Source of the DNA: Rhodospirillales bacterium
GTDB taxonomy: Bacteria; Pseudomonadota; Alphaproteobacteria; Reyranellales; Reyranellaceae
Direction: 5' to 3'
DNA: 56,507 nt
Assembly (NCBI GenBank): GCA_009377525.1
Contig: WHTW01000026.1
Coordinates: 5,554 to 62,060, forward strand
Below, piece after piece: positions 1-56,507 of this stretch. Below the pieces are notes generated by a model that was not told where the DNA came from, ran no database searches, and saw only the letters and a program-made list of their open reading frames with translations. The translations under genes were made by a program, and so were the position numbers. Positions within the stretch are counted from its first letter, which is position 1; the number at the start of each line of letters is the position of its first letter.

Positions 1-1252
1 CCACGCCCTGCTGGTCGGCGCGATCCTGCATGTCCTGTATGCCGGGCAGGACAAGACGCTGGCCGGCGTCGCGGCCTTCCTGTCCGATCCGAAGCGGCCG
101 ATCGAGACGACGCTCCGCGCGATGATGACGACGCCGCACCTCGGCCAGGCGGGTGTTCATCCAGTGATCGCCTCGGCGGCACGGGAACTGTTGAACAAGA
201 GCGAGAACGAACGCTCCGGCGTGCTGTCGACCGCAATGTCCTTCCTCGGCCTGTACCGGGATCCCGTGGTGGCGAGGGTGACCCGCCGTTGCGACTGGCG
301 CATCCGTGATCTCGTCGAAAACGAGCGGCCGACGACGCTCTACCTCGTGGTGCCGCCCTCCGACATCAGCCGGACCAAGCCGCTGGTGCGGCTCATGCTG
401 AATCAGATCGGCCGCCGGCTGACCGAGGAACTCCATGCCGAGGGCCGCCGCCACAGGCTGCTGCTCATGCTCGACGAGTTTCCAGCCCTGGGCCGCCTCG
501 ACTTCTTCGAATCCGCGCTCGCCTTCATGGCGGGCTATGGGCTGAAGAGCTTCCTCATCGCCCAGTCGCTCAATCAAATCGAGAAGGCGTACGGCCCGAA
601 CAATGCCATCCTCGACAACTGCCATGTGCGTGTGTCCTTCGCTACCAACGACGAGCGCACCGCCAAGCGCGTCTCGGATGCACTCGGCACCGCGACCGAG
701 ATTCGCGACGCCAGGAACTACGCCGGCCACAGGCTGAGCCCCTGGCTTGGTCATCTCATGGTCTCGCGGCAGGAGACGGCGCGACCGCTGCTGACGCCTG
801 GCGAGGTCATGCAACTGCCAGCCACCGACGAATTGGTGCTGGTCTCCGGCTGCCCGCCGATTCGGGCCAGGAAGGCACGGTATTACGAGGATCGGCGACT
901 GACGGAGCGTCTGTTTCCAGCACCAAGGTCGGAAAAGCCCAGGGTTGCCGGCACGGCGGCGGATGACTGGAGCGGCACGCCCGCTCCGGCGAGTCGGAGC
1001 GGGAGCGAGGGAGTGGCAAGCTTCCATGCGGTGCATCCCGTCGATGATCCCGCTAACGGCGGCATCCGCCGAGAGCCGGAGCTTGCCGAGCATGAAGACA
1101 TCGCACCCGAGCCTCCTACACCCTCACCGGAGTTTGCGTTTGGCGAGGATGAGCCCGACGAGGACGCCGTGCGCGCTCGAGCGTTGCGCGCCGCCGCCCG
1201 AGGTCTCGCCCGCCAGGCCGCATTGGATCCCGGCGACGGTATCGACCTCTGA
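1..1252 (+). CDS. traG: TraG/VirD4-type coupling protein, C-terminal part
   Basis: Type IV coupling ATPase that links the relaxosome to the Trb channel at the inner membrane. The frame is open from base 2, well before the first internal ATG at 122, so the 5' end lies outside the window. The visible part covers the second half of the nucleotide-binding domain: a Walker B segment LLLMLDEFPALGRLDF (about bases 460-507), followed by the IAQSLNQIEKAYG stretch and the ILDNC segment typical of TraG/VirD4. The tail after about base 960 is acidic, proline-rich and poorly conserved. It is the first gene of the visible transfer operon and is followed after 8 bp by a ribbon-helix-helix gene. The family call is firm; completeness cannot be judged. 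Confidence 0.93.
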   Translation, partial: HALLVGAILHVLYAGQDKTLAGVAAFLSDPKRPIETTLRAMMTTPHLGQAGVHPVIASAARELLNKSENERSGVLSTAMSFLGLYRDPVVARVTRRCDWRIRDLVENERPTTLYLVVPPSDISRTKPLVRLMLNQIGRRLTEELHAEGRRHRLLLMLDEFPALGRLDFFESALAFMAGYGLKSFLIAQSLNQIEKAYGPNNAILDNCHVRVSFATNDERTAKRVSDALGTATEIRDARNYAGHRLSPWLGHLMVSRQETARPLLTPGEVMQLPATDELVLVSGCPPIRARKARYYEDRRLTERLFPAPRSEKPRVAGTAADDWSGTPAPASRSGSEGVASFHAVHPVDDPANGGIRREPELAEHEDIAPEPPTPSPEFAFGEDEPDEDAVRARALRAAARGLARQAALDPGDGIDL

Positions 1253-1260
1253 GCCGCCGG

Positions 1261-1701
1261 ATGCGGACCAAGCATACGTTCCGCTTGCCGCCTGATCTGG
1301 CGATCAAGCTCGCCGACTATGCACAGCGCAAGCGCGTACCGCAGGCCCTCATCGTGGAAACCGCCCTCGCATCCTTTCTGTCTCCGGACGGGTCAGAGAG
1401 GCTGGAGGGCGCGCTCGGCCGCCGACTGGACCGGCTCATCCGACAGGTCGAGCGGCTGGAGCGCCACGTCACCATCTCCAACGAAGCGTTGGCGCTCTTC
1501 GTACGCTTCTGGCTGACGGCGACTCCACCTCTGACGGATACAGCGCAGCCGGGCGCGCAGGCCAAGGGCCGGGAGCGTTACGAAGGCTATGTCGAGGCGC
1601 TCGGCCGGCGCCTGGCCAAAGGCCGGACCCTGGCCGACGAGATCTCCCAGGATATCGCGCCTGCAGATCAAACAACGGATGAGGGAAGCCATCGGTCCTG
1701 A
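1261..1701 (+). CDS. Ribbon-helix-helix (CopG-like) protein of the conjugation operon
   Basis: Protein of 146 residues whose first 45 residues (RTKHTFRLPPDLAIKLADYA onward) fit a CopG/MetJ-type ribbon-helix-helix DNA-binding fold: a beta strand, then two helices. The rest is helical with a charged segment around residues 60-75 (RRLDRLIRQVERLERH). CopG-like genes at this place, between traG and trbB, are common in chromosomal Trb modules and may autoregulate the operon or help relaxosome assembly; that role is inferred from position. The start 8 bp after the traG stop implies cotranscription. A 140-bp gap to trbB follows, the longest in the operon, and could carry a second promoter. Confidence 0.75.
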   Translation: MRTKHTFRLPPDLAIKLADYAQRKRVPQALIVETALASFLSPDGSERLEGALGRRLDRLIRQVERLERHVTISNEALALFVRFWLTATPPLTDTAQPGAQAKGRERYEGYVEALGRRLAKGRTLADEISQDIAPADQTTDEGSHRS

Positions 1702-1841
1702 GGCCCGACCGCCGTCCACCTGCCTTTGTACGCCAGTGTACTACGACCTCCTCGACCTTGTTGCGCCGACCCAGTTCCTCCTCTTTCTAATCGACCCCAT
1801 TCCACGACCGCTGCTCGGACGGTCCTGCAATCGGGGTAACG

Positions 1842-2810
1842 ATGACGGTACATTCCTTCCAAGCTGAGGTGATCTCCCGCGGCGCTCGCATGCTGCGCAC
1901 CGCCTTGGGTCCCGCTATCGCTGCGTGGCTCGAGGATCCGTCTGTCGTCGAGGTCATGTTGAACCCCGATGGGCGACTCTGGGTAGACCGGCTGTCGAGT
2001 GGGTTGGTCGAGACGGAGGAGCGCCTGGCCGCCGCCGAGGGCGAGCGCATCGTGCGGCTCGTGGCCCATCATGTCGGCGCCGAGGTCCATCCTGGCAGCC
2101 CGCGCGTGTCGGCGGAGCTGCCCGAGACGGGAGAGCGCTTCGAAGGACTTCTCCCTCCTGTCGTGGCGGCACCGACCTTCGCGATCCGCAAGCCTGCGGT
2201 CGCCGTCTTCACCCTCGAGGACTACGCCGCGGCTGGCATCATGACGGTTGGCCAGGCCGACGTACTCCGGCAGGCCGTCGCGGACCGTCGAAACATCCTC
2301 GTCGCGGGCGGCACCTCGACGGGCAAGACGACCCTTGCCAATGCGCTCCTGGCCGAGGTGGCCAAGACTTCCGACCGGGTGGTGCTGATCGAGGATACGC
2401 GCGAGCTCCAGTGCCGCGCCGCCAATCTGGTCGCTTTGCGGACCAAGGATGGCGTGGCATCGCTTGCCGATCTCGTGCGCTCGTCGCTCCGGCTGCGGCC
2501 CGACCGCATCCCGATCGGCGAAGTGCGCGGCGCCGAGGCCCTCGATCTCCTGAAAGCCTGGGGCACTGGTCATCCTGGCGGCATCGGCACCATCCACGCC
2601 GGCACGGCCATCGGTGCGCTGCGGCGCTTAGAACAGCTCATCCAGGAAGCCGTCGTCACCGTGCCGCGGGCTCTCATCGCCGAGACCATCGACCTGATCG
2701 CCGTGCTATCGGGCCGCGGCGCCGCGCGCCGGCTGACCGAACTCGCCCGCGTGGACGGTCTTGGCACCGACTTGGATTACGCACTCTCACCTGCAGGAGA
2801 ACGTCAATGA
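1842..2810 (+). CDS. trbB: Conjugal transfer ATPase TrbB (VirB11 family)
   Basis: Hexameric cytoplasmic secretion ATPase of the VirB11/PulE type that powers the Trb mating channel. Protein of 322 residues, normal for TrbB. The Walker A motif GGTSTGKTT (about residues 157-165) is followed by [12 protein letters not shown] (Asp box) and the [25 protein letters not shown] segment, with the His box around GTIHAG, all in VirB11 order. It opens the trbBCDEJLFGI run. Its TGA stop overlaps the trbC start (ATGATG at 2807), so the two are translationally coupled. Confidence 0.96.
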
Positions 2811-3133
2811 TGCGCTTCGCGATACGGCGCGCGGTCACGGCGACCGCCATTCTGTCCTCGATACTGCTGGCCTTCTCGTCGGCGGCCTACGCGGCGGGTT
2901 CCAGCATGCCGTGGGAGCAGCCGCTGCAGCAGGTCCTGCAATCGGTCGAAGGCCCGGTGGCCAAGATCGTTGCTGTGATCATCATCATCGTCACCGGCCT
3001 CACCCTGGCCTTCGGCGACACGTCCGGCGGATTCCGGCGCCTGATCCAGATCGTGTTCGGCATCTCGATCGCCTTTGCCGCCTCGAGTTTCTTCCTGTCG
3101 TTCTTCTCTTTCGGCGGCGGGGTACTCGTCTGA
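2807..3133 (+). CDS. trbC: Pilin precursor TrbC (VirB2 family)
   Basis: Small membrane protein of 108 residues with an N-terminal signal region ending near AAYAAGS and two hydrophobic helices (around residues 45-65 and 75-100). This matches TrbC/VirB2 prepilins, which are cleaved, sometimes cyclised, and form the conjugative pilus. I place the start at the ATG at 2807, which overlaps the trbB stop; the next codon is also ATG, so either could be used. It ends in a TGATG overlap with trbD. Confidence 0.9.
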   Translation: MMRFAIRRAVTATAILSSILLAFSSAAYAAGSSMPWEQPLQQVLQSVEGPVAKIVAVIIIIVTGLTLAFGDTSGGFRRLIQIVFGISIAFAASSFFLSFFSFGGGVLV

Positions 3134-3396
3134 TGACCGAGCCCGTTCCTGGCTTCGTCGTGCCGCTTCACCGCGCCTTGACCGAGCCGATCCTGCTCGG
3201 TGGTGCCCCGCGGTCTGTGGCGATCCTCAACGGCACACTGGCGGGCGCTGTCGGCCTCGGCCTGCGCCTGTGGATCGCCGGTTTGCTGCTCTGGCTGATC
3301 GGTCATGGGCTGGCCGTCTGGGCGGCCAAGCGCGACCCGCTGTTCGTCGACGTGGTGCGCCGCCACCTGCGCATCCCCGGTCGGCTCGGCGTGTGA
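3133..3396 (+). CDS. trbD: Conjugal transfer protein TrbD (VirB3 family)
   Basis: Inner-membrane protein of 87 residues. A short cytoplasmic N-terminus (VPLHRALTEPILLGGAPR) precedes one long hydrophobic hairpin (about residues 28-62) and a basic C-terminal tail. The LTEPILLGGAPR segment is characteristic of TrbD/VirB3. VirB3-type proteins associate with the VirB4/TrbE ATPase. The start overlaps the trbC stop as TGATG and the gene is followed 10 bp later by trbE. Confidence 0.93.
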   Translation: MTEPVPGFVVPLHRALTEPILLGGAPRSVAILNGTLAGAVGLGLRLWIAGLLLWLIGHGLAVWAAKRDPLFVDVVRRHLRIPGRLGV

Positions 3397-3406
3397 GGAC
3401 CGTGGC

Positions 3407-5845
3407 ATGATGAACCTCGCGGAATACCGCAGCTCGGCGACGCGTCTCGCAGATTTTCTGCCGTGGGCGGTGCTCGTTGCTTCAGGGGTCGTCCTCAACA
3501 AGGACGGATCCTTTCAGCGGACGGCGCATTTCCGGGGACCCGATCTCGACTCGGCGGTGCCCGCCGAACTCGTTGGCGTCGCCGGGCGCCTCAACAATGC
3601 GCTGCGCCGGCTCGGCTCCGGCTGGGCGATCTTCGTCGAGGCGCAGCGCCAGCCGTCCAGCACCTATCCGGAGAGCAGCTTCTCCGATGCAGCCTCCGCG
3701 CTGGTCGATGCCGAGCGAAAGGCCACTTTCGAAGAGGAGGGGGCTCATTACGAGTCGGCCTGCTTCCTCACCTTTCTCTATTTGCCGCCGGCCTGGGAGT
3801 CCGCCGGCGCCGAGCGCTTCCTCTACGAGGGACGCGCCCGCGCCGAGGGCGCCGACGCGCACGAGATCCTGGCGGGCTTTATCGATCGGACGGACCGCGT
3901 CCTAAAACTCCTCGAAGGTTTTATGCCCGAAAGCCGCTGGCTCGACGATGGCGAGACGCTGACCTACCTGCATTCCTGCATCTCGACCCGGCGCCAGCGC
4001 GTGCGCGTGCCGGAAGTGCCGATGTATCTCGATGCCCTGCTGGCCGATCAGTCCCTGGCGGCTGGTCTGGAGCCGAAGCTCGGTGGCTCTCACCTGCGCG
4101 TGCTCACGATCGTGGGCTTCCCGGCGGCGACCACCCCCGGGATCCTGGACGAGCTCAATCGCCTGGCCTTTGCCTATCGCTGGTCCACCCGTGCGATCAT
4201 GCTCGACAAGACCGACGCTACGAAGCTGCTGACCCGGATCCGCCGGCAGTGGTTCGCCAAGAGGAAGTCGATCGCCGCGATCCTCAAGGAGGTGATGACC
4301 AACGAGGCGTCGATGCTCCTCGACACGGACGCCCACAACAAGGCGATCGATGCCGATGCCGCCCTGCAGGAGCTGGGCTCCGACGCGGTCGGCGCGGCCT
4401 TCTGCACTGTGACGGTCACGGTATGGGACGACGATCCACGCATCGCTGATGAGAGGCTGCGCCTCGTCGAGAAGGTGATCCAGGGCCGCGACTTCACCTG
4501 CATGATCGAAACCGTCAATGCCGTCGATGCGTGGTTCGGCTCCCTGCCGGGCCACGCCTACGCCAATGTGCGCCAGCCGCCGGTCTCCACGCTCAATCTG
4601 GCGCACATGATCCCGCTCTCCGCCGTCTGGGCGGGGCCGGCACGGGACGACCACCTGGACGCCCCGCCGCTGTTCTTCGGCAGGACCGAGGGAGCGACGC
4701 CGTTCCGCTTTGCCCTTCATGTGGGCGATGTCGGCCACACGCTCGTGGTCGGCCCGACCGGCGCCGGCAAATCCGTGCTGCTGGCGCTGATGGCGTTGCA
4801 GTTTCGGCGCTATGCCAAGGCACAGGTCTTCGCCTTCGACTTCGGCGGCTCGATCCGCGCGGCTGCGCTCGCGATGGGCGGTGATTGGCACGATCTGGGT
4901 GGCGCGCTCACCGACGATGCCGACGCGCCCGTCGCCCTCCAGCCGCTCGCGCTCATCGACGACATCGCCGAACGCGGCTGGGCAGCGGCGTGGATCTCGG
5001 CCCTCCTGGCGCGCGAGAAGATCGCCATAACCCCGGAGGTGAAGGATCATCTCTGGTCGGCGCTGGGTTCGCTGGCTTCGGCTCCGCTCGGTGAGCGCAC
5101 GCTGACAGGCCTGTCGGTGCTGCTGCAGTCGACGGCGCTCAAGCGGGCGCTGCAGCCGTATTGTCTGGGCGGTTCCTTTGGACGCCTGCTCGATGCCGAG
5201 GCCGAGCGACTGGGTGATGGTGCCGTCCAGGTATTCGAGACCGAAGGCCTGATCGGCACCGGTGCAGCCTCCGCAGTCCTTGCCTATCTCTTCCACCGCA
5301 TCGAGGCTCGGCTCGACGGGCGGGCGACTCTCCTCATCGTCGACGAAGGCTGGCTTGCCCTCGACGACGAGGGCTTCGCGGGCCAGCTCCGCGAATGGCT
5401 GAAGACGTTGCGCAAGAAGAATGCGTCAGTCGTCTTTGCCACGCAGTCGCTCTCCGACATTGATGGATCCCCGATCGCGCCGGCCATCATCGAGAGCTGC
5501 CCGACCCGTCTTTTCCTGCCGAACGAGCGGGCGATCGAGCCGCAGATCACGGCGATCTATCGCCGCTTCGGCCTCAACGACCGCCAGATCGATATCCTCG
5601 CGCGGGCGACGCCGAAGCGCGACTACTACTGCCAGTCCCGCCGCGGCAACCGCCTGTTCGAACTTGGCCTCGGCGAGGTGGCTCTTGCCCTGACGGCGGC
5701 CTCGTCGAAGTCCGATCAGGCCCTGATCGAACGCATCCTCGCCGAGCACGGTCGCGAGGGCTTTCTCGGCGGCTGGCTTGTCGCCCGCGGCGCGGCCTGG
5801 GCTGCCGACCTTATCCCCGATCTCAGCACTGGAGAATCGTCATGA
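3407..5845 (+). CDS. trbE: Conjugal transfer ATPase TrbE (VirB4 family)
   Basis: Large energising ATPase of the T4SS (VirB4/CagE family). I choose the ATGATG at 3407, just after trbD, giving 812 residues (MMNLAEYRSSATRLADFLPW), rather than an upstream in-frame start inside trbD. The N-terminal domain runs to about residue 430. The Walker A motif GPTGAGKSVLLAL follows (about residue 449), and the Walker B-like LLIVDEGWLALDDEGF lies around residue 640, with ATQSLSDIDGS after it as in VirB4 proteins. The length is normal. The stop overlaps the trbJ start (ATGA). Confidence 0.97.
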   Translation: MMNLAEYRSSATRLADFLPWAVLVASGVVLNKDGSFQRTAHFRGPDLDSAVPAELVGVAGRLNNALRRLGSGWAIFVEAQRQPSSTYPESSFSDAASALVDAERKATFEEEGAHYESACFLTFLYLPPAWESAGAERFLYEGRARAEGADAHEILAGFIDRTDRVLKLLEGFMPESRWLDDGETLTYLHSCISTRRQRVRVPEVPMYLDALLADQSLAAGLEPKLGGSHLRVLTIVGFPAATTPGILDELNRLAFAYRWSTRAIMLDKTDATKLLTRIRRQWFAKRKSIAAILKEVMTNEASMLLDTDAHNKAIDADAALQELGSDAVGAAFCTVTVTVWDDDPRIADERLRLVEKVIQGRDFTCMIETVNAVDAWFGSLPGHAYANVRQPPVSTLNLAHMIPLSAVWAGPARDDHLDAPPLFFGRTEGATPFRFALHVGDVGHTLVVGPTGAGKSVLLALMALQFRRYAKAQVFAFDFGGSIRAAALAMGGDWHDLGGALTDDADAPVALQPLALIDDIAERGWAAAWISALLAREKIAITPEVKDHLWSALGSLASAPLGERTLTGLSVLLQSTALKRALQPYCLGGSFGRLLDAEAERLGDGAVQVFETEGLIGTGAASAVLAYLFHRIEARLDGRATLLIVDEGWLALDDEGFAGQLREWLKTLRKKNASVVFATQSLSDIDGSPIAPAIIESCPTRLFLPNERAIEPQITAIYRRFGLNDRQIDILARATPKRDYYCQSRRGNRLFELGLGEVALALTAASSKSDQALIERILAEHGREGFLGGWLVARGAAWAADLIPDLSTGESS

Positions 5846-6579
5846 TCTCTATTCGTCGTTTCGGCGCCGCCCTTGCGACCGCCCTTGTCATTGCAGGGAG
5901 CGCGTTGCCGGTTTCCGCCCAGATGACCGTGTTCGATCCCAGCAACTATTCGCAGAACCTGCTGACGGCGGCGCGCACCTTGCAGCAGGTCAACAACCAG
6001 ATCCTGTCGCTGCAGAACGAAGCGCAAATGCTGATCAACCAGGCGCGTCATCTCACGAGCCTGCCGTACTCCTCCCTGCAGCAGTTGCAGCAGTCCATAG
6101 GACGAACCCGGCAATTGCTCGGTCAGGCCCAGAACATCGCCTACGACGTCCAGCAGATCGATCAGGCATTCTCGACGACCTATGCGCCGGCGTCGGCGAA
6201 CCAGTCGGATTACGCGCTGATCGCCAATGCGCAAGTGCGCTGGCAGAACTCGGTCGCGGGCCTGCAGGATGCGCTACGCATCCAGGCGACGGTGGTCGGC
6301 AATCTCGACACCAACCGGACCGAGATGTCCGCCCTCGTCGATGCGAGCCAAAGCGCTGTAGGGGCACTGGAGGCAGCGCAGGCCGGCAACCAGCTTCTCG
6401 CACTTCAGGCACAGCAGCTCGCCGACCTGACGGCGACTGTCGCCTCACAGAGCCGCGCCCAGAGCCTCGAGGCAGCGGCGCGGGTTGCTGCGCAGGATCA
6501 GGCCAGGGAGCAGCTTCGGCGTTTCCTCACGCCCAAACAGGGCTATCAGCCCTCGACCGTCCGGATGTTCCATGAGTGA
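5842..6579 (+). CDS. trbJ: Conjugal transfer protein TrbJ (VirB5 family)
   Basis: Secreted or periplasmic VirB5-like minor pilus component of 245 residues. It has a cleavable signal peptide (basic start, hydrophobic core, cut after SALPVSAQ) and then a long Gln- and Leu-rich helical body with LQQVNNQILSLQNEAQMLIN, a typical TrbJ motif. The ATG overlaps the trbE stop and is preceded by a GGAG site. A 13-codon frame overlapping its end (about 6573-6614) sits where trbK is found in Ti-plasmid operons, but it is too short to be called a gene. Confidence 0.93.
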   Translation: MISIRRFGAALATALVIAGSALPVSAQMTVFDPSNYSQNLLTAARTLQQVNNQILSLQNEAQMLINQARHLTSLPYSSLQQLQQSIGRTRQLLGQAQNIAYDVQQIDQAFSTTYAPASANQSDYALIANAQVRWQNSVAGLQDALRIQATVVGNLDTNRTEMSALVDASQSAVGALEAAQAGNQLLALQAQQLADLTATVASQSRAQSLEAAARVAAQDQAREQLRRFLTPKQGYQPSTVRMFHE

Positions 6580-6619
6580 GCCTGCCGTCACGTGGGCAAA
6601 GAGCACGGAGTAAAAGCCG

Positions 6620-7864
6620 ATGGGCGGCACAGGCGTCATCGACCGGTTCCTAGAAGTCTTCACTAGCTACATAGATAGCGGTTTCGGGTTGTTGGGCAGC
6701 GAAGTCGGCTTCCTCGCTGCCACGCTGGCCGCGATCGATCTGACCTTGGCCGCGCTGTTCTGGGCGTGGAGCAGGGACGAGGATGTCGTCGCGCGCCTCG
6801 TCAAGAAGACCTTGTTCATCGGCGTCTTCGCCTACCTCATCGGCAACTGGAACAGCCTCGCCCGCATCGTTTTCGAAAGCTTTGCGGGGCTGGGCCTAAA
6901 AGCCTCCGGCACCGGCCTGTCGGCCGCGGATTTCCTGCGCCCGGGACGGGTCGCCCAGGTCGGTCTCGATGCGGGGAGGCCGATCCTCGATTCGATCTCG
7001 GGTCTCATGGGCTTTGTCAGCTTCTTCGAGAACTTCATCCAGATCGCCGTACTGCTGTTCGCTTGGGTGGTGGTGCTGCTCGCCTTCTTCATCCTCGCTG
7101 TCCAGCTCTTCATTACCCTGATCGAGTTCAAGCTGACCACGCTCGCAGGCTTCGTGCTGATCCCATTCGGGCTCTTCAGCAAGACCGCCTTCCTTGCCGA
7201 GCGCGTCCTGGGCAACGTCGTTTCCTCTGGCGTGAAGGTCCTGGTGCTGGCCGTCATCGTCGGCATCGGCTCGACCTTGTTCTCGCAGTTCACCGCGGGA
7301 TCGGGCGGCGCTCAGCCCTCCATCGAGGACGCCATGGCGCTGGTGCTGGCCTCCTTGGCGCTCCTGGGCCTCGGCATCTTTGGGCCTGGCATCGCCAACG
7401 GCATCGTCTCGGGCGGGCCGCAACTCGGGGCCGGCGCAGCGGTGGGGACCGGCCTGGCTGCCGGCGGCCTCGGCGTCGCGGCAGGCGCCATTGCCGCAGG
7501 CGGCGCGAGCGCCCTAGCCGGGGCGGCACGTGGCTCCGCGGCGCTCGCCGGCGGGGCGGCGGCAGCCTACCGCGGTGGTGGCCTGTCCGGCGTGACCGTG
7601 TCGGGAATGTCCGGCGCGGCGAGCCCGCTCCGCCGGGCGGGTTCTAGTCTCGCGAGCAGCTTCGAAGCGGGTGGTCGCGCCGCTGCCGGTGGTGCAGAGG
7701 GTGGCACCGCGCCTGAACCACGCGACGCGCCGCCAGCCTGGGCGCGCCGCATGCGGCGGAGCCAGGCCGCGAGTCATGGCGCCTCGGCCGCCGCTCATGC
7801 CGTCCGCTCCGGCGATCATGGCGGCGGCGGCGGCTCCATCAATCTCTCCGAAGGGACCCGGTGA
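6620..7864 (+). CDS. trbL: Conjugal transfer protein TrbL (VirB6 family)
   Basis: Polytopic inner-membrane channel protein of 414 residues. The first 270 residues contain about six hydrophobic helices (for example LAATLAAIDLTLAALFWAW and VVVLLAFFILAVQLF) and the conserved KTLFIGVFAYLIGNW segment of TrbL. From about residue 270 the protein changes to a low-complexity Gly/Ala-rich cytoplasmic tail (GAGAAVGTGLAAGGLG and similar), usual for the family. It ends in an overlap with trbF. Confidence 0.94.
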   Translation: MGGTGVIDRFLEVFTSYIDSGFGLLGSEVGFLAATLAAIDLTLAALFWAWSRDEDVVARLVKKTLFIGVFAYLIGNWNSLARIVFESFAGLGLKASGTGLSAADFLRPGRVAQVGLDAGRPILDSISGLMGFVSFFENFIQIAVLLFAWVVVLLAFFILAVQLFITLIEFKLTTLAGFVLIPFGLFSKTAFLAERVLGNVVSSGVKVLVLAVIVGIGSTLFSQFTAGSGGAQPSIEDAMALVLASLALLGLGIFGPGIANGIVSGGPQLGAGAAVGTGLAAGGLGVAAGAIAAGGASALAGAARGSAALAGGAAAAYRGGGLSGVTVSGMSGAASPLRRAGSSLASSFEAGGRAAAGGAEGGTAPEPRDAPPAWARRMRRSQAASHGASAAAHAVRSGDHGGGGGSINLSEGTR

Positions 7865-8547
7865 TGTTCAAGCGTTCATCCGTGCGCTACGGCCATTCGC
7901 CGGTAGCGGAGACGCCTTATCAGAAGGCCGCGCAGGTCTGGGATGACCGGATCGGCTCGGCGCGGGTGCAGGCGAGGAACTGGCGGTTGATGGCATTCGG
8001 TTGCCTGGTCCTGGCGGCCGGCTTGGCCGGCGGTCTCGTCTGGCAGGCGGCACGCGGCACGATCACGCCCTGGGTCGTTCAAGTCGACAGGTTCGGCCAG
8101 GCCCAGGCTGTTGCTCCGGCCGACGCCTCTTACCGGCCGACAGATCCGCAGATCGCCTTCCACCTGGGACGCTTCATCGAGGATGTGCGCGGCCTGCCGG
8201 CCGACGCCGTCGTGCTGCGCCAGGGCTGGCTGCGCGCCTACGAGTTCACCACCGATCGCGGCGCCGCGGCGCTGAACGACTATGCCCGCCGCAACGATCC
8301 CTTCGCCAAGCTCGGCAAGTTGCAGATCTCCGTCGAAGTCTCGAGCGTCATTCGAGCATCGCCCGACAGTTTCCGCGTGGCGTGGACCGAGCGCCGCTTC
8401 GAGAGCGGCCAGCTCGCCGCCACCGAGCGCTGGACCGCCATCCTCACCATCGTGATCGAGACGCCGCGCGATGCCGATCGCCTGCGCAAGAATCCGCTGG
8501 GGGTGTTCGTCAACGCCATCAACTGGTCGAAGGAGCTCGCACAATGA
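7864..8547 (+). CDS. trbF: Conjugal transfer protein TrbF (VirB8 family)
   Basis: Bitopic inner-membrane scaffold of the mating channel. The start is taken at ATG 7864 (MFKRSSVRYGHSPVAETPYQ), which overlaps the trbL TGA; a GTG one codon earlier is possible. It has 227 residues: a cytoplasmic N-terminus, one membrane helix (about residues 40-60, LMAFGCLVLAAGLAGGLV) and a periplasmic VirB8-like domain with ATERWTAILTIVIETP. The stop overlaps trbG. Order and spacing match other trb operons. Confidence 0.95.
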   Translation: MFKRSSVRYGHSPVAETPYQKAAQVWDDRIGSARVQARNWRLMAFGCLVLAAGLAGGLVWQAARGTITPWVVQVDRFGQAQAVAPADASYRPTDPQIAFHLGRFIEDVRGLPADAVVLRQGWLRAYEFTTDRGAAALNDYARRNDPFAKLGKLQISVEVSSVIRASPDSFRVAWTERRFESGQLAATERWTAILTIVIETPRDADRLRKNPLGVFVNAINWSKELAQ

Positions 8548-9500
8548 ACCAGGCAAGAGACAAACGACCCATGCGGCCGGCCGTCCTCATCTCGCTGTTG
8601 GCGATCGGCGGCTGCGCGTCGACCAAGCCGCCACAGATCAGCTACGACGAGAGCGTACCGCCGCTTCCCGTGTCGTCGGCGCCCGCCGAGGATCGACCGC
8701 GGCCGTTGCACGTTCCGCCGTCCTGGACGCCTGCGCGTGGTGGCATGGTGGAAGCGAAGGAGCCGATCGCGCGCGTCGAGGCAGCCAATGGCGCCGCGCG
8801 CATCGAGCCGCGCCGCGAAGGTTACTTCAACGCCGTGCAGGTGTTCCCCTACAGCCCGGGCGCCCTCTATCAGGTTTACGTCGCGCCAGGACAGGTCACC
8901 GACATCGCCCTCGAGCCGGGCGAGCAGCTCACCGGGTCCGGGCCGGTGGCGGCTGGCGACACCGTGCGCTGGATCATCGGCGACACCGAAAGCGGCAACG
9001 GCGACACGAGGCGCATCCACATCCTGGTCAAGCCGACCCGGCCCGCCATCGAGACCAACCTCGTGGTCAACACCGACCGGCGTACCTATCTGATTGAGCT
9101 GCGCGCCCACGAGCGGCCCTACATGCCGTCGGTCGCCTGGTTCTATCCCGAAAGCCGAGGCAAGAGCCTTCGCGCTGTGCCGCCGGCGCCGGTCGTTCCC
9201 GAGATGGCGCAGCGCCGTTACCGGTACGCAATCGATGGCGACAGACCGCCCTGGCGACCCGTCAACGCCTATGACGATGGACGCAAGGTCTACATCGAGT
9301 TCTCGCCGGGCATCGTGCAGGGCGAGATGCCGCCGCTCTTCATCGTCGGTCCCGATGGCAAGCCGGAGATCGTCAACTCCCGCACCTACGGAAACGTGCT
9401 GATTGTCGACCGGTTGTTCGCCGCGGCCGAGCTGCGGCTGGGCGGTGAGAGCCAGCAGAAAGTCCGGATCGTCCGCGCAGACGGCAGGCCGCAGCGATGA
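8544..9500 (+). CDS. trbG: Conjugal transfer protein TrbG (VirB9 family), lipoprotein-like
   Basis: Periplasmic/outer-membrane core-complex protein of 318 residues, starting at ATG 8544 inside the end of trbF. The N-terminus has a signal sequence with a lipobox-like LLAIGGCAS, so it may be lipidated and could partly replace the absent TrbH lipoprotein (inference). The VirB9/TrbG domain includes VQVFPYSPGALYQVYVAPGQ and the C-terminal NSRTYGNVLIVDRLFAAAEL segment, both diagnostic. It is followed, with overlap, by trbI. Confidence 0.95.
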   Translation: MNQARDKRPMRPAVLISLLAIGGCASTKPPQISYDESVPPLPVSSAPAEDRPRPLHVPPSWTPARGGMVEAKEPIARVEAANGAARIEPRREGYFNAVQVFPYSPGALYQVYVAPGQVTDIALEPGEQLTGSGPVAAGDTVRWIIGDTESGNGDTRRIHILVKPTRPAIETNLVVNTDRRTYLIELRAHERPYMPSVAWFYPESRGKSLRAVPPAPVVPEMAQRRYRYAIDGDRPPWRPVNAYDDGRKVYIEFSPGIVQGEMPPLFIVGPDGKPEIVNSRTYGNVLIVDRLFAAAELRLGGESQQKVRIVRADGRPQR

Positions 9501-10654
9501 CGGATCAGTCGCTGTCCGAGTCCCCAAACGCCAGCGTCGCACGTCCCTTCAGGCTGCGGCCGGACGGGCCACGCGTGATGCGTCTTTCGCGCAATGTCCT
9601 GGTCGGCGGCACGGCATTGGCCTCGATCCTGATCTGTGGCGCCGTGCTGTGGGCCTTGCAGGGCGATCGGCTGCGCGGGTCCGCACCCCAGGAACTCTAC
9701 ACCACCGATCGGCCGCGCATGGCCGACGGCCTTGCCGCGTTGCCGCGCGATTACGCCGGAGTCCCTCGCGACGTCCCGCCGCTCGGGCCGCCGCTGCCCG
9801 GCGATCTCGGCCGGCCGATCGTGGCAGCCCAGGCCCAGTCCGGTCTGTCCGCACCCGATGCGGAGCAGCAGCGCCGGGCGCAGGAGACGGAATCAGCTCG
9901 CGTCAGCCGCTTGTTTGCTCCAGGCAATCGCCAGCAACAGCCGGTAAGTGCAGGTCCGACTGCTTCTCAGGGATCGATATCCGGGGCGGATGAGGCATCG
10001 ATCCAGAACGGGCAGGATCGAAAACTCGCCTTCATGAATGCGCCCGTCGATCGGCGTACGACGAGTCCCGATCGCCTGGCGCGGCCCGCATCGCCCTATG
10101 TCCTGCAGGCAGGCACGATCATTCCTGCGGCGCTTATCACCGGCCTCCGGTCCGATCTTCCCGGTCAGATCACGGCGCAGGTGACGGAGAACGTGTACGA
10201 CACGCCCACCGGCGGATCGCTTCTGATTCCCCAAGGTGCCAAGCTGATCGGAGTCTATGACAGCCAGGTTTCGTTTGGGCAATCGCGTCTCCTTCTGGTC
10301 TGGACGCGCCTCATCCTGCCCAATGGCTATTCGGTTGTACTCGAGCGCCAACCTGGTGCCGATGCCACTGGCCAGGCCGGCCTGGAGGACGGTGTCGACC
10401 ATCACTGGGGCGCCCTGTTCAAGGCCGCGCTGCTTTCGACCATCCTCGCCGTCGGCACCGAGCTGGGATCCGATCAGAACGACAGCGACATCGTCCGCGC
10501 CTTGCGTCGCGGCACCGGCGACACCCTGAACCAGGCCGGACAGCAGATCGTGCGGCGCAATCTCGACATCCAGCCGACGCTGACCATTCGTCCCGGTTAT
10601 CCCGTGCGAGTGATCGTGACCCGCGATCTCGTGCTTCAGCCTTATCGCGGGTAG
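9497..10654 (+). CDS. trbI: Conjugal transfer protein TrbI (VirB10 family)
   Basis: Envelope-spanning core-complex protein of 385 residues. A cytoplasmic N-terminus is followed by a single membrane helix (about residues 34-53, VGGTALASILICGAVLWALQ), a Pro/Ala-rich periplasmic linker, then the VirB10 beta-barrel domain from about residue 195. That domain contains VLQAGTIIPAALITGLRSDL and SLLIPQGAKLIGVYDSQVSF, the hallmark segments. The start overlaps trbG. Its end is 10 bp before the DUF2274 gene. Confidence 0.96.
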   Translation: MTDQSLSESPNASVARPFRLRPDGPRVMRLSRNVLVGGTALASILICGAVLWALQGDRLRGSAPQELYTTDRPRMADGLAALPRDYAGVPRDVPPLGPPLPGDLGRPIVAAQAQSGLSAPDAEQQRRAQETESARVSRLFAPGNRQQQPVSAGPTASQGSISGADEASIQNGQDRKLAFMNAPVDRRTTSPDRLARPASPYVLQAGTIIPAALITGLRSDLPGQITAQVTENVYDTPTGGSLLIPQGAKLIGVYDSQVSFGQSRLLLVWTRLILPNGYSVVLERQPGADATGQAGLEDGVDHHWGALFKAALLSTILAVGTELGSDQNDSDIVRALRRGTGDTLNQAGQQIVRRNLDIQPTLTIRPGYPVRVIVTRDLVLQPYRG

Positions 10655-10664
10655 GAGGCAGGCG

Positions 10665-10919
10665 ATGTCCAAGCTGCGACTGGACGGCATCCTGGACGAG
10701 AAGCCGGTGAAATTGACGGTCGACCTGCCGGCGGCGATCCATCGCGATCTGTTGGCCTATGCCGATGTGCTTGGCCGCGAAACTGGAAAGACGATCGATC
10801 CGGCAAAGCTCGTGGCGCCGATGCTGGGACGGTTCATGGCGACGGATCGGGCTTTTGCCAAGGCACGCAAGGCTGCTCGCGGTGCTGGAGCGACCGGCCC
10901 TGGCCGAGAAGCTAAGTAA
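10665..10919 (+). CDS. DUF2274 family protein, last gene of the trb operon
   Basis: Small protein of 84 residues, rich in charged residues. The LPAAIHRDLLAYADVLGRET and LVAPMLGRFMATDRAFAKAR segments fit the DUF2274 family that regularly closes chromosomal trb operons. No enzyme motif, signal peptide or membrane helix is visible. A good AGGAGGCAGGCG ribosome site lies just upstream. Its 3' end overlaps the end of the convergent LysR gene by 8 bp, leaving no room for a separate terminator. Function unknown; a transfer accessory role is inferred only from position. Confidence 0.82.
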   Translation: MSKLRLDGILDEKPVKLTVDLPAAIHRDLLAYADVLGRETGKTIDPAKLVAPMLGRFMATDRAFAKARKAARGAGATGPGREAK

Positions 10920-11820
10920 CCAAGGTCGGTTGGTGATGCTTGCGCAGCAGGTCGACGAAGCGCGCGAGAGCGGGACTCTTGTTGGCGTCATCCCAGCACG
11001 CGGTGAAAGAGACGTAGCTTGGACCGGATGCGTCGCGCACCTCGCGATAGACAACGCCAGGGTAAATCAGCCTAGCACACGACTCGCAGTGAACGCTGAT
11101 CCTGTGACCTATTTCCAGCATGGACAGGACGCTCTCGCCGCTGACGTCCCAGATCGCGATCTTGGGCGCATCGCCGGGTGCCGACAGCTTCTGGACGATG
11201 AGGTTGCACAAGTCCGGACCCGGGTCGCGTCGGCTCAGCAGGAAGGATTCCCCCTTGAGGTCGGTCCAATAGATCATTTCGTTGCTTGTCAGGCGATGCC
11301 CTGTGGGCAAGGCAACGATGATCCGTTCGGACCACAGCAACATCGACGGTCCGTTATGGTCCCTGACCTCGCCCGCGATGATGGCAATGTCCAGGCCGCC
11401 TATTCGAAGTCCGTCGAGCAGCCGGGCGCGAGATTGTTCGACGATATTGATCTCGATACGCGGTGACGTCTGCACATAGCCGGCAAGGACGGTGCGCAGT
11501 TTGCTGGCGGACAGCGACGTGCAGACGCCTATCGTAAGGTCCCCGGCTTCGCCGCGGCCGGCGGAGCGCGCAGTCGAGACCATCCGTTCCATCTGCTCGA
11601 TCAGACGCCGGGCCGTGCGTACGACATCGCCACCGGCCGCCGTGACGTGCACGCCACCGCTGGAGCGCTCAAACAACTTGACGCCAAGAAACTCCTCGAA
11701 CCGGCGAACCCGGCGGCTGAGCGTCGATTGTTTGACGTCAAGAGCCGCCGCCGCCCGCCTGAAGCTGCCATGCTCGGCTGCCGCGATGACGGTGCGGAGA
11801 GGCGCCGGCTCGATGGTCAT
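10912..11820 (-). CDS. LysR-type transcriptional regulator linked to the transfer module
   Basis: Protein of 302 residues from the ATG at 11820. The N-terminal winged helix-turn-helix reads AAEHGSFRRAAAALDVKQST, with LSRRVRRFEEFLGVKLFERS after it, followed by the LysR substrate-binding domain. The open frame continues upstream of the ATG without LysR homology, so this start is preferred. It is the third gene of a minus-strand set (luxR, luxI, lysR) that converges on the trb operon. LysR genes are often found next to trb/AHL sets in chromosomal transfer islands, but the target is not visible in the sequence. Confidence 0.9.
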   Translation of the reverse strand: MTIEPAPLRTVIAAAEHGSFRRAAAALDVKQSTLSRRVRRFEEFLGVKLFERSSGGVHVTAAGGDVVRTARRLIEQMERMVSTARSAGRGEAGDLTIGVCTSLSASKLRTVLAGYVQTSPRIEINIVEQSRARLLDGLRIGGLDIAIIAGEVRDHNGPSMLLWSERIIVALPTGHRLTSNEMIYWTDLKGESFLLSRRDPGPDLCNLIVQKLSAPGDAPKIAIWDVSGESVLSMLEIGHRISVHCESCARLIYPGVVYREVRDASGPSYVSFTACWDDANKSPALARFVDLLRKHHQPTLVT

Positions 11821-11918
11821 CGGATGAGCTCCATGGAGCGACTTCGTGACGGTCGGCCGCTGCCGCCGACCTCTTCGGCCGGCGGCGCAGCGCTGGGCGT
11901 GTGGCTGTGGCCAGGTGA

Positions 11919-12551
11919 CTACGCCGCCAGCGACATCACCGGGCTCCAGAGCGCGGGGCCCTTGAGCTGACCCGCGGCACGGATCTGGCCCAGACTGTCG
12001 GCCGAGACGGCCAGGTAGCCCGCCACGGCGAGCGAGCGGCCGAACGCCTTGGGCTGGCCGAGCCGGCGCAACGGCCACGAGGCGCGGCGCAGAATGCGCT
12101 CCATGCGCACGTCGGTGACGGTGACGATGTCGCTCAGCCGTCGGGACAGGCCGAACTCGATCATGCCGGCGAAGAGTTCGTAGGTCGCCTTGGCGATCCC
12201 CTGGCTCGCCACCGGGCCCGCATGATCGGGATCGAGGCCGAACCGGCTGCTTTCCCAGATGAGCGGGCTGGTGGGCGCCGCAGCGCCATCGAGCAGCGCA
12301 CCGAACGTGTCGCGCAGCATGGTAGGCCCTATGGTTGGCAACAGGCGGACGCAACCGGTGACGCTGCCGTCGGCGCTCCGCTGCAGCAGGTAGCAGGGGC
12401 CAAGCGCGTCGAATTCGTCGACCTCCATGTCGCTGCTGACCTGGACGTCCCAATCGAGCCGCTGCTTGAACACGCGGTAGCGCAGTCGGTGCATGTCGGC
12501 TAGTTCGTCGAGACAGGTGCCGTAGCTGTCGCTCGTGATGAGCTGCATCAT
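11919..12551 (-). CDS. Acyl-homoserine-lactone synthase (LuxI/TraI family)
   Basis: Makes the AHL quorum-sensing signal from S-adenosylmethionine and an acyl donor. The protein has 210 residues from ATG 12551 (a second ATG follows at once) with a strong AGGAGG site upstream. All the classical LuxI invariant positions are present: Arg24, Phe28, Trp34 (LRYRVFKQRLDWDV), Asp45 and Asp48 (EVDEFD), Arg69, Phe83, Glu100 and Arg103 (WESSRFG). It should therefore be active. It lies 86 bp downstream of the luxR gene, with a perfect lux-type box between them, which predicts AHL-dependent positive feedback. Acyl-chain specificity cannot be read from the sequence. Confidence 0.95.
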   Translation of the reverse strand: MMQLITSDSYGTCLDELADMHRLRYRVFKQRLDWDVQVSSDMEVDEFDALGPCYLLQRSADGSVTGCVRLLPTIGPTMLRDTFGALLDGAAAPTSPLIWESSRFGLDPDHAGPVASQGIAKATYELFAGMIEFGLSRRLSDIVTVTDVRMERILRRASWPLRRLGQPKAFGRSLAVAGYLAVSADSLGQIRAAGQLKGPALWSPVMSLAA

Positions 12552-12607
12552 CGTCGCCTCCTGGAAGAAGATGTCTGTCGATGTAGAGGCGAATGACCAT
12601 TCTGGGA

Positions 12608-12627
12608 CCCTGTAAAGTTGAACAGGG
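12608..12627. promoter_or_regulatory. lux/tra-type box upstream of the AHL synthase
   Basis: A 20-bp perfect inverted repeat, CCCTGT-N8-ACAGGG, centred about 66 bp upstream of the synthase start. The 20-bp length and position fit binding sites of LuxR/TraR-type regulators. The adjacent luxR product is the obvious candidate to bind it. Confidence 0.75.
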
Positions 12628-12637
12628 GCACGAAGTT

Positions 12638-13363
12638 CTACCTGTCCTTGGAGCCGGCGTGGCGTGCAATCGCCTGATGCAGTGAGAAGACCCAGAGCTT
12701 TGACTTTGCATTCTCGAGGTGAAACGTGGCCGTACGCTGGGTGATACCTAGAATGCGACCGATCTCCCACGCCGACTTCCCCGCCGCCGACCATTCCAGG
12801 CACTCGTATTCACGCGGCGACAACGCCACGCCGTCTACAACCCGGTTCGATTGGAGCTTGCGGCGGGCGCTGGCGTGAAAATACAGAGCCATAAGCTGGA
12901 GGACATGGCGATGCGCTTCGACGCAACGCCTGAACGTCGGCCCCTGTTCGTCCGAGGCGAACGTCACGGCCGCCACGGGGCCGCGCCCGTCGTGGATGGG
13001 GATGGTGAAGCCGTAACGGATGCCGAATCTTGCGGCTTCCTCAAAGAGCTGGCGCTGGGCGTCCGACAGTTCTCCCGACTCGATGCCGTTCCCCCATTCG
13101 AACGGTTCGGTCACTTGCAGGGCCCGGCGGATCACGGGATCTAGGCGCTCGTAATGATTTTTCAGGTAGTGGGCGCTCCAGGGCAGCGGATAGGTCGAGA
13201 TCAGGCGGGCTTCGTCGTTCCTGCGATGCGGCAGACAAAGATATGCAAAGCAGGACAAGTCGAGCGCTGCCGCTGCCCTCGCCATGGCAGCGCTGAAAGC
13301 GGGCTCGTCAGCTCCCTCTGCCAAACTATCGATGAAGGTCTGGAAAATGCCATGCATAGGCAC
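12638..13363 (-). CDS. LuxR-family AHL-responsive regulator
   Basis: Protein of 241 residues with an N-terminal autoinducer-binding domain and a C-terminal LuxR/GerE helix-turn-helix (VALSPREYECLEWSAAGKSA, then WEIGRILGITQRTATFHLEN). The six residues conserved in TraR are present with exactly the TraR spacing, shifted by five: Trp62, Tyr66, Asp75, Pro76, Trp90 and Gly118. This is strong evidence for true AHL binding. The HTH also carries the expected Glu184 and Gly205-Ile206 region. It is transcribed toward the AHL synthase, 86 bp away, and likely controls that gene and the trb operon. Confidence 0.94.
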   Translation of the reverse strand: MPMHGIFQTFIDSLAEGADEPAFSAAMARAAAALDLSCFAYLCLPHRRNDEARLISTYPLPWSAHYLKNHYERLDPVIRRALQVTEPFEWGNGIESGELSDAQRQLFEEAARFGIRYGFTIPIHDGRGPVAAVTFASDEQGPTFRRCVEAHRHVLQLMALYFHASARRKLQSNRVVDGVALSPREYECLEWSAAGKSAWEIGRILGITQRTATFHLENAKSKLWVFSLHQAIARHAGSKDR

Positions 13364-13370
13364 ATGACCC

Positions 13371-14015
13371 CTAGTCGAATAGCGCCCGCTGCACGAACTT
13401 CACATAGGTTCTCACCACCGCCTCGGGCGGATCGCTGACGGAGCCATGCGAATAGGCGTATCGCTGAGCAAGATATAAGCGCGTCGCCATCAGGATGTAC
13501 GCGACGCATTCGAGTTCGGTGCGGTCGAACGCCTTGATCTCGTTGCGCGCGATGCTGCGTGTGAGGCCTCGTACATATCCCGAGGCAAGGCGCTCAAAAT
13601 ACGCCTTGTGCGCCTTGGGTGCCATTACCTCCGAGTCGTTGACCAGCCGCTGGAACCACGGATTGCGTACGAGAAACTTGATATAGGCGCGAAGGCGCTG
13701 TTCCTCGCGATGGGCGCCGGCGGCATGGCGATCGACGTTGGCTTGAATGAATTCGAGGAGCCGATCGCCCATCTCGGGCAACACACGGTCGAACAGATCC
13801 TGGCGCGAGCCGAAGTGCTTGTAGAACGTGCCGTGGGCGATCCTTGCCCGCGCGGCAATCCGGGCGATCGAGGCATTCTCGTAGCCGTAACGACCGATGA
13901 TCCGCGCCGCCGCTTCGACGATCGCGCGACGGGTCTTCTCGGATTTCTCTGCCCGCGTCTTGCGCCGCGATGACGTGCGCGGTTCCTCGGGAGGGTGGCG
14001 AACGGGCTGTGCCAC
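13371..14015 (-). CDS. TetR-family regulator of the acyl-CoA operon
   Basis: Protein of 214 residues. After a basic, disordered 25-residue start comes a TetR helix-turn-helix (IVEAAARIIGRYGYENASIA, then RIAARARIAHGTFYKHFGSR). The C-terminal domain is all-helical and ligand-type. Its start is 1 bp from the stop of the upstream CoA ligase gene, so it is the last gene of the operon acyl-CoA dehydrogenase, CoA ligase, tetR. It probably represses that operon in response to an acyl-CoA (FadR-like logic, inferred). A 13-bp palindrome at 16769-16781 is a candidate operator. Confidence 0.9.
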   Translation of the reverse strand: MAQPVRHPPEEPRTSSRRKTRAEKSEKTRRAIVEAAARIIGRYGYENASIARIAARARIAHGTFYKHFGSRQDLFDRVLPEMGDRLLEFIQANVDRHAAGAHREEQRLRAYIKFLVRNPWFQRLVNDSEVMAPKAHKAYFERLASGYVRGLTRSIARNEIKAFDRTELECVAYILMATRLYLAQRYAYSHGSVSDPPEAVVRTYVKFVQRALFD

Positions 14016-14016
14016 G

Positions 14017-15480
14017 TCAGGCCTCGCGCAGCTCGCGGCGGAGGATCTTTCCCGTCGGACCCTTGGGCAGGCTGCCCACGAACTGGATCACACTGGGAAT
14101 TTTGTATTTGGCGACATTGCGCCAGCAATGCTCCACGATCTCCGGGGCCGTCGCCGTCTTTCCGTCTTTGAGTACCACGAATGCCTTGACCACTTCGCCG
14201 TAGGTGGCATCTGGAATGCCGATCACGGCGCACTCGCCGATGGCGGGATGCCTATAGAGGACTTCCTCGATGTCGATGGGGTAGATGTTGGCGCCGCCGC
14301 GGATGATCAAGTCCTTGATGCGCCCGACGACGTGGAGAAAACCGTCGGCGTCGAGCCTGCCGAGGTCGCCGCTGCGCACCCAGCCGTCGACGATCGTTTC
14401 GGCCGTCGCCTGTGGGTTGTTGTAGTAGCCCTGCATCATCGCCGGACTGGTTAGCAGAACCTCGCCAACTTCGCCCTGTGAAAGATCCTTCAGATCCTTG
14501 TCCACGATGCGGACAGCGCAGCCGGGAAGCGGCCTGCCGCACGAGTCAGGGCGGCCTTCCCTGTCCCTGGCGGGATCGTAGGAGGTCGTGGGCGTGCACT
14601 CGGTCATTCCCCAGAGGTCGAATACTGGGAACCCGAGAATCTGGTGAACGCGTCGGGACAAAGCGTCGGGAAAATTGGCGCCTGCGGTGATCGCCAGGCG
14701 CACCGACGAAAAATCACACACCTTCCCGTCCGACCAGTTCAGCATCATGACGTACGCCGTAGGTACCGCCATGACGACGCTGATGCGGTGTCGCTCGATG
14801 GCGCGGCAGGCGATCTCGGGGTGAAACCGCTCGAGGAGGACGAGACTGGCGCCGTGGTTGAGCACCGTCAGCGCATGCAGCACCAAGTGATAAATGAAGG
14901 CCAACGAGCCGGTGATCAAGGAGGTGTCGCCCCAAGTGATGCCGAGGTGGCGCGAGAACATCTCGATGGCAAACAGCTCGGCACCATGGCTGAGCACTAC
15001 CCCCTTGGGCCGTCCGGTCGTTCCCGAGGTGTAGAAGATGAGGGCGGGATCGTCGCTCTGCATGTCGGCGTATGGCTGCGCCGGCCTGGGGACGTTGGCC
15101 GGCCGATCCAGCAGGCAGCGGATTGGGGATGCCTCGGCGCCGTCGAGCAGGCTGGCGAGATTGGATTGGACGATGGCGATGGTAGGCTCGCAGTGCTCCA
15201 CGATGGTGCGGACCTCCGGTGCGGCAAGGCCGGGATTGACGGGCACCGCTACGGCACCGATCGCCACGATCGCGAAGAAGGCGGCGAGCCACTCCGGCCG
15301 GTTGTGCGCCAACAGGATGATCCGGGTGCCCTTGCGCGCACCCAATTCAGTTAGGGCCGCGGTTAGCCGCTGCACGTGGCCGGTGAATTCGCCGTACGAC
15401 ACCACCCTGTCGTCGAAATGAGCGATCGGCTTGGCGGCAAAATGGGGCGCGCAGCGCGTGAGAACGTCAGCGATGTTCAT
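14017..15480 (-). CDS. AMP-forming acyl-CoA synthetase
   Basis: ANL-superfamily ligase of 487 residues that activates a carboxylic acid to its CoA thioester via an acyl-AMP. The P-loop-like motif LIFYTSGTTGRPKGVVLSH lies around residues 147-165. DLWGMTECTP, WVRSGDLGRLDADGFLHVVG and the C-terminal lysine region PKGPTGKILRRELRE follow in the expected order. Length is slightly short but complete. It sits between an acyl-CoA dehydrogenase gene and a tetR gene on the same strand. The substrate is unknown; a medium-chain, branched or aryl acid is plausible. Confidence 0.92.
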   Translation of the reverse strand: MNIADVLTRCAPHFAAKPIAHFDDRVVSYGEFTGHVQRLTAALTELGARKGTRIILLAHNRPEWLAAFFAIVAIGAVAVPVNPGLAAPEVRTIVEHCEPTIAIVQSNLASLLDGAEASPIRCLLDRPANVPRPAQPYADMQSDDPALIFYTSGTTGRPKGVVLSHGAELFAIEMFSRHLGITWGDTSLITGSLAFIYHLVLHALTVLNHGASLVLLERFHPEIACRAIERHRISVVMAVPTAYVMMLNWSDGKVCDFSSVRLAITAGANFPDALSRRVHQILGFPVFDLWGMTECTPTTSYDPARDREGRPDSCGRPLPGCAVRIVDKDLKDLSQGEVGEVLLTSPAMMQGYYNNPQATAETIVDGWVRSGDLGRLDADGFLHVVGRIKDLIIRGGANIYPIDIEEVLYRHPAIGECAVIGIPDATYGEVVKAFVVLKDGKTATAPEIVEHCWRNVAKYKIPSVIQFVGSLPKGPTGKILRRELREA

Positions 15481-15552
15481 CGGGCATGCTCCGCCGGTAC
15501 TCGTGTCCGGCTCGGTCTCGAAGGTGGCAGCGTCAAGTGAGACGGACGCCGA

Positions 15553-16692
15553 TCAATTGCCTTTGGCCAGCTCACGGGCGATCAACATCTTCTGGATTTC
15601 GCTCGGGCCGTCGTAGATCTGGAAGACACGCATGTCGCGATAGTACTTCTCGACCGGATAGTCGTTGAGGAAACCGTAGCCGCCGTGAATTTGAATGGCG
15701 GCCGACGTAACCTCTTCGGCCATTTCCGACGCGAAGAGCTTGGCCATCGAGGCTTCCTTGGGGGAAGACCGCCCGAGATCCTTGAGAAGCGCGGCGTGGA
15801 GATAGAGCTGACGCGCGGCCTCGATCTTGGTCGACATCTCGGCCAGCTGGAAAGCGATGGCCTGATGCTCGATCAGGGGTTTACCGAATGTCACGCGCAC
15901 GCGCGCATAGGCCAGCGCGGCATCGAACGCCGCCCGGGCGACCCCGACGGATTGCGCCGCCACGCCGATCCGTCCGCTGTCGAGCGACGACAGCGCCACC
16001 TTGAGCCCGGCGCCGGGTGCGCCCAGCATGTCCGAGGCTGGAACTTTTAGCCTGTCCAAAACGATCTGGCAGGTGTCGCAGGTCCTATGACCCAGCTTCT
16101 TCTCGAGGCGCGCAACGCGGTAGCCAGGCGTGTCAGTTCGCGCGAGGAAGCAGGAGATGCCGTTCTTGCCCGCGTCGGGATCGGTGACGGCGAAGATCAT
16201 CGCTAATTTGCCCGTCTGGCCCGACGTGATGAAATTCTTGGCACCGTCGATCACGTAGCGGTCGCCCGCGCGGACGGCGCGCGTCTGCAGATTGGCGGCG
16301 TCGGATCCGACCTGCGGCTCGCTCAGCAGGAAGGCCGCAAGTTCGCGGCCCTCGGCGGCGGGACGCAGGAACTTTTCCTTCTGTGCGTCGGTGCCGTGGG
16401 CGAGAACCGCGGCATTGTAGGGGAAGTTGGTCGCCGCCATCATGTTGGCGATGCCGGCGTCGCCATAAGCGATTTCTTCCATGGCCACGACGTAGGAGAC
16501 AAAATCTGCGCCCGAGCCACCCCATTCAGTAGGAACGCAGACGCCCATCAACCCCAGCGCCCCCATCTTCGATAGCGTCTCGACCGGCACGTATTCGCGG
16601 CGATCCCAATCGGCGGCGAAGGGGCAAATCTCATGGCGGGCGAAGTCGCGCGCCATGTCGCGGATCGCCGCCTGTTGGTCGCTCAGCAACAT
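15553..16692 (-). CDS. Acyl-CoA dehydrogenase
   Basis: FAD enzyme of 379 residues that oxidises an acyl-CoA to the 2-enoyl-CoA. Family segments run in order: MRDMARDFAR-type N-terminus, LSEPQVGSDAANLQTRA, FITSGQTGKLAMIFAVTDP, GKPLIEHQAIAFQLAEM and IQIHGGYGFLNDYPVEKYYRD. The position that is usually the catalytic Glu in the YEGT motif is Asp here (IYDGPSEIQK). The same change occurs in the second acyl-CoA dehydrogenase of this window, so it is a lineage feature rather than a lesion. It heads the minus-strand operon with the CoA ligase and tetR and is divergent from the PhyH genes. Confidence 0.94.
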   Translation of the reverse strand: MLLSDQQAAIRDMARDFARHEICPFAADWDRREYVPVETLSKMGALGLMGVCVPTEWGGSGADFVSYVVAMEEIAYGDAGIANMMAATNFPYNAAVLAHGTDAQKEKFLRPAAEGRELAAFLLSEPQVGSDAANLQTRAVRAGDRYVIDGAKNFITSGQTGKLAMIFAVTDPDAGKNGISCFLARTDTPGYRVARLEKKLGHRTCDTCQIVLDRLKVPASDMLGAPGAGLKVALSSLDSGRIGVAAQSVGVARAAFDAALAYARVRVTFGKPLIEHQAIAFQLAEMSTKIEAARQLYLHAALLKDLGRSSPKEASMAKLFASEMAEEVTSAAIQIHGGYGFLNDYPVEKYYRDMRVFQIYDGPSEIQKMLIARELAKGN

Positions 16693-16768
16693 GTCTCTCT
16701 TTCGGGGAGTCCAAAGGGCTCCACCGAGATGAGGCCACCGAGCCCGCCCTCGTCAAGGGAAAAGAGAA

Positions 16769-16781
16769 TGGTGAATCACCA
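16769..16781. promoter_or_regulatory. Short palindrome between divergent acyl-CoA dehydrogenase and PhyH genes
   Basis: TGGTGA-A-TCACCA, a perfect 6-1-6 inverted repeat 77 bp upstream of the dehydrogenase start in a 286-bp divergent spacer. It is a candidate operator for the TetR protein encoded at the end of the dehydrogenase operon. The short length makes chance occurrence possible. Confidence 0.35.
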
Positions 16782-16978
16782 GTCACAATATGCTTGTGCC
16801 GGTCGCCACCCAGGGTCAATCTTTCCACCTGTGGCAGGAGAACTGCCGTGGCCGGCAAGACCAGCCGGACCAACGGATATCGGCAATAGGGTTACCGTCG
16901 TTGCGGGGGCTACGCGAAAGGCCGCTCGGGACTGCCGGGCCAGTTGACCGTGCAACGCCGGACCAGGTGGAGGAAGAC

Positions 16979-17836
16979 ATGACGGCGCTTACCCGCGCAC
17001 AGGTGGAGAGCTACCACCACAACGGCTATCTGTTTCCGTTTCCGGCGCTCAGCGAAGAGGAGAGGCTTGCCTGCCTTGCCGGCCTCGAGCGCTACGAGCG
17101 GTGGCTGGGCAAGCCGGTGCCGCAAGCCGACCTGCGCTGGCGGACCCAACCGCACGCCTTGCTGCCGTGGTACGCGGACCTGGTGCGCCATCCGCGCATC
17201 CTCGACGTGGTTGAGCAACTGATCGGCCCGGACATCCTGGTGTGGACTGGGACCTTCTTCATCAAGGAGCCGTCGTCGCCGACGTTTGCCGCCTGGCATC
17301 AGGACTCGACCTATTTTGGCCTTGAGCCCTACGACCAGGTCACGGCATGGGTCGCGCTGACCGATGCCAGCGCGGAAGCCGGCTGCATGGAAGTTCTCTC
17401 CGCACACGGCGCGCCCCGACAGATGTATCACGCGCCGCTCCGGCTCGAGAACAGCATCAACCGCGCCGGACAGACGATCACCGAGCCACTCGACGAGGCA
17501 GGCGCCACGGCGATGCAGCTCAAGGCCGGCTCCTTTTCGCTTCACCATACTTTGTGCGTGCACCGCTCCGCACCTAACCGTGCCGCGCATCGGCGTGTCG
17601 GTCTCGGCATCAACTACATCCCCGCCCATGTGCGGCCGACAGCACCGTTTCGGATGTCGGCGTTCCTAGCGCGCGGTACCGACAAGTACGGGCACTTCGA
17701 TCTCTACGACGCGCCCACCGTGGAGTTCGATGCGACCGCGCTGGCAACCCATGAAAAGATCTACAGCCGCTACGCCGAGAACTATCGCGAGCAGGTCAAG
17801 CGGCACGAACGCCAGTTCGCGACGGAACGGGTTTAG
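16979..17836 (+). CDS. Phytanoyl-CoA dioxygenase (PhyH) family protein
   Basis: Non-heme Fe(II)/2-oxoglutarate oxygenase of 285 residues. The start is taken at the ATG at 16979, preceded by GGAGGAAG; the open frame extends further upstream but without family similarity. The metal-binding HxD is His107-Gln-Asp109 (AAWHQDSTYFG), the distal ligand is probably His195 (CVHRSAPN), and Arg206 fits the 2-oxoglutarate-binding position. All needed residues are therefore present. It is followed 7 bp later by a second, different PhyH gene. The native substrate is not known; PhyH proteins hydroxylate acyl-CoAs but also many small molecules. Confidence 0.9.
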   Translation: MTALTRAQVESYHHNGYLFPFPALSEEERLACLAGLERYERWLGKPVPQADLRWRTQPHALLPWYADLVRHPRILDVVEQLIGPDILVWTGTFFIKEPSSPTFAAWHQDSTYFGLEPYDQVTAWVALTDASAEAGCMEVLSAHGAPRQMYHAPLRLENSINRAGQTITEPLDEAGATAMQLKAGSFSLHHTLCVHRSAPNRAAHRRVGLGINYIPAHVRPTAPFRMSAFLARGTDKYGHFDLYDAPTVEFDATALATHEKIYSRYAENYREQVKRHERQFATERV

Positions 17837-17843
17837 GCGACAG

Positions 17844-18730
17844 ATGACGAGCGAGGCAGCAATCTCCGCCCATCTGGAGCGGTATCGGCGCGACGGCTTC
17901 ACGGTGATCGAGTCGGCGATCGAGCCCGATCTGATTGCTGAATTGAAGGAGGCTTTGCAACGCCTGGAGACCGACAAGGGCTTCGGCTATCGCGACACCG
18001 GCTTCGAAGGCAAGCGCACCGTGCGCATTTACAACCTGTTGACCCACGGGCCAGTCTTCGCCCGGGTGCCGACCCATGAGCGCGTCCTGCCCGTGGTCGA
18101 GGCGCTGCTGGACCGGGGGCTGCTGCTGTCGGTGCTGTCGGCGATCACGCTGGCACCGGGGCAGACGGCGCAGCCGATCCATGCCGACACCCAACTCATT
18201 CCCATCGCCCGGCCGCATCCGACCATCGCGGTCAACGCGATGTGGGCGCTGTCGGACTTCACCGAGGCCAACGGCGCGACGCGGATCATCCCCGGCAGCC
18301 ACCTGCGCGATCATAATCCGGACTACGACGGCCACTATGACAGCGTACCGGCGGAGATGCCCGCCGGCAGCGTGATGCTGTTTGACAGCCAGCTCTGGCA
18401 TGGCGGCGGTGAAACCGGACCGCGGAGCGGCGCTGGGGCATGATCTGCCTGTATTGCGCCGGCTGGCTGCGCCAGCAGGAGAACCAGCAGCTGGGAGTGC
18501 CGCAGGATCTGGCGCGGACGTTTCCGCGGCGGTTGCAGGAACTGCTGGGCTACAGCGTCTACCGCGGGCTCTACGGCCATGTCGACAACCGCGACCCGAT
18601 CGAGCTGCTGGGCCAGCCCGGCCGCGGCAAGATGGTCTGGCAGGCGAGCGAGCAGGTCGCGCAGCGACGCGAGGCGCAAGCGGAGCAGATGTGGTCGAGA
18701 GAATCCTACCATAGTCGATCCGGCGAATGA
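17844..18730 (+). pseudogene. Second PhyH-family dioxygenase, frameshifted
   Basis: The reading frame from ATG 17844 encodes a PhyH-like protein with HxD (PIHADTQLIP) and the distal histidine in LWHGGGE. It then runs out of frame at about 18412 and stops at 18443. The family continues in the next frame from there (NRTAERRWGMICLYCAGWLR onward) to 18730. Adding one A to the run in GAAACC would restore a continuous product of about 295 residues. So a single-base deletion in a short A run breaks the gene just after the last iron ligand. It could be a real mutation or a sequencing or assembly error. The gene would otherwise be cotranscribed with the PhyH gene just upstream. Confidence 0.85.
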
Positions 18731-18754
18731 CGTCGTCGATGGCAGTGTCACGTT

Positions 18755-18845
18755 AACGGCAGCAAATCACGGCGAGGTCCTGGAGGTTAGACTTTCTCGG
18801 TCTTTCGGAATTTTGAGCAAGCACAGGTAGAGGTGTGCTGCCGTT
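18755..18845. repeat. Inverted repeat flanking the response-regulator promoter region
   Basis: Perfect 10-bp arms AACGGCAGCA (18755-18764) and TGCTGCCGTT (18836-18845) enclose a 71-bp AT-richer segment. The right arm is 45 bp upstream of the response-regulator start. The repeat could be a regulatory site, or the terminus of a small insertion; no transposase gene lies between the arms. Confidence 0.45.
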
Positions 18846-18889
18846 GATCGGCGTAGGCGTTTTTCTGCGAACTTCCAGGAGATACCCTC

Positions 18890-19306
18890 ATGGCTCCAGT
18901 TAAGAATCGCATTCTCGTCGTTGACGATAATCCGGAAATTCTTTCCGAAGTGACTAGTTACCTACGTCGGCGAGGCCATGACATTATTCCGGCGTCGTCA
19001 TTCGGCGAAGCGGTACGCGCCTACGAAGACAACTCCGACTTCATTTGCCTCCTCCTCACCGACAATTCCATGCCCGACGGCAATGGGAAAGATCTCGCGC
19101 GTTTGGTGATTGATCGTTCCCAAGGCACCTGTCCATGCTTGCTCATGAGCGGTAATTTTGACTGGACTGAACTCACGCTCGATGTCGCGTTTGCGGGCGT
19201 CCGGGGCATCCAAAAGCCGTTCAGGTTGTCAATGCTGTATGCATCGGTACTCGCTGCGCTGGCGACGAACGATAGAGCAGAAACCCACGAATGGCCGTCG
19301 CTTTGA
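18890..19306 (+). CDS. Single-domain response regulator (CheY-like receiver)
   Basis: Receiver-only protein of 138 residues. The acidic pair is Asp12/Asp13 (ILVVDDNPE), the phospho-acceptor is Asp58 (LLLTDNSMPDGNG), the switch Ser is Ser87 (LLMSGNF) and the conserved lysine is Lys109 (IQKPF). All are intact, so it should be phosphorylatable. There is no output domain and no histidine kinase gene nearby, so it probably works through protein contacts or in a phosphorelay encoded elsewhere. Its base composition is visibly less GC-rich than the flanking catabolic genes, which suggests a separate origin. It has an AGGAG site 9 bp before the ATG. Confidence 0.92.
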   Translation: MAPVKNRILVVDDNPEILSEVTSYLRRRGHDIIPASSFGEAVRAYEDNSDFICLLLTDNSMPDGNGKDLARLVIDRSQGTCPCLLMSGNFDWTELTLDVAFAGVRGIQKPFRLSMLYASVLAALATNDRAETHEWPSL

Positions 19307-19452
19307 CAATACCCTGTCCAGATGGCCCACACATATAATGATCGAGCCGCGCAGTCTGCAATGCGTAAGCAAGAGCCCCGCCCGGTGGTTCGGACGAGGC
19401 CTAGGAGATCCGGCTTACTCGCAGTTCTGCTTACGGCTTCGCGACCAAATGA

Positions 19453-19841
19453 GCGTTCGGCAGGATCGTCAACTTGTTGCCGATCTACGGCCTGCGCAGC
19501 ACGGTGAACTGGGTGGCTTACGTGACGACCAAGACGGCGCTGATCGGCTTTACCCGAGCCGTGGCGCTCGAGGTCGCCGGCCAGAACATAACCTGCCGCG
19601 CCATCTACCCAGGGACGTCGCCAATGCCGGCTATCGAGGAGCGCCTCGCTGGCATCATGGCGAAGGAGGGCTTGTTGCTCGAGCGCGCGCGGTCGAGGCC
19701 TTAGTGGCCTCGTGCCAGCCCTCACGGCGGTTCGTATCGATGGATGGCGTGCCGGCGCTCGCCGTCTTCCTGTGCGGGCCGGGCGGCAAGGATGTCACGG
19801 GGGCGGACCTGCCGGTCGATGGTGGCTGGAGCCCGAGTTAG
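19453..19841 (+). pseudogene. Short-chain dehydrogenase remnant (C-terminal half, frameshifted)
   Basis: Only the second half of an SDR is left: GRIVNLLPIYGLR, then the active-site region YVTTKTALIGFTRAVALEVA with Lys of YxxxK (here YVTTK), then CRAIYPGTSPMP. In-frame homology starts right after a stop codon at 19450. The frame is broken again at about 19680, after which SRRFVSMDGVPALAVFLCGP and ending VDGGWSPS continue in another frame. The N-terminal NAD-binding part is missing. The end resembles 3-hydroxybutyrate-dehydrogenase-like SDRs. It is followed 15 bp later by the Bug binding-protein gene, so the two were probably one operon. Confidence 0.8.
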
Positions 19842-19856
19842 AGGGGGAGAAGTCCA

Positions 19857-20834
19857 ATGGTCGCTATGAAAAGGCGTACTGCCTTGGGTCTGGCGCTTGC
19901 AGCGCTGTGGCCGGCGCGCAGATTGCTGGCCGCTGATTATCCGTCGCGGCCCATTCGGCTGATCGTTCCCTACGCGCCGGGAGGCGGCGCCGATGCCGTG
20001 GCGCGCATCCTCGCGCGTCACGTCGGCGACAGCATGGGCCAGTCCGTCGTGATCGAGAACAAGGGCGGCGCGGGGTCGATCATCGGTACCGACCTGGTCG
20101 CCAAGGCCGAAGCCGACGGCTACACGCTGCTGCTCGGTCAATCCGGGCCGATCTCCATCAATCCGGCCGTCTACAAGAGTCTGCCATACGACCCGGTGAA
20201 GGATTTCGTTCCGATCACCATGACGAACTCCTATCCCTACGTTCTGGTCGTCAATGCCAAGCTACCGGCCAATTCGCTTCAGGAGTTCATGGCGTTGGGC
20301 AAGAGCAAGCCGAGCTCGATGAACTACGGGACGACGGGCGTCGGTGTCGCCAATCATCTGATGACCGAACTGTTCTGCCGGAAAGCCGGACTGAAGATGA
20401 CCCACATCCCCTATCGCGGCACGGCGCTGGCGGTGGCCGATTTGGTCGCCGGACAGGTCACGATGGTGTTCGGCGACCCGGTCAGCGTTCTGCCGCATAT
20501 GCAGGCCGGCACGCTCCGCGCGCTCGCGGTGAGCAGCCCGCGGCGCTCGCCGGTCGCGCCGCAGGTTCCGACCCTCGTGGAGAGCGGCTATCCCGGACTC
20601 GAGGCCGTCGCCTGGCACGGCATCCTCGCACCCGCCAAGACACCGCCGGCGATTGTAACCAAGCTTCACGCAGAACTCGTGAAGGCTTTGCAGGATCCCG
20701 CAATCAAGGCCTTCTTGATAAAACAGGCGATGCAGCCGGTCGGCGACACGCCAAGGGAGTTTGCTGCCTTCATCCAGAAGGATATCGCGATCTGGAAGGA
20801 GGTTGCGGCGGCAGCGAACGTGTCGGTGGAGTAA
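19857..20834 (+). CDS. Bug-family (tripartite tricarboxylate transporter) solute-binding protein
   Basis: Periplasmic binding protein of about 325 residues (or 322 from ATG 19866) with a signal peptide ending near RRLLAADYPSRPI. The typical Bug features are present: RLIVPYAPGGGADAVARILA near the mature N-terminus, GQSVVIENKGGAGSIIGTD, SLPYDPVKDFVPIT and the C-terminal EVAAAANVSVE. Bug proteins bind small carboxylates or amides. No TctA/TctB membrane genes are in the window, so it is an orphan component, as most Bug proteins are. It follows the SDR remnant and precedes a small unknown gene by 4 bp. Confidence 0.93.
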   Translation: MVAMKRRTALGLALAALWPARRLLAADYPSRPIRLIVPYAPGGGADAVARILARHVGDSMGQSVVIENKGGAGSIIGTDLVAKAEADGYTLLLGQSGPISINPAVYKSLPYDPVKDFVPITMTNSYPYVLVVNAKLPANSLQEFMALGKSKPSSMNYGTTGVGVANHLMTELFCRKAGLKMTHIPYRGTALAVADLVAGQVTMVFGDPVSVLPHMQAGTLRALAVSSPRRSPVAPQVPTLVESGYPGLEAVAWHGILAPAKTPPAIVTKLHAELVKALQDPAIKAFLIKQAMQPVGDTPREFAAFIQKDIAIWKEVAAAANVSVE

Positions 20835-20838
20835 GCCG

Positions 20839-21180
20839 ATGACTTTGGATGAGCTGGAGAATCACATGGACCGGGTGGACGTGCTGTGCCGCCTCGTCCT
20901 CGAGGAGCCGGCCGACATCGCCGCGAGAGAGCAGCTGTTCAACGCTCTCAGCGCTACTGCCGATCTGTTTGGGAGGCTTGCCAGCGGCAACACGGAACTG
21001 AGCGGATTGATCAAGCAGGCGGATCTACAGGCCGAGATCGCACGGGTCCGTATTGAAGCAAGTCGCGACAAGCCAGGAGGCCATCCCTTCGCTGTCGCTT
21101 CGATCGGTTACGCAGTCCGCGAGCTTCGCGGAACGCTATCCTCCCTGATCGCCACTCTTCGCGAAGAAGCGCGACCCTAG
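20839..21180 (+). CDS. Small helical protein of unknown function
   Basis: Protein of 113 residues from the ATG at 20839, 4 bp after the Bug gene, so probably cotranscribed. It is soluble, without signal peptide, and predicted helical with a Leu/Ala-rich heptad-like pattern (DELENHMDRVDVLCRLVLEE; ATADLFGRLASGNTELSGLI). I recognise no family or catalytic motif. Composition is less GC-rich than the catabolic genes. Followed after 3 bp by another small unknown gene. Confidence 0.55.
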   Translation: MTLDELENHMDRVDVLCRLVLEEPADIAAREQLFNALSATADLFGRLASGNTELSGLIKQADLQAEIARVRIEASRDKPGGHPFAVASIGYAVRELRGTLSSLIATLREEARP

Positions 21181-21183
21181 GGC

Positions 21184-21510
21184 ATGTTGGCGAATCTGAA
21201 ATTGAGTGAGGCTCTGGTAAATCTGAGGCGCGTCGTTTCGACGGCGCAACACTGGGGAGCACGCGGTGGGCCAGTCGACGATACGCGCGTCAAACGTGAG
21301 GTCGGCTCGGTGATCGCACTCGTCGTCTCCACCGGTCATCGATTGGACGACCGCGCCTTCGAGGCTTGCCTTCTCGCTAGTCTGGCCGCCCTGTCGGTGA
21401 CGCGTTGCGGTCAAACAAAGATTGTAGATCAATGCTCGGAAGCACGACTTCAAATCAGCACGGCCGTCGGCTTGCTTCGGAGAACAACCCGACGGCGAAC
21501 AAGTGTTTAG
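21184..21510 (+). CDS. Small protein of unknown function
   Basis: Frame of 108 residues starting 3 bp after the preceding unknown gene and overlapping the next one by 8 bp, as in a compact operon. It is basic at the C-terminus (LRRTTRRRTSV), contains four cysteines, and shows no recognised motif. The tight spacing supports a real gene; the sequence alone is weak evidence. Confidence 0.45.
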   Translation: MLANLKLSEALVNLRRVVSTAQHWGARGGPVDDTRVKREVGSVIALVVSTGHRLDDRAFEACLLASLAALSVTRCGQTKIVDQCSEARLQISTAVGLLRRTTRRRTSV

Positions 21511-21835
21511 AACTTACCGACTGGATCATCCCGAATTAGATGAGTCCAAAATCGTTGATGGATGGTCTTACCTATTGGCATCGCTGTTCGGTCCGCTGTA
21601 CGTCCTGTTCAACGGCTTCGTGGCGCTCTCTCTTCTCATGTTCCTGGTCAGCGCCGTGATCGGTGGCGTCACGTTTGGTGGGCTTGTATTCATCCTTTTG
21701 TTTTTCGACTCGTCAGCCATCAGATCACTCGCCCTATCGGTGGTACCAATAGTTGCGCTTGTCGTTCAAGGCGTCGCGGGAGTTGAGATTGTCCGCGCCG
21801 GCTACATGCGCCGCGGTTGGCGTGAAGGTTACTAG
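21503..21835 (+). CDS. Small membrane protein, possibly truncated by an IS
   Basis: Protein of 110 residues starting with GTG at 21503 (MFRTYRLDHPELDESKIVDG), with about three hydrophobic segments (residues 25-50, 54-70 and 75-98). No firm family; the layout, a short soluble start then a membrane bundle, is loosely like DUF2628-type proteins. Its stop codon TAG (21833-21835) overlaps the first bases of the adjacent IS5-type element, so the natural C-terminus may have been lost when the element inserted. Confidence 0.5.
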   Translation: MFRTYRLDHPELDESKIVDGWSYLLASLFGPLYVLFNGFVALSLLMFLVSAVIGGVTFGGLVFILLFFDSSAIRSLALSVVPIVALVVQGVAGVEIVRAGYMRRGWREGY

Positions 21836-22679
21836 GGTCGAAACCCAATAAATCTGTTGCGGATAGAATCGGTTGTTGATTCTCTGCTGTCAAACGGAGC
21901 GGAGATTATGCGACCTAATCCTATTCTGGCTCGACGACCATCAGTGGCAGCAGATCGAGCCGCATCTGCCGACCGACGTGCGCGGCAAGGAACGGGCGAA
22001 CGATCGTCGGGTGATCAGCGGCATCCTGCATGTGCTGAGGAGCGGCTGTCGGTGGAAGGATTGCCCGCCGGAGTACGGTCCGCACACGACGATCTACAAT
22101 CGCTTTGCGCGGTGGGCTAAACGGGGCGTCTGGGAGAAACTCTTCCGGGAACTTGCCGTTCGAGGTCGATCAAGCCAAACGCGAATGATCGATTCGACGC
22201 ACATCAAGGCGCACCGCTCAGCCTCGGGCCGAAAAGGGGGAGCAGAAACAGGCGATTGGCCGCTCTCGCGGAGGGCGCAACACGAAGATCCACGCACTCG
22301 CAGATGCTAAAGGCCGTCTTCTTTCCCTCCTGCTGACCGGCGGCCAGGCGCACGATTGTCCACCTGCCCAGCGCCTGATTCGTCGCGTCAAAGCCACCGC
22401 GAAGCTTCTCGGCGACAAGGCTTATGACAGCGCGCCGTTGAGACAATGGTTGAAAGATCGCGGCACCAAGGCCGTCGTTCCCAACAAGTCCAACCGCAAG
22501 CAACCTTTCAGCTTCGACAAGAAATCCTACAGACAACGGCACCGCATCGAGAATGCCTTTAGTCGCCTCAAGGACTTTCGACGAATCGCCACTCGCTACG
22601 ACAAGCTGGCGCGAAACTTCCTCGCCTCCGTCTGCCTCGTTGCTGCTATCGTATGGTGGATTTAATGAGTCTCGACCCT
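21834..22679 (+). mobile_element. IS5-type (IS427-like group) insertion sequence
   Basis: An 846-bp element bounded by imperfect 21-bp inverted repeats: AGGGTCGAAACCC... at 21834 and its complement ...CTCGACCCT ending at 22679, with 18 of 21 positions matching. It carries one transposase gene region. The length and the repeat type fit the IS427 group of the IS5 family. I see no convincing target duplication (ACT on the left, TGA on the right), so the original insertion may have been followed by rearrangement. Confidence 0.8.
21908..22665 (+). pseudogene. IS5-type transposase, frameshifted
   Basis: DDE transposase in pieces. The N-terminus needs removal of one base in AATCCTATTC (about 21919-21925) to join ATG 21908 (MRPN) with LFWLDDHQWQQIEPHLP. 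The middle, DRRVISGILHVLRSGCRWKD, ends in one frame at 22310. The C-terminal part, KQAIGRSRGGRNTKIHALAD to RHRIENAFSRLKDFRRIATR, is in the +1 frame after about 22240, near AAAAGGGGGAGCAGAAACAG. The second shift could be programmed, as in many IS427-group elements; the first looks like a true lesion. The element is therefore probably not autonomous. Confidence 0.8.
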
Positions 22680-22787
22680 TGACTCGCTATGCTAAAAGGC
22701 AATATCCGGCAGTTGCCGATCGCCGCGGCTAGAAACCTTCCCCTTGAGAAGGTGTTCATAGCCGTTCCTGCTCCTGCAGGACGCTGC

Positions 22788-23930
22788 TCAATGGCCAGCC
22801 ACTAGTTCGCGCGAGATCACGATCTTCTGCACCTCGTTCGTGCCGTCGTAGATCTGGAACACGCGGGCGTCGCGGTAGAGCTTCTCGACCGGGTAGTCAT
22901 TGATGAAACCATAGCCGCCGTGGATCTGGATCGCCGCGGAGCAGACGCGCTCGCACATCTGCGAGGCAAACAGCTTGGCCATCGATGCCTGCTTGATGCA
23001 GCGTACTTGCTCCTGCTTAAGGGCCGCAGCGTGCAGACACATCTGTCGCGCCACCTCGACCTCGGTTGCCATGTCAGCGAGCTGAAACGCGATGGCCTGA
23101 TGCTCGATCAGGGGCTTCCCGAAGGTCACACGCTCACGCGCGTAGGCAAGTGCCGCGTCGAGAGCGGCGCGCGCGACGCCGATCGATTGTGCGGCGACGA
23201 CGATCCGCCCGCTCTCCAGGCTGGAGAAGGCCACTTTCAGTCCATCGCCCGGCTCGCCAAGCATGTCTTCCGCGGGTACTTCCATATTCTCGAACGTGAT
23301 CTGACAGGTCTCATTGGTACGATGGCCGAGCTTGTGCTCATCGCGTAGCACACAATAGCCTGGCTGACCGGGATGGATCAGGAAGGCAGAAACCCCACGC
23401 TTGCCCGCCTCCGGGTCGGTGACCGCGAACACCACGGCCGCGCCGGCCGACCGGCCGGACGTGATGAAGCACTTGGTGCCGTTGATGCTGTAGTGGTCGC
23501 CGCGGCGCACGGCGCGCGTCTGCAGATTGGCGGCGTCAGAGCCGGACTGCGGCTCGGTCAGCAGCATGCAGCCCAGCATTTCGCCACGCGCCACCGGCCT
23601 GAGGAATCGTTGTTTCTGATCCGGTGTTCCGAAATCCCGAACCTTCATCGCGAAGGAGTTGGTGGCGTTGACCATATTGCAGATACCCGCGTCGCCATAG
23701 GCCAGTTCCTCGGTCATCAACACGTAGGAAATGAAGTCGGCGTCGGCGCCGTCCCTGTCGGCGGGAATGGACACGCCGAACAGGCCAAGCGCGCCGAGCT
23801 TGCGCACCAACTCCGGCGGCACCCGCGCGGCGCGATCCCAATCGGCTGCGAACGGCGCGATCTCTTTGCGCACGAAGTCGCGTGTCATGTCGCGAATTGC
23901 GGTCTGTTCGTCGGTGAAGCCCATATCCAA
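22788..23930 (-). CDS. Acyl-CoA dehydrogenase (paralogue)
   Basis: FAD enzyme of 380 residues, closely similar along its whole length to the one at 15553-16692 (same QTAIRDMTRDFVRKEIAPFA-type start, LTEPQSGSDAANLQTRAVRR, GKPLIEHQAIAFQLADM and IQIHGGYGFINDYPVEKLYR). As in that paralogue, the usual catalytic Glu of YEGT is Asp (IYDGTNEVQK). It stands alone between the IS element and the small accessory genes. It may belong to the same pathway, separated by insertion, or be a duplicate with a shifted chain-length preference; neither can be settled from the sequence. Confidence 0.93.
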   Translation of the reverse strand: MDMGFTDEQTAIRDMTRDFVRKEIAPFAADWDRAARVPPELVRKLGALGLFGVSIPADRDGADADFISYVLMTEELAYGDAGICNMVNATNSFAMKVRDFGTPDQKQRFLRPVARGEMLGCMLLTEPQSGSDAANLQTRAVRRGDHYSINGTKCFITSGRSAGAAVVFAVTDPEAGKRGVSAFLIHPGQPGYCVLRDEHKLGHRTNETCQITFENMEVPAEDMLGEPGDGLKVAFSSLESGRIVVAAQSIGVARAALDAALAYARERVTFGKPLIEHQAIAFQLADMATEVEVARQMCLHAAALKQEQVRCIKQASMAKLFASQMCERVCSAAIQIHGGYGFINDYPVEKLYRDARVFQIYDGTNEVQKIVISRELVAGH

Positions 23931-24218
23931 GTGCCTTTCTGCTGACCAAGGTTAAACCGGCGGCCAGCATTGTCACGTTGCGCGGACCGTCCAAGAGGGC
24001 CTCATAGATCGGAAGAAGGAAACAAGCTCAACAGCAAGCGTTTTGAGCAAGGCCTCTGGGGAAACCATCATATTGCCGTTCCAACGGTGCCGAATGCTCC
24101 TGATGTGAAGGTCAAGATTGGGATACCGGGCAGGGCGGCTGCAATGCCAAATGGCGTTGGTTTGATCCAGATCAATGCCCTCTCTCCGACAGTTCGCACT
24201 ATTTGGCTAAAGGGAGAG

Positions 24219-24482
24219 ATGATGCCGGATGCGAGCTACTACTCGCTCATCGAACGCACGAAAGATGGGCGGTTCGTCGCGTGGGTTCCGGATCTTCCGG
24301 GCATAACGATCACTGGTGATACAGAGGAAAAGGTGATCCGCGCGCTCTCCCAGACGGTTCGGCAATGCGTGCGAGAAATGGTCATCAACGGCAAGCCGGT
24401 GCCCAAGGCCCGATCAGTCGATGAATTGCCGCGCGGAAGCGCACAGCGCCAAGTTCATCGCCTGCTACTCATCATCGGCTAG
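24219..24482 (+). CDS. HicB-family antitoxin-like protein without a HicA partner
   Basis: Protein of 87 residues from the ATGATG at 24219 with a GGGAGAG site upstream. The partial RNase-H-like HicB fold is visible: YYSLIERTKDGRFVAWVPDL, PGITITGDTEEKVIRALSQT, then KPVPKARSVDELPRG. HicB antitoxins neutralise HicA mRNA interferases. No hicA-like frame (short, dsRBD-like, with the GSH motif) occurs on either side. It is either an orphan antitoxin or a HicB-like regulator with another role. The 288 bp upstream contain no recognisable gene. Confidence 0.72.
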   Translation: MMPDASYYSLIERTKDGRFVAWVPDLPGITITGDTEEKVIRALSQTVRQCVREMVINGKPVPKARSVDELPRGSAQRQVHRLLLIIG

Positions 24483-24500
24483 GTTGCTGTGGAAGAGAAA

Positions 24501-24683
24501 ATGGCGAGGCCGTTCCTTTACTGCTGCCCGGTCACGGGCATGAACGTTCAAGGCTTAACCTATGACGACGCACCCCCCGAGGACGAGAAGAATCGTTTGG
24601 AGATGGTGCAGTGCCTTGCCTGTGGCAAGTTTCATTTGGTCGACCCGTCCAAAGGGCCCCTACCACCGGCCGGTGACAAGTGA
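24501..24683 (+). CDS. Small cysteine-containing protein, unknown function
   Basis: Protein of 60 residues from ATG 24501 (MARPFLYCCPVTGMNVQGL); a GTG at 24489 would add four residues. The arrangement CCPVTG and, 35 residues on, CLACGKFH suggests a small zinc-ribbon fold with two Cys pairs. Compact proteins of this kind are common in rhizobial accessory regions. No function can be assigned. Confidence 0.6.
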   Translation: MARPFLYCCPVTGMNVQGLTYDDAPPEDEKNRLEMVQCLACGKFHLVDPSKGPLPPAGDK

Positions 24684-24794
24684 ACGCGGCGAGAATGAAC
24701 TGCCATAGATGGCCTGGCCAACGCGCGTCCAGTGCCCGCACGGTTAGGGCTGCGGCTCGCTGGAGGTTGGCCATCGTTGCGAGCGCAGAAGAGC

Positions 24795-25229
24795 CTAGTC
24801 GTACTGACGTTTTTCCCGACTGACGCCCGGTTCCGAGTGCGCATCGTCGGTCGGCCCGCCGACCTCTATCACGTTGATCAGCCATCTCGCCGCCTCTTGC
24901 TGTTGGCGGAAGATCTTGACAGGCCGTTCGGCGCTCGCGGCTGATGCGAATACTTGGGCTTGACGAAACGCCTCGTCCGATTCGGCGACGATCGCGACCG
25001 GCCCGATCTTGCCGGTGAGCGCGTAGCGCTGGATGATCCCGCCGAGTGCCTTGAAGTTCTCATCACTCAGCATGCTGGCGGAGCCGACGAGAAACATCTT
25101 GGCGTAAGACAAGCCGCCTTCCAGGTAAACGCCGTGGAAATAGTTCTCAATGTCCTTGGGGCTGACGTGCCCTTTGGCCGCCGCCAATACCAGCTGCCTT
25201 GGATGCGATATCATCCAGTTCAACGTCAC
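24795..25229 (-). CDS. Small STAS/SpoIIAA-like protein (tentative)
   Basis: Soluble protein of 144 residues from GTG 25229, or 139 from ATG 25214 (MISHPRQLVLAAAKGHVSPK). The pattern (a strand followed by 'G.V...D...Y', an alternating strand/helix layout, and a final helix containing EAARWLINVIE) resembles SpoIIAA-like/STAS-SEC14 domain proteins of unknown role. No catalytic motif, signal or membrane helix. It stands alone, divergent from nothing obvious. The fold assignment is tentative. Confidence 0.5.
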   Translation of the reverse strand: MTLNWMISHPRQLVLAAAKGHVSPKDIENYFHGVYLEGGLSYAKMFLVGSASMLSDENFKALGGIIQRYALTGKIGPVAIVAESDEAFRQAQVFASAASAERPVKIFRQQQEAARWLINVIEVGGPTDDAHSEPGVSREKRQYD

Positions 25230-25627
25230 TACCGACTCCCCGAAACGCCTGTCGTGGAGCGGAACTCCTAGCAGACCTGATAGTGTTCGGCACGGCCTTG
25301 GGTCGGGCCGAGCGTTGGGCGATGGCTGCCCTTATACTTAGGCTCGGGTGCGTCAATTCCTCAAAGCCGATAGAACGTGCCGGCAAGCTTGATGGTGGCG
25401 CCTTCAGTTACCCTTGGGATCGGAAGTCCTTCTGCAGTTGGGAGAACGTCGGCCCGGTGCCGAATGGAGACATCCAGCAGACGTCAATGCTCGTGCTCGT
25501 GATGCCCACCGCCAAGGACTTCGTTGTATGCATACGATATTCGCAGCCTACTAGCCTTGCACCGCCTAGGCTTGCGGCGCGAAACTCTCCGTCTCAACGA
25601 GGTTGTTCTCGAGAACGATAAACACCG
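25230..25627. other. Intergenic stretch without a recognised gene
   Basis: About 400 bp between the STAS-like gene and the HpaB gene, both on the minus strand. Short open frames on both strands show no family resemblance. I see no strong hairpin terminator, tRNA or repeat in it. Confidence 0.5.
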
Positions 25628-27097
25628 TCAATGGCTGTGGAGCCGGCATTTGGCCCGCGACAGCATGTCGTTGAGCAACGCCTGCGAGCGCGTTCGGTCG
25701 AAGAAGCGCGAATGCAGCATCTGCTTGTTGCGCGCGGCCGAGGTCAGATAGAAGCGCTCGTAGAGGAAGCCTCGTCCTCCCAAGGAGGAGCCGACGAGAT
25801 CCCAGGCCATGCGGAACACGGCCGCCCGCTCGTCGGCTGTCGCGCCATCGGCCCCGCTCAGCATCTCGTCGATCAGCGGCCGCAGCTTGGGGTCGTCGAG
25901 CTGGGCCCGGCTGGGCGTCGTGAGCAGGTTGTGACTGCCGATGAGCGTGATGATTTCCGCCACCCGCGGCATCCAGACGGCGAGCATCGCCCGCATCGGC
26001 TCCAGCACCGCGCCGTTGGGAAACCACACGCCGTCCTCGCGCTCCCGGGCCTGCTCCAGCGACAGCTCCAGGGCATTGGCGGTCATGCGCACGTAGCAGG
26101 CCATCTCGCCCAGCATCTCCGTCGTCGCCGGCGAATGGTCGCCGATAAGTTCGGCCATGCGCGTGGCGAGGCCATAGGCAAACTCGAGCTTGGTGAGCGC
26201 CCGGACGGTAGATTGGGTGGTCATGCTGATGGCGTAGCCGGTCTGGCGCATCGAATTGTAGATCTCGACGTCGCCGTCGATGAAGATCCGGTCCCACGGC
26301 ACCAGCACGTCGTCGAAGATGCAGAAGGCATCCTGCTCGTCGAAGCGCGACGACAACGGCTTGTCGAACGGATCGGCCCCCGGCGCCGATGCCGAATCGC
26401 GGCACAGGAATTTCAGCCCGGGCGTGTCGAGCGGCAGGGCGAAGGCGATCGCGTATTCGGTGGCGCCGGCTGGAATCGGCTGCCCCGGGTACACCGTTTG
26501 CTCGTCGGCGTAGGGTGCCAGCGTCGCCAGCACGCGCGCGCCCCGGACGATGATGCCGTCGGCCGTCTGGCCGACCTTTCGCACCGTGACCTTGTTGCCG
26601 AGGATCTGGCTGTCGGTCCGCTTGTCGGTGGTGGGCTGGATGATCGTATGGGTGAGCGACAGGTCGGCCTCGGCCAGGCGGCGCTGGAAGGCTAAAAGGT
26701 TCTGCGCGCCGCGCTCGTTGCGGCCGTCGGCGCCGGCCCACACGCGGGGCGCCGACGCGAAGGCCGCGAACTTCATGTTCATGTAGTCGGGCGTGCGGCC
26801 CATGATGCCCATCGAGCCTTCCGACAGCCGGACGAGTCCGGCATGGCGGTGCCGCAGTTCGTCCTTGGACCGCGGGATCATGTGGCTGACGTTGGTGGGC
26901 TGGCCATTGTCCAGGTGCACGTAAAGGCAGTCGGCCGCGTAGGCGTGTTGCCGGTCGAAGATGGCGGCCAGGCTTTCGGCCCCGCCGCGCAGCTTGGGAT
27001 GCGTGGTGACGTCTTCGATCCTCTCGCCGTCGACCCAGATCTCACGCCTGGTTTTGCGGAGTCCCTCGAGAAACTGCGAACCCGTGCGCGCGCCCAT
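25628..27097 (-). CDS. HpaB-type FADH2-dependent monooxygenase, large component
   Basis: Protein of 489 residues of the 4-hydroxyphenylacetate 3-hydroxylase (HpaB/pyoverdin chromophore) family, which uses reduced flavin and O2 to hydroxylate a substrate. Family segments include GRTPDYMNMKFAAFASAPRV, SLTHTIIQPTTDKR, FDDVLVPWDRIFIDGD and WDLVGSSLGGRGFLYERFYL. The ATG at 27097 has a GGGGGA site. No HpaC-type flavin reductase gene lies beside it, so the reduced flavin must come from elsewhere. It is the most downstream gene of a long minus-strand block with CoA-ligase and amino-acid uptake genes. The substrate need not be aromatic. A perfect 24-bp palindrome lies about 106 bp upstream of its start. 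Confidence 0.92.
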   Translation of the reverse strand: MGARTGSQFLEGLRKTRREIWVDGERIEDVTTHPKLRGGAESLAAIFDRQHAYAADCLYVHLDNGQPTNVSHMIPRSKDELRHRHAGLVRLSEGSMGIMGRTPDYMNMKFAAFASAPRVWAGADGRNERGAQNLLAFQRRLAEADLSLTHTIIQPTTDKRTDSQILGNKVTVRKVGQTADGIIVRGARVLATLAPYADEQTVYPGQPIPAGATEYAIAFALPLDTPGLKFLCRDSASAPGADPFDKPLSSRFDEQDAFCIFDDVLVPWDRIFIDGDVEIYNSMRQTGYAISMTTQSTVRALTKLEFAYGLATRMAELIGDHSPATTEMLGEMACYVRMTANALELSLEQAREREDGVWFPNGAVLEPMRAMLAVWMPRVAEIITLIGSHNLLTTPSRAQLDDPKLRPLIDEMLSGADGATADERAAVFRMAWDLVGSSLGGRGFLYERFYLTSAARNKQMLHSRFFDRTRSQALLNDMLSRAKCRLHSH

Positions 27098-27406
27098 GCC
27101 CGTTCCCCCAAGTCCTTAAGGCAGCCGACCCGAATGTCTTGCTTGTCCGTCACGATCACTACGTCCCGAACTCAAGTCGTGCGGATAGCTGCGATTCAAC
27201 TTAGTACAAAAAGTCCATTTTGTACTGGGTGGCCTTGCCGTGTCTCCGTCTTGCCGGACGGCTTGGCGACCTCTTCGCCTTCGTTGAATGTGCGGAACAC
27301 GACGATGCCGCGCTGCCCGCCGCGGAAGGGCTTGCGGAAGGGTTCCTTCGCGTCGACCGTTTCCGACCGCGCGTGGATCGGCCGGGGTCAGCAACGATTG
27401 AAACGA
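27098..27406. other. 309-bp spacer upstream of the HpaB gene
   Basis: Holds the 24-bp palindrome at 27203-27226. The minus strand also has an open stretch of about 60 codons (27196-27388) that reads like the tail of a protein (EPFRKPFRGGQRGIVVFRTF) and ends just past the palindrome. No ATG start is visible, so it may be a gene remnant. No other gene or terminator is seen. Confidence 0.45.
27203..27226. promoter_or_regulatory. 24-bp palindrome, candidate operator (copy 1)
   Basis: AGTACAAAA-N6-TTTTGTACT, a perfect 9-6-9 inverted repeat, 106 bp upstream of the HpaB start. A near-identical copy (21 of 24 bases, the same AGT at the start of the spacer, and the same flanking GGGT) lies upstream of the P5C dehydrogenase gene at 37803-37826, also about 115 bp before its start and in the same orientation. 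That makes a shared regulator site likely. Confidence 0.6.
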
Positions 27407-28111
27407 TCAGGACAGTAGGGGAATTGGTGCCAGCGGGTCGACATCTCGATTGCCCAACGCAGCCGCAACCAGAGTGAGGATGTCGTATACGGGTCTACCG
27501 GTTCTTCTGCGGATGGTTTGGCTGAACGGCGGAAGGTTGTGGCATTCGCAGACGAAGGCCTTGATATCGGGATACTTCGTGATCAGGTCGGTGACGGCCT
27601 GTCCAACACAGACGTTGACCTTCGCGAGATCCATCTGCCCAATGCCTCGAAGAAGCGGGTCAGCGAACGGCGGATATCCTTGCAGACCGGCAATGGCCAA
27701 AGGCACGTCCCTCGCAATCCCCGCGGCGTCGAGGTGCGCCCGAGTCAACGCTTCGTCGTTGGCAGTTAGGATGGCGACGCGTCCGCAGACCATGGCGTGA
27801 ACCAGCGGTATCTGCAGGAGGGACGACGCGACAAAGGGTACCCGCAGATGCGGCGCTATCTTGTCCTGCAACGACGCAAGGAAACCGCAGGTCGTCGTAA
27901 CCACGTCGGCTCCCCTCTCCTGCAGGGCAAGAGCCCCCTGAAGATACGGCTCCAACAAGGCGGGGTCGGCCACCGGCTGGACCATGTGAGCGGCCGTAAC
28001 GCCACGCGCCACATGGAAGAGAGTGGGGCAGGCATAGGAAGCTGCGCTACCAACGTCTCCCGGGGGCCGGCGGAAGCCTGTGTCGGAAAGGATGACGCCG
28101 ACCGTGGGCAT
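27407..28111 (-). CDS. Aspartate/glutamate/hydantoin racemase-family protein
   Basis: Protein of 234 residues from ATG 28111. The two half-site cysteines of the Asp/Glu racemase superfamily are present: VVTTTCGFLASLQ in the first half and FVCECHNLPPFSQ in the second. Members racemise or isomerise amino acids or, as maleate isomerase or arylmalonate decarboxylase relatives, act on carboxylates. It begins 11 bp after the end of the ornithine-cyclodeaminase-like gene, so the two are cotranscribed. Together they suggest processing of an unusual or D-configured amino acid (inference). Confidence 0.82.
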   Translation of the reverse strand: MPTVGVILSDTGFRRPPGDVGSAASYACPTLFHVARGVTAAHMVQPVADPALLEPYLQGALALQERGADVVTTTCGFLASLQDKIAPHLRVPFVASSLLQIPLVHAMVCGRVAILTANDEALTRAHLDAAGIARDVPLAIAGLQGYPPFADPLLRGIGQMDLAKVNVCVGQAVTDLITKYPDIKAFVCECHNLPPFSQTIRRRTGRPVYDILTLVAAALGNRDVDPLAPIPLLS

Positions 28112-28122
28112 TGGCGGCCGCT

Positions 28123-29088
28123 TCACGATACCAGCTGCGTGCCGACATTGCGCAGACGCGCCTGCTCGAGCAGAGCGGCGCCTAGGGCGATGTCCAACGC
28201 TCCAATGCCGACGAGCGCAATCACGACCATGTCGTCCGTCGCTGTCCGACCCGGCAACTTTCCGGCAACGAGGTCGGCAACCTCGCCGTCGACATCGGCC
28301 CGCGTCAGCGCCCCGGATTGGATGACCGGTGCGAGATTGCCGCGTTGCCGGCAAGTCTCCCAGTTGTCGACATAGATCCGATCGGCGGCCAAGGCGATGC
28401 GGCTGTCGATCTCCTGGTAGGATCCCAGGCCGCAGACGGTCGCGCCGGATCTTAACCAGTCGGCATCGACCAACGGTGTGTTCGTCGACACGCCCGTCGC
28501 TGTAATGACGAGATCTGCGCCTCGAACAGCGTCCTCCAGACCATTCTGAACACGGAGCTGCGGTACTTCGTCGATACTCGCTTCTTTTCCATTACGGGTT
28601 ACGGCGACGATTTCATCGACGTCGAAGGCGCCAGGCAGGTATCGCGCAACCGTCTGCCCGATGGGGCCAAAGCCGACAATTGTCGCCTTGCCGAACTGGC
28701 GCGGAACGCATGGGCGAATGGCGCAGACGGCGAGCGCCGCAGTCCTGATGGCAGTCAGCGCCGTTGCATCGATCACACCGGAAAGAAGCCCAGTTTCCGC
28801 ATCACAAAGCACGATGGTTGCCGGCACACGAGGCAGTCCGCGGCGCGCATTGTCATCGCAGGCCGCGAACCATTTCACCCCTGCCATGTTGGCGTCGAGA
28901 TCGCAGCCCGAGATCGCTCCCATATGCCTCCGCCTCTCTTCGCCGCCCAGCGTGAAACCGCCCTTTGCACCGTTCACGAGGCGGCTGCCGGAAAGCCCGA
29001 CCAGCGCCCGCTCGACGATCTTCAATACCAACGGTGCGTCTAGGAGACTGCTCGCCTGCTGGGAATTCACATAGAGCGGGACAACCAT
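28123..29088 (-). CDS. Ornithine cyclodeaminase / mu-crystallin family protein
   Basis: NAD(P)-dependent enzyme of 321 residues. The Rossmann motif is KATIVGFGPIGQTVARYLPG (about residues 133-152), preceded by ATALTAIRTAALA and followed by LVITATGVSTNTPLVDADWL. The family includes ornithine cyclodeaminase (ornithine to proline), alanine dehydrogenase, ketimine reductase and EutC-type proteins, so the exact reaction is open. It sits in an operon between a CoA ligase and a racemase-like gene, and the same block holds an amino-acid importer and a P5C dehydrogenase, so an ornithine/proline-like or cyclic imine substrate is a fair guess. Confidence 0.88.
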   Translation of the reverse strand: MVVPLYVNSQQASSLLDAPLVLKIVERALVGLSGSRLVNGAKGGFTLGGEERRRHMGAISGCDLDANMAGVKWFAACDDNARRGLPRVPATIVLCDAETGLLSGVIDATALTAIRTAALAVCAIRPCVPRQFGKATIVGFGPIGQTVARYLPGAFDVDEIVAVTRNGKEASIDEVPQLRVQNGLEDAVRGADLVITATGVSTNTPLVDADWLRSGATVCGLGSYQEIDSRIALAADRIYVDNWETCRQRGNLAPVIQSGALTRADVDGEVADLVAGKLPGRTATDDMVVIALVGIGALDIALGAALLEQARLRNVGTQLVS

Positions 29089-29097
29089 TTCGAGAGC

Positions 29098-30639
29098 CTA
29101 CCGCCGAACCTTGTAGCCAGATTTCTCGAGGTCCCACGAACCCATCAGCGTGGTTGCCAGATCCGCCTTGCGGATGCGCTGAGTGGGACCACGAGGGAAT
29201 TCCGGCACAAAGTCGACGTAACGCGGGATTTGATAATAGGCGAGATCGTGCTCACACCATTTGATCAGCTCGAGCGGCTCGAGTCGCTGCTGGGACGCGA
29301 GTTGGACGAACACGCGGATCTCCTGCTCGCCCATTTCGGACACCACGCCGACCACGGCCGATTCCTCAACCGCAGGGTGCGCGTTCACGACTCGCTCGAC
29401 TTCCCAGGCTGAGATGTTCTCGCCCCGGCGGCGCAGCGAATCCTTCTTGCGTCCCGAATAGTAGAAGAACCCGTCTTTGTCCGTGTAGCCGAGATCGCCG
29501 GTATAGACACACCCGTCCCGCAGGACCTCGGCTGTCTTCGTCGGGTCGCGAAAATATCCCGCCATCGCGATCCCCGACCCTTTCGGGCGCACGACGATCT
29601 CGCCCACGGTCCTCGGCGGCAGCTTTTTTCCATCGTCGTCGGCGATCCAGGAGTCGAACTCTCCGGCCGGCGTGCCGATCGAGCCGACACGGCCCTCGAG
29701 ATTGAGATGCGTGAAGTTGCCGGCTTCCGAGATGCCGTAGCCCTCGCGGATGCGAACGGCGAAGCGGCTTTCGAACTCGCGCCAGCTTCGCGCCGGCGCC
29801 GCCGCGCCCCAGGCAATGCGCACGGGATTGGCCGTATCGCACGCCTCTGGAGGCTGCTTCAGCAGGATGTTCATGGCGCCGCCCAGGTAATGGAACAGCG
29901 TGGCGCCCGCTTCACGGATCTGGTTCCAGGCCTGGGATCCGCTGAAGCGATCGACCATGGCGATTCGCACGCCATGCTGCAGAGCGATGAGCACGGTCAT
30001 CCACGCCGCGACATGGTAGAAGGGCTCCCACAGGAACAGCACGTCGTCGGCGCGCACGTCCGCCAGCAGGCCGGCGTTTTTGGCACCGATCTGGAAGAAC
30101 CGCTCCGTGAGCATCACCCCTTTCGGTCGTCCTGTCGTGCCCGACGTGTAGGAAATCGACTGCACACGGTCGAGATTGGGTGCGGGCAAGGGCACGGGCG
30201 GACGGTCCAGATCGAGGTCGAGATGTTTGAGGGCCGGCACGTCGGACCGGGTCAAGGTGTAGATCGGCGGATCGCAGCCCGCGTCCTGCATCGCCGCAAG
30301 AACGTCGCCGGCATGCGCGGGATCAACGATCAGGCGATGAGGATCGGCATCCTCGAGTTGAAGCTGGATGCCGTTCCGCCGGAAATGAACACTGACCTCG
30401 ATGATCACGCATCCCAGCGATACCAGCGCCAGATAGGCAACGATATGGCGGGGGCTGCTGCCCATCATGATCATGACCCGCTTGCCAGCGGAGAAACCTT
30501 CCGCATGGAACGAGGCGGCCGCGCACCCGACGGCGCGGTGCAGCTCGCCGAAGTTCATGGTCCTGCCCTCGAAGGTCAGGAACGGCGCATCCCGCCGTTC
30601 CCCAGCCTGCCGTTCGATCAGTTCGGCGATCGTCTTCAT
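29098..30639 (-). CDS. AMP-forming acyl-CoA synthetase
   Basis: ANL-superfamily CoA ligase of 513 residues. The acyl-AMP P-loop-like motif is ISYTSGTTGRPKGVMLTE, followed by GYGISEAGNFTHLN, VYTGDLGYTDKDGFFYYSGR and the C-terminal PRGPTQRIRKADLA. The overall pattern is like crotonobetaine/carnitine-CoA ligases (CaiC group) rather than long-chain FadD. It lies 6 bp downstream of the enoyl-CoA hydratase gene and 9 bp upstream of the OCD-like gene, in one operon. Substrate unknown. Confidence 0.92.
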   Translation of the reverse strand: MKTIAELIERQAGERRDAPFLTFEGRTMNFGELHRAVGCAAASFHAEGFSAGKRVMIMMGSSPRHIVAYLALVSLGCVIIEVSVHFRRNGIQLQLEDADPHRLIVDPAHAGDVLAAMQDAGCDPPIYTLTRSDVPALKHLDLDLDRPPVPLPAPNLDRVQSISYTSGTTGRPKGVMLTERFFQIGAKNAGLLADVRADDVLFLWEPFYHVAAWMTVLIALQHGVRIAMVDRFSGSQAWNQIREAGATLFHYLGGAMNILLKQPPEACDTANPVRIAWGAAAPARSWREFESRFAVRIREGYGISEAGNFTHLNLEGRVGSIGTPAGEFDSWIADDDGKKLPPRTVGEIVVRPKGSGIAMAGYFRDPTKTAEVLRDGCVYTGDLGYTDKDGFFYYSGRKKDSLRRRGENISAWEVERVVNAHPAVEESAVVGVVSEMGEQEIRVFVQLASQQRLEPLELIKWCEHDLAYYQIPRYVDFVPEFPRGPTQRIRKADLATTLMGSWDLEKSGYKVRR

Positions 30640-30645
30640 CGCGGC

Positions 30646-31402
30646 TCAGGCGCTTTTGACATTGGGCCGCAGGAAATGCGTCACGCCCGCCTGCGAGACG
30701 CCGGACTTGAAACCCTGACGGTGTAAGCGCGCGGCGTCGCGCAGCACGGTGGTGATCTCGTCCGACAGGCTTTCATAGAGCCAGGTCTTCGTGCGGGCAT
30801 AACTATCGGCCGGGCTCTCGGCGAGCTGCTCGCAAATGGCGAAGGCCGCCGGCAGCACTTGGTCCGCCGGGACGATCTGATTGAGGATACCGATCTGCTT
30901 CAGCTCTTCGGCGTCCATCAACCGGCCCGTCAATGCGAGCTCCCGTGCGCGCATGTCGCCGACGCTGCGCTGAAGCAGCCAGGTCCCGGTCACCGAGGCC
31001 AGCCCCCCTCTTCACTTCCGGCTGCCCCATCTGCACGCCAGGATGGCCGACGCGCGCATCGCACAGCAGCGCCATCTGGAAGCCGCCCCCGGCCGCCACG
31101 CCGTTGATGGCACCGACCAGCGGCTTCTTGAAGCGCAGCAGGTCGCGGAAGAACCCGTCGAACTCCTCGACCCAGGGCGTTTCCTCGGTCCAGTTGACGC
31201 TCTCGTTCAGGTCCTGCCCGGCGCAGAAAGCATCGCCGCGCCCGGTGATCACCGCCGCCATCGTCGATGCATCGTCGTTGAGCTTGCTCAAAGTGCGGCC
31301 GATCTCGGCGCGCATGGCGCGCGAGAACGCATTCAGGCGGCCCGGGTTCTCGATCTCGATGACGGCGATGTTCTGGTCGTGGCGTAGATGGATCTGGCCC
31401 AT
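30646..31402 (-). pseudogene. Enoyl-CoA hydratase/isomerase, frameshifted in a G run
   Basis: Crotonase-fold protein interrupted once. From ATG 31402 (MGQIHLRHDQNIAVIEIENP) the frame includes the oxyanion segments FCAGQDLN and GAINGVAAGGGFQMALLCDA. After GVQMGQPEVKRG the frame is lost. Homology resumes one base later with LASVTGTWLLQRSVGDMRAR and runs to 30646 (FLRPNVKSA). The shift is in a run of six G on the coding strand (C at 31003-31008); five would restore a product of about 251 residues. This can be a mutation, a slippage-switchable tract or a sequencing error. It would otherwise follow the two permease genes and precede the CoA ligase in one operon. Confidence 0.88.
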
Positions 31403-31443
31403 GCTGTTCCCGGGGGGTGAAGCGTTGACGAAGGGATGCGCGA

Positions 31444-32103
31444 TCAGGCGCCACTGGCGGAGAGCCTGAGCATGAAGCGGCGCTGGTAGAGGACGAACGG
31501 GACGTTCATCAGCACGTAGAGGATGCCGGCGATCGTGTATGGCTCTAGGTAGCGGAAGCTCTGATAGCCCGCGAGCTGCGCCTGGGCGAGCAGCACCGGC
31601 ACGCCGATCGCGAACAGGAAGGACGATTGCTTGTAGAGCACGAGCACGTAGTTCACGAGCGCCGGCATGCTCTTGCGCACGGCAATCGGCACGAGCACGC
31701 GGACCCACATGACGAACGGCGAGAGGCCGAGCGCGATCGAGGCGTCGCGCAGTCCGGGCGGGATGGTGATCAGCGCGCCGCGATAGACCTCCGCGCAGTA
31801 GGCGGCGTAGACGATGCCCAGCACCAACACGCCAACCACCGCGCCCGGCAGCAGCACACCGATCTCGGGCAGCGCGTAGAAGCCGAAATAGAGCAACACG
31901 AGGATCGGCACTCCGCGGAAGATTTCCTGGATCGCCCGTGTCGACAGATGCACGACCCGGCCCGAACTCACCTGCGCGATGGCGATCAACAGGCCACCGA
32001 CCAGGGCGATGGCCGAACAGGCGATCGTGATCAGCAGCGTCACGAGGACGCCCCACAGCAGCTCGGGCAAAATGCTGACGGCGTAGGACCAATCCCAACT
32101 CAT
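31444..32103 (-). CDS. Polar amino-acid ABC transporter permease (second subunit)
   Basis: HisM/GltK-type permease of 219 residues from ATG 32103, with about five membrane helices and the EAA loop YRGALITIPPGLRDASIALG before the cytoplasmic coupling helix. It normally pairs with the permease encoded just upstream; the two genes overlap at ATGA in the intact arrangement. Because of a frameshift in that upstream gene, the sequence also shows one long open frame running through both, but this is not a natural fusion. No ABC ATPase gene is present in this block. Confidence 0.88.
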   Translation of the reverse strand: MSWDWSYAVSILPELLWGVLVTLLITIACSAIALVGGLLIAIAQVSSGRVVHLSTRAIQEIFRGVPILVLLYFGFYALPEIGVLLPGAVVGVLVLGIVYAAYCAEVYRGALITIPPGLRDASIALGLSPFVMWVRVLVPIAVRKSMPALVNYVLVLYKQSSFLFAIGVPVLLAQAQLAGYQSFRYLEPYTIAGILYVLMNVPFVLYQRRFMLRLSASGA

Positions 32104-32826
32104 GGCTGGGGCACCTCGGAGTTGAGCACCAGCGGCGGCATTCCGTGTCTTCCTCCCTGCATGCCAGCGACGCGCAGCGCACGATTGAGCGGCAGTCCGC
32201 GCTCGACGCGTCCGAACAACCAGCTGGTCAGCAGACAGAGCAGAAAATAGAGGACGCCGACGCCGGTAGGTGCTGACGGTGGCGTATGTGCTGGTGCGAA
32301 TCGTGTTGGCCACGGACAACAAGTCCTGCACGCCGACGAAGCTCGCGACCGATGTCCACTTCACCATGTCGATGGCAAGACTCGAGAAGGCCGGTACGAT
32401 CTGCGACAGGGCCTGCGGAATGACGACGAGTGAGAACGTACGATACTTCGACAGGCCAAGCGCCTGGCTGGCCTCGGCCTGGCCGCGCGGCACGGCCTGC
32501 AGGCCGCTGGCCACGATCTCCGCGCCATAGGCACCGCCCACCAGCGACAGCACGACGATCGACACAGTGACGGGATCGAAGCGGGGCATGCCCGGCACGG
32601 CGGGCAGGGCGTAGTATACCCAGAAGAGATAGATCAGGACGGAGGCACCGCGCAGAAGCTCGATGATGGAGCCGGCCATGGACCGGACAAGGTCGTTACG
32701 CGCACGGCGGGAAATACCCAGGATCAACGAGACGGGCACGCAGCCAGCTACACTGAGCACGGCGATCAGCACCGTCATCAGCATGCCCTGCCCGATGGCC
32801 GGCAAGAACTCCGTCAGCTGATCCAT
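32100..32826 (-). pseudogene. Polar amino-acid ABC transporter permease (first subunit), frameshifted near the end
   Basis: HisQ/GltJ-type permease. From ATG 32826 the frame is normal through the EAA loop (ASGLQAVPRGQAEASQALGL) up to STYATVSTY. The frame then slips near 32262-32272; the natural end, GVGVLYFLLCLLTSWLFGRV and the tail ending SEVPQP, continues in another frame and stops at 32100, overlapping the next permease start. As it stands the last membrane helix is lost and translation runs into the second permease. One extra base, or two missing ones, around ACCTACCGGCG explains it. It is either real decay or a sequencing error. Confidence 0.8.
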
Positions 32827-32832
32827 CTGCCC

Positions 32833-33687
32833 TTACTTGCAATCAGGAACGATGTCCGTCGCCTTGTTCGTCCTGGCCAGCAGGTCCCAGTTGTTGAAGC
32901 CATACTTGTCGACGTAGAGCTTCTTCATCGTGCCATTGGCCTTCAAGCCGTTTATCTGCACATCGAAGGCATCGCGGGTCGCGGCGTCCTCCTTGCGGAA
33001 CGCCAACGCGATGCCGACAGCGGGTGATGTCAGGTCGACGACCCGCTCCACGCCCTTCTTTTCGGGTTCGGCGACGCTGAACTGGCCGACGATGAAGGCG
33101 TCGGCGCGCCCCCCCGTGACGGCGGCGATGCCGGACTGGATGTCGGGCACGCGCATCAGTTGCCCCGCCGGGACGTTCTGCTTCGTCGCGTAGGCCTCCT
33201 GCGAGGAGCCGGCCAGCACCGCGACGCGCGCGTCGGCGTTCTTGGCGGCCGACGCGTAGCCGGTGAGCTTCTTGGGATTGCCGGGCTTCACGTAGAGCGC
33301 GTCCTGCTGCGCGGTGACGGGCACCGTGAAGGCCACCACCTGGCAGCGCGCGGCGGTGATGTTCATACCGCCGGGCAGGAAATCATATTGCCTGGCCTGC
33401 AGGCCGGGAATCATTGCATCCCAGGTCGTGACGACGGCCGTGAGCTTCGGCACGCCCAGCCCCTTCAGCACCTCCTGCGACACCTCGATGAGATAACCCT
33501 GCGGCTCACCGGATGGCGAGACAAAGGCATAAGGGGGCGTAGACGCGATCGCGACCTTGGCTGCGCCTGCCTGCTTCCAGGTCTTGACGAGCGCCGCATC
33601 GCCGCCCGTCTGCGCTGCAGCAGTCGCACATATCGCCACGCCCAAGGCGCCGGCGACGATCGCGACAAACGATTGATTCTTGAGCAT
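32833..33687 (-). CDS. Amino-acid-type ABC transporter solute-binding protein
   Basis: Family 3 periplasmic binding protein of 284 residues with a signal peptide ending at ATAAAQTGG. Features include AKVAIASTPPYAFVSPSGEP, WDAMIPGLQARQYDFLPGGM, and INGLKANGTMKKLYVDKYGF at the C-terminus. The WDAMIPGLQA region with a following Cys resembles ectoine/hydroxyectoine (EhuB-like) binding proteins, but no ectoine-degradation genes (EutD, EutE) are nearby, so the ligand is left open. It is the first gene of the minus-strand operon, divergent from a LysR regulator, with a 47-bp composite element between them. Confidence 0.9.
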   Translation of the reverse strand: MLKNQSFVAIVAGALGVAICATAAAQTGGDAALVKTWKQAGAAKVAIASTPPYAFVSPSGEPQGYLIEVSQEVLKGLGVPKLTAVVTTWDAMIPGLQARQYDFLPGGMNITAARCQVVAFTVPVTAQQDALYVKPGNPKKLTGYASAAKNADARVAVLAGSSQEAYATKQNVPAGQLMRVPDIQSGIAAVTGGRADAFIVGQFSVAEPEKKGVERVVDLTSPAVGIALAFRKEDAATRDAFDVQINGLKANGTMKKLYVDKYGFNNWDLLARTNKATDIVPDCK

Positions 33688-33745
33688 TGACGATCTCCCC
33701 TATGTTGCCTTCCCACGCCGCGATGCTACGAAGGCCCGAGAAGTC

Positions 33746-33792
33746 CTGTCCAAAACCGATTATGGATTGATCCATTCCGATTTGGTATCGTT
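33746..33792. promoter_or_regulatory. 47-bp composite element, candidate LysR site (copy 1)
   Basis: CTGTCCAAAACC at 33746-33757, then 19 bp, then CCGAT-N4-TATCGTT at 33777-33792 (core CGAT-N5-ATCG is an inverted repeat). A second copy with the same boxes and exactly the same 19-bp spacing lies at 37737-37783 upstream of the P5C dehydrogenase gene. Placement in the divergent lysR/binding-protein spacer is typical of LysR autoregulatory sites. Confidence 0.62.
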
Positions 33793-33800
33793 GGCTCGCA

Positions 33801-34721
33801 ATGGACATCCGTCAGTTCAGGTATTTCACGGCAGTGGCCGAGACGCTGCATTTCGGCGAGGCGGCGCGGCGCCTCAACATGACCCAGCCACCTCTGTCCA
33901 AGCGCATCGCCGAACTTGAGGAAGCACTGGGCGTCCGGCTGTTCGACCGCGACAGCCGAAAGGTCACTCTGACGCTCTCCGGCCAGCAGTTCCTGCCCTA
34001 TGCCCAGGCCTGCATCGCCGCCTTCGATGAGGCGATCGGCTCCGTACAGGCCACGACTCCCAGCCGGTCCCGGCGCATTCGCGTCGGCTGCCCCCTCGAC
34101 ACCTCGCGCAAGGTGCTGGGCCTGTTCACCAGCGAGGCGCGCTCGATGCGAGCGGAAGCGAGGATCGTGGAAGCGACAACCGCCGACCAGCATCGCATGT
34201 TGCTCGCGGGCGAGCTCGACATCGGCATCCTGCGTCATCCCTACAGCAGCAAGGGGCTGTGGTCGTCCCACACGCTCTGCCAGACCCTGGGTGCGGTGAT
34301 GTCGCGTGCCCACCCGCTGGCCGGCCGCAGAGAAGTTGAGCTCGCCGATCTCAAGGGCAGCACGCTCGTGACCTTCCCGCGAGCGATTGCGCCCGGTCTC
34401 TACGACGAGCTGATGACTGCATGTCGCGCCGGCGGTTACCGGCCCAAGCGCATCGAGCACGCCATGCGCATGACGGCGGGCCTGCTCCTGTCGGAAGCAG
34501 CCGTGGCCCTGCGCCCGCAGGTGGCTTTGCGGACCGGTCGGGGCGCCCGGATGGCGGATCTCGTCTGGAAGCCCATTGTCGGTGAGCCTCTCAAATGGTG
34601 GACCTCCGTCGTGCGGCGCAAGGGCGACACCGACCCGCTGACGCTCAAGACCGTGCAAGTGATCCTGCGCGGCCTCGAAAAGCACGATCATTGGCAACGC
34701 TCTCCTAAGCGGGGTCGCTGA
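33801..34721 (+). CDS. LysR-type regulator of the amino-acid catabolic block
   Basis: Protein of 306 residues (MDIRQFRYFTAVAETLHFGE start). The N-terminal helix-turn-helix is EAARRLNMTQPPLSKRIAEL, followed by a substrate-binding domain. It is divergent from the ABC binding-protein gene. The paired 47-bp elements in its own promoter and upstream of the P5C dehydrogenase gene suggest that it controls both. Its 3' end is part of a block duplicated at 36009-36060, on the far side of the epimerase gene. Confidence 0.93.
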   Translation: MDIRQFRYFTAVAETLHFGEAARRLNMTQPPLSKRIAELEEALGVRLFDRDSRKVTLTLSGQQFLPYAQACIAAFDEAIGSVQATTPSRSRRIRVGCPLDTSRKVLGLFTSEARSMRAEARIVEATTADQHRMLLAGELDIGILRHPYSSKGLWSSHTLCQTLGAVMSRAHPLAGRREVELADLKGSTLVTFPRAIAPGLYDELMTACRAGGYRPKRIEHAMRMTAGLLLSEAAVALRPQVALRTGRGARMADLVWKPIVGEPLKWWTSVVRRKGDTDPLTLKTVQVILRGLEKHDHWQRSPKRGR

Positions 34722-34806
34722 CCAGGAACGGGTAGCGCCAATCACGCGGCGGCACGAAGCTCTCCTTGATGGCGCGTGGCGACACCTAGCGGATCAGGTT
34801 CCACAG
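34649..34806. repeat. Direct repeat flanking the epimerase, left copy
   Basis: Matches 36009-36166 at a constant offset of 1360 bp. The match covers the end of lysR and the last about 100 bp of the P5C dehydrogenase gene. The dehydrogenase part is almost identical; the lysR part differs at about one base in six. The right copy adjoins the intact dehydrogenase gene, and the left copy adjoins the intact lysR gene. Confidence 0.85.
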
Positions 34807-34847
34807 ATAGGTGCTATTCTGATCGATCGCATCCAGCAGATCGGCAA
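34705..34847 (-). pseudogene. Remnant of the 3' end of a P5C dehydrogenase gene
   Basis: Minus-strand fragment encoding IADLLDAIDQNSTY joined directly to LWNLIR, then, after a TAG in place of the Trp codon, VSPRAIKESFVPPRDWRYPF. All are C-terminal parts of the intact gene at 36065-37687. Compared with that gene, 174 bp (the equivalent of 36167-36340) are deleted. It overlaps the lysR 3' end, which shows that lysR and the dehydrogenase gene were once convergent neighbours. Confidence 0.85.
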
Positions 34848-34858
34848 TGCCGGAGCCG

Positions 34859-35980
34859 TCAGAGACCACGTTCGTCCTGCGCGAGGCCGGGCTTCTTGGG
34901 GTGCGGATAGGGATGCGGCAGCTCCGAATACTCGCGCCCATGGCGCGCGAGCATGGATTGACTGATCTGCCGCCAATCGGCCGCCAGGCGATCCTCGGCG
35001 GCGTAGTCGAACGGATCGCCGAGCTTCTTTTCGATCTCGGAGGCGAGCAGCTCGCGGCGCTCGGCATACCACCGAGCAGTAGCGGCCATCGCCTGGACCG
35101 CAGGTACGACGTCCCTGTAGCCGAGCTCGCGCTTCAACTTGTCGATGTCATACAGCCGGTGCCAGCTGTCTCGGGTGAGGGCCATCGGCCACGAAGGCAC
35201 GGCCAGGGCGGCCGGAAGGCTGACGACTTCCCAGCGGTGGCCGACCGCCTGGGCAACTATTTCCGCCACTTGGGCGAAGGTGAGCTGGGTTTCGTCGGCG
35301 CAGTTGTAGACTTGGCCATTGGCCACCTGCGGGCGATCCACGGCGCATAGGACCGCATGCGCCAAATTCTGCGAATATCCGCGCGTGATGATCCGCAGCC
35401 CGCTGTCGGGAAGGATGACGAACGGACGTCGATCCAGCGCGCGCCGGACGAAATACCATTCAAGAGGTATGATCTGCTGTGGCCCGTAAACGATCGGGTA
35501 GCGCAGGATGGTCGCGCGTGGATGCAGCGCCAAGATCTCGCGCTCGGTCTCGGCGATTCGCCAGGCAAATCGGCCGTCGGTGTCTGCCTCGGCCTGCACC
35601 GTCGGCTCGGTCTCGGTGGCAGGGATTGGCATGCCGGCGGGAAAGAGCGCTTCGGGCGCGAAGTGGCCGCGGGTGGCGGCGAGCGCTCCGGTCGCGAGGA
35701 AGCGCCCCGCCCGATCCTTAAGGTGTCGTGCCAGCAGGCGCGTGCGTCCGTACATCGCGACGACAAGGTCGAACTCGTGCAGGCCCAGCGCCTCCCGAAT
35801 CGTTTCAGCGAAGTGCGGGTCGCCGTGGATGTGCTCGACCGAATTGGGGATCGCGTCGCTCTCATGCGTGCCGCGGTGAAACAAGGTGACCCGGTATCCG
35901 CGAGCGATCAGCCCATTGACGATGTGGGGTCCGCTGGGGCCCGTGCCGCCCACGACTAGCGCGCTGTTGGCTTGGTTCAC
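34859..35980 (-). CDS. NAD-dependent epimerase/dehydratase family protein (extended SDR)
   Basis: Protein of 373 residues. The N-terminal Rossmann motif is VVGGTGPSGPHIVNGLIARG; residue patterns for the extended SDR fold follow, with RYPIVYGPQQIIPLEWYF in the substrate region. The usual YxxxK is not obvious, so catalytic type is uncertain. The C-terminal about 60 residues (RLAADWRQISQSMLARHGRE) are not part of the core fold. It is inserted between two copies of a duplicated lysR/P5C-dehydrogenase end block, so it appears to have entered this locus later. Function unknown. Confidence 0.82.
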   Translation of the reverse strand: MNQANSALVVGGTGPSGPHIVNGLIARGYRVTLFHRGTHESDAIPNSVEHIHGDPHFAETIREALGLHEFDLVVAMYGRTRLLARHLKDRAGRFLATGALAATRGHFAPEALFPAGMPIPATETEPTVQAEADTDGRFAWRIAETEREILALHPRATILRYPIVYGPQQIIPLEWYFVRRALDRRPFVILPDSGLRIITRGYSQNLAHAVLCAVDRPQVANGQVYNCADETQLTFAQVAEIVAQAVGHRWEVVSLPAALAVPSWPMALTRDSWHRLYDIDKLKRELGYRDVVPAVQAMAATARWYAERRELLASEIEKKLGDPFDYAAEDRLAADWRQISQSMLARHGREYSELPHPYPHPKKPGLAQDERGL

Positions 35981-36008
35981 GACACGCGTCTCCGTCGGTA
36001 GGCGGTCC

Positions 36009-36166
36009 GACCGTGCTGGTAATCCTGCACGGCCTCGAGAAGCACGATCAATGGCGGCACTCTCCTAAGCGGGGTCGCTGACCAGGAACGGGTAGCGCCA
36101 ATCACGCGGCGGCACGAAGCTCTCCTTGATGGCGCGTGGCGACACCCAGCGGATCAGGTTCCACAG
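36009..36166. repeat. Direct repeat flanking the epimerase, right copy
   Basis: Right copy of the block described at 34649-34806. Bases 36009-36060 are a fragment resembling the lysR 3' end without the rest of that gene; the remainder is the true 3' end of the P5C dehydrogenase gene. Confidence 0.85.
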
Positions 36167-37687
36167 CGAGCCCGCCTTGTCGTTGGTGCCCGACATCCTC
36201 GACCCACCGAAAGGCTGCTGGCCGACGACCGCGCCGGTGGGTTTGTCGTTAATGTAGAAATTACCGGCAGCATCGCGCAGCCGATCCGCTGCAAGCGCAA
36301 TTGCCGCGCGGTCCTGCGCGAAGATCGCGCCAGTCAGCCCATAGGTGCTGTTCTGGTCGATCGCACCCAGCAGATCGGCAAAGGATTTCTCCGGATAAAC
36401 ATGGACGCCGACGATCGGGCCGAACAGCTCCTCGGTCAGGAACGGTGAGCGAAGATCATCCGTCTCAACCAAGGTCGGATGGACGAAGAAACCGAGTTCC
36501 CTACTGTGCGCACCACCTGCCACTAGCCTGCCGCCTGTGCCCGCGCGCGCACGGACGATGGCAGCGGCATTGCGATTCCACGCGCGCTCATCGATCACCG
36601 CGCCCATGAAGTTGCCGAAGTCGGTGACGTCTCCTACGCCGATGTCCGCCATTTCGTCGACAAGTCGGGCCTTCAAGGCTGGCCAGAGCCCGGCCGGCAC
36701 GAAAGCCCGCGATGCCGCTGAGCATTTCTGTCCCTGGTATTCGAAGCCGCCGCGAATGATCGCAGTGGCAAGCGCTTCCACGTCGCAACTTGCATGAGCC
36801 ACGACGAAATTCTTGCCACCGGTCTCTCCAACGATACGCGGATAGCCGCGATAGCGCCCCTGCCCCCCGTACACTTTCTTCAAAATGTTCTGGAACACTT
36901 CTGTCGAGCCGGTGAAGTGAACGCCGGCGAGCCACGGTGAGGAAAGGGCTACCTCGGAGAGATCTGCCGGATCGCCATAGACGAGATTGATGACGCCGGG
37001 AGGCAGCCCCGCTTCGCGCAGGACTTCCATGACGAAATGAGCGGCAAACTTGGCTGTGGCCGACGGCTTCCACACAACGGTATTACCCATCAGAGCGGGC
37101 GCGCACGGCAGGTTGGCTGCAATGGCAGTGAAATTGAACGGTGTCACCGCATAGACAAAACCTTCGAGCGGCCGGTAGTCGACCTGGTTCCAGACGCCGG
37201 GGGACGAAATCGGCTGTTCCGCCTGCAGGCGCAACATGAAGTCTACGTTGAAGCGGAAAAAATCGACGAGTTCGGCAGCCGAATCGATCTCGGCCTGGTA
37301 GATCGTCTTGGATTGACCGAGCATGGTCGCAGCGTTCAGCGTCGCTCGCCACGGCCCGGCAGCGAGGTCGGCGGCCTTGAGAAAGACCGCCGCGCGCTCC
37401 TGCCAGGGCCGCCTTGACCAATCATGAGCAGCCCGCCGCGCCGCTTCTATCGCCTGCTGCATCTGGGCGGCATTCGCCAAGTGTGCCAGCGCAAGTACCC
37501 GGCGATGGTCATGCGGCTCGATTGCTTCCTCGAACCAGCCAGTGCGCACTTCTCGGCCGTCAATCACGAGAGGCAACTCGATCCGCGTCGCCTGGAGTTC
37601 TCGCAGTCTGGCTTTTATGGCGCTTCGCTCTGTTGAGCCTGGCGCATAGGTCAGCACCGGTTCGTTTGCTGGCTGGGGTGCCTTCAC
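36065..37687 (-). CDS. pruA: 1-pyrroline-5-carboxylate (glutamate semialdehyde) dehydrogenase
   Basis: Oxidises L-glutamate-gamma-semialdehyde (in equilibrium with P5C) to glutamate with NAD+, the last step of proline or ornithine breakdown. The start is taken at GTG 37687 (MKAPQPANEPVLTYAPGS) with AAGGA 7 bp upstream, giving 540 residues, the usual length; the frame runs on upstream without homology. Active-site Glu is in VGETGGKN and the nucleophilic Cys in YQGQKCSAASR; TPFNFTAIAANLP and ELFGPIVGVHVYPE are also typical. No proline dehydrogenase gene is adjacent. Upstream lie two motifs shared with other promoters of this block (37737-37783 and 37803-37826). Confidence 0.93.
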   Translation of the reverse strand: MKAPQPANEPVLTYAPGSTERSAIKARLRELQATRIELPLVIDGREVRTGWFEEAIEPHDHRRVLALAHLANAAQMQQAIEAARRAAHDWSRRPWQERAAVFLKAADLAAGPWRATLNAATMLGQSKTIYQAEIDSAAELVDFFRFNVDFMLRLQAEQPISSPGVWNQVDYRPLEGFVYAVTPFNFTAIAANLPCAPALMGNTVVWKPSATAKFAAHFVMEVLREAGLPPGVINLVYGDPADLSEVALSSPWLAGVHFTGSTEVFQNILKKVYGGQGRYRGYPRIVGETGGKNFVVAHASCDVEALATAIIRGGFEYQGQKCSAASRAFVPAGLWPALKARLVDEMADIGVGDVTDFGNFMGAVIDERAWNRNAAAIVRARAGTGGRLVAGGAHSRELGFFVHPTLVETDDLRSPFLTEELFGPIVGVHVYPEKSFADLLGAIDQNSTYGLTGAIFAQDRAAIALAADRLRDAAGNFYINDKPTGAVVGQQPFGGSRMSGTNDKAGSLWNLIRWVSPRAIKESFVPPRDWRYPFLVSDPA

Positions 37688-37736
37688 ACGCAATTCCTTG
37701 TTGGGCTTTCTCTCATCGTGTGAAGAACGGCACAGG

Positions 37737-37783
37737 CTGTCCAAAACCATTTTGAGATCAAACAATACCGATCCGATATCGTT
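37737..37783. promoter_or_regulatory. 47-bp composite element, candidate LysR site (copy 2)
   Basis: Same two boxes and the same 19-bp spacing as at 33746-33792: CTGTCCAAAACC (37737-37748) and CCGAT-N4-TATCGTT (37768-37783). The spacer sequence differs, so it is the boxes and spacing that are conserved. It lies 50 bp upstream of the P5C dehydrogenase start. Confidence 0.6.
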
Positions 37784-37802
37784 CACCACATCCGGATAAC
37801 TC

Positions 37803-37826
37803 AGTAGAAAAAGTGTATTTTGTACT
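37803..37826. promoter_or_regulatory. 24-bp palindrome, candidate operator (copy 2)
   Basis: AGTAGAAAA-N6-TTTTGTACT, one mismatch between arms, 21 of 24 bases shared with 27203-27226. It lies 116 bp upstream of the P5C dehydrogenase start and 20 bp beyond the LysR-like element. Confidence 0.55.
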
Positions 37827-37947
37827 GGGTTGAGTACTGGTCCCATTTGTCGCTGAGCATCGAAGCCCTTTAGCGGCTGGCGGTCGAGTGTGGTTGCGGG
37901 AATCAATGCGGTACTGTTGACGTCATCAACGATGTGGACTTGGGGTG

Positions 37948-38284
37948 ATGACCTGCCCCCGGGTTTTCGGGCCATCGATTAGTTGAGAGACTGGCCTCCA
38001 CGAGGAGGCAGGATGAAGAAGTCGAAGTTCACGGAAGAGCAGATCGTGGGGATCTTGCGGGAGACGGATCGCGACCCGGTCGCGACAGTGGCCAAGCGCC
38101 ATGGAGTGAGCGAGCCGGCGATCTACACGTGGAAGAAGCGGTTCGGGTCGTTCCAGCCGGATGACGTTCGGCGTCTGAAGCAACTCGAGCAGGAGAACGC
38201 GCGGCTGAAGAAGCTGGTGGCGGAACGCGACCTCGAGATCGAGGTGATGAAGGAGATCGCTGCAAAAAATGTATGACCTGCCCC
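37948..38284 (+). mobile_element. IS3-family fragment (orfA part only)
   Basis: Begins with TGACCTGCCCC-type end sequence (ATGACCTGCCCC at 37948-37959), carries orfA, and stops where orfB should start. The same 12-mer recurs at 38273-38284 in direct, not inverted, orientation right after orfA. The right half of the element has thus been lost and replaced by another end in the same orientation. Confidence 0.7.
38013..38276 (+). CDS. IS3-family transposase OrfA
   Basis: DNA-binding component of 87 residues. The helix-turn-helix lies in ATVAKRHGVSEPAIYTWKKR, and a leucine-zipper-like segment follows (LKQLEQENARLKKLVAERDL). A GAGGAGGCAGG site precedes ATG 38013. The catalytic OrfB gene is missing after it, so this unit cannot transpose alone. 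Confidence 0.88.
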   Translation: MKKSKFTEEQIVGILRETDRDPVATVAKRHGVSEPAIYTWKKRFGSFQPDDVRRLKQLEQENARLKKLVAERDLEIEVMKEIAAKNV

Positions 38285-38371
38285 ACCCGGGCAAGGGTCG
38301 TTGTCGTTCTGTGTAGTCCCGGAGTCTGATGGTGCGTCATCGATCCTGAGCCGTCAGGAGGAGGATGCACT

Positions 38372-38617
38372 TTGGGAAGCGTTCTTCACGGCTGCGCCCG
38401 CACGACGCCGCGTATTCGAGCCGAGCTCCAAGCGTCGCAAGAGAGCATCCGGTCCCTTGCCGCTCGACACTGTCTGAACCCGAAGACGGTGAAGAAATGG
38501 CGCAGTCGGCCCACGACAGCCGATGCGCCCCAAGGCGCCCAGGAGCACGGTGTTGACGCCGGCCGAGGAGGCCATCGTGGTGGCGTTCCGGCAGAAGACA
38601 CTGCTGCCGCTAGACGA
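38372..38617 (+). pseudogene. IS481-type transposase N-terminal remnant
   Basis: Encodes GSVLHGCARTTPRIRAELQA and SLAARHCLNPKTVKKWRSRP, the N-terminal helix-turn-helix region of IS481-type transposases. A frame change at about 38520 leads to GPKAPRSTVLTPAEEAIVVAFRQK-like sequence in the next frame (RSTVLTPAEEAIVVAFRQKT). The reading ends at LLPLDD where the IS256-type element begins (about 38618). The catalytic core is absent. Confidence 0.75.
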
Positions 38618-39704
38618 TGGAGAGTGTCAGTTTAGCTGTGTGCGAGCGTTCCATGGCAGGTTGTCATCAACGGATTGTAGTAGGCAAACGCTCGGCAAAG
38701 AAGATGGTGAACTGCGCGTAGGCGGCTCGCCAATCGATGGCAGGTTTCCAATGAACGCCGAGATTCCTCAGCGCCAGATAGAGCAGTTTGGTGGCGGCTT
38801 CGTCTGACGGGAATGCTCCTCTGGTCTTGATGATCTTGCGCAAGCCACGATGCAGGCTCTCGATGGCGTTGGTAGTGTAGATCATCTTCCTGATCTGCGG
38901 CGGATAGGCGAAGAACGGCACGACCTCGTTCCAGACCCGCCGCCAGGTCGGGCCGATCGCCGGATACTTCTTGCCCAACTCGGCCTCGAAGTCGGCAAGC
39001 CGCAGCTCGGCCACCTCGGCCGTCTCGGCCCGGTAGATCGCCCGCAGCGCTGGCACCAGCCGTTTGCGATCCTGCCAGGACACAAAGCTCAGACTGTTCC
39101 TGATCAGATGGACGATGCAGGTCTGCACGATCGTCCAGGGGAAGACGGCGGTGATGGCGTCGGGGAAGCCCTTGAGCCCGTCGACCACGGCGAACAGGAA
39201 GTCTTCGACGCCGCGGTTCTTGAGCTCGTTCATGACCCGCAGCCAGAACTTGGCGCTCTCGCTGTGCTCGATCCACAGGCCCAGGACATGCTTGTGGCCT
39301 TCGCAGTCCAGCGCCAAGGCCAGGTAGACGGCCTTGTTCTTGACCACGCTCTCGTCGCGGATCTTGACCCGCAGCGCGTCGAAGACGACCACCGGATAGA
39401 CCGTGTCGAGCGGGCGGTTCTGCCACTCGCGCACCTCGTCCAAGACGGCGTCGGTGACCCGGCTAATCAAGTCCGGGGAAACGTCGACGGCATAGAGTTC
39501 GCGCAAGTGGCCCTGGATCTCACGGACCGTCATTCCCCGGGCGTACAGCGAGATGATCTTGTCGTCGAAGCCATCCAGGCGCGTCTCGCCCTTGGCCACG
39601 ATCTGCGGCTCGAAGCTGCCGTTGCGATCACGCGGCACTTCGATCTCGACCGAGCCGTCCTCGGTCAGCACCGTCTTGGAGTAGGTCCCATTGCGGTTCA
39701 TCGA
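38618..39704 (-). mobile_element. IS256-type element, 5' part of transposase missing
   Basis: The right end starts in GAGAGTGTCAGTTTAGCTGT (38618-38637). The left end and the first part of the transposase gene are gone: at about 39704 the sequence passes into an IS5-type transposase at a shared GAACCGCAA stretch. Confidence 0.7.
38667..39701 (-). pseudogene. IS256-family (mutator-type) transposase, N-terminally truncated
   Basis: 344 residues remain of a normal length of about 400. Core signatures are present: FDALRVKIRDESVVKNKAVY (first Asp), FLFAVVDGLKGFPDAI (second Asp) and IYTTNAIESLHRGLRKIIKT (catalytic Glu region). The first about 60 residues, the DNA-binding start, are missing; the frame begins at MNRNGTYSKTVL, where intact proteins read ENGRNGYSxKTVL. 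Probably inactive. Confidence 0.85.
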
Positions 39705-40423
39705 CGGCCAGGCCGTTGCGGTTCTCCATCAGAACGTGCCCCATGAAGCACAATCGGCTCTCGCGGCCGTCGGCCTTGCGATAGAGCCGGACATCCGGAT
39801 CAGTCGTCGAAGCGTGCGTCTCGTTCGAGCGCTTCTCCTTGTGGAAGTCGCGCTCGCCATTGCGGCCCGGACCCGGGGGGCTCCCCCGAGCCGTCCTTGG
39901 GCCGGAAGCTCTTCATCGATGCCCAGGCGTCGATCAGCGTGCCGTCGGCCGAGAAGTGTTCGCTCAACAGCAGTTTCTTGACCTGGGGCAAGCCTACCAA
40001 CGCGGTCAGGAACTCCCGCGCCACATCGCTCTCCAGCAAGCGATCCCGGTTGTGGCTGAACACCGTCGCATGCCACACCGGCGCGTCGATCGGCAGACCG
40101 ACGAACCAGCGGAACAGCAGATTATAGTTGATCTGTTTCATCAGCAGCCGCTCCGACCGCACCGAGAAGAACGCCTGCAACAGCGTCGCCCGCAACAGCA
40201 CCTCCGGCGCAATCGACGGTTGGCCCATCCGCGAGTACACACCCTCGAAGCGCTTGTTCAGCTGCGCCAGCGCCTGGTCCGCAAGCTTCCGGATCGCCCG
40301 CAGCGGGTGAGCGGCCGGAATGCGTTCCTCCAGCCGCACATACGAGAACATCCCCTCAGACCGATCGTCCAGACCACGCATGCCGTTACTCCGTGACCTG
40401 ACAATCACAGAATCACGACCCAT
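39705..40423 (-). pseudogene. IS5-family transposase remnant, frameshifted and 3'-truncated
   Basis: From 40423 the frame encodes the N-terminal half (MRGLDDRSEGMFSYVRLEER, QINYNLLFRWFVGLPIDAPV, LLSEHFSADGTLIDAWASMK with the first catalytic Asp). The frame breaks at about 39865 in a G/C-rich tract, after GSGEPPGSG. The family continues in another frame with GRNGERDFHK and later CFMGHVLMENRNGLAVD, then stops at the junction with the IS256-type remnant. The C-terminal DDE residues are lost. Confidence 0.82.
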
Positions 40424-40636
40424 CTCACACGTCGAGCGACTTCTTCAGCAACCTGCTAGGCGGATCCTGGGAGGGTTTCATATCGATCTCGCCGGACATG
40501 ATTTTCGGCAGGCCTACCAATGTTCTTTGCTTGATGACATCAGGCCGTCGGGCCCACATTATCGTCGTCGCCACACGCGCGACTGCCACTGAAGAAAGGC
40601 CCAGCACCAGCGCGCGACGCGGAGGAGACCCGGGCC

Positions 40637-41887
40637 ATGGGCATGACGATCATTGAGAAGATTTTCGCGCGCGCGAGCCACCAAGCGAAAGTGGCCGCAG
40701 GTGACCTGGTGGTGGTCGACGTGGACGTCTCGGTCATGCTCGATTCCAGCTTTCATGCCAATCACCGGCGCCGCATTCTCAAGGTGCACGATCCCGAGAA
40801 GATCGTCGTGGTGTACGACCACATGGTGCCGGCCCCGGACAAGATGAGCGCGGAGGGTCACGTCTACGGCCGGGAGTTCGTGAAGCAGTTCGGCATCCGG
40901 CGCTTCCACGATGTCGGTCCCGACCAGGGGATCAGCCATGCCGTGGTCGCCGATCGCGCCTACGCGCTGCCGGGGAGCGTGCTGGTCTGCGGCGATTCCC
41001 ATACCTGCGCCTCCGGTGCTTTCAATTGTGCCGCGCGCGGGGTCGGTGGGCCTGACCTGCTGGGCGCCGTCACGACCGGCAAGACCTGGTTCAAAGTCGG
41101 CGATACCGTGCGCTACGACCTGGTCGGCCAGTTGCGGCCCGGCGTATCGGCCAAGGATGTCTTCCTCCATCTCGCGGGCACCTACGGGCACCATACCAAC
41201 CAGAACATCGAGTTCGGCGGTCCGGGCCTGGCGCATCTCGGCATCAACGCGCGGCGTACCATTGCCACCATGGGCGCCGAGCTGAGCGCGGAGTTCGCCA
41301 CCTTCGAGGCCGACCAGACCCTGCTCGACTATGTGCGGGCCCGCAATCCCGCGCCGTTCGACGCGCAAAACCCCGACCCCGATGCCCGCTACGTCGACCG
41401 CCGCACGATCGATCTCGACACCATGGAACCGCTGGTCGCCCTGCCGGACTCGGTGATCCGAAATTCCGTTCCGGTGGGCGAGGTCGAGGGGGAAAAGATC
41501 CAGCAGGCATTCATCGGCTCGTGCGCCAACGGCACCCTGGACGATTTGGCCGAGGCGGCGCGGGTGGTGAAAGGCAGGAAGGTGGCGCCGGGTGTGCGCT
41601 TCCTGGTGACGCCCGGCACGCAGCAGGTATTCCAGGCGGCGCTGGTGGCTGGCTATGTGCAGACCTTGATGGAAGCCGGAGCCGTGGTGACGCCCGCGAC
41701 CTGCGGCGCCTGCTTTGGCGGCCACATGGGTGTGCTGGGCGCCGGCGAAACCTGCATCACCGCCAGCACGCGCAACTTCAAGGGCCGCATGGGCGATCCC
41801 AGCGCGCGCATCTTCATGGCGTCGCCCGCCACCGTGGCGGCGTCAGCCATCGCCGGGCACATCGTCAATTCCGCCAAAATCGCGTAA
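40637..41887 (+). CDS. Aconitase-family hydratase, large subunit (LeuC/HacA-like, short type)
   Basis: Fe-S dehydratase large subunit of 416 residues (isopropylmalate isomerase/homoaconitase type 2). The [4Fe-4S] ligands are Cys296 (IGSCANG), Cys356 and Cys359 (TCGACFGG). Substrate-region motifs VCGDSHTCASGAF and GPGLAHLGINARRTIATMGA are present. The start is ATG 40637 after GGAGGAGA. It pairs with the small-subunit gene 8 bp downstream. It leads a plus-strand operon with a peptide-type ABC importer and a lyase of the methylisocitrate/dimethylmalate group, so the likely substrate is a substituted malate or maleate rather than isopropylmalate for leucine synthesis. 2,3-dimethylmalate dehydratase (DmdAB) is a precedent. 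Confidence 0.88.
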   Translation: MGMTIIEKIFARASHQAKVAAGDLVVVDVDVSVMLDSSFHANHRRRILKVHDPEKIVVVYDHMVPAPDKMSAEGHVYGREFVKQFGIRRFHDVGPDQGISHAVVADRAYALPGSVLVCGDSHTCASGAFNCAARGVGGPDLLGAVTTGKTWFKVGDTVRYDLVGQLRPGVSAKDVFLHLAGTYGHHTNQNIEFGGPGLAHLGINARRTIATMGAELSAEFATFEADQTLLDYVRARNPAPFDAQNPDPDARYVDRRTIDLDTMEPLVALPDSVIRNSVPVGEVEGEKIQQAFIGSCANGTLDDLAEAARVVKGRKVAPGVRFLVTPGTQQVFQAALVAGYVQTLMEAGAVVTPATCGACFGGHMGVLGAGETCITASTRNFKGRMGDPSARIFMASPATVAASAIAGHIVNSAKIA

Positions 41888-41895
41888 GGTCCATC

Positions 41896-42402
41896 ATGGT
41901 CAGCGGCGCCGTCTGGACGTTCGACGACAACATCAATACCGACCTCATCCTGCCGGGCGACATGCTGTTCGCGACGGAAGAGGAGCAGCGGCGGGCCGTC
42001 TTCCGCGCCAATCGTCCCGGATGGGTCGACCAGGTCCACAAGGGTGACATCATCGTCGGCGGGTTGAATTTCGGCATGGGATCGAGCCGGCCGGCTGCGC
42101 GATCTCTGCGCAACGCGGGTGTCGCGGCCGTGCTCGCCGAATCGATCAACGGCCTGTTCTTCCGCAACGCCGTGAATTTCGGCCTGATCGCGCTGGAGGT
42201 ACCCGGCGTGCGCGCCGCGTTCGCCGAGGGGCAGACGGCGATCGTCTCGCTCGACGATTTCACTGTCCGCAATCGCGAGTCCAACATCGTCCTGCAGGCC
42301 AACCCCGTCCCCCGGATGTTGCTCGACCTGATGCTGGGCGGAGGCCTCTATCCCCATCTCGAGCAAAAGGGACTGCTCGAGCCGCGGCCTGGCGCGCCCT
42401 AG
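41896..42402 (+). CDS. Aconitase-family hydratase, small subunit (LeuD-like, short type)
   Basis: Swivel-domain subunit of 168 residues from ATG 41896. FDDNINTDLILPGDML holds the nucleating segment and NFGMGSSRPAARSLRNAG the GSSR substrate-carboxylate loop. The size of about 165 residues and the sequence are of the archaeal/HacB-DmdB-like type, unlike the 204-residue LeuD at 49562-50176. Cotranscribed with the preceding large subunit; together they form the hydro-lyase. Confidence 0.9.
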   Translation: MVSGAVWTFDDNINTDLILPGDMLFATEEEQRRAVFRANRPGWVDQVHKGDIIVGGLNFGMGSSRPAARSLRNAGVAAVLAESINGLFFRNAVNFGLIALEVPGVRAAFAEGQTAIVSLDDFTVRNRESNIVLQANPVPRMLLDLMLGGGLYPHLEQKGLLEPRPGAP

Positions 42403-42434
42403 AGGCACGACGCGGGCCAGGGAAGAGGCAACGG

Positions 42435-43412
42435 ATGAACAGCTTGCATTGGTACCTGCTGCGGCGGCTGGTGCTTCTGTTGTTCGTGACCGTCGCCGTT
42501 CTGACGATCCTGTTCGTCATGTTCAAGCTGCTGCCCGGCAACCCGCTGTCGGTGTTCATCGACAGCAACTTCTCCGAGGAGATGATCCGCCGCCAGAAGC
42601 AGCTGTGGGGTCTCGATGCCCCGTTGTGGCTGCAGTACGTCCGCTACATGTGGAACATGTTGACCTTCAGCTTCGGCACCTCCTTCTTCCAGATGACGCC
42701 GGTGCGCGACATCGTGGTCGAGAAGCTGCTGCACACGGCGGCCATGATCGTGCCGGCGGTGGTGCTGAGCGTCGTATTGGGCGCGCTGCTCGGATCGTGG
42801 CTGGGCTGGCGGCGCGGCTCGCGCCGGGAAGGCGCCGTCGTGATCAGCCTGCTCGCCTTGCGCTCGGTGCCCTCCTTTTTCGTGGGCATCATCGTGCTGA
42901 TGGTTTTCTCCTACAACCTCGGCTGGTTTCCGCCGGGCGGCATGGTGTCGATCGGCGGCCAGGGCGACAGTTTCCTCGAGACCATCTTTTCGGTCGACTT
43001 CCTGCACCATCTGATCCTGCCCTGCCTGGTGCTGATGACGCGCGAGATCACCAGCCCGGCGTTGTTGCTGCGCAGCACGATGCTGGAGGTGAAGGGCAGC
43101 GATTTCCTCGACATCCTGCGCGCCAAGGGGCTGCCGGAGCGCCGGATCGTGATGCATGCCACGCGCAATGCGCTGCTGCCCCTCGTGACGGACGTTGCCG
43201 TCATGATGGGATTCCTGTTCCAGGGGCAGGTCCTGCTCGAGATCATCTTCGCCTGGCCGGGAGTCGGCCGCGAACTGGTCACGGCGCTCAACGACCTCGA
43301 CTACCCGGTTGCCCAGGCGTGCTTCTTCGTGATGGCGCTGATCATCCTGGTGTTCAATTTCGTGGCCGATGTGCTGTATGCCTTCATCGACCCGCGCGTC
43401 ACCTTGAGCTGA
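42435..43412 (+). CDS. Peptide/nickel-type ABC transporter permease (DppB-like)
   Basis: Membrane subunit of 325 residues with six predicted helices. The N-terminus WYLLRRLVLLLFVTVAVLTI is typical of DppB/OppB, and the EAA loop is DILRAKGLPERRIVMHATRN. The operon context (hydratase upstream, second permease and ATPase downstream, lyase at the end) says that it imports the pathway substrate, which may be a carboxylate or a conjugate rather than a peptide. Confidence 0.93.
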   Translation: MNSLHWYLLRRLVLLLFVTVAVLTILFVMFKLLPGNPLSVFIDSNFSEEMIRRQKQLWGLDAPLWLQYVRYMWNMLTFSFGTSFFQMTPVRDIVVEKLLHTAAMIVPAVVLSVVLGALLGSWLGWRRGSRREGAVVISLLALRSVPSFFVGIIVLMVFSYNLGWFPPGGMVSIGGQGDSFLETIFSVDFLHHLILPCLVLMTREITSPALLLRSTMLEVKGSDFLDILRAKGLPERRIVMHATRNALLPLVTDVAVMMGFLFQGQVLLEIIFAWPGVGRELVTALNDLDYPVAQACFFVMALIILVFNFVADVLYAFIDPRVTLS

Positions 43413-43424
43413 GGAGGCGCGCCC

Positions 43425-44339
43425 ATGACACCAGCGCACACTGTTGCCGAGCCGGGCGGAACCGGTCGCCGCGGCGTCCTCGGCACCCTGGCGCACACGC
43501 TGCGGGTCATCGTGCGCTACCCTACCGGCGCCTTCGGACTTTTCCTGCTCGCCGTGTTCGTCATCGTCGCCCTGATCGGGCCGCTGATCTCGCCGTACGG
43601 GCCGTTCGAGGTCGTGCAGACGGCGCAGGGGCGCGTCGCGCGACTGGTGCCGCCGGGCAGCGTGGCGCTGCTCGGAACAACCAACCAGGGCAGCGATGTG
43701 CTGTCGCAATTGCTGTACGGCACGCGCGTCGCCCTGCTGGTCGGCGTGATCTCGGCGGTCGGCAGCGTCGTCCTCGGGACGCTGATCGGGCTGGTCTCCG
43801 GCTATTTCGGCGGCAAGGTCGACGAGGCGATCATGCGGTTCACCGACGTCGCCTTCGGCATTCCCTTCCTGCCCTTCGCGCTGATCGTCATATCGGTCGC
43901 CGGGCCCAGCCTGCCACTGGTGATCCTGCTGGTCACTCTCTTCCTGTGGCGCACCACGTCCCGCGTGATCCGCGCCCAGGTCCTGACGCTCAAGACACGC
44001 CCGTTCGTGTGGGCGGCGCGCGCGGCCGGCGCCAGCGAGTGGCGCATCCTGTTCGTGCACATCGCGCCCAACGTGCTGCCGCTTAGCTTCCTCTACATGG
44101 CGATCGGCGTGCAGGGCGGCGTGATGCTGGAGGCGGCGCTGAGCTTCCTGGGCTTCGGCGATCCCAACGTGGTCAGCTGGGGCAGCATGCTGAACCAGGC
44201 CTTCCGGGCGGGCGCCATGCGCTCGGCGTGGTGGTGGGTGATCCCGCCCGGCGTGGCGCTGTCGCTGTTCGTGATCTCCGTCTTCATGGTGACGCGGGCC
44301 TACGAGGAGCTGCTCAATCCGCGGCTGAGGGAGACCTGA
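43425..44339 (+). CDS. Peptide/nickel-type ABC transporter permease (DppC-like)
   Basis: Second membrane subunit, 304 residues. The first membrane helix lies at GAFGLFLLAVFVIVALIGPL, and the extended periplasmic loop and the EAA loop KTRPFVWAARAAGASEWRIL are DppC-like. It starts 12 bp after the DppB-like gene, with GAGGAGG upstream, and ends 2 bp before the ATPase start. Works as a heterodimer with that permease. Confidence 0.93.
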   Translation: MTPAHTVAEPGGTGRRGVLGTLAHTLRVIVRYPTGAFGLFLLAVFVIVALIGPLISPYGPFEVVQTAQGRVARLVPPGSVALLGTTNQGSDVLSQLLYGTRVALLVGVISAVGSVVLGTLIGLVSGYFGGKVDEAIMRFTDVAFGIPFLPFALIVISVAGPSLPLVILLVTLFLWRTTSRVIRAQVLTLKTRPFVWAARAAGASEWRILFVHIAPNVLPLSFLYMAIGVQGGVMLEAALSFLGFGDPNVVSWGSMLNQAFRAGAMRSAWWWVIPPGVALSLFVISVFMVTRAYEELLNPRLRET

Positions 44340-44341
44340 TC

Positions 44342-45358
44342 GTGGGCGTGCTGGAGCTTCGCGACCTGTGCGTCGGGTACGCGCTCGGAAATGGCGCCGC
44401 GCTCGCCGTGGACAAGGTGTCGCTGTCGATCGGCGAGGGCGAGTATCTCGGGCTGGTCGGTGAGTCGGGCTGCGGCAAGTCGACGATTGCCAAGGCCATT
44501 CTCGGCATTCTGCCAACCAACGGGCGGGTCGTGTCGGGCGAGATCCTGTATCGCGGGCGCAACATCGTCGGCCTGTCGGTCGCGGAGATGAACCGGCTGC
44601 GCTGGCAGGCGATCGCCCTGATCCCGCAGAGCGCCATGAACGGCTTCGACCCGGTCTTTACGGTGGAGCAGCAGATTGCCGAGGCGATCGACACGCATGT
44701 CGACTGGCCGGCGGCGCGCAAGCGTGAGCGCATCGACGAAATGTTTGCGCTGGTCGGGCTGGAGCAGAGCCGCCTGGCCGATTACCCGCACCAGTTCTCC
44801 GGCGGCATGCGCCAGCGGGCGATGATCGCCATGGCCATGGTGCTCAATCCCGACGTGGTGGTTGCCGACGAGCCGACGACCGGCCTTGACGTGATCGTGC
44901 AGGACCAGATCCTGCACCGCATCAAGCAGATCCATACGCGCCTGAAGAAGACCATGCTGCTGATCACCCACGACATGGCCGTCGTCGCGGAGAATTGCGA
45001 TCGCATCGCGGTGATGTATGCCGGCAAGCTGGTCGAACATGGCGCCCACGATGTCTTCGAGCGCCCCTTCCATCCCTACACGATGGGCCTGTGCAACGCC
45101 TTCCCCGATCTGGCCGACCAGGGCAGGGCACTGGTCTCGATCCCCGGGGCCCCGCCTTCCCTGCAGGCGACGCCGCCGGGGTGCCGCTTCGCCGAGCGTT
45201 GCCCGTTCGCCACCGACCTTTGCCGTCGCGAGGAGCCTGCGCTGTCCAGTGTCGGTGAAGGACATGCGGCGGCCTGCCACTACAGTGCGCGCGCAGCGGA
45301 ATTCCGCGAGCGTGCCCGCCTTGCCGAAACATGGCAGACTGGTGCGGTGGCCGCCTGA
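44342..45358 (+). CDS. Peptide-type ABC transporter ATP-binding protein (DppD-like)
   Basis: ATPase of 338 residues. I take GTG 44342 as start (MGVLELRDLCVGYALGNG), 2 bp after the DppC-like stop, rather than an upstream in-frame start inside that gene. Walker A is GESGCGKST, the signature HQFSGGMRQRAMIA, Walker B VVVADEPTTGLD, and the H-loop LLITHDMAVV. The C-terminal extension has the clustered cysteines of OppD/DppD proteins (GCRFAERCPFATDLC). Its expected partner ATPase (DppF-like) is not in this operon but on the opposite, convergent one at 48528-49550. Confidence 0.93.
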   Translation: MGVLELRDLCVGYALGNGAALAVDKVSLSIGEGEYLGLVGESGCGKSTIAKAILGILPTNGRVVSGEILYRGRNIVGLSVAEMNRLRWQAIALIPQSAMNGFDPVFTVEQQIAEAIDTHVDWPAARKRERIDEMFALVGLEQSRLADYPHQFSGGMRQRAMIAMAMVLNPDVVVADEPTTGLDVIVQDQILHRIKQIHTRLKKTMLLITHDMAVVAENCDRIAVMYAGKLVEHGAHDVFERPFHPYTMGLCNAFPDLADQGRALVSIPGAPPSLQATPPGCRFAERCPFATDLCRREEPALSSVGEGHAAACHYSARAAEFRERARLAETWQTGAVAA

Positions 45359-45381
45359 ACGTGTTCGAGGAGGATCCTTCC

Positions 45382-46260
45382 ATGACTGCAACCAACAAGC
45401 TGCGCGCCCTGCTGTCTCAGCCCGCCATGCTCGCGGCGCCGGGCGCCTACGATTGCGTCAGCGCCCGCGCCATCGAGCGTGCGGGCTTTTCCGCCGTCTA
45501 CATGACCGGCGCGGGGACAGCAGCGACGCTCGGCTATCCGGACTATGGACTCGTCACCATGAGCGAGATGGCCGCCAATGCCGGCCGCATCGCGGCGTCC
45601 GTCGATGTCCCGGTGATCGCCGATGCCGATACCGGATACGGCAACGAGCTGAACGTGATCCGCACCGTGCGCGAATACGAGAAGCTCGGCGTCGCCGGCA
45701 TGCATATCGAGGATCAGGGTTTCCCCAAGAAGTGCGGGCATCTCGAGGACAAGGAGATCATCCCGCGCGACGACTATGTCGCGAAGATCCGCGCGGCCGC
45801 CAGTGCGAAGAAGAGTCCGGACTTCCTGATCATCGCCCGCACCGATTCGCGGGCGGTGCTCGGTTTCGACGAGGCGATCGCCCGGGCGAACGCCGCCCTT
45901 TCGGCCGGCGCGGACATGGCCTTCGTCGAAGCGCCGCAGTCCATGGAGGAAGTCGCGGCGGTGCCGCGTCTGGTCAGGGGGCCGTGCCTGCTGAACATGG
46001 TGTGGCGCGGCAAGACGCCGGAGGTGACGCTGCCGGAAGCCGAGCGCATGGGCTACCGGTTGTCGATCATTCCCGGCGTGGTGACGCGCGCCATGCTGGG
46101 CGCAGCCGAACGGGCTCTCGCCGAACTGATGAGCACCGGCCGGCAGCCCAGGCCCGAACTCGATCTCACGCCGGCCGAGGGCTTCCACCGCAGCGGCGCC
46201 GACGAATGGGACCGCTATCGCACGGCTTTCCGGCAGCAGACCAAGCAAGCGGCGGAATAG
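45382..46260 (+). CDS. Isocitrate lyase/PEP mutase-family C-C lyase (methylisocitrate or 2,3-dimethylmalate lyase-like)
   Basis: TIM-barrel enzyme of 292 residues from ATG 45382 with AGGAGG upstream. Metal-binding DADTGYGN is at residues 81-88. The lyase signature KKCGH is at 116-120 with catalytic Cys118; PEP mutases lack this. So it should cleave a 2-hydroxy- or 3-hydroxy-dicarboxylate to pyruvate or an analogue plus a second acid. PrpB (2-methylisocitrate lyase) and (2R,3S)-2,3-dimethylmalate lyase are the nearest functional types. There are no prpC/prpD genes here, while two aconitase-type hydratases are, which favours a dimethylmalate-like role. Last gene of the plus-strand operon. Confidence 0.9.
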   Translation: MTATNKLRALLSQPAMLAAPGAYDCVSARAIERAGFSAVYMTGAGTAATLGYPDYGLVTMSEMAANAGRIAASVDVPVIADADTGYGNELNVIRTVREYEKLGVAGMHIEDQGFPKKCGHLEDKEIIPRDDYVAKIRAAASAKKSPDFLIIARTDSRAVLGFDEAIARANAALSAGADMAFVEAPQSMEEVAAVPRLVRGPCLLNMVWRGKTPEVTLPEAERMGYRLSIIPGVVTRAMLGAAERALAELMSTGRQPRPELDLTPAEGFHRSGADEWDRYRTAFRQQTKQAAE

Positions 46261-46274
46261 AGCGGGCGAACTCA

Positions 46275-46600
46275 TGTGCCTCCCCCGTCTTACGCTATGG
46301 CATTCACACATCTCGGAAAGTTGTCTGAAACCATGCCGAAGATTTCTTTCCCTCCAAATCGGAGATTCCGAAAAGAATCGCAGATGGAGGGTTTGGGATG
46401 GTTTCGAATCCAAATCGGAGATGTGTGAATCCCGTAGCGTCTTACGGGGGAGGTGGCCCGCAGGGCCGGAGGGGGAAAGCCGCAGGCAGGTATCTGCAAA
46501 TTTCAGATCTGAAATTTTCGGAGATTGGCTGTGTGGCTTTCCCCCTCCGCCCCGTATGACGGGGCACCTCCCCCGATGCGGGGGGGATATCGATCGTCGT
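46275..46600. repeat. Composite palindromic intergenic element between convergent operons
   Basis: Three nested inverted-repeat systems lie in the 347-bp spacer. (1) ATTCACACATCTC (46302-46314) pairs with its complement at 46418-46430, with further imperfect pairing inside. (2) The G-rich block 46446-46481 pairs with the C-rich block 46535-46574. (3) In the loop of the second, AAATTTCAGATCTGAAATTT (46498-46517) is a perfect 20-bp palindrome. It resembles REP/RIME-type intergenic repeats and can act as a bidirectional terminator for the two operons that meet here. Confidence 0.75.
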
Positions 46601-46607
46601 TGCCGGC

Positions 46608-48512
46608 TCAACCCTCGATCATCTTCATACCGCGCCACGTGTAGCCGGCGCCCGACTTCACGACCTGGCGGCAGCGTTCCTTCCACTTCTCGTCGCTGGG
46701 GGGCGGATACATCAGCCGGCCGTCGGGCGCCCAGCGGTAGCCGGCGTCCTTCAGGATCTGACGCGCCTTCTCGAGGTCGAATGCCGGGACCGGCGGCAGC
46801 TTGGGATTGTTCCAGGGGTTCGCGTCGACCAGGAACGTGTTGCCGGTGGGCAGACGGCCGGCCCCTTCCCACACCACGTCGACCAGGAACTTGCGGTCGA
46901 ACGTGTGGTGCCAGGCACGACGGAATTCGTAGTCGCGGAAGGGCAGCCAGGAGATCCGCGTCACGCCGTGCAGCCAGTTGATGTCCTTCACCTGGGTCAC
47001 GGTGACGTGCGGCAGGCCCTGCAGCGACTTGGCCTGCGAAGGCTTCAGCCACACGCCGTCCATGAAGTCGATCTCGCCCGCCTGCAGGCGTCCCAGCAGG
47101 CCATCGACCGAGGGCACCACCACCATCACCACCTCGTCGAGCTTGGGCGCGGCGAAGTGCTTCTTGTTGGCGATGAGCTGCATCTCCGTGTCCTTGCGGT
47201 AGCGCCCGAACTTGAACGGGCCGCTGCCGATCTGGTCCTTGGGCTCCACCAGCAGCCGCCTGGCATCCTCGCCGTCCTTCAGGTTCTGGTCTTTCGCCAT
47301 CCGCTCCCAGACGTGCTGGGGAAAAATGACGTTGAGGACAAGAAAGTAGGTCTCGAACTCGGCGTAAGGCTGCTTGAACCGAACCCGCACCACGCGCCCG
47401 GGCTCATCGGTGATCTCGACGCTCTCGATGAAGCTGTTCGCGGTCCAGAAGAAACCACGATCGTACTTGATCAGGAAGTCGAGCGTGAACTTGAGGTCGT
47501 GCACGGTGACGGGCTTGCCGTCGTGGAACTCCATGCCGGCACGCAGGGTGATGTCCCAGGTCCGTGGGTCGACCAGCTTCCACTTCTCCGCGGCCCACGG
47601 AATGACGTTGAGATTGGCGTCGAGGAACGCCAGCCGGTCGTAGATCATGCGGCCGACGGCGCGGTAGCGATTGCCGGCGCTGATGAGGTTGATCGACCGG
47701 TCGTCGGCGGTTATGCCGACGATGGCGCGCTTGCGATTGGTCTTGGGCCGGGCATTGAGATAGGTCAGGTAGATGTTGAAATCGGCGATGCCGAACCCGG
47801 TCGCCGGCTGGACATCGGCCCACGCCCCGCTGTTGTAGGCTTGCAGGATGCTCGGGCCCCAGGCGAACTGCGTTATATAGAGGTCATCGGCCAGCACTTC
47901 CTGGGCGCGCATGATGTGCTTGCGGCGCTCGTCGCGATCGGGCGAGCGACCCTGGGCTTCGACCGCTTCGTCGTAGGCGCTGTTGGCCCATTCGCCGTAG
48001 TTCCGGCGATCGAGCCCGTAGGCCCGCGAAACGATCCATTCCGACGGGTCGAGGCGCTCGATGCGCGGCACCGCGTTGTGGATCTCCACGTCGCCGTGGC
48101 GATGGCTCAGGATGGCCTCGAGGTATCGTGCCTGGGAGACGTTCACCACATTGTACTTGATGCCGATCTTCTCGGCGTCGGCGCCCCACTTGCGAAACGC
48201 GTCGCCCCAGTCGGGCGTCGACGTCTGCGTCAGGACGGTGAACTCCGGCACCTTCTCGTTGTCTTTTGGCCAGACGATGCGGCGCAACGTCTCGTCGACC
48301 CATCCCTGGTCGCGCAGGAAGTAGCCGTCCTTCTCGTTGTAGAAATTGCGGTACTTCGGGTCGGCAAATTCGATCTTGTCGGCGCCTGTCGCCTGGGCCG
48401 AGGCCGGCAGGGCGCCGGCGAGGGCGACGCCGCCGCTGAAGGCCGCGAGCTTCAGGAACGTGCGGCGGTCGATCTCCGATCTGTCCGCTGCTTCTTCGAG
48501 GTCGTGCGTCAT
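46608..48512 (-). CDS. Family 5 (peptide/nickel-type) ABC solute-binding protein with an unusual N-terminal domain
   Basis: Periplasmic binding protein of 634 residues with a Tat signal (DRRTFLKLAAFSGGVALAGA). The classical start of SBP family 5 (IYDRLAFLDANLNVIPWAAE, then MEFHDGKPVTVHDLKFTLDF) appears only at about residue 290. Before it lie about 230 residues that look like the C-terminal lobe of such proteins (EWANSAYDEAVEAQGRSPDR, AQEVLADDLYITQFAWGPSI). The protein therefore seems circularly permuted or partly duplicated and is about 100 residues longer than usual. It supplies the importer whose permeases are on the convergent operon. It is last in the minus-strand operon leuC, leuD, ATPase, binding protein. 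Confidence 0.88.
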   Translation of the reverse strand: MTHDLEEAADRSEIDRRTFLKLAAFSGGVALAGALPASAQATGADKIEFADPKYRNFYNEKDGYFLRDQGWVDETLRRIVWPKDNEKVPEFTVLTQTSTPDWGDAFRKWGADAEKIGIKYNVVNVSQARYLEAILSHRHGDVEIHNAVPRIERLDPSEWIVSRAYGLDRRNYGEWANSAYDEAVEAQGRSPDRDERRKHIMRAQEVLADDLYITQFAWGPSILQAYNSGAWADVQPATGFGIADFNIYLTYLNARPKTNRKRAIVGITADDRSINLISAGNRYRAVGRMIYDRLAFLDANLNVIPWAAEKWKLVDPRTWDITLRAGMEFHDGKPVTVHDLKFTLDFLIKYDRGFFWTANSFIESVEITDEPGRVVRVRFKQPYAEFETYFLVLNVIFPQHVWERMAKDQNLKDGEDARRLLVEPKDQIGSGPFKFGRYRKDTEMQLIANKKHFAAPKLDEVVMVVVPSVDGLLGRLQAGEIDFMDGVWLKPSQAKSLQGLPHVTVTQVKDINWLHGVTRISWLPFRDYEFRRAWHHTFDRKFLVDVVWEGAGRLPTGNTFLVDANPWNNPKLPPVPAFDLEKARQILKDAGYRWAPDGRLMYPPPSDEKWKERCRQVVKSGAGYTWRGMKMIEG

Positions 48513-48527
48513 CCTTCCTGTCCTTCT

Positions 48528-49550
48528 TTATGGTTGAGTCACGAGGTGGCAGGCGGCCTGCCGCCTGCTGCCGACTGGTTCGAGCAAGGGCTCCTGCGTG
48601 CGGCAGAGAGCGACGGCGCGGCTGCAGCGCGGATTGAACCGGCAACCCGACGGCAGGTCGATCGGGTTCGGTACGGCGCCCTCGAGATGGATGCGCTGCC
48701 GCGCGCCGCGGCGCATCACCGGCGCGGCCGCAATCAGGGCCTGCGCATAGGGATGCTGCGGATCGTCGAGGATCCGCGCCGTCGGCCCGATCTCCACGAT
48801 GCGGCCGAGATACATGACGGCGATCCGCGTGCAGATGTGGCGCATCGTCGACAGGTCATGGGAAATATAGAGGATCCCCATGTCGAGCTCGGTGGCGAAT
48901 TTCCTGAACAGGTTGAGGATGCCGGCGCGCACCGACACGTCGAGCATCGATACCGGCTCGTCGGCGACCAGGAAGCGCGGCTCGACCGCGATGGCACGTG
49001 CGATCGCGACGCGCTGGAGCTGGCCGCCGCTCATCTCGTGCGGATAGCGGCCGGTGAAGTTCTTCACCGGCAACAGGCCGGCGCGCTCCAGCGCGCGATG
49101 CACCATCGCCTCGTGGCCCGATGGCTCCGCCGGCAGGTGGATGGCGATCGGCTCGAGCACGCTCTGATAGACGCTGAAGCGCGGGTTCAGCGACTCGTAG
49201 GGATTTTGAAAGACGATCTGGGCCCCGCGTCGGAAGCGCTTCAGCCGTTGTCGACCGGTGATCGATGCAAGGTCTTCGCCGTCGAAGACGATCGACCCAC
49301 CCGATGGCGCATGCAGCTTCACGACCGTCATGCCGGTGGTCGACTTGCCGCAGCCGCTCTCGCCCGCCAGCCCGAGGACCTCGCCCGGCCGGATGGCAAA
49401 GTCGACGCCATCGACGGCCTTCAGGTGCCTGGCTTCGGCGGCCCCGACAAGCGAAGCGAAGAAGCCGCGCCGCACCGGATACCATTTGCGCAGGCCGCGC
49501 ACTTCGATGATCGGTGGCGCGCTGTCGGCGCGCTCAGTCTGCGGCGACAT
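48528..49550 (-). CDS. Peptide-type ABC transporter ATP-binding protein (DppF-like)
   Basis: ATPase of 340 residues. Walker A is GESGCGKST, the signature HEMSGGQLQRVAIARAI, Walker B FLVADEPVSMLD, and the H-loop ISHDLSTM. The longer N-terminus (RKWYPVRRGFFASLVGAAEA) and the IVFQNPYESLNPRF Q-loop mark it as the OppF/DppF partner of the DppD-like ATPase at 44342-45358. C-terminal cysteines are CRFNPRCSRAVALC. It lies 12 bp after the leuD-like gene, so transport and hydratase genes are cotranscribed. Confidence 0.93.
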   Translation of the reverse strand: MSPQTERADSAPPIIEVRGLRKWYPVRRGFFASLVGAAEARHLKAVDGVDFAIRPGEVLGLAGESGCGKSTTGMTVVKLHAPSGGSIVFDGEDLASITGRQRLKRFRRGAQIVFQNPYESLNPRFSVYQSVLEPIAIHLPAEPSGHEAMVHRALERAGLLPVKNFTGRYPHEMSGGQLQRVAIARAIAVEPRFLVADEPVSMLDVSVRAGILNLFRKFATELDMGILYISHDLSTMRHICTRIAVMYLGRIVEIGPTARILDDPQHPYAQALIAAAPVMRRGARQRIHLEGAVPNPIDLPSGCRFNPRCSRAVALCRTQEPLLEPVGSRRQAACHLVTQP

Positions 49551-49561
49551 GGCGGCGGCGT

Positions 49562-50176
49562 TCAGCCATAGATCCAGGGACGCGCCTTGCGGTCACGGTC
49601 CTGGAACGCGGCGATCTCGCCGTCCCGCATCAAGGTCGTGTCGATCGGGTCGAGCCCTTTCAGCAAACCCTGGCGCCGGTTCGGGTCGACCTCGAAGGCC
49701 ACCGTGCGCTGGCCCGGCGTGCGAATCTCCCGCGCCTCGAGATCGACCGCGAAGGCGGCGCCGGACGTGCAGGTCCGTGCTTCCTCCATGAGCCGGTCGA
49801 TCTCCTCCTGCGGCAGGGCGATCGGCAGCACGCTGTTCTGGAAGCAGTTGTTGAAGAAGATGTCGCCGAAGCTCGGCGCGATCACGCAGCGGATGCCCAG
49901 GCGGCGGATGGCCACGACCGCGCCCTCGCGCGAGCTGCCGCAGCCGAAGTTGCGCCCGGCGATCAGGATCGGCGCCCCGCGATAGCGCGACTGGTTGAGG
50001 ACGAAGTCGGAGTTTTCGGAGCCATCCTTGTGATAGCGGATGGCCTCGAACGCCCACTTGCCGAGATCGACATTGGCAAGCGTCACCAGGCGCGGGATGG
50101 GAATGATCAGATCGGTGTCGACATTCTCCCGCGCCAGCGGCGCGGCAACGCCGGACAGTACCGTAAAGGTTTCCAT
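49562..50176 (-). CDS. 3-isopropylmalate dehydratase-type small subunit (LeuD-like, bacterial type)
   Basis: Protein of 204 residues of the bacterial LeuD type. NVDTDLIIPIPRL and AGRNFGCGSSREGAVVAIRR (the GSSR loop) are intact, with the C-terminal RDGEIAAFQDRDRKARPWIY. It is cotranscribed with the large subunit 15 bp upstream. Its setting with importer genes rather than leuA/leuB argues for a catabolic paralogue, but housekeeping leucine synthesis cannot be excluded from sequence alone. Confidence 0.92.
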   Translation of the reverse strand: METFTVLSGVAAPLARENVDTDLIIPIPRLVTLANVDLGKWAFEAIRYHKDGSENSDFVLNQSRYRGAPILIAGRNFGCGSSREGAVVAIRRLGIRCVIAPSFGDIFFNNCFQNSVLPIALPQEEIDRLMEEARTCTSGAAFAVDLEAREIRTPGQRTVAFEVDPNRRQGLLKGLDPIDTTLMRDGEIAAFQDRDRKARPWIYG

Positions 50177-50191
50177 GGCGGATGCTCCCGG

Positions 50192-51595
50192 TCAGGCCAG
50201 ACGGCGTGGGTCGGCGATGCTGCCGGCGATGGCTGACGCGGCCGCCATCGCCGGGCTGGCGAGGTGGGTGCGCGCGCCGGGACCCTGGCGGCCGACGAAG
50301 TTCCGGTTCGACGTCGAGACGATGCGCTCGCCGGGCGCCACGACCTCGCCGTTGGCCGCGGCGCATTGCGCGCAGCCCGGCTCGCGCCAGTCGAAGCCGG
50401 CCGTCCGGAACACGGTGTCGAGTCCTTCCGCCTCAGCGGCCTTCATGACGTTGTAGGATCCCGGCACCACCCATGCCGTCACGCGCGCATCGACACGCCG
50501 ACCGCGGGCGATGGCCGCCGCCTGGCGCAGGTCCTCGATGCGGCTGTTGGTGCAGGATCCGATGAAGACGCGGTCGATCGGCGTGCCGGCGATCGGTTTG
50601 AGCGGCTCCAGCCCCATGTAGCGGAGCGCCGTCTCCATCTCGAAGCGCCGCGACGAGCCGGCGGCAGCGGTCGGGTCGGGGATCGCGCCGTCGATCCCAA
50701 CCACATCCTGCGGGCTGGTGCCCCAGGTGATTTGTGGGGCGATGGCGCCGATGTCGACGCTCTCCTCGCGGTCGAACACGCAGCCCTCGTCCGAGGGCAG
50801 GGTTCGCCAGTGCGCGACGGCGCGGTCCCACAGCGCGCCCTTGGGAGCGAACGCGCGGCCGGCCAGGTACTCCAGCGTCGTGTCGTCCGGCGCGATCATG
50901 CCAAAGCGCGCGCCCATTTCGATCGACAGGTTGCACAGGCTGAGGCGGGCTTCCATGGACAGGTTCTGGATCGTGAGGCCAGCGAATTCCACGGCCGAGC
51001 CCGCGCCAGCGGCGGCGCCCAGGCGGCCGATCAGGTACAGCATGATGTCCTTGGACTGCACGCCCTCGGGTAGCCTGCCGGTGAAGGTGACCCGCATGCG
51101 CTTTGGCTTCGTTTGCGGCAGCGTCTGCGTGGCCAGGACATGAAGCAATTCAGAGGAGCCGATGCCCCATGCCATGGCGCCCAGGGCGCCGTGAGTGCAG
51201 GTGTGGCTGTCGCCGCACACCACCGTGCTGCCCGGAAGCGATATGCCCATCTCCGGCCCGACGACATGGACGATCCCCTGGCCTGGCTCGCCGAGGTCGA
51301 ACAACCGGATGCCATGGCGCGAGGTCTCCTCGCGCAGCAGCTTCATGTAGCCGCTGCTGAGCTCGGTCGTCTCCGAGGTGCGTCCGGGTTCGCTTGAGAC
51401 GGCGTGATCCGGCACGGCGAACACCATGTCAGGATTGCGGACCTTGCGCCCGGATTCCCGAATCTGCTTCAGGCCGCGCCCGCCGCCCAGGTCGTGCATG
51501 ATGTGACGGTCGATGGCGAGCAGGGCCATGCCGCTGCCCAGATCGGTGACGACGTGGGCGTCCCATATCTTGTCGAACAGGGTCTGCGCGGCCAT
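50192..51595 (-). CDS. 3-isopropylmalate dehydratase-type large subunit (LeuC-like, bacterial type)
   Basis: Fe-S subunit of 467 residues, the normal LeuC length. Cluster ligands are Cys348 (FIGSCTNSRIEDL), Cys408 and Cys411 (REPGCAQCAAAN); VVCGDSHTCTHGALGAMAWG is present. First gene of the minus-strand operon leuC, leuD, dppF-like, binding protein, with GGAGG before ATG 51595. The other hydratase of this locus (40637-42402) belongs to a different subfamily, so the two are not a recent duplication and probably act on different intermediates. Confidence 0.93.
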   Translation of the reverse strand: MAAQTLFDKIWDAHVVTDLGSGMALLAIDRHIMHDLGGGRGLKQIRESGRKVRNPDMVFAVPDHAVSSEPGRTSETTELSSGYMKLLREETSRHGIRLFDLGEPGQGIVHVVGPEMGISLPGSTVVCGDSHTCTHGALGAMAWGIGSSELLHVLATQTLPQTKPKRMRVTFTGRLPEGVQSKDIMLYLIGRLGAAAGAGSAVEFAGLTIQNLSMEARLSLCNLSIEMGARFGMIAPDDTTLEYLAGRAFAPKGALWDRAVAHWRTLPSDEGCVFDREESVDIGAIAPQITWGTSPQDVVGIDGAIPDPTAAAGSSRRFEMETALRYMGLEPLKPIAGTPIDRVFIGSCTNSRIEDLRQAAAIARGRRVDARVTAWVVPGSYNVMKAAEAEGLDTVFRTAGFDWREPGCAQCAAANGEVVAPGERIVSTSNRNFVGRQGPGARTHLASPAMAAASAIAGSIADPRRLA

Positions 51596-51817
51596 GGAGT
51601 CCTCCGTATTGGTTTCAGTTTGTTCGTTGGGCGGCTACCGGTTACCTGATCGAAGTTCTGATCCAAGCGCAATGAGAGATTAATGCATCGCCGTTTGCAG
51701 CGCGAGAGATCGGATTTGTCCGAACGTCGCCGGCGCCGGCGGCCGGTCGCCGAGCGCGGTCGTCCCAGACCTCAGCTGCAAAGGCAGGCATCAAAGGCGG
51801 CCGCCTTTGCCGCCAGC

Positions 51818-52235
51818 CTGACGGCTAATCTCACGGCGCATTGGATCGCCGCCAGATCACCGATACCTTCCCGTGGAACGAAGCGCCGGATTATCTCGTC
51901 CGGGACCGCGACGCGTCCTAAGGTCACGCAGCCACCCGACGTCTTTCGGCCTTGGGTATACGCGATCACCCGACGGCCCCACGTCACCCGGACAGAGCGG
52001 GCATGCGGAGCGACTGATCGGCTCGACCCGCTACGAGTGCTTCGATCACATCGTCGTCTTCGGCGACGCCCATCTGGGCAGGATCCTTGCGGCCTACACG
52101 GGCTACTCCAACGAACTCCGAACGCATCTGTCGCTGAGTATGGACTCGTCGGGCCATCGGTCGGTCCAACGGCTCGGCCAGGTCGCCGCGCGGCCGATCC
52201 TTGGCGGACTACATCATCACTATTGCCGGATGTAG
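51818..52235 (+). pseudogene. Integrase-core (DDE) transposase remnant
   Basis: Decayed C-terminal part of an IS3/IS481-like transposase spread over frames: LTANLTAHWIA (51818), APDYLVRDRDAS (about 51870-51906), a broken stretch, then GHAERLIGSTRYECFDHIVV and the rest to ARPILGGLHHHYCRM in one frame ending at 52235. A stop and at least two frameshifts interrupt it. The 220 bp before it, after the leuC promoter, hold nothing recognisable. Confidence 0.72.
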
Positions 52236-52272
52236 TATTTGGTAGGCACGCTGGTGCCATCAGCGCCATGGA

Positions 52273-52493
52273 TGATCGCAGGGCTGTCTGCCGATATCCG
52301 ACCGCTGATCGGCGAAACGGTGACACGGAGCGGTCACGTGCGCCTAGGTCTCGAGGATGCCCCCATTGGGTACGCTGATGAGCAATCTCGCCTGGGTTGA
52401 GGAGGCGGTGCGAATCGTACGCGAAAACGAAGCCGAGCCAGCCTCGGGGCCGAAGTGCGGCAGGCGCTCGGCTCACTTGCCGCCGGCACCTGA
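52273..52493 (+). pseudogene. BKACE (DUF849)-type protein remnant, C-terminal end
   Basis: Three short stretches in different frames give the end of a beta-keto acid cleavage enzyme: VTRSGHVRLGLEDAP, then SNLAWVEEAVRIVRENEAEP, then AEVRQALGSLAAGT and TGA at 52491. Intact relatives read VRVGLEDN... NAELVERAVRIA... A..EARALLG. Two single-base shifts separate the pieces and everything upstream is lost. The call rests on pattern recall of the family C-terminus and is moderate. Confidence 0.55.
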
Positions 52494-52534
52494 CGAGCCA
52501 TTCTTGACGACCAGACTGCCGGACACTTTGCAGC

Positions 52535-52840
52535 GGCCCCTACAGCGGCGAGAAGGGCCGCGTGATCGCCGACCTCGGCGGCTACCAGATGTTCGATTCG
52601 CTGGCCGTCGACTCGGCCGCGCACACCTGCGTCGCCACCCTGATCAGCGGCGCCGTGTCCGACATCGCGCCCGACGGCTCGTCGGGGACGCAGTACAAGC
52701 TGCCCGGCCCGATGGTCACCAACGTCTGCTTCAGCGGCAAGGATCTGCGCACCGCCTATGCCACGCTGTCGATGACCGGCAAGCTGGTGAGCTTCGAGAG
52801 GCTGCAACCGGGGCTGAAGCTCCAGCATCTCAACGCGTAG
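52535..52840 (+). pseudogene. SMP-30/gluconolactonase-family remnant, C-terminal part
   Basis: About 100 residues of a six-bladed propeller lactonase: GPYSGEKGRVIADLGGYQMF, DSLAVDSAAHTCVATLISGA, VTNVCFSGKDLRTAYATLSM and GLKLQHLNA at the end. The DSLAVDS and TNVCFSGKDLRTAY segments are the Ca-binding and blade motifs. There is no start and no first two thirds. Its end overlaps the end of the convergent LysR gene by 11 bp. Confidence 0.75.
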
Positions 52841-53855
52841 CGATACGGAGCGTCGACGACCTTGAACTCCTCGGCGCCGTGCGTCCCCGAAGTGGCTTGG
52901 TGATGCCGGCCCCCGACGAGTCCGTCGCGATGGCGCCTGCCGGAGGGGCTTGCTGGGTCTTCAGCATGGCCCGTAGGACCTGGGCGAAGGCGACCGCCGA
53001 TGGCGACAGGCGGCGCTGCCGCTTTCTCATGATGCCAATTTGCCGGAAGATGCCGAAACCTCCGATGCGGACGATGCGGACCGCATTGAGGTTGAGGCGC
53101 GGCGTCATCAATTGCGGCAACAGGCTCAGTCCGAGGCCCGCCTCGACCATGCCGAGCAGGGTGAACAGGCTGGTCGATTCGAGGGCTGGTGTGAATTGCA
53201 GGCCACGCTTGGCGAATTCGTGGGCAATGGTCTCCCGAATCGCCGAGCCCGCAGGCCGCGACAGGAGCGGATAGCGGCTGATATCGGCGAAATCCACCTT
53301 GCCGGCTCGGGCGAGCGGATGGTTGCGCGGCACGACGAGGAAGAACTCATCGAAGAACAGCGGTTCGAACTCGAACTCCTCGCCCGGGTCGGTGTAGGGC
53401 ACGATCGCGAGATCGAATTCCTGGGCGGAAAGGCGGGCCAGCGCCTGCAGTGCGAACTCGTCGTGCAGTGTCAAATGGACACCGGGATGTCGCGTCAGGA
53501 AATGACGGATCACGCGCGGCAGCACGGTGGCGGACACCGCCGGCGTCGCCACCAGCGCAACGCGGCCATGTCTGAGCGCGATCTCGTCGCGAAACTCCTG
53601 AACCAGCGCCTTGAGCTCGGCCACCGTATGCTGCGCCCGCAGCCGCAAGCGCTCGCCTGCCACGGTGGTGGTCACCCGTCGTGTCGTCCGGTCGAACAGC
53701 GGCAGGCCGAGCGCGGCCTCGAGTTTCTGGATCCGGTTTGTCACCGCCGGCTGTGACAGTCCCAGTTGGGCCGCCGCGGCGGAGAAGCTGCCAGCTTCGG
53801 AAACGGCAATGAAGGTTTCCAGTTCACTGGGACCGATATTTATCGGAATCATCAA
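52830..53855 (-). CDS. LysR-type transcriptional regulator
   Basis: Protein of 341 residues. The helix-turn-helix is SFSAAAAQLGLSQPAVTNRI, after which comes a substrate-binding domain of CysB/Cbl/BenM layout. The last about 35 residues (after MLKTQQAPP) are an extra low-complexity tail that overlaps the SMP-30 remnant, so the original C-terminus may have been changed by the rearrangement. It is divergent from the four-rhodanese gene, 99 bp apart, and is its likely regulator. The spacer contains AT-rich sequence with ATCAATTAATTGAT at about 53850-53863, a perfect 14-bp palindrome next to the start. Confidence 0.9.
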   Translation of the reverse strand: MMIPINIGPSELETFIAVSEAGSFSAAAAQLGLSQPAVTNRIQKLEAALGLPLFDRTTRRVTTTVAGERLRLRAQHTVAELKALVQEFRDEIALRHGRVALVATPAVSATVLPRVIRHFLTRHPGVHLTLHDEFALQALARLSAQEFDLAIVPYTDPGEEFEFEPLFFDEFFLVVPRNHPLARAGKVDFADISRYPLLSRPAGSAIRETIAHEFAKRGLQFTPALESTSLFTLLGMVEAGLGLSLLPQLMTPRLNLNAVRIVRIGGFGIFRQIGIMRKRQRRLSPSAVAFAQVLRAMLKTQQAPPAGAIATDSSGAGITKPLRGRTAPRSSRSSTLRIATR

Positions 53856-53863
53856 TTAATTGA
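53850..53863. promoter_or_regulatory. AT-rich palindrome at the LysR/rhodanese divergent promoter
   Basis: ATCAATTAATTGAT is a perfect palindrome overlapping the LysR start codon region; the related ATTGATTGATCAAT-like sequence follows at 53876-53889. In this GC-rich DNA such AT-rich symmetric sequence is notable and could be an autoregulatory LysR site or promoter. Confidence 0.4.
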
Positions 53864-53954
53864 TAACATCTTTTCGATTGATTGATCAACGTCTCGGCGC
53901 GCTTAATGAAGCCCGCAACGAGGCCGCCGAAGCCTCGGCATACAAAGGGCGGAA

Positions 53955-55592
53955 ATGAATGCACCGGTTGGCACGATCGACGGAGTCGTGACGCCACAGG
54001 TCCTGCGCGAGATGATGCGCGATGGCGCAGAGCTTGCCGTGCTGGATGCTCGCGGCGAGCAAAGCTTCAGCCAGGCGCATCTGCTGTTCGCCACCTGCCT
54101 GCCCCTGGGACGGATAGAGCTGGATGCGGCCTGCCTGCTGCCCCGTCGTTCGGTGCGTGTGGTGTGGTGCGACGACGGATCGGGACTTGCCCGGCGGGCG
54201 GCGTTGCGATTGCGTGCATTGGGCTATGACAACGTGTCGACGCTCGACGGCGCCACCGAGGCTTGGCGCAGCGCTAGACTACCACTCTATTCGGGAGTGC
54301 ATGTGCCGAGCAAGGCTTTCGCCGAAGTGGTCGAGCACGAATGCGGCACGCCCTGGATTTCCGCGGAGGAACTGAACGAGCGCCTCACCCGAGGCGATGC
54401 GATCCGGGTCTTCGACAGCCGCAGCTTTGAAGAGTATCAGAACAACTCGATCCCGGGAGCGACCAGCCTGCCCGGGGCCGAGCTGGTTTACCGCATCCAC
54501 GATCTCGTGCCGGCGCCCGAGACACTCGTCGTCGTCAATTGTGGCGGTCGCACACGCAGCATCATTGGCGCCCAGGCGCTCATCAACGCCGGCGTACCGA
54601 ATCGCGTGGTTTCCCTGCGCAACGGCACCATGGGATGGCATCTGGCCGGGTTCCCGGTCAGCCGCGGCGCCGTTCTGCAGGCAGCCGAGCCGTCATCGAA
54701 GGCGCTCGAAAGGGCGACTCGGGCTGCCGAGTCGGTCGCCGGCCAGCTCGGCATCCGCGGCATCGACATGCCGACCCTGGCAGCTTGGCGCGACGAGATC
54801 GAGAGCAGGACCCTCTACGTCCTGGACGTGCGCAGCCCCGAAGAATACCGGGCGGGACACCTACCAGGCGCTTTGTCGGCACCGGGCGGGCAACTGGTTC
54901 AGGAGACCGACAACTGGCTCGCGGTTTGGGGTGCGCGCGTCGTCCTGGTCGACGATCGCCATCTCGTTCGCGCACGGATGACGGCCTCCTGGCTGATGCA
55001 AATGGGATGGACGGACACCGCGACGCTGGCCTGGGATCCTGCGCGCGACCCCGTCGAGACAGGTTTCCCGGCCTCGATGCCACTCGGCCTCGACTCCGTT
55101 GCCCACATGGAGTCCCGCGCCGTAACCCCGGCCCTGCTCGCGGATCGCCTGAAGTCCGCTGCTTCCACCGTCGTCGATGTCGGCAGCAGCAAGAACTACA
55201 CAAAGGGCCATATCCCCGGGGCGTATTTCGTGACCCGCGTGCGGCTTCCCGAACACCTGGCAAAGCTCCCGTCGCAAGGGCCGCTGGTGGTCACGTCGGA
55301 GGATGGCATGCTGGGGCAGTTCGCCGCCGCCGACCTCGTTGCGACGACGGGGCGTGACGCCCAGTGGCTGCGGGGCGGCACGCAGGCCTGGGCCGCTGCA
55401 GCCCTGCCGCTGGAAGAAGGCGACGCGCGCCTGATCGATGAGCCGGACGATGTCTGGTACGCGCCGCGTGAGCGGAGCACCTGTCCGGAAGAAGGCATGG
55501 TGCAGTATCTCGACTGGGAGATCGAACTAGTGAACCAGATTGCCCGCGATCCCGACAACCGCATCCGGATCGCGAGACTGGGCCGCCGTTGA
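53955..55592 (+). CDS. Four-domain rhodanese (sulfurtransferase-like) protein
   Basis: Protein of 545 residues with four rhodanese-like domains (about residues 10-110, 133-236, 270-365 and 388-480). The active-loop Cys is present in domain 1 (Cys72, VVWCDDGSG) and domain 2 (Cys196, VVNCGGRTRS). It is replaced in domain 3 (VLVDDRHL) and in domain 4 (VVTSEDGML). So two domains may carry persulfide and two may be structural or regulatory. A C-terminal tail of about 65 residues ends the protein. No signal peptide. The stop overlaps the TTG start of the flavin monooxygenase gene, which implies coupling and a role in sulfur handling during that reaction (inference). Confidence 0.9.
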   Translation: MNAPVGTIDGVVTPQVLREMMRDGAELAVLDARGEQSFSQAHLLFATCLPLGRIELDAACLLPRRSVRVVWCDDGSGLARRAALRLRALGYDNVSTLDGATEAWRSARLPLYSGVHVPSKAFAEVVEHECGTPWISAEELNERLTRGDAIRVFDSRSFEEYQNNSIPGATSLPGAELVYRIHDLVPAPETLVVVNCGGRTRSIIGAQALINAGVPNRVVSLRNGTMGWHLAGFPVSRGAVLQAAEPSSKALERATRAAESVAGQLGIRGIDMPTLAAWRDEIESRTLYVLDVRSPEEYRAGHLPGALSAPGGQLVQETDNWLAVWGARVVLVDDRHLVRARMTASWLMQMGWTDTATLAWDPARDPVETGFPASMPLGLDSVAHMESRAVTPALLADRLKSAASTVVDVGSSKNYTKGHIPGAYFVTRVRLPEHLAKLPSQGPLVVTSEDGMLGQFAAADLVATTGRDAQWLRGGTQAWAAAALPLEEGDARLIDEPDDVWYAPRERSTCPEEGMVQYLDWEIELVNQIARDPDNRIRIARLGRR

Positions 55593-56507
55593 CCACGACC
55601 GATCCCCTCGCGCGCGCAAGCCGCCACCGTCTCATGCTCGGCCTGTTCGTGCCGCTGCAGGACGGCGGCTGGAGTCCCTCGACCAGCCCGCGCACCACAA
55701 CTTGGACCTTTCCCTACAACGCAGGCCTCGTCGTGCGGGCGGAGCAGCTGGGTTTCGATCTCGCCTTTGGCTTGGCGCAGTGGCTCCCGGCCGGCGGCCA
55801 TGGCGGCCGCATGCGCTACCGCGAGCAGCAGATCGACCCGCTGGTTGTCACGGCCGGTCTGGCGGCACTGACCCGGGAAATCCTGCTGATCTCGACCGTG
55901 CATGTGCTCTATGGCTGGCATCCCCTGCACCTCGCCAAGATCGGTGCAACCCTCGATCACATGAGCGGCGGCCGCTGGGGGTTGAACGTCGTCACCGGAT
56001 ACAAGCGCGGCGAATCGGCGATGTTCGGCATCGACGACATCCCGCACGACTCGCGCTATGCGATGGCCGCGGAGTTCACCGAGATGCTGCTGGCGCTGTG
56101 GCGCCAGGATGAGAATGTCAGCCGCGACGGCCGCTGGTGGCGGCTGAAGGACGCCTATGTCTCGCCCAAGCCGGTGCGGGGAGTGCCCGTGCTGGTGAAT
56201 GCCGGCACCTCGCCGGCGGGCATCGACTATGCCGCCCGCCATGCCGACCTGATGTTCATCACCAGTCCGGGTGGCTCCAACGTCGCCGACGCCTGTGCAT
56301 CGCTGCCCGACCACATCGGGCGCATCAAGCGGCTCGCCCGAGACCACGGCCGCGATCTTCGTGTCATCCTGAATCCGCACATCATCTGCCGGGAAACCGA
56401 TCGCGAGGCAGCCGAGCGCGTACGCTTCATCCTGGACGGAGCGGACGATCAGGCGGCCCGCAACTTCAGCGGCGAAATAGCGGGCGGCGATACGGCGGGC
56501 TGGCGCC
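55589..56507 (+). CDS. LLM-class (luciferase-like) flavin-dependent monooxygenase, partial
   Basis: FMNH2-dependent oxygenase; the 3' end lies beyond the window (frame open to the last base). The start may be TTG 55589, overlapping the rhodanese stop, or ATG 55634 (MLGLFVPLQDGGWSPS). Family signs include FPYNAGLVVRAEQLGFDLAF, the LISTVHVLYGWHPLHLAKIG barrel strand, and SGGRWGLNVVTGYKRGESAM, as in alkanesulfonate, dimethylsulfone and pyrimidine monooxygenases (SsuD/SfnG/RutA group). Coupling to a rhodanese gene favours an organosulfur substrate, but this is not proven. Confidence 0.9.
   Translation, partial: MTTTDPLARASRHRLMLGLFVPLQDGGWSPSTSPRTTTWTFPYNAGLVVRAEQLGFDLAFGLAQWLPAGGHGGRMRYREQQIDPLVVTAGLAALTREILLISTVHVLYGWHPLHLAKIGATLDHMSGGRWGLNVVTGYKRGESAMFGIDDIPHDSRYAMAAEFTEMLLALWRQDENVSRDGRWWRLKDAYVSPKPVRGVPVLVNAGTSPAGIDYAARHADLMFITSPGGSNVADACASLPDHIGRIKRLARDHGRDLRVILNPHIICRETDREAAERVRFILDGADDQAARNFSGEIAGGDTAGWR

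Follow-up and report, generated by a model that had tools for sequence, protein, structure and literature searches.

In the fermentation of nicotinate, dimethylmaleate hydratase (DmdAB) acts ahead of dimethylmalate lyase, that is, a LeuCD-type hydratase is followed by a PrpB-family lyase giving pyruvate. The locus described here resembles this pair, as its lyase is nearest to a solved dimethylmalate lyase (3fa3) and its small hydratase subunit HydS passes the LeuD/DmdB family cut-off, but it differs in having two unlike hydratases and a dedicated importer, and none of its genes was seen to belong to the nicotinate pathway. No matching system was found in the literature on dimethylmaleate hydratase, dimethylmalate lyase, maleate hydratase with citraconate, or dimethylmaleate with nicotinate; the accessible part of one source mentions a dml gene within a methylcitrate cluster of Variovorax. 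Lyase-LeuCD and lyase-HydLS pairs of Alpha- and Betaproteobacteria show the same enzyme pairing, although those examined are without the permuted importer. The closest relatives of the importer's binding protein are the family-5 (Cluster C) proteins such as DppA, OppA, AppA and NikA (PF00496), from which it differs in starting with the C-terminal segment. Natural circular permutation of a bilobed ABC-importer binding protein is described for TpMglB-2 (Tp0684) of Treponema, a sugar-binding protein that its authors, in the accessible sections of their paper, propose to class as Type Ic / Cluster Bc (PMC4990184). Swapped segments with a retained fold, as in TpMglB-2, were found for the protein studied here by sequence profiles and in a predicted model; going by the same sections, TpMglB-2 belongs to the sugar class (Type I / Cluster B), whereas our protein is of family 5 and is cut elsewhere. 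A natural permutant of family 5 was not found in the open-licence literature on permuted substrate-, solute- and periplasmic binding proteins and on SBP_bac_5.

The window, i.e. the whole stretch of 56,507 nucleotides of a Rhodospirillales bacterium that was analysed, carries ten ORFs of interest, all of which were found in its ORF list between positions 40637 and 51595 and could be assigned to gene families by NCBIfam and Pfam profile scans. They form two convergent arms. The plus arm encodes HydL, an aconitase/IPMI/HacA-type hydratase large subunit of 416 aa (40637..41887; NF001614) in which the GSC...CxxC cluster cysteines are present, the small subunit HydS of the LeuD/DmdB family (41896..42402; TIGR02087), a DppB-like permease (42435..43412; PF00528, BPD_transp_1, and PF19300), a DppC-like permease (43425..44339; PF00528, BPD_transp_1, and PF12911), a DppD-like ATPase with ABC_tran domain and oligo_HPY tail (44342..45358; a GTG start was chosen, the longest ORF running from 44228), and a C-C lyase of the isocitrate lyase/PEP mutase superfamily with PEP_mutase fold and KKCGH motif (45382..46260). 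The starts of HydS and of the lyase were set by eye and are probably 41896 and 45382; the analyses used 41890 and 45376. On the minus strand lie the genes for a LeuC-type large subunit that is not the housekeeping copy (50192..51595; TIGR00170), a LeuD-type small subunit in which a loop is altered (49562..50176; TIGR00171), a DppF-like ATPase, again with ABC_tran domain and oligo_HPY tail (48528..49550), and a circularly permuted family-5 solute-binding protein of 634 aa (46608..48512; SBP_bac_5). The set of a Dpp/Opp-type ABC importer, with two permeases, two oligo_HPY ATPases and one binding protein, is thus spread over the two convergent arms, and by these gene assignments neither arm alone encodes an importer while both together encode exactly one of the Dpp type. 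A sequence-only reading of this DNA had proposed both the convergent two-arm layout with these gene families and a single importer split between the arms, with two permeases and the DppD-like ATPase on the plus and the DppF-like ATPase and the binding protein on the minus strand, and both proposals were confirmed down to the ORFs, strands and families. Absent from that reading were the permutation of the binding protein, which is the most unusual part of the locus, and the transposases: the conserved block (40535-51627) is flanked on both sides by transposase genes or remnants, the right-hand remnant having been read by eye. An Rfam scan of the window gave 0 matches at gathering score.

Against PF00496 (SBP_bac_5) the binding protein scores 182.4 bits (gathering score 32.4), the match covering residues 303-616 only. 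The C-terminal part of DppA-like proteins is matched by residues of about 88-253 and their N-terminal part by those of about 254-605, so the profile halves fall swapped and the family-5 chain order, with the N-terminal part first, is not found. An ordinary binding protein with an extra N-terminal domain was considered and rejected, since the extra part matches the C-terminal part missing from its place in canonical members. When rearranged, the sequence aligns to DppA 17-469 in one stretch with 63.5 bits, compared with 57.5 bits over 17-341 in natural order, the rearranged query being shorter than the natural one (516 vs 634 aa). Some PDB sequences showed no gain from rearrangement (5yyb, from 59.5 to 58.6 bits) or hardly any (1xoc, from 89.5 to 90.7). 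The N part gave only a weak match to 4qfk (E 0.076) in a single-sequence search of the PDB, and in the profile search the second domain matched DppA at an i-Evalue of just 0.025. In a profile-order test the natural-order profile beat the swapped profile in all 29 permuted rows (22 distinct proteins), and the swapped profile was equal or better in 10 of the 11 other rows; nine of the 40 rows were unassignable, and for one of these, L127, the natural order gave the better score. The AlphaFold2 model of the protein was confident (pLDDT 90.7), while a model of the N part alone, on a 3-row alignment, reached pLDDT 50.8 and was discarded. Foldseek with the full model gave a query TM-score of at most 0.44 among the 50 matches listed; such fold searches use sequential alignment and spanned mostly residues 254-605. 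Taken at the level of its profiles, the protein is a natural circular permutant, a permuted relative of family 5 rather than an ordinary member. It carries a leader with RRTFLK, which we take to be twin-arginine-like.

The permuted order is common to 82 aligned homologues (50-87% identity) and to distant relatives at about 30%. In a class sample of 385 genomes, 17 had a match to the binding protein at E <= 1e-30, and 12 of these, from 9 families, carry the permuted protein by the profile-order test; among the other five, G062 spans both parts with an order that the test left unassigned, and four match the second part only. The window's own genome encodes a distant relative (31%) with adjoining dppBCDF that is permuted too (L132/L138). 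Because distant permuted relatives occur across the class and in this same genome, the permuted type is, judged by these comparisons, older and wider than the locus. The close form is rare: a binding protein with more than 50% identity was found in 3 of the 385 class-sample genomes (G000, G072 and G105), and within the genus in 2 of 65 genomes at E <= 1e-100. Searching the orders of G105, G072 and G222 yielded only 1, 1 and 3 genomes, and a second class sample again gave only G072 and G105. Wherever surroundings of the close form were inspected (five of five genomes: the window, G059, G072, G105 and L017), HydLS, LeuCD or both were nearby.

Regarding the hydratases, HydL scored 440 against NF001614 (cut-off 385) and was also above the cut-off of TIGR01343. 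The homoaconitase / archaeal IPMI subfamily cut-offs were passed by HydL (TIGR02086, 410.8 vs 410.15) and HydS (TIGR02087, 117.8 vs 108.95), and in the NCBIfam scan HydLS did not reach the equivalog cut-offs HacA_Meth and LEU2. The best solved relative of HydL is the isopropylmalate/citramalate isomerase large subunit 4nqy/4kp1 (318.3 bits). HydL is unlike LeuC, with about 32% identity to the LeuC of the window and a place in a separate group of the tree. LeuC and LeuD both passed their cut-offs (TIGR00170, 602.3 vs 560.25; TIGR00171, 184.5 vs 116.25). Besides the second HydL piece, PF00330 was found at five places in the genome, namely at C181, C11 and C31 and twice in the window. The LeuC of C181 sits with a LeuB (TIGR00169, 477.6 vs 353.2) and a LeuD. 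The tree places it together with E. coli LeuC (100/98), while the window LeuC groups with the copies of G059, G072 and C31 (97/95) and the LeuC of G105 falls outside that group; the trees were rooted at midpoint only, the proteins of L007, L136, L023 and L036 entered twice, and one branch (L057_18450) is very long. The LeuD loop, which would set substrate choice, reads IIPKQFL in E. coli LeuD and in the LeuD of the C181 locus (IIPKQFLK in this housekeeping copy), compared with IIPIPRL (IIPIPRLVT) in the window LeuD. The notion that the window pair is the housekeeping leucine pair was rejected on the leuB-linked pair on another contig, the separate tree group and the different loop, and the check proposed with the sequence-only reading, whether LeuCD is the only housekeeping copy, was thereby answered in the negative.

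For the lyase, the top NCBIfam match was the prpB model TIGR02317 with 276.5 bits, below the cut-off of 354.4. At E <= 1e-20, the best of 18 solved sequences was the 2,3-dimethylmalate lyase 3fa3 (212.5 bits), followed by oxaloacetate acetylhydrolase (195.4), 4iqd (191.6), petal death protein (176.8) and E. coli PrpB 1mum (162.8 bits), the last being a long outlying branch of unsure placement in the lyase tree. In this tree the window lyase falls in a group of 11 rows (100/99) together with lyases adjoining LeuCD in L111, L112, L116 and G059, and apart from the HydLS-adjoining lyases of L014, L018, L037, L039, L049 and L078. Since it groups with the former and not with the latter, LeuCD and the lyase are probably the core enzymatic pair, with HydLS added on to broaden or prepare the substrate.

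The locus or parts of it were found in other genomes. In G059, of the same genus, nucleotide identity is 89.7% over positions 40535-46265 and 90.3% over 46589-51627, the ten genes have the same order, and a second leuD, leuC and lyase (41%, 55% and 59%) lie beyond LeuC. L007 carries the plus arm only, its contig ending in the lyase. In G072, from another order of the class, DppB, DppC, DppD and the lyase face the binding protein, DppF, LeuD and LeuC (75-89% protein identity), and HydLS was not found in the 30 kb examined around the locus. Upstream of the G072 locus lie a hydantoinase A/B pair (HyuAB) and a nitronate monooxygenase-type gene; on its other side are a second lyase, an HbpS-like gene, DUF1028, a 2-hydroxyacid dehydrogenase and an FAD oxidoreductase. 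In a third lineage, G105, the ten gene types are all clustered, in shuffled order and at 42-75% identity; three lyase genes are present, LeuD occurs twice, and the cluster also includes M20, GntR and purine-type permease genes. L017 carries HydLS followed by DppF, the binding protein, DppB, DppC and DppD on one strand, with neither LeuCD nor lyase in the fetched 21 kb, and here an MmgE/PrpD-like gene adjoins HydLS. Finally, L029 has a lyase, LeuCD, HydLS and a second lyase in one stretch without the permuted importer. Because the block or its parts recur in these genomes, the linkage exceeds chance.

The ten-gene layout is nevertheless rare, and HydLS is separable from the rest. Among 79 HydL loci, taken from the best 80 of 449 matches, importer genes at >=50% identity were found in three (L007, L008 and L017) and LeuC at >=50% identity in two (L008 and L029), while a lyase-family cluster touches 57 of these loci. 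TctC-type binding proteins were found in 30 of the same 79 by family clustering, one representative having been profile-scanned. Six further lyase loci, of seven matches, had leuC and leuD beside the lyase in three cases (L111, L112 and L116), and none of the six had the importer or HydLS at comparable identity. The check on whether the two arms co-occur, suggested with the sequence-only reading, did not speak against that reading, and neither did the one on LeuCD: the arms co-occur with all ten genes in the same order in G059, with eight of ten in G072 and with all ten types in G105, but the order in G105 is shuffled and HydLS can be detached. The idea of a single pathway with two hydration steps and one cleavage is supported in part. 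It gains from the co-occurring arms and the non-housekeeping LeuCD and loses from the absence of HydLS in the 30 kb around the G072 locus, from L017 being without LeuCD and lyase in the fetched stretch, and from a variable hydratase-to-lyase ratio, given the extra lyase-LeuCD set of G059 and the multiple lyase and LeuD genes of G105.

Based on the gene content, the Dpp-type importer with its permuted binding protein, the two unlike hydratases and the lyase of the PrpB/dimethylmalate-lyase family may jointly take up a substituted di- or tricarboxylate and cleave it into pyruvate and a second acid, a reading for which we see about an even chance. The permuted protein would catch the substrate in the periplasm and pass it on to the DppBC permease, with DppD and DppF, encoded on opposite strands, as the driving ATPases. 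HydLS would then hydrate (or dehydrate) a double bond adjacent to the carboxylates, and LeuCD, with its changed substrate loop, would move the hydroxyl to the branched carbon or act on a second intermediate. The lyase would then cleave in the manner of dimethylmalate lyase, by a retro-aldol (Claisen-type) reaction, releasing pyruvate and a short carboxylic acid. That the imported substrate is a carboxylate is a guess drawn from the enzymes, as family-5 importers take many kinds of solute. The HyuAB pair, an ATP-dependent hydantoinase in the position of HydLS upstream of the G072 importer, would fit the further guess that ring opening (of an imide or lactam) may come first in some relatives. 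In its boldest and quite improbable form, the proposal is that of a novel catabolic system: the first known permuted class of family-5 binding proteins would feed dialkylmaleate-type acids or their ring-closed imides to an iterative hydrate-and-cleave set, stripping pyruvate from branched, possibly tetrapyrrole-derived, carboxylates.

Other explanations were weighed against joint import and cleavage. Two independent functions could lie side by side, an importer for peptides or another solute and a lyase-hydratase module for an internally made branched acid, that met through chance or mobile elements. In favour of this, each of the three units (HydLS, lyase-LeuCD, importer) is found without the others, transposase genes and remnants flank the block, and, judged by the names of the PDB matches, peptides, metals, opines or sugars are the usual solutes of family-5 proteins. 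We nevertheless regard such a juxtaposition as rather unlikely, given that the same gene types stand together in another order in G105 and eight of ten in G072, and that both arms combine importer with enzyme genes in the window, G059 and G072. A methylcitrate-type route appears less probable still; here the lyase would be a methylisocitrate lyase, and either HydLS or LeuCD would serve as aconitase-type isomerase of imported tricarboxylates (2-methylcitrate or an alkylcitrate, for instance). Aconitase-family enzymes perform methylcitrate isomerisation in known prp routes, and both the prpB model as top match of the lyase and the MmgE/PrpD-like gene beside HydLS in L017 would agree with it, but the lyase stays under the prpB cut-off and closer to dimethylmalate lyase, prpC and prpD were not found in the locus (ORF list, NCBIfam, Pfam), and E. 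coli PrpB stands far out in the lyase tree, at an uncertain place.

The passing leuC and leuD scores would also suit a second leucine or homocitrate-type biosynthetic route next to a lyase of unrelated role. This is very improbable in view of the separate leuB-leuC-leuD set, the grouping of the window LeuC away from the leuB-linked copy and E. coli LeuC, the different LeuD loop, and the presence of importer and lyase genes within the same operons.

The binding protein is a conserved and widespread permutant of a very well studied fold, and it indicates that the order of the two parts may be exchanged without losing the importer. Sensor design, and the question of how permutations of this kind spread, can both start from the permuted family-5 protein. 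The enzyme set is a candidate for an undescribed uptake and breakdown of branched dicarboxylates in uncultured Alphaproteobacteria.

The space between the convergent lyase and binding-protein genes of the conserved block is occupied by a series of imperfect inverted repeats (46279-46575), with arms of 39 nt at 85%, 22 nt at 91% and 16 nt at 94%. Measured between the aligned parts, the gap is 324 bases in the window, whereas it is 146 in G059, a genome of the same genus.

A third LeuCD pair of the window's genome was found on contig C31 (5477-7573 of the fetched stretch L098), and its LeuC shows 64% identity to that of the window. An M20 deacylase gene adjoins this pair, and an M20 gene also adjoins LeuCD in G105, a genome of a third lineage. 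In G059 a second set of leuD, leuC and lyase genes, together with a TauD-type dioxygenase gene, adjoins the block (L099 11314-15251). Candidimonas nitroreducens carries a lyase, leuC, leuD, HydL, HydS and a second lyase together (L029 4419-14027), without the permuted-protein importer.

Distant permuted family-5 binding proteins (about 30%) are encoded at L132/L138 (in the window's own genome), L118-L126 and L133. At L137 and L138, the loci whose neighbours were compared, such proteins are accompanied by ordinary dppBCDF sets.

A rhodanese-like protein with four domains is encoded at 53955-55592, adjoined by a LysR regulator. Transposase genes and remnants flank the conserved block on both sides (37926-40423 and 51683-52476); they comprise Mutator (PF00872) and DUF772 types and IS3-like remnants recognized by eye. 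The conserved block may be an exchanged island.
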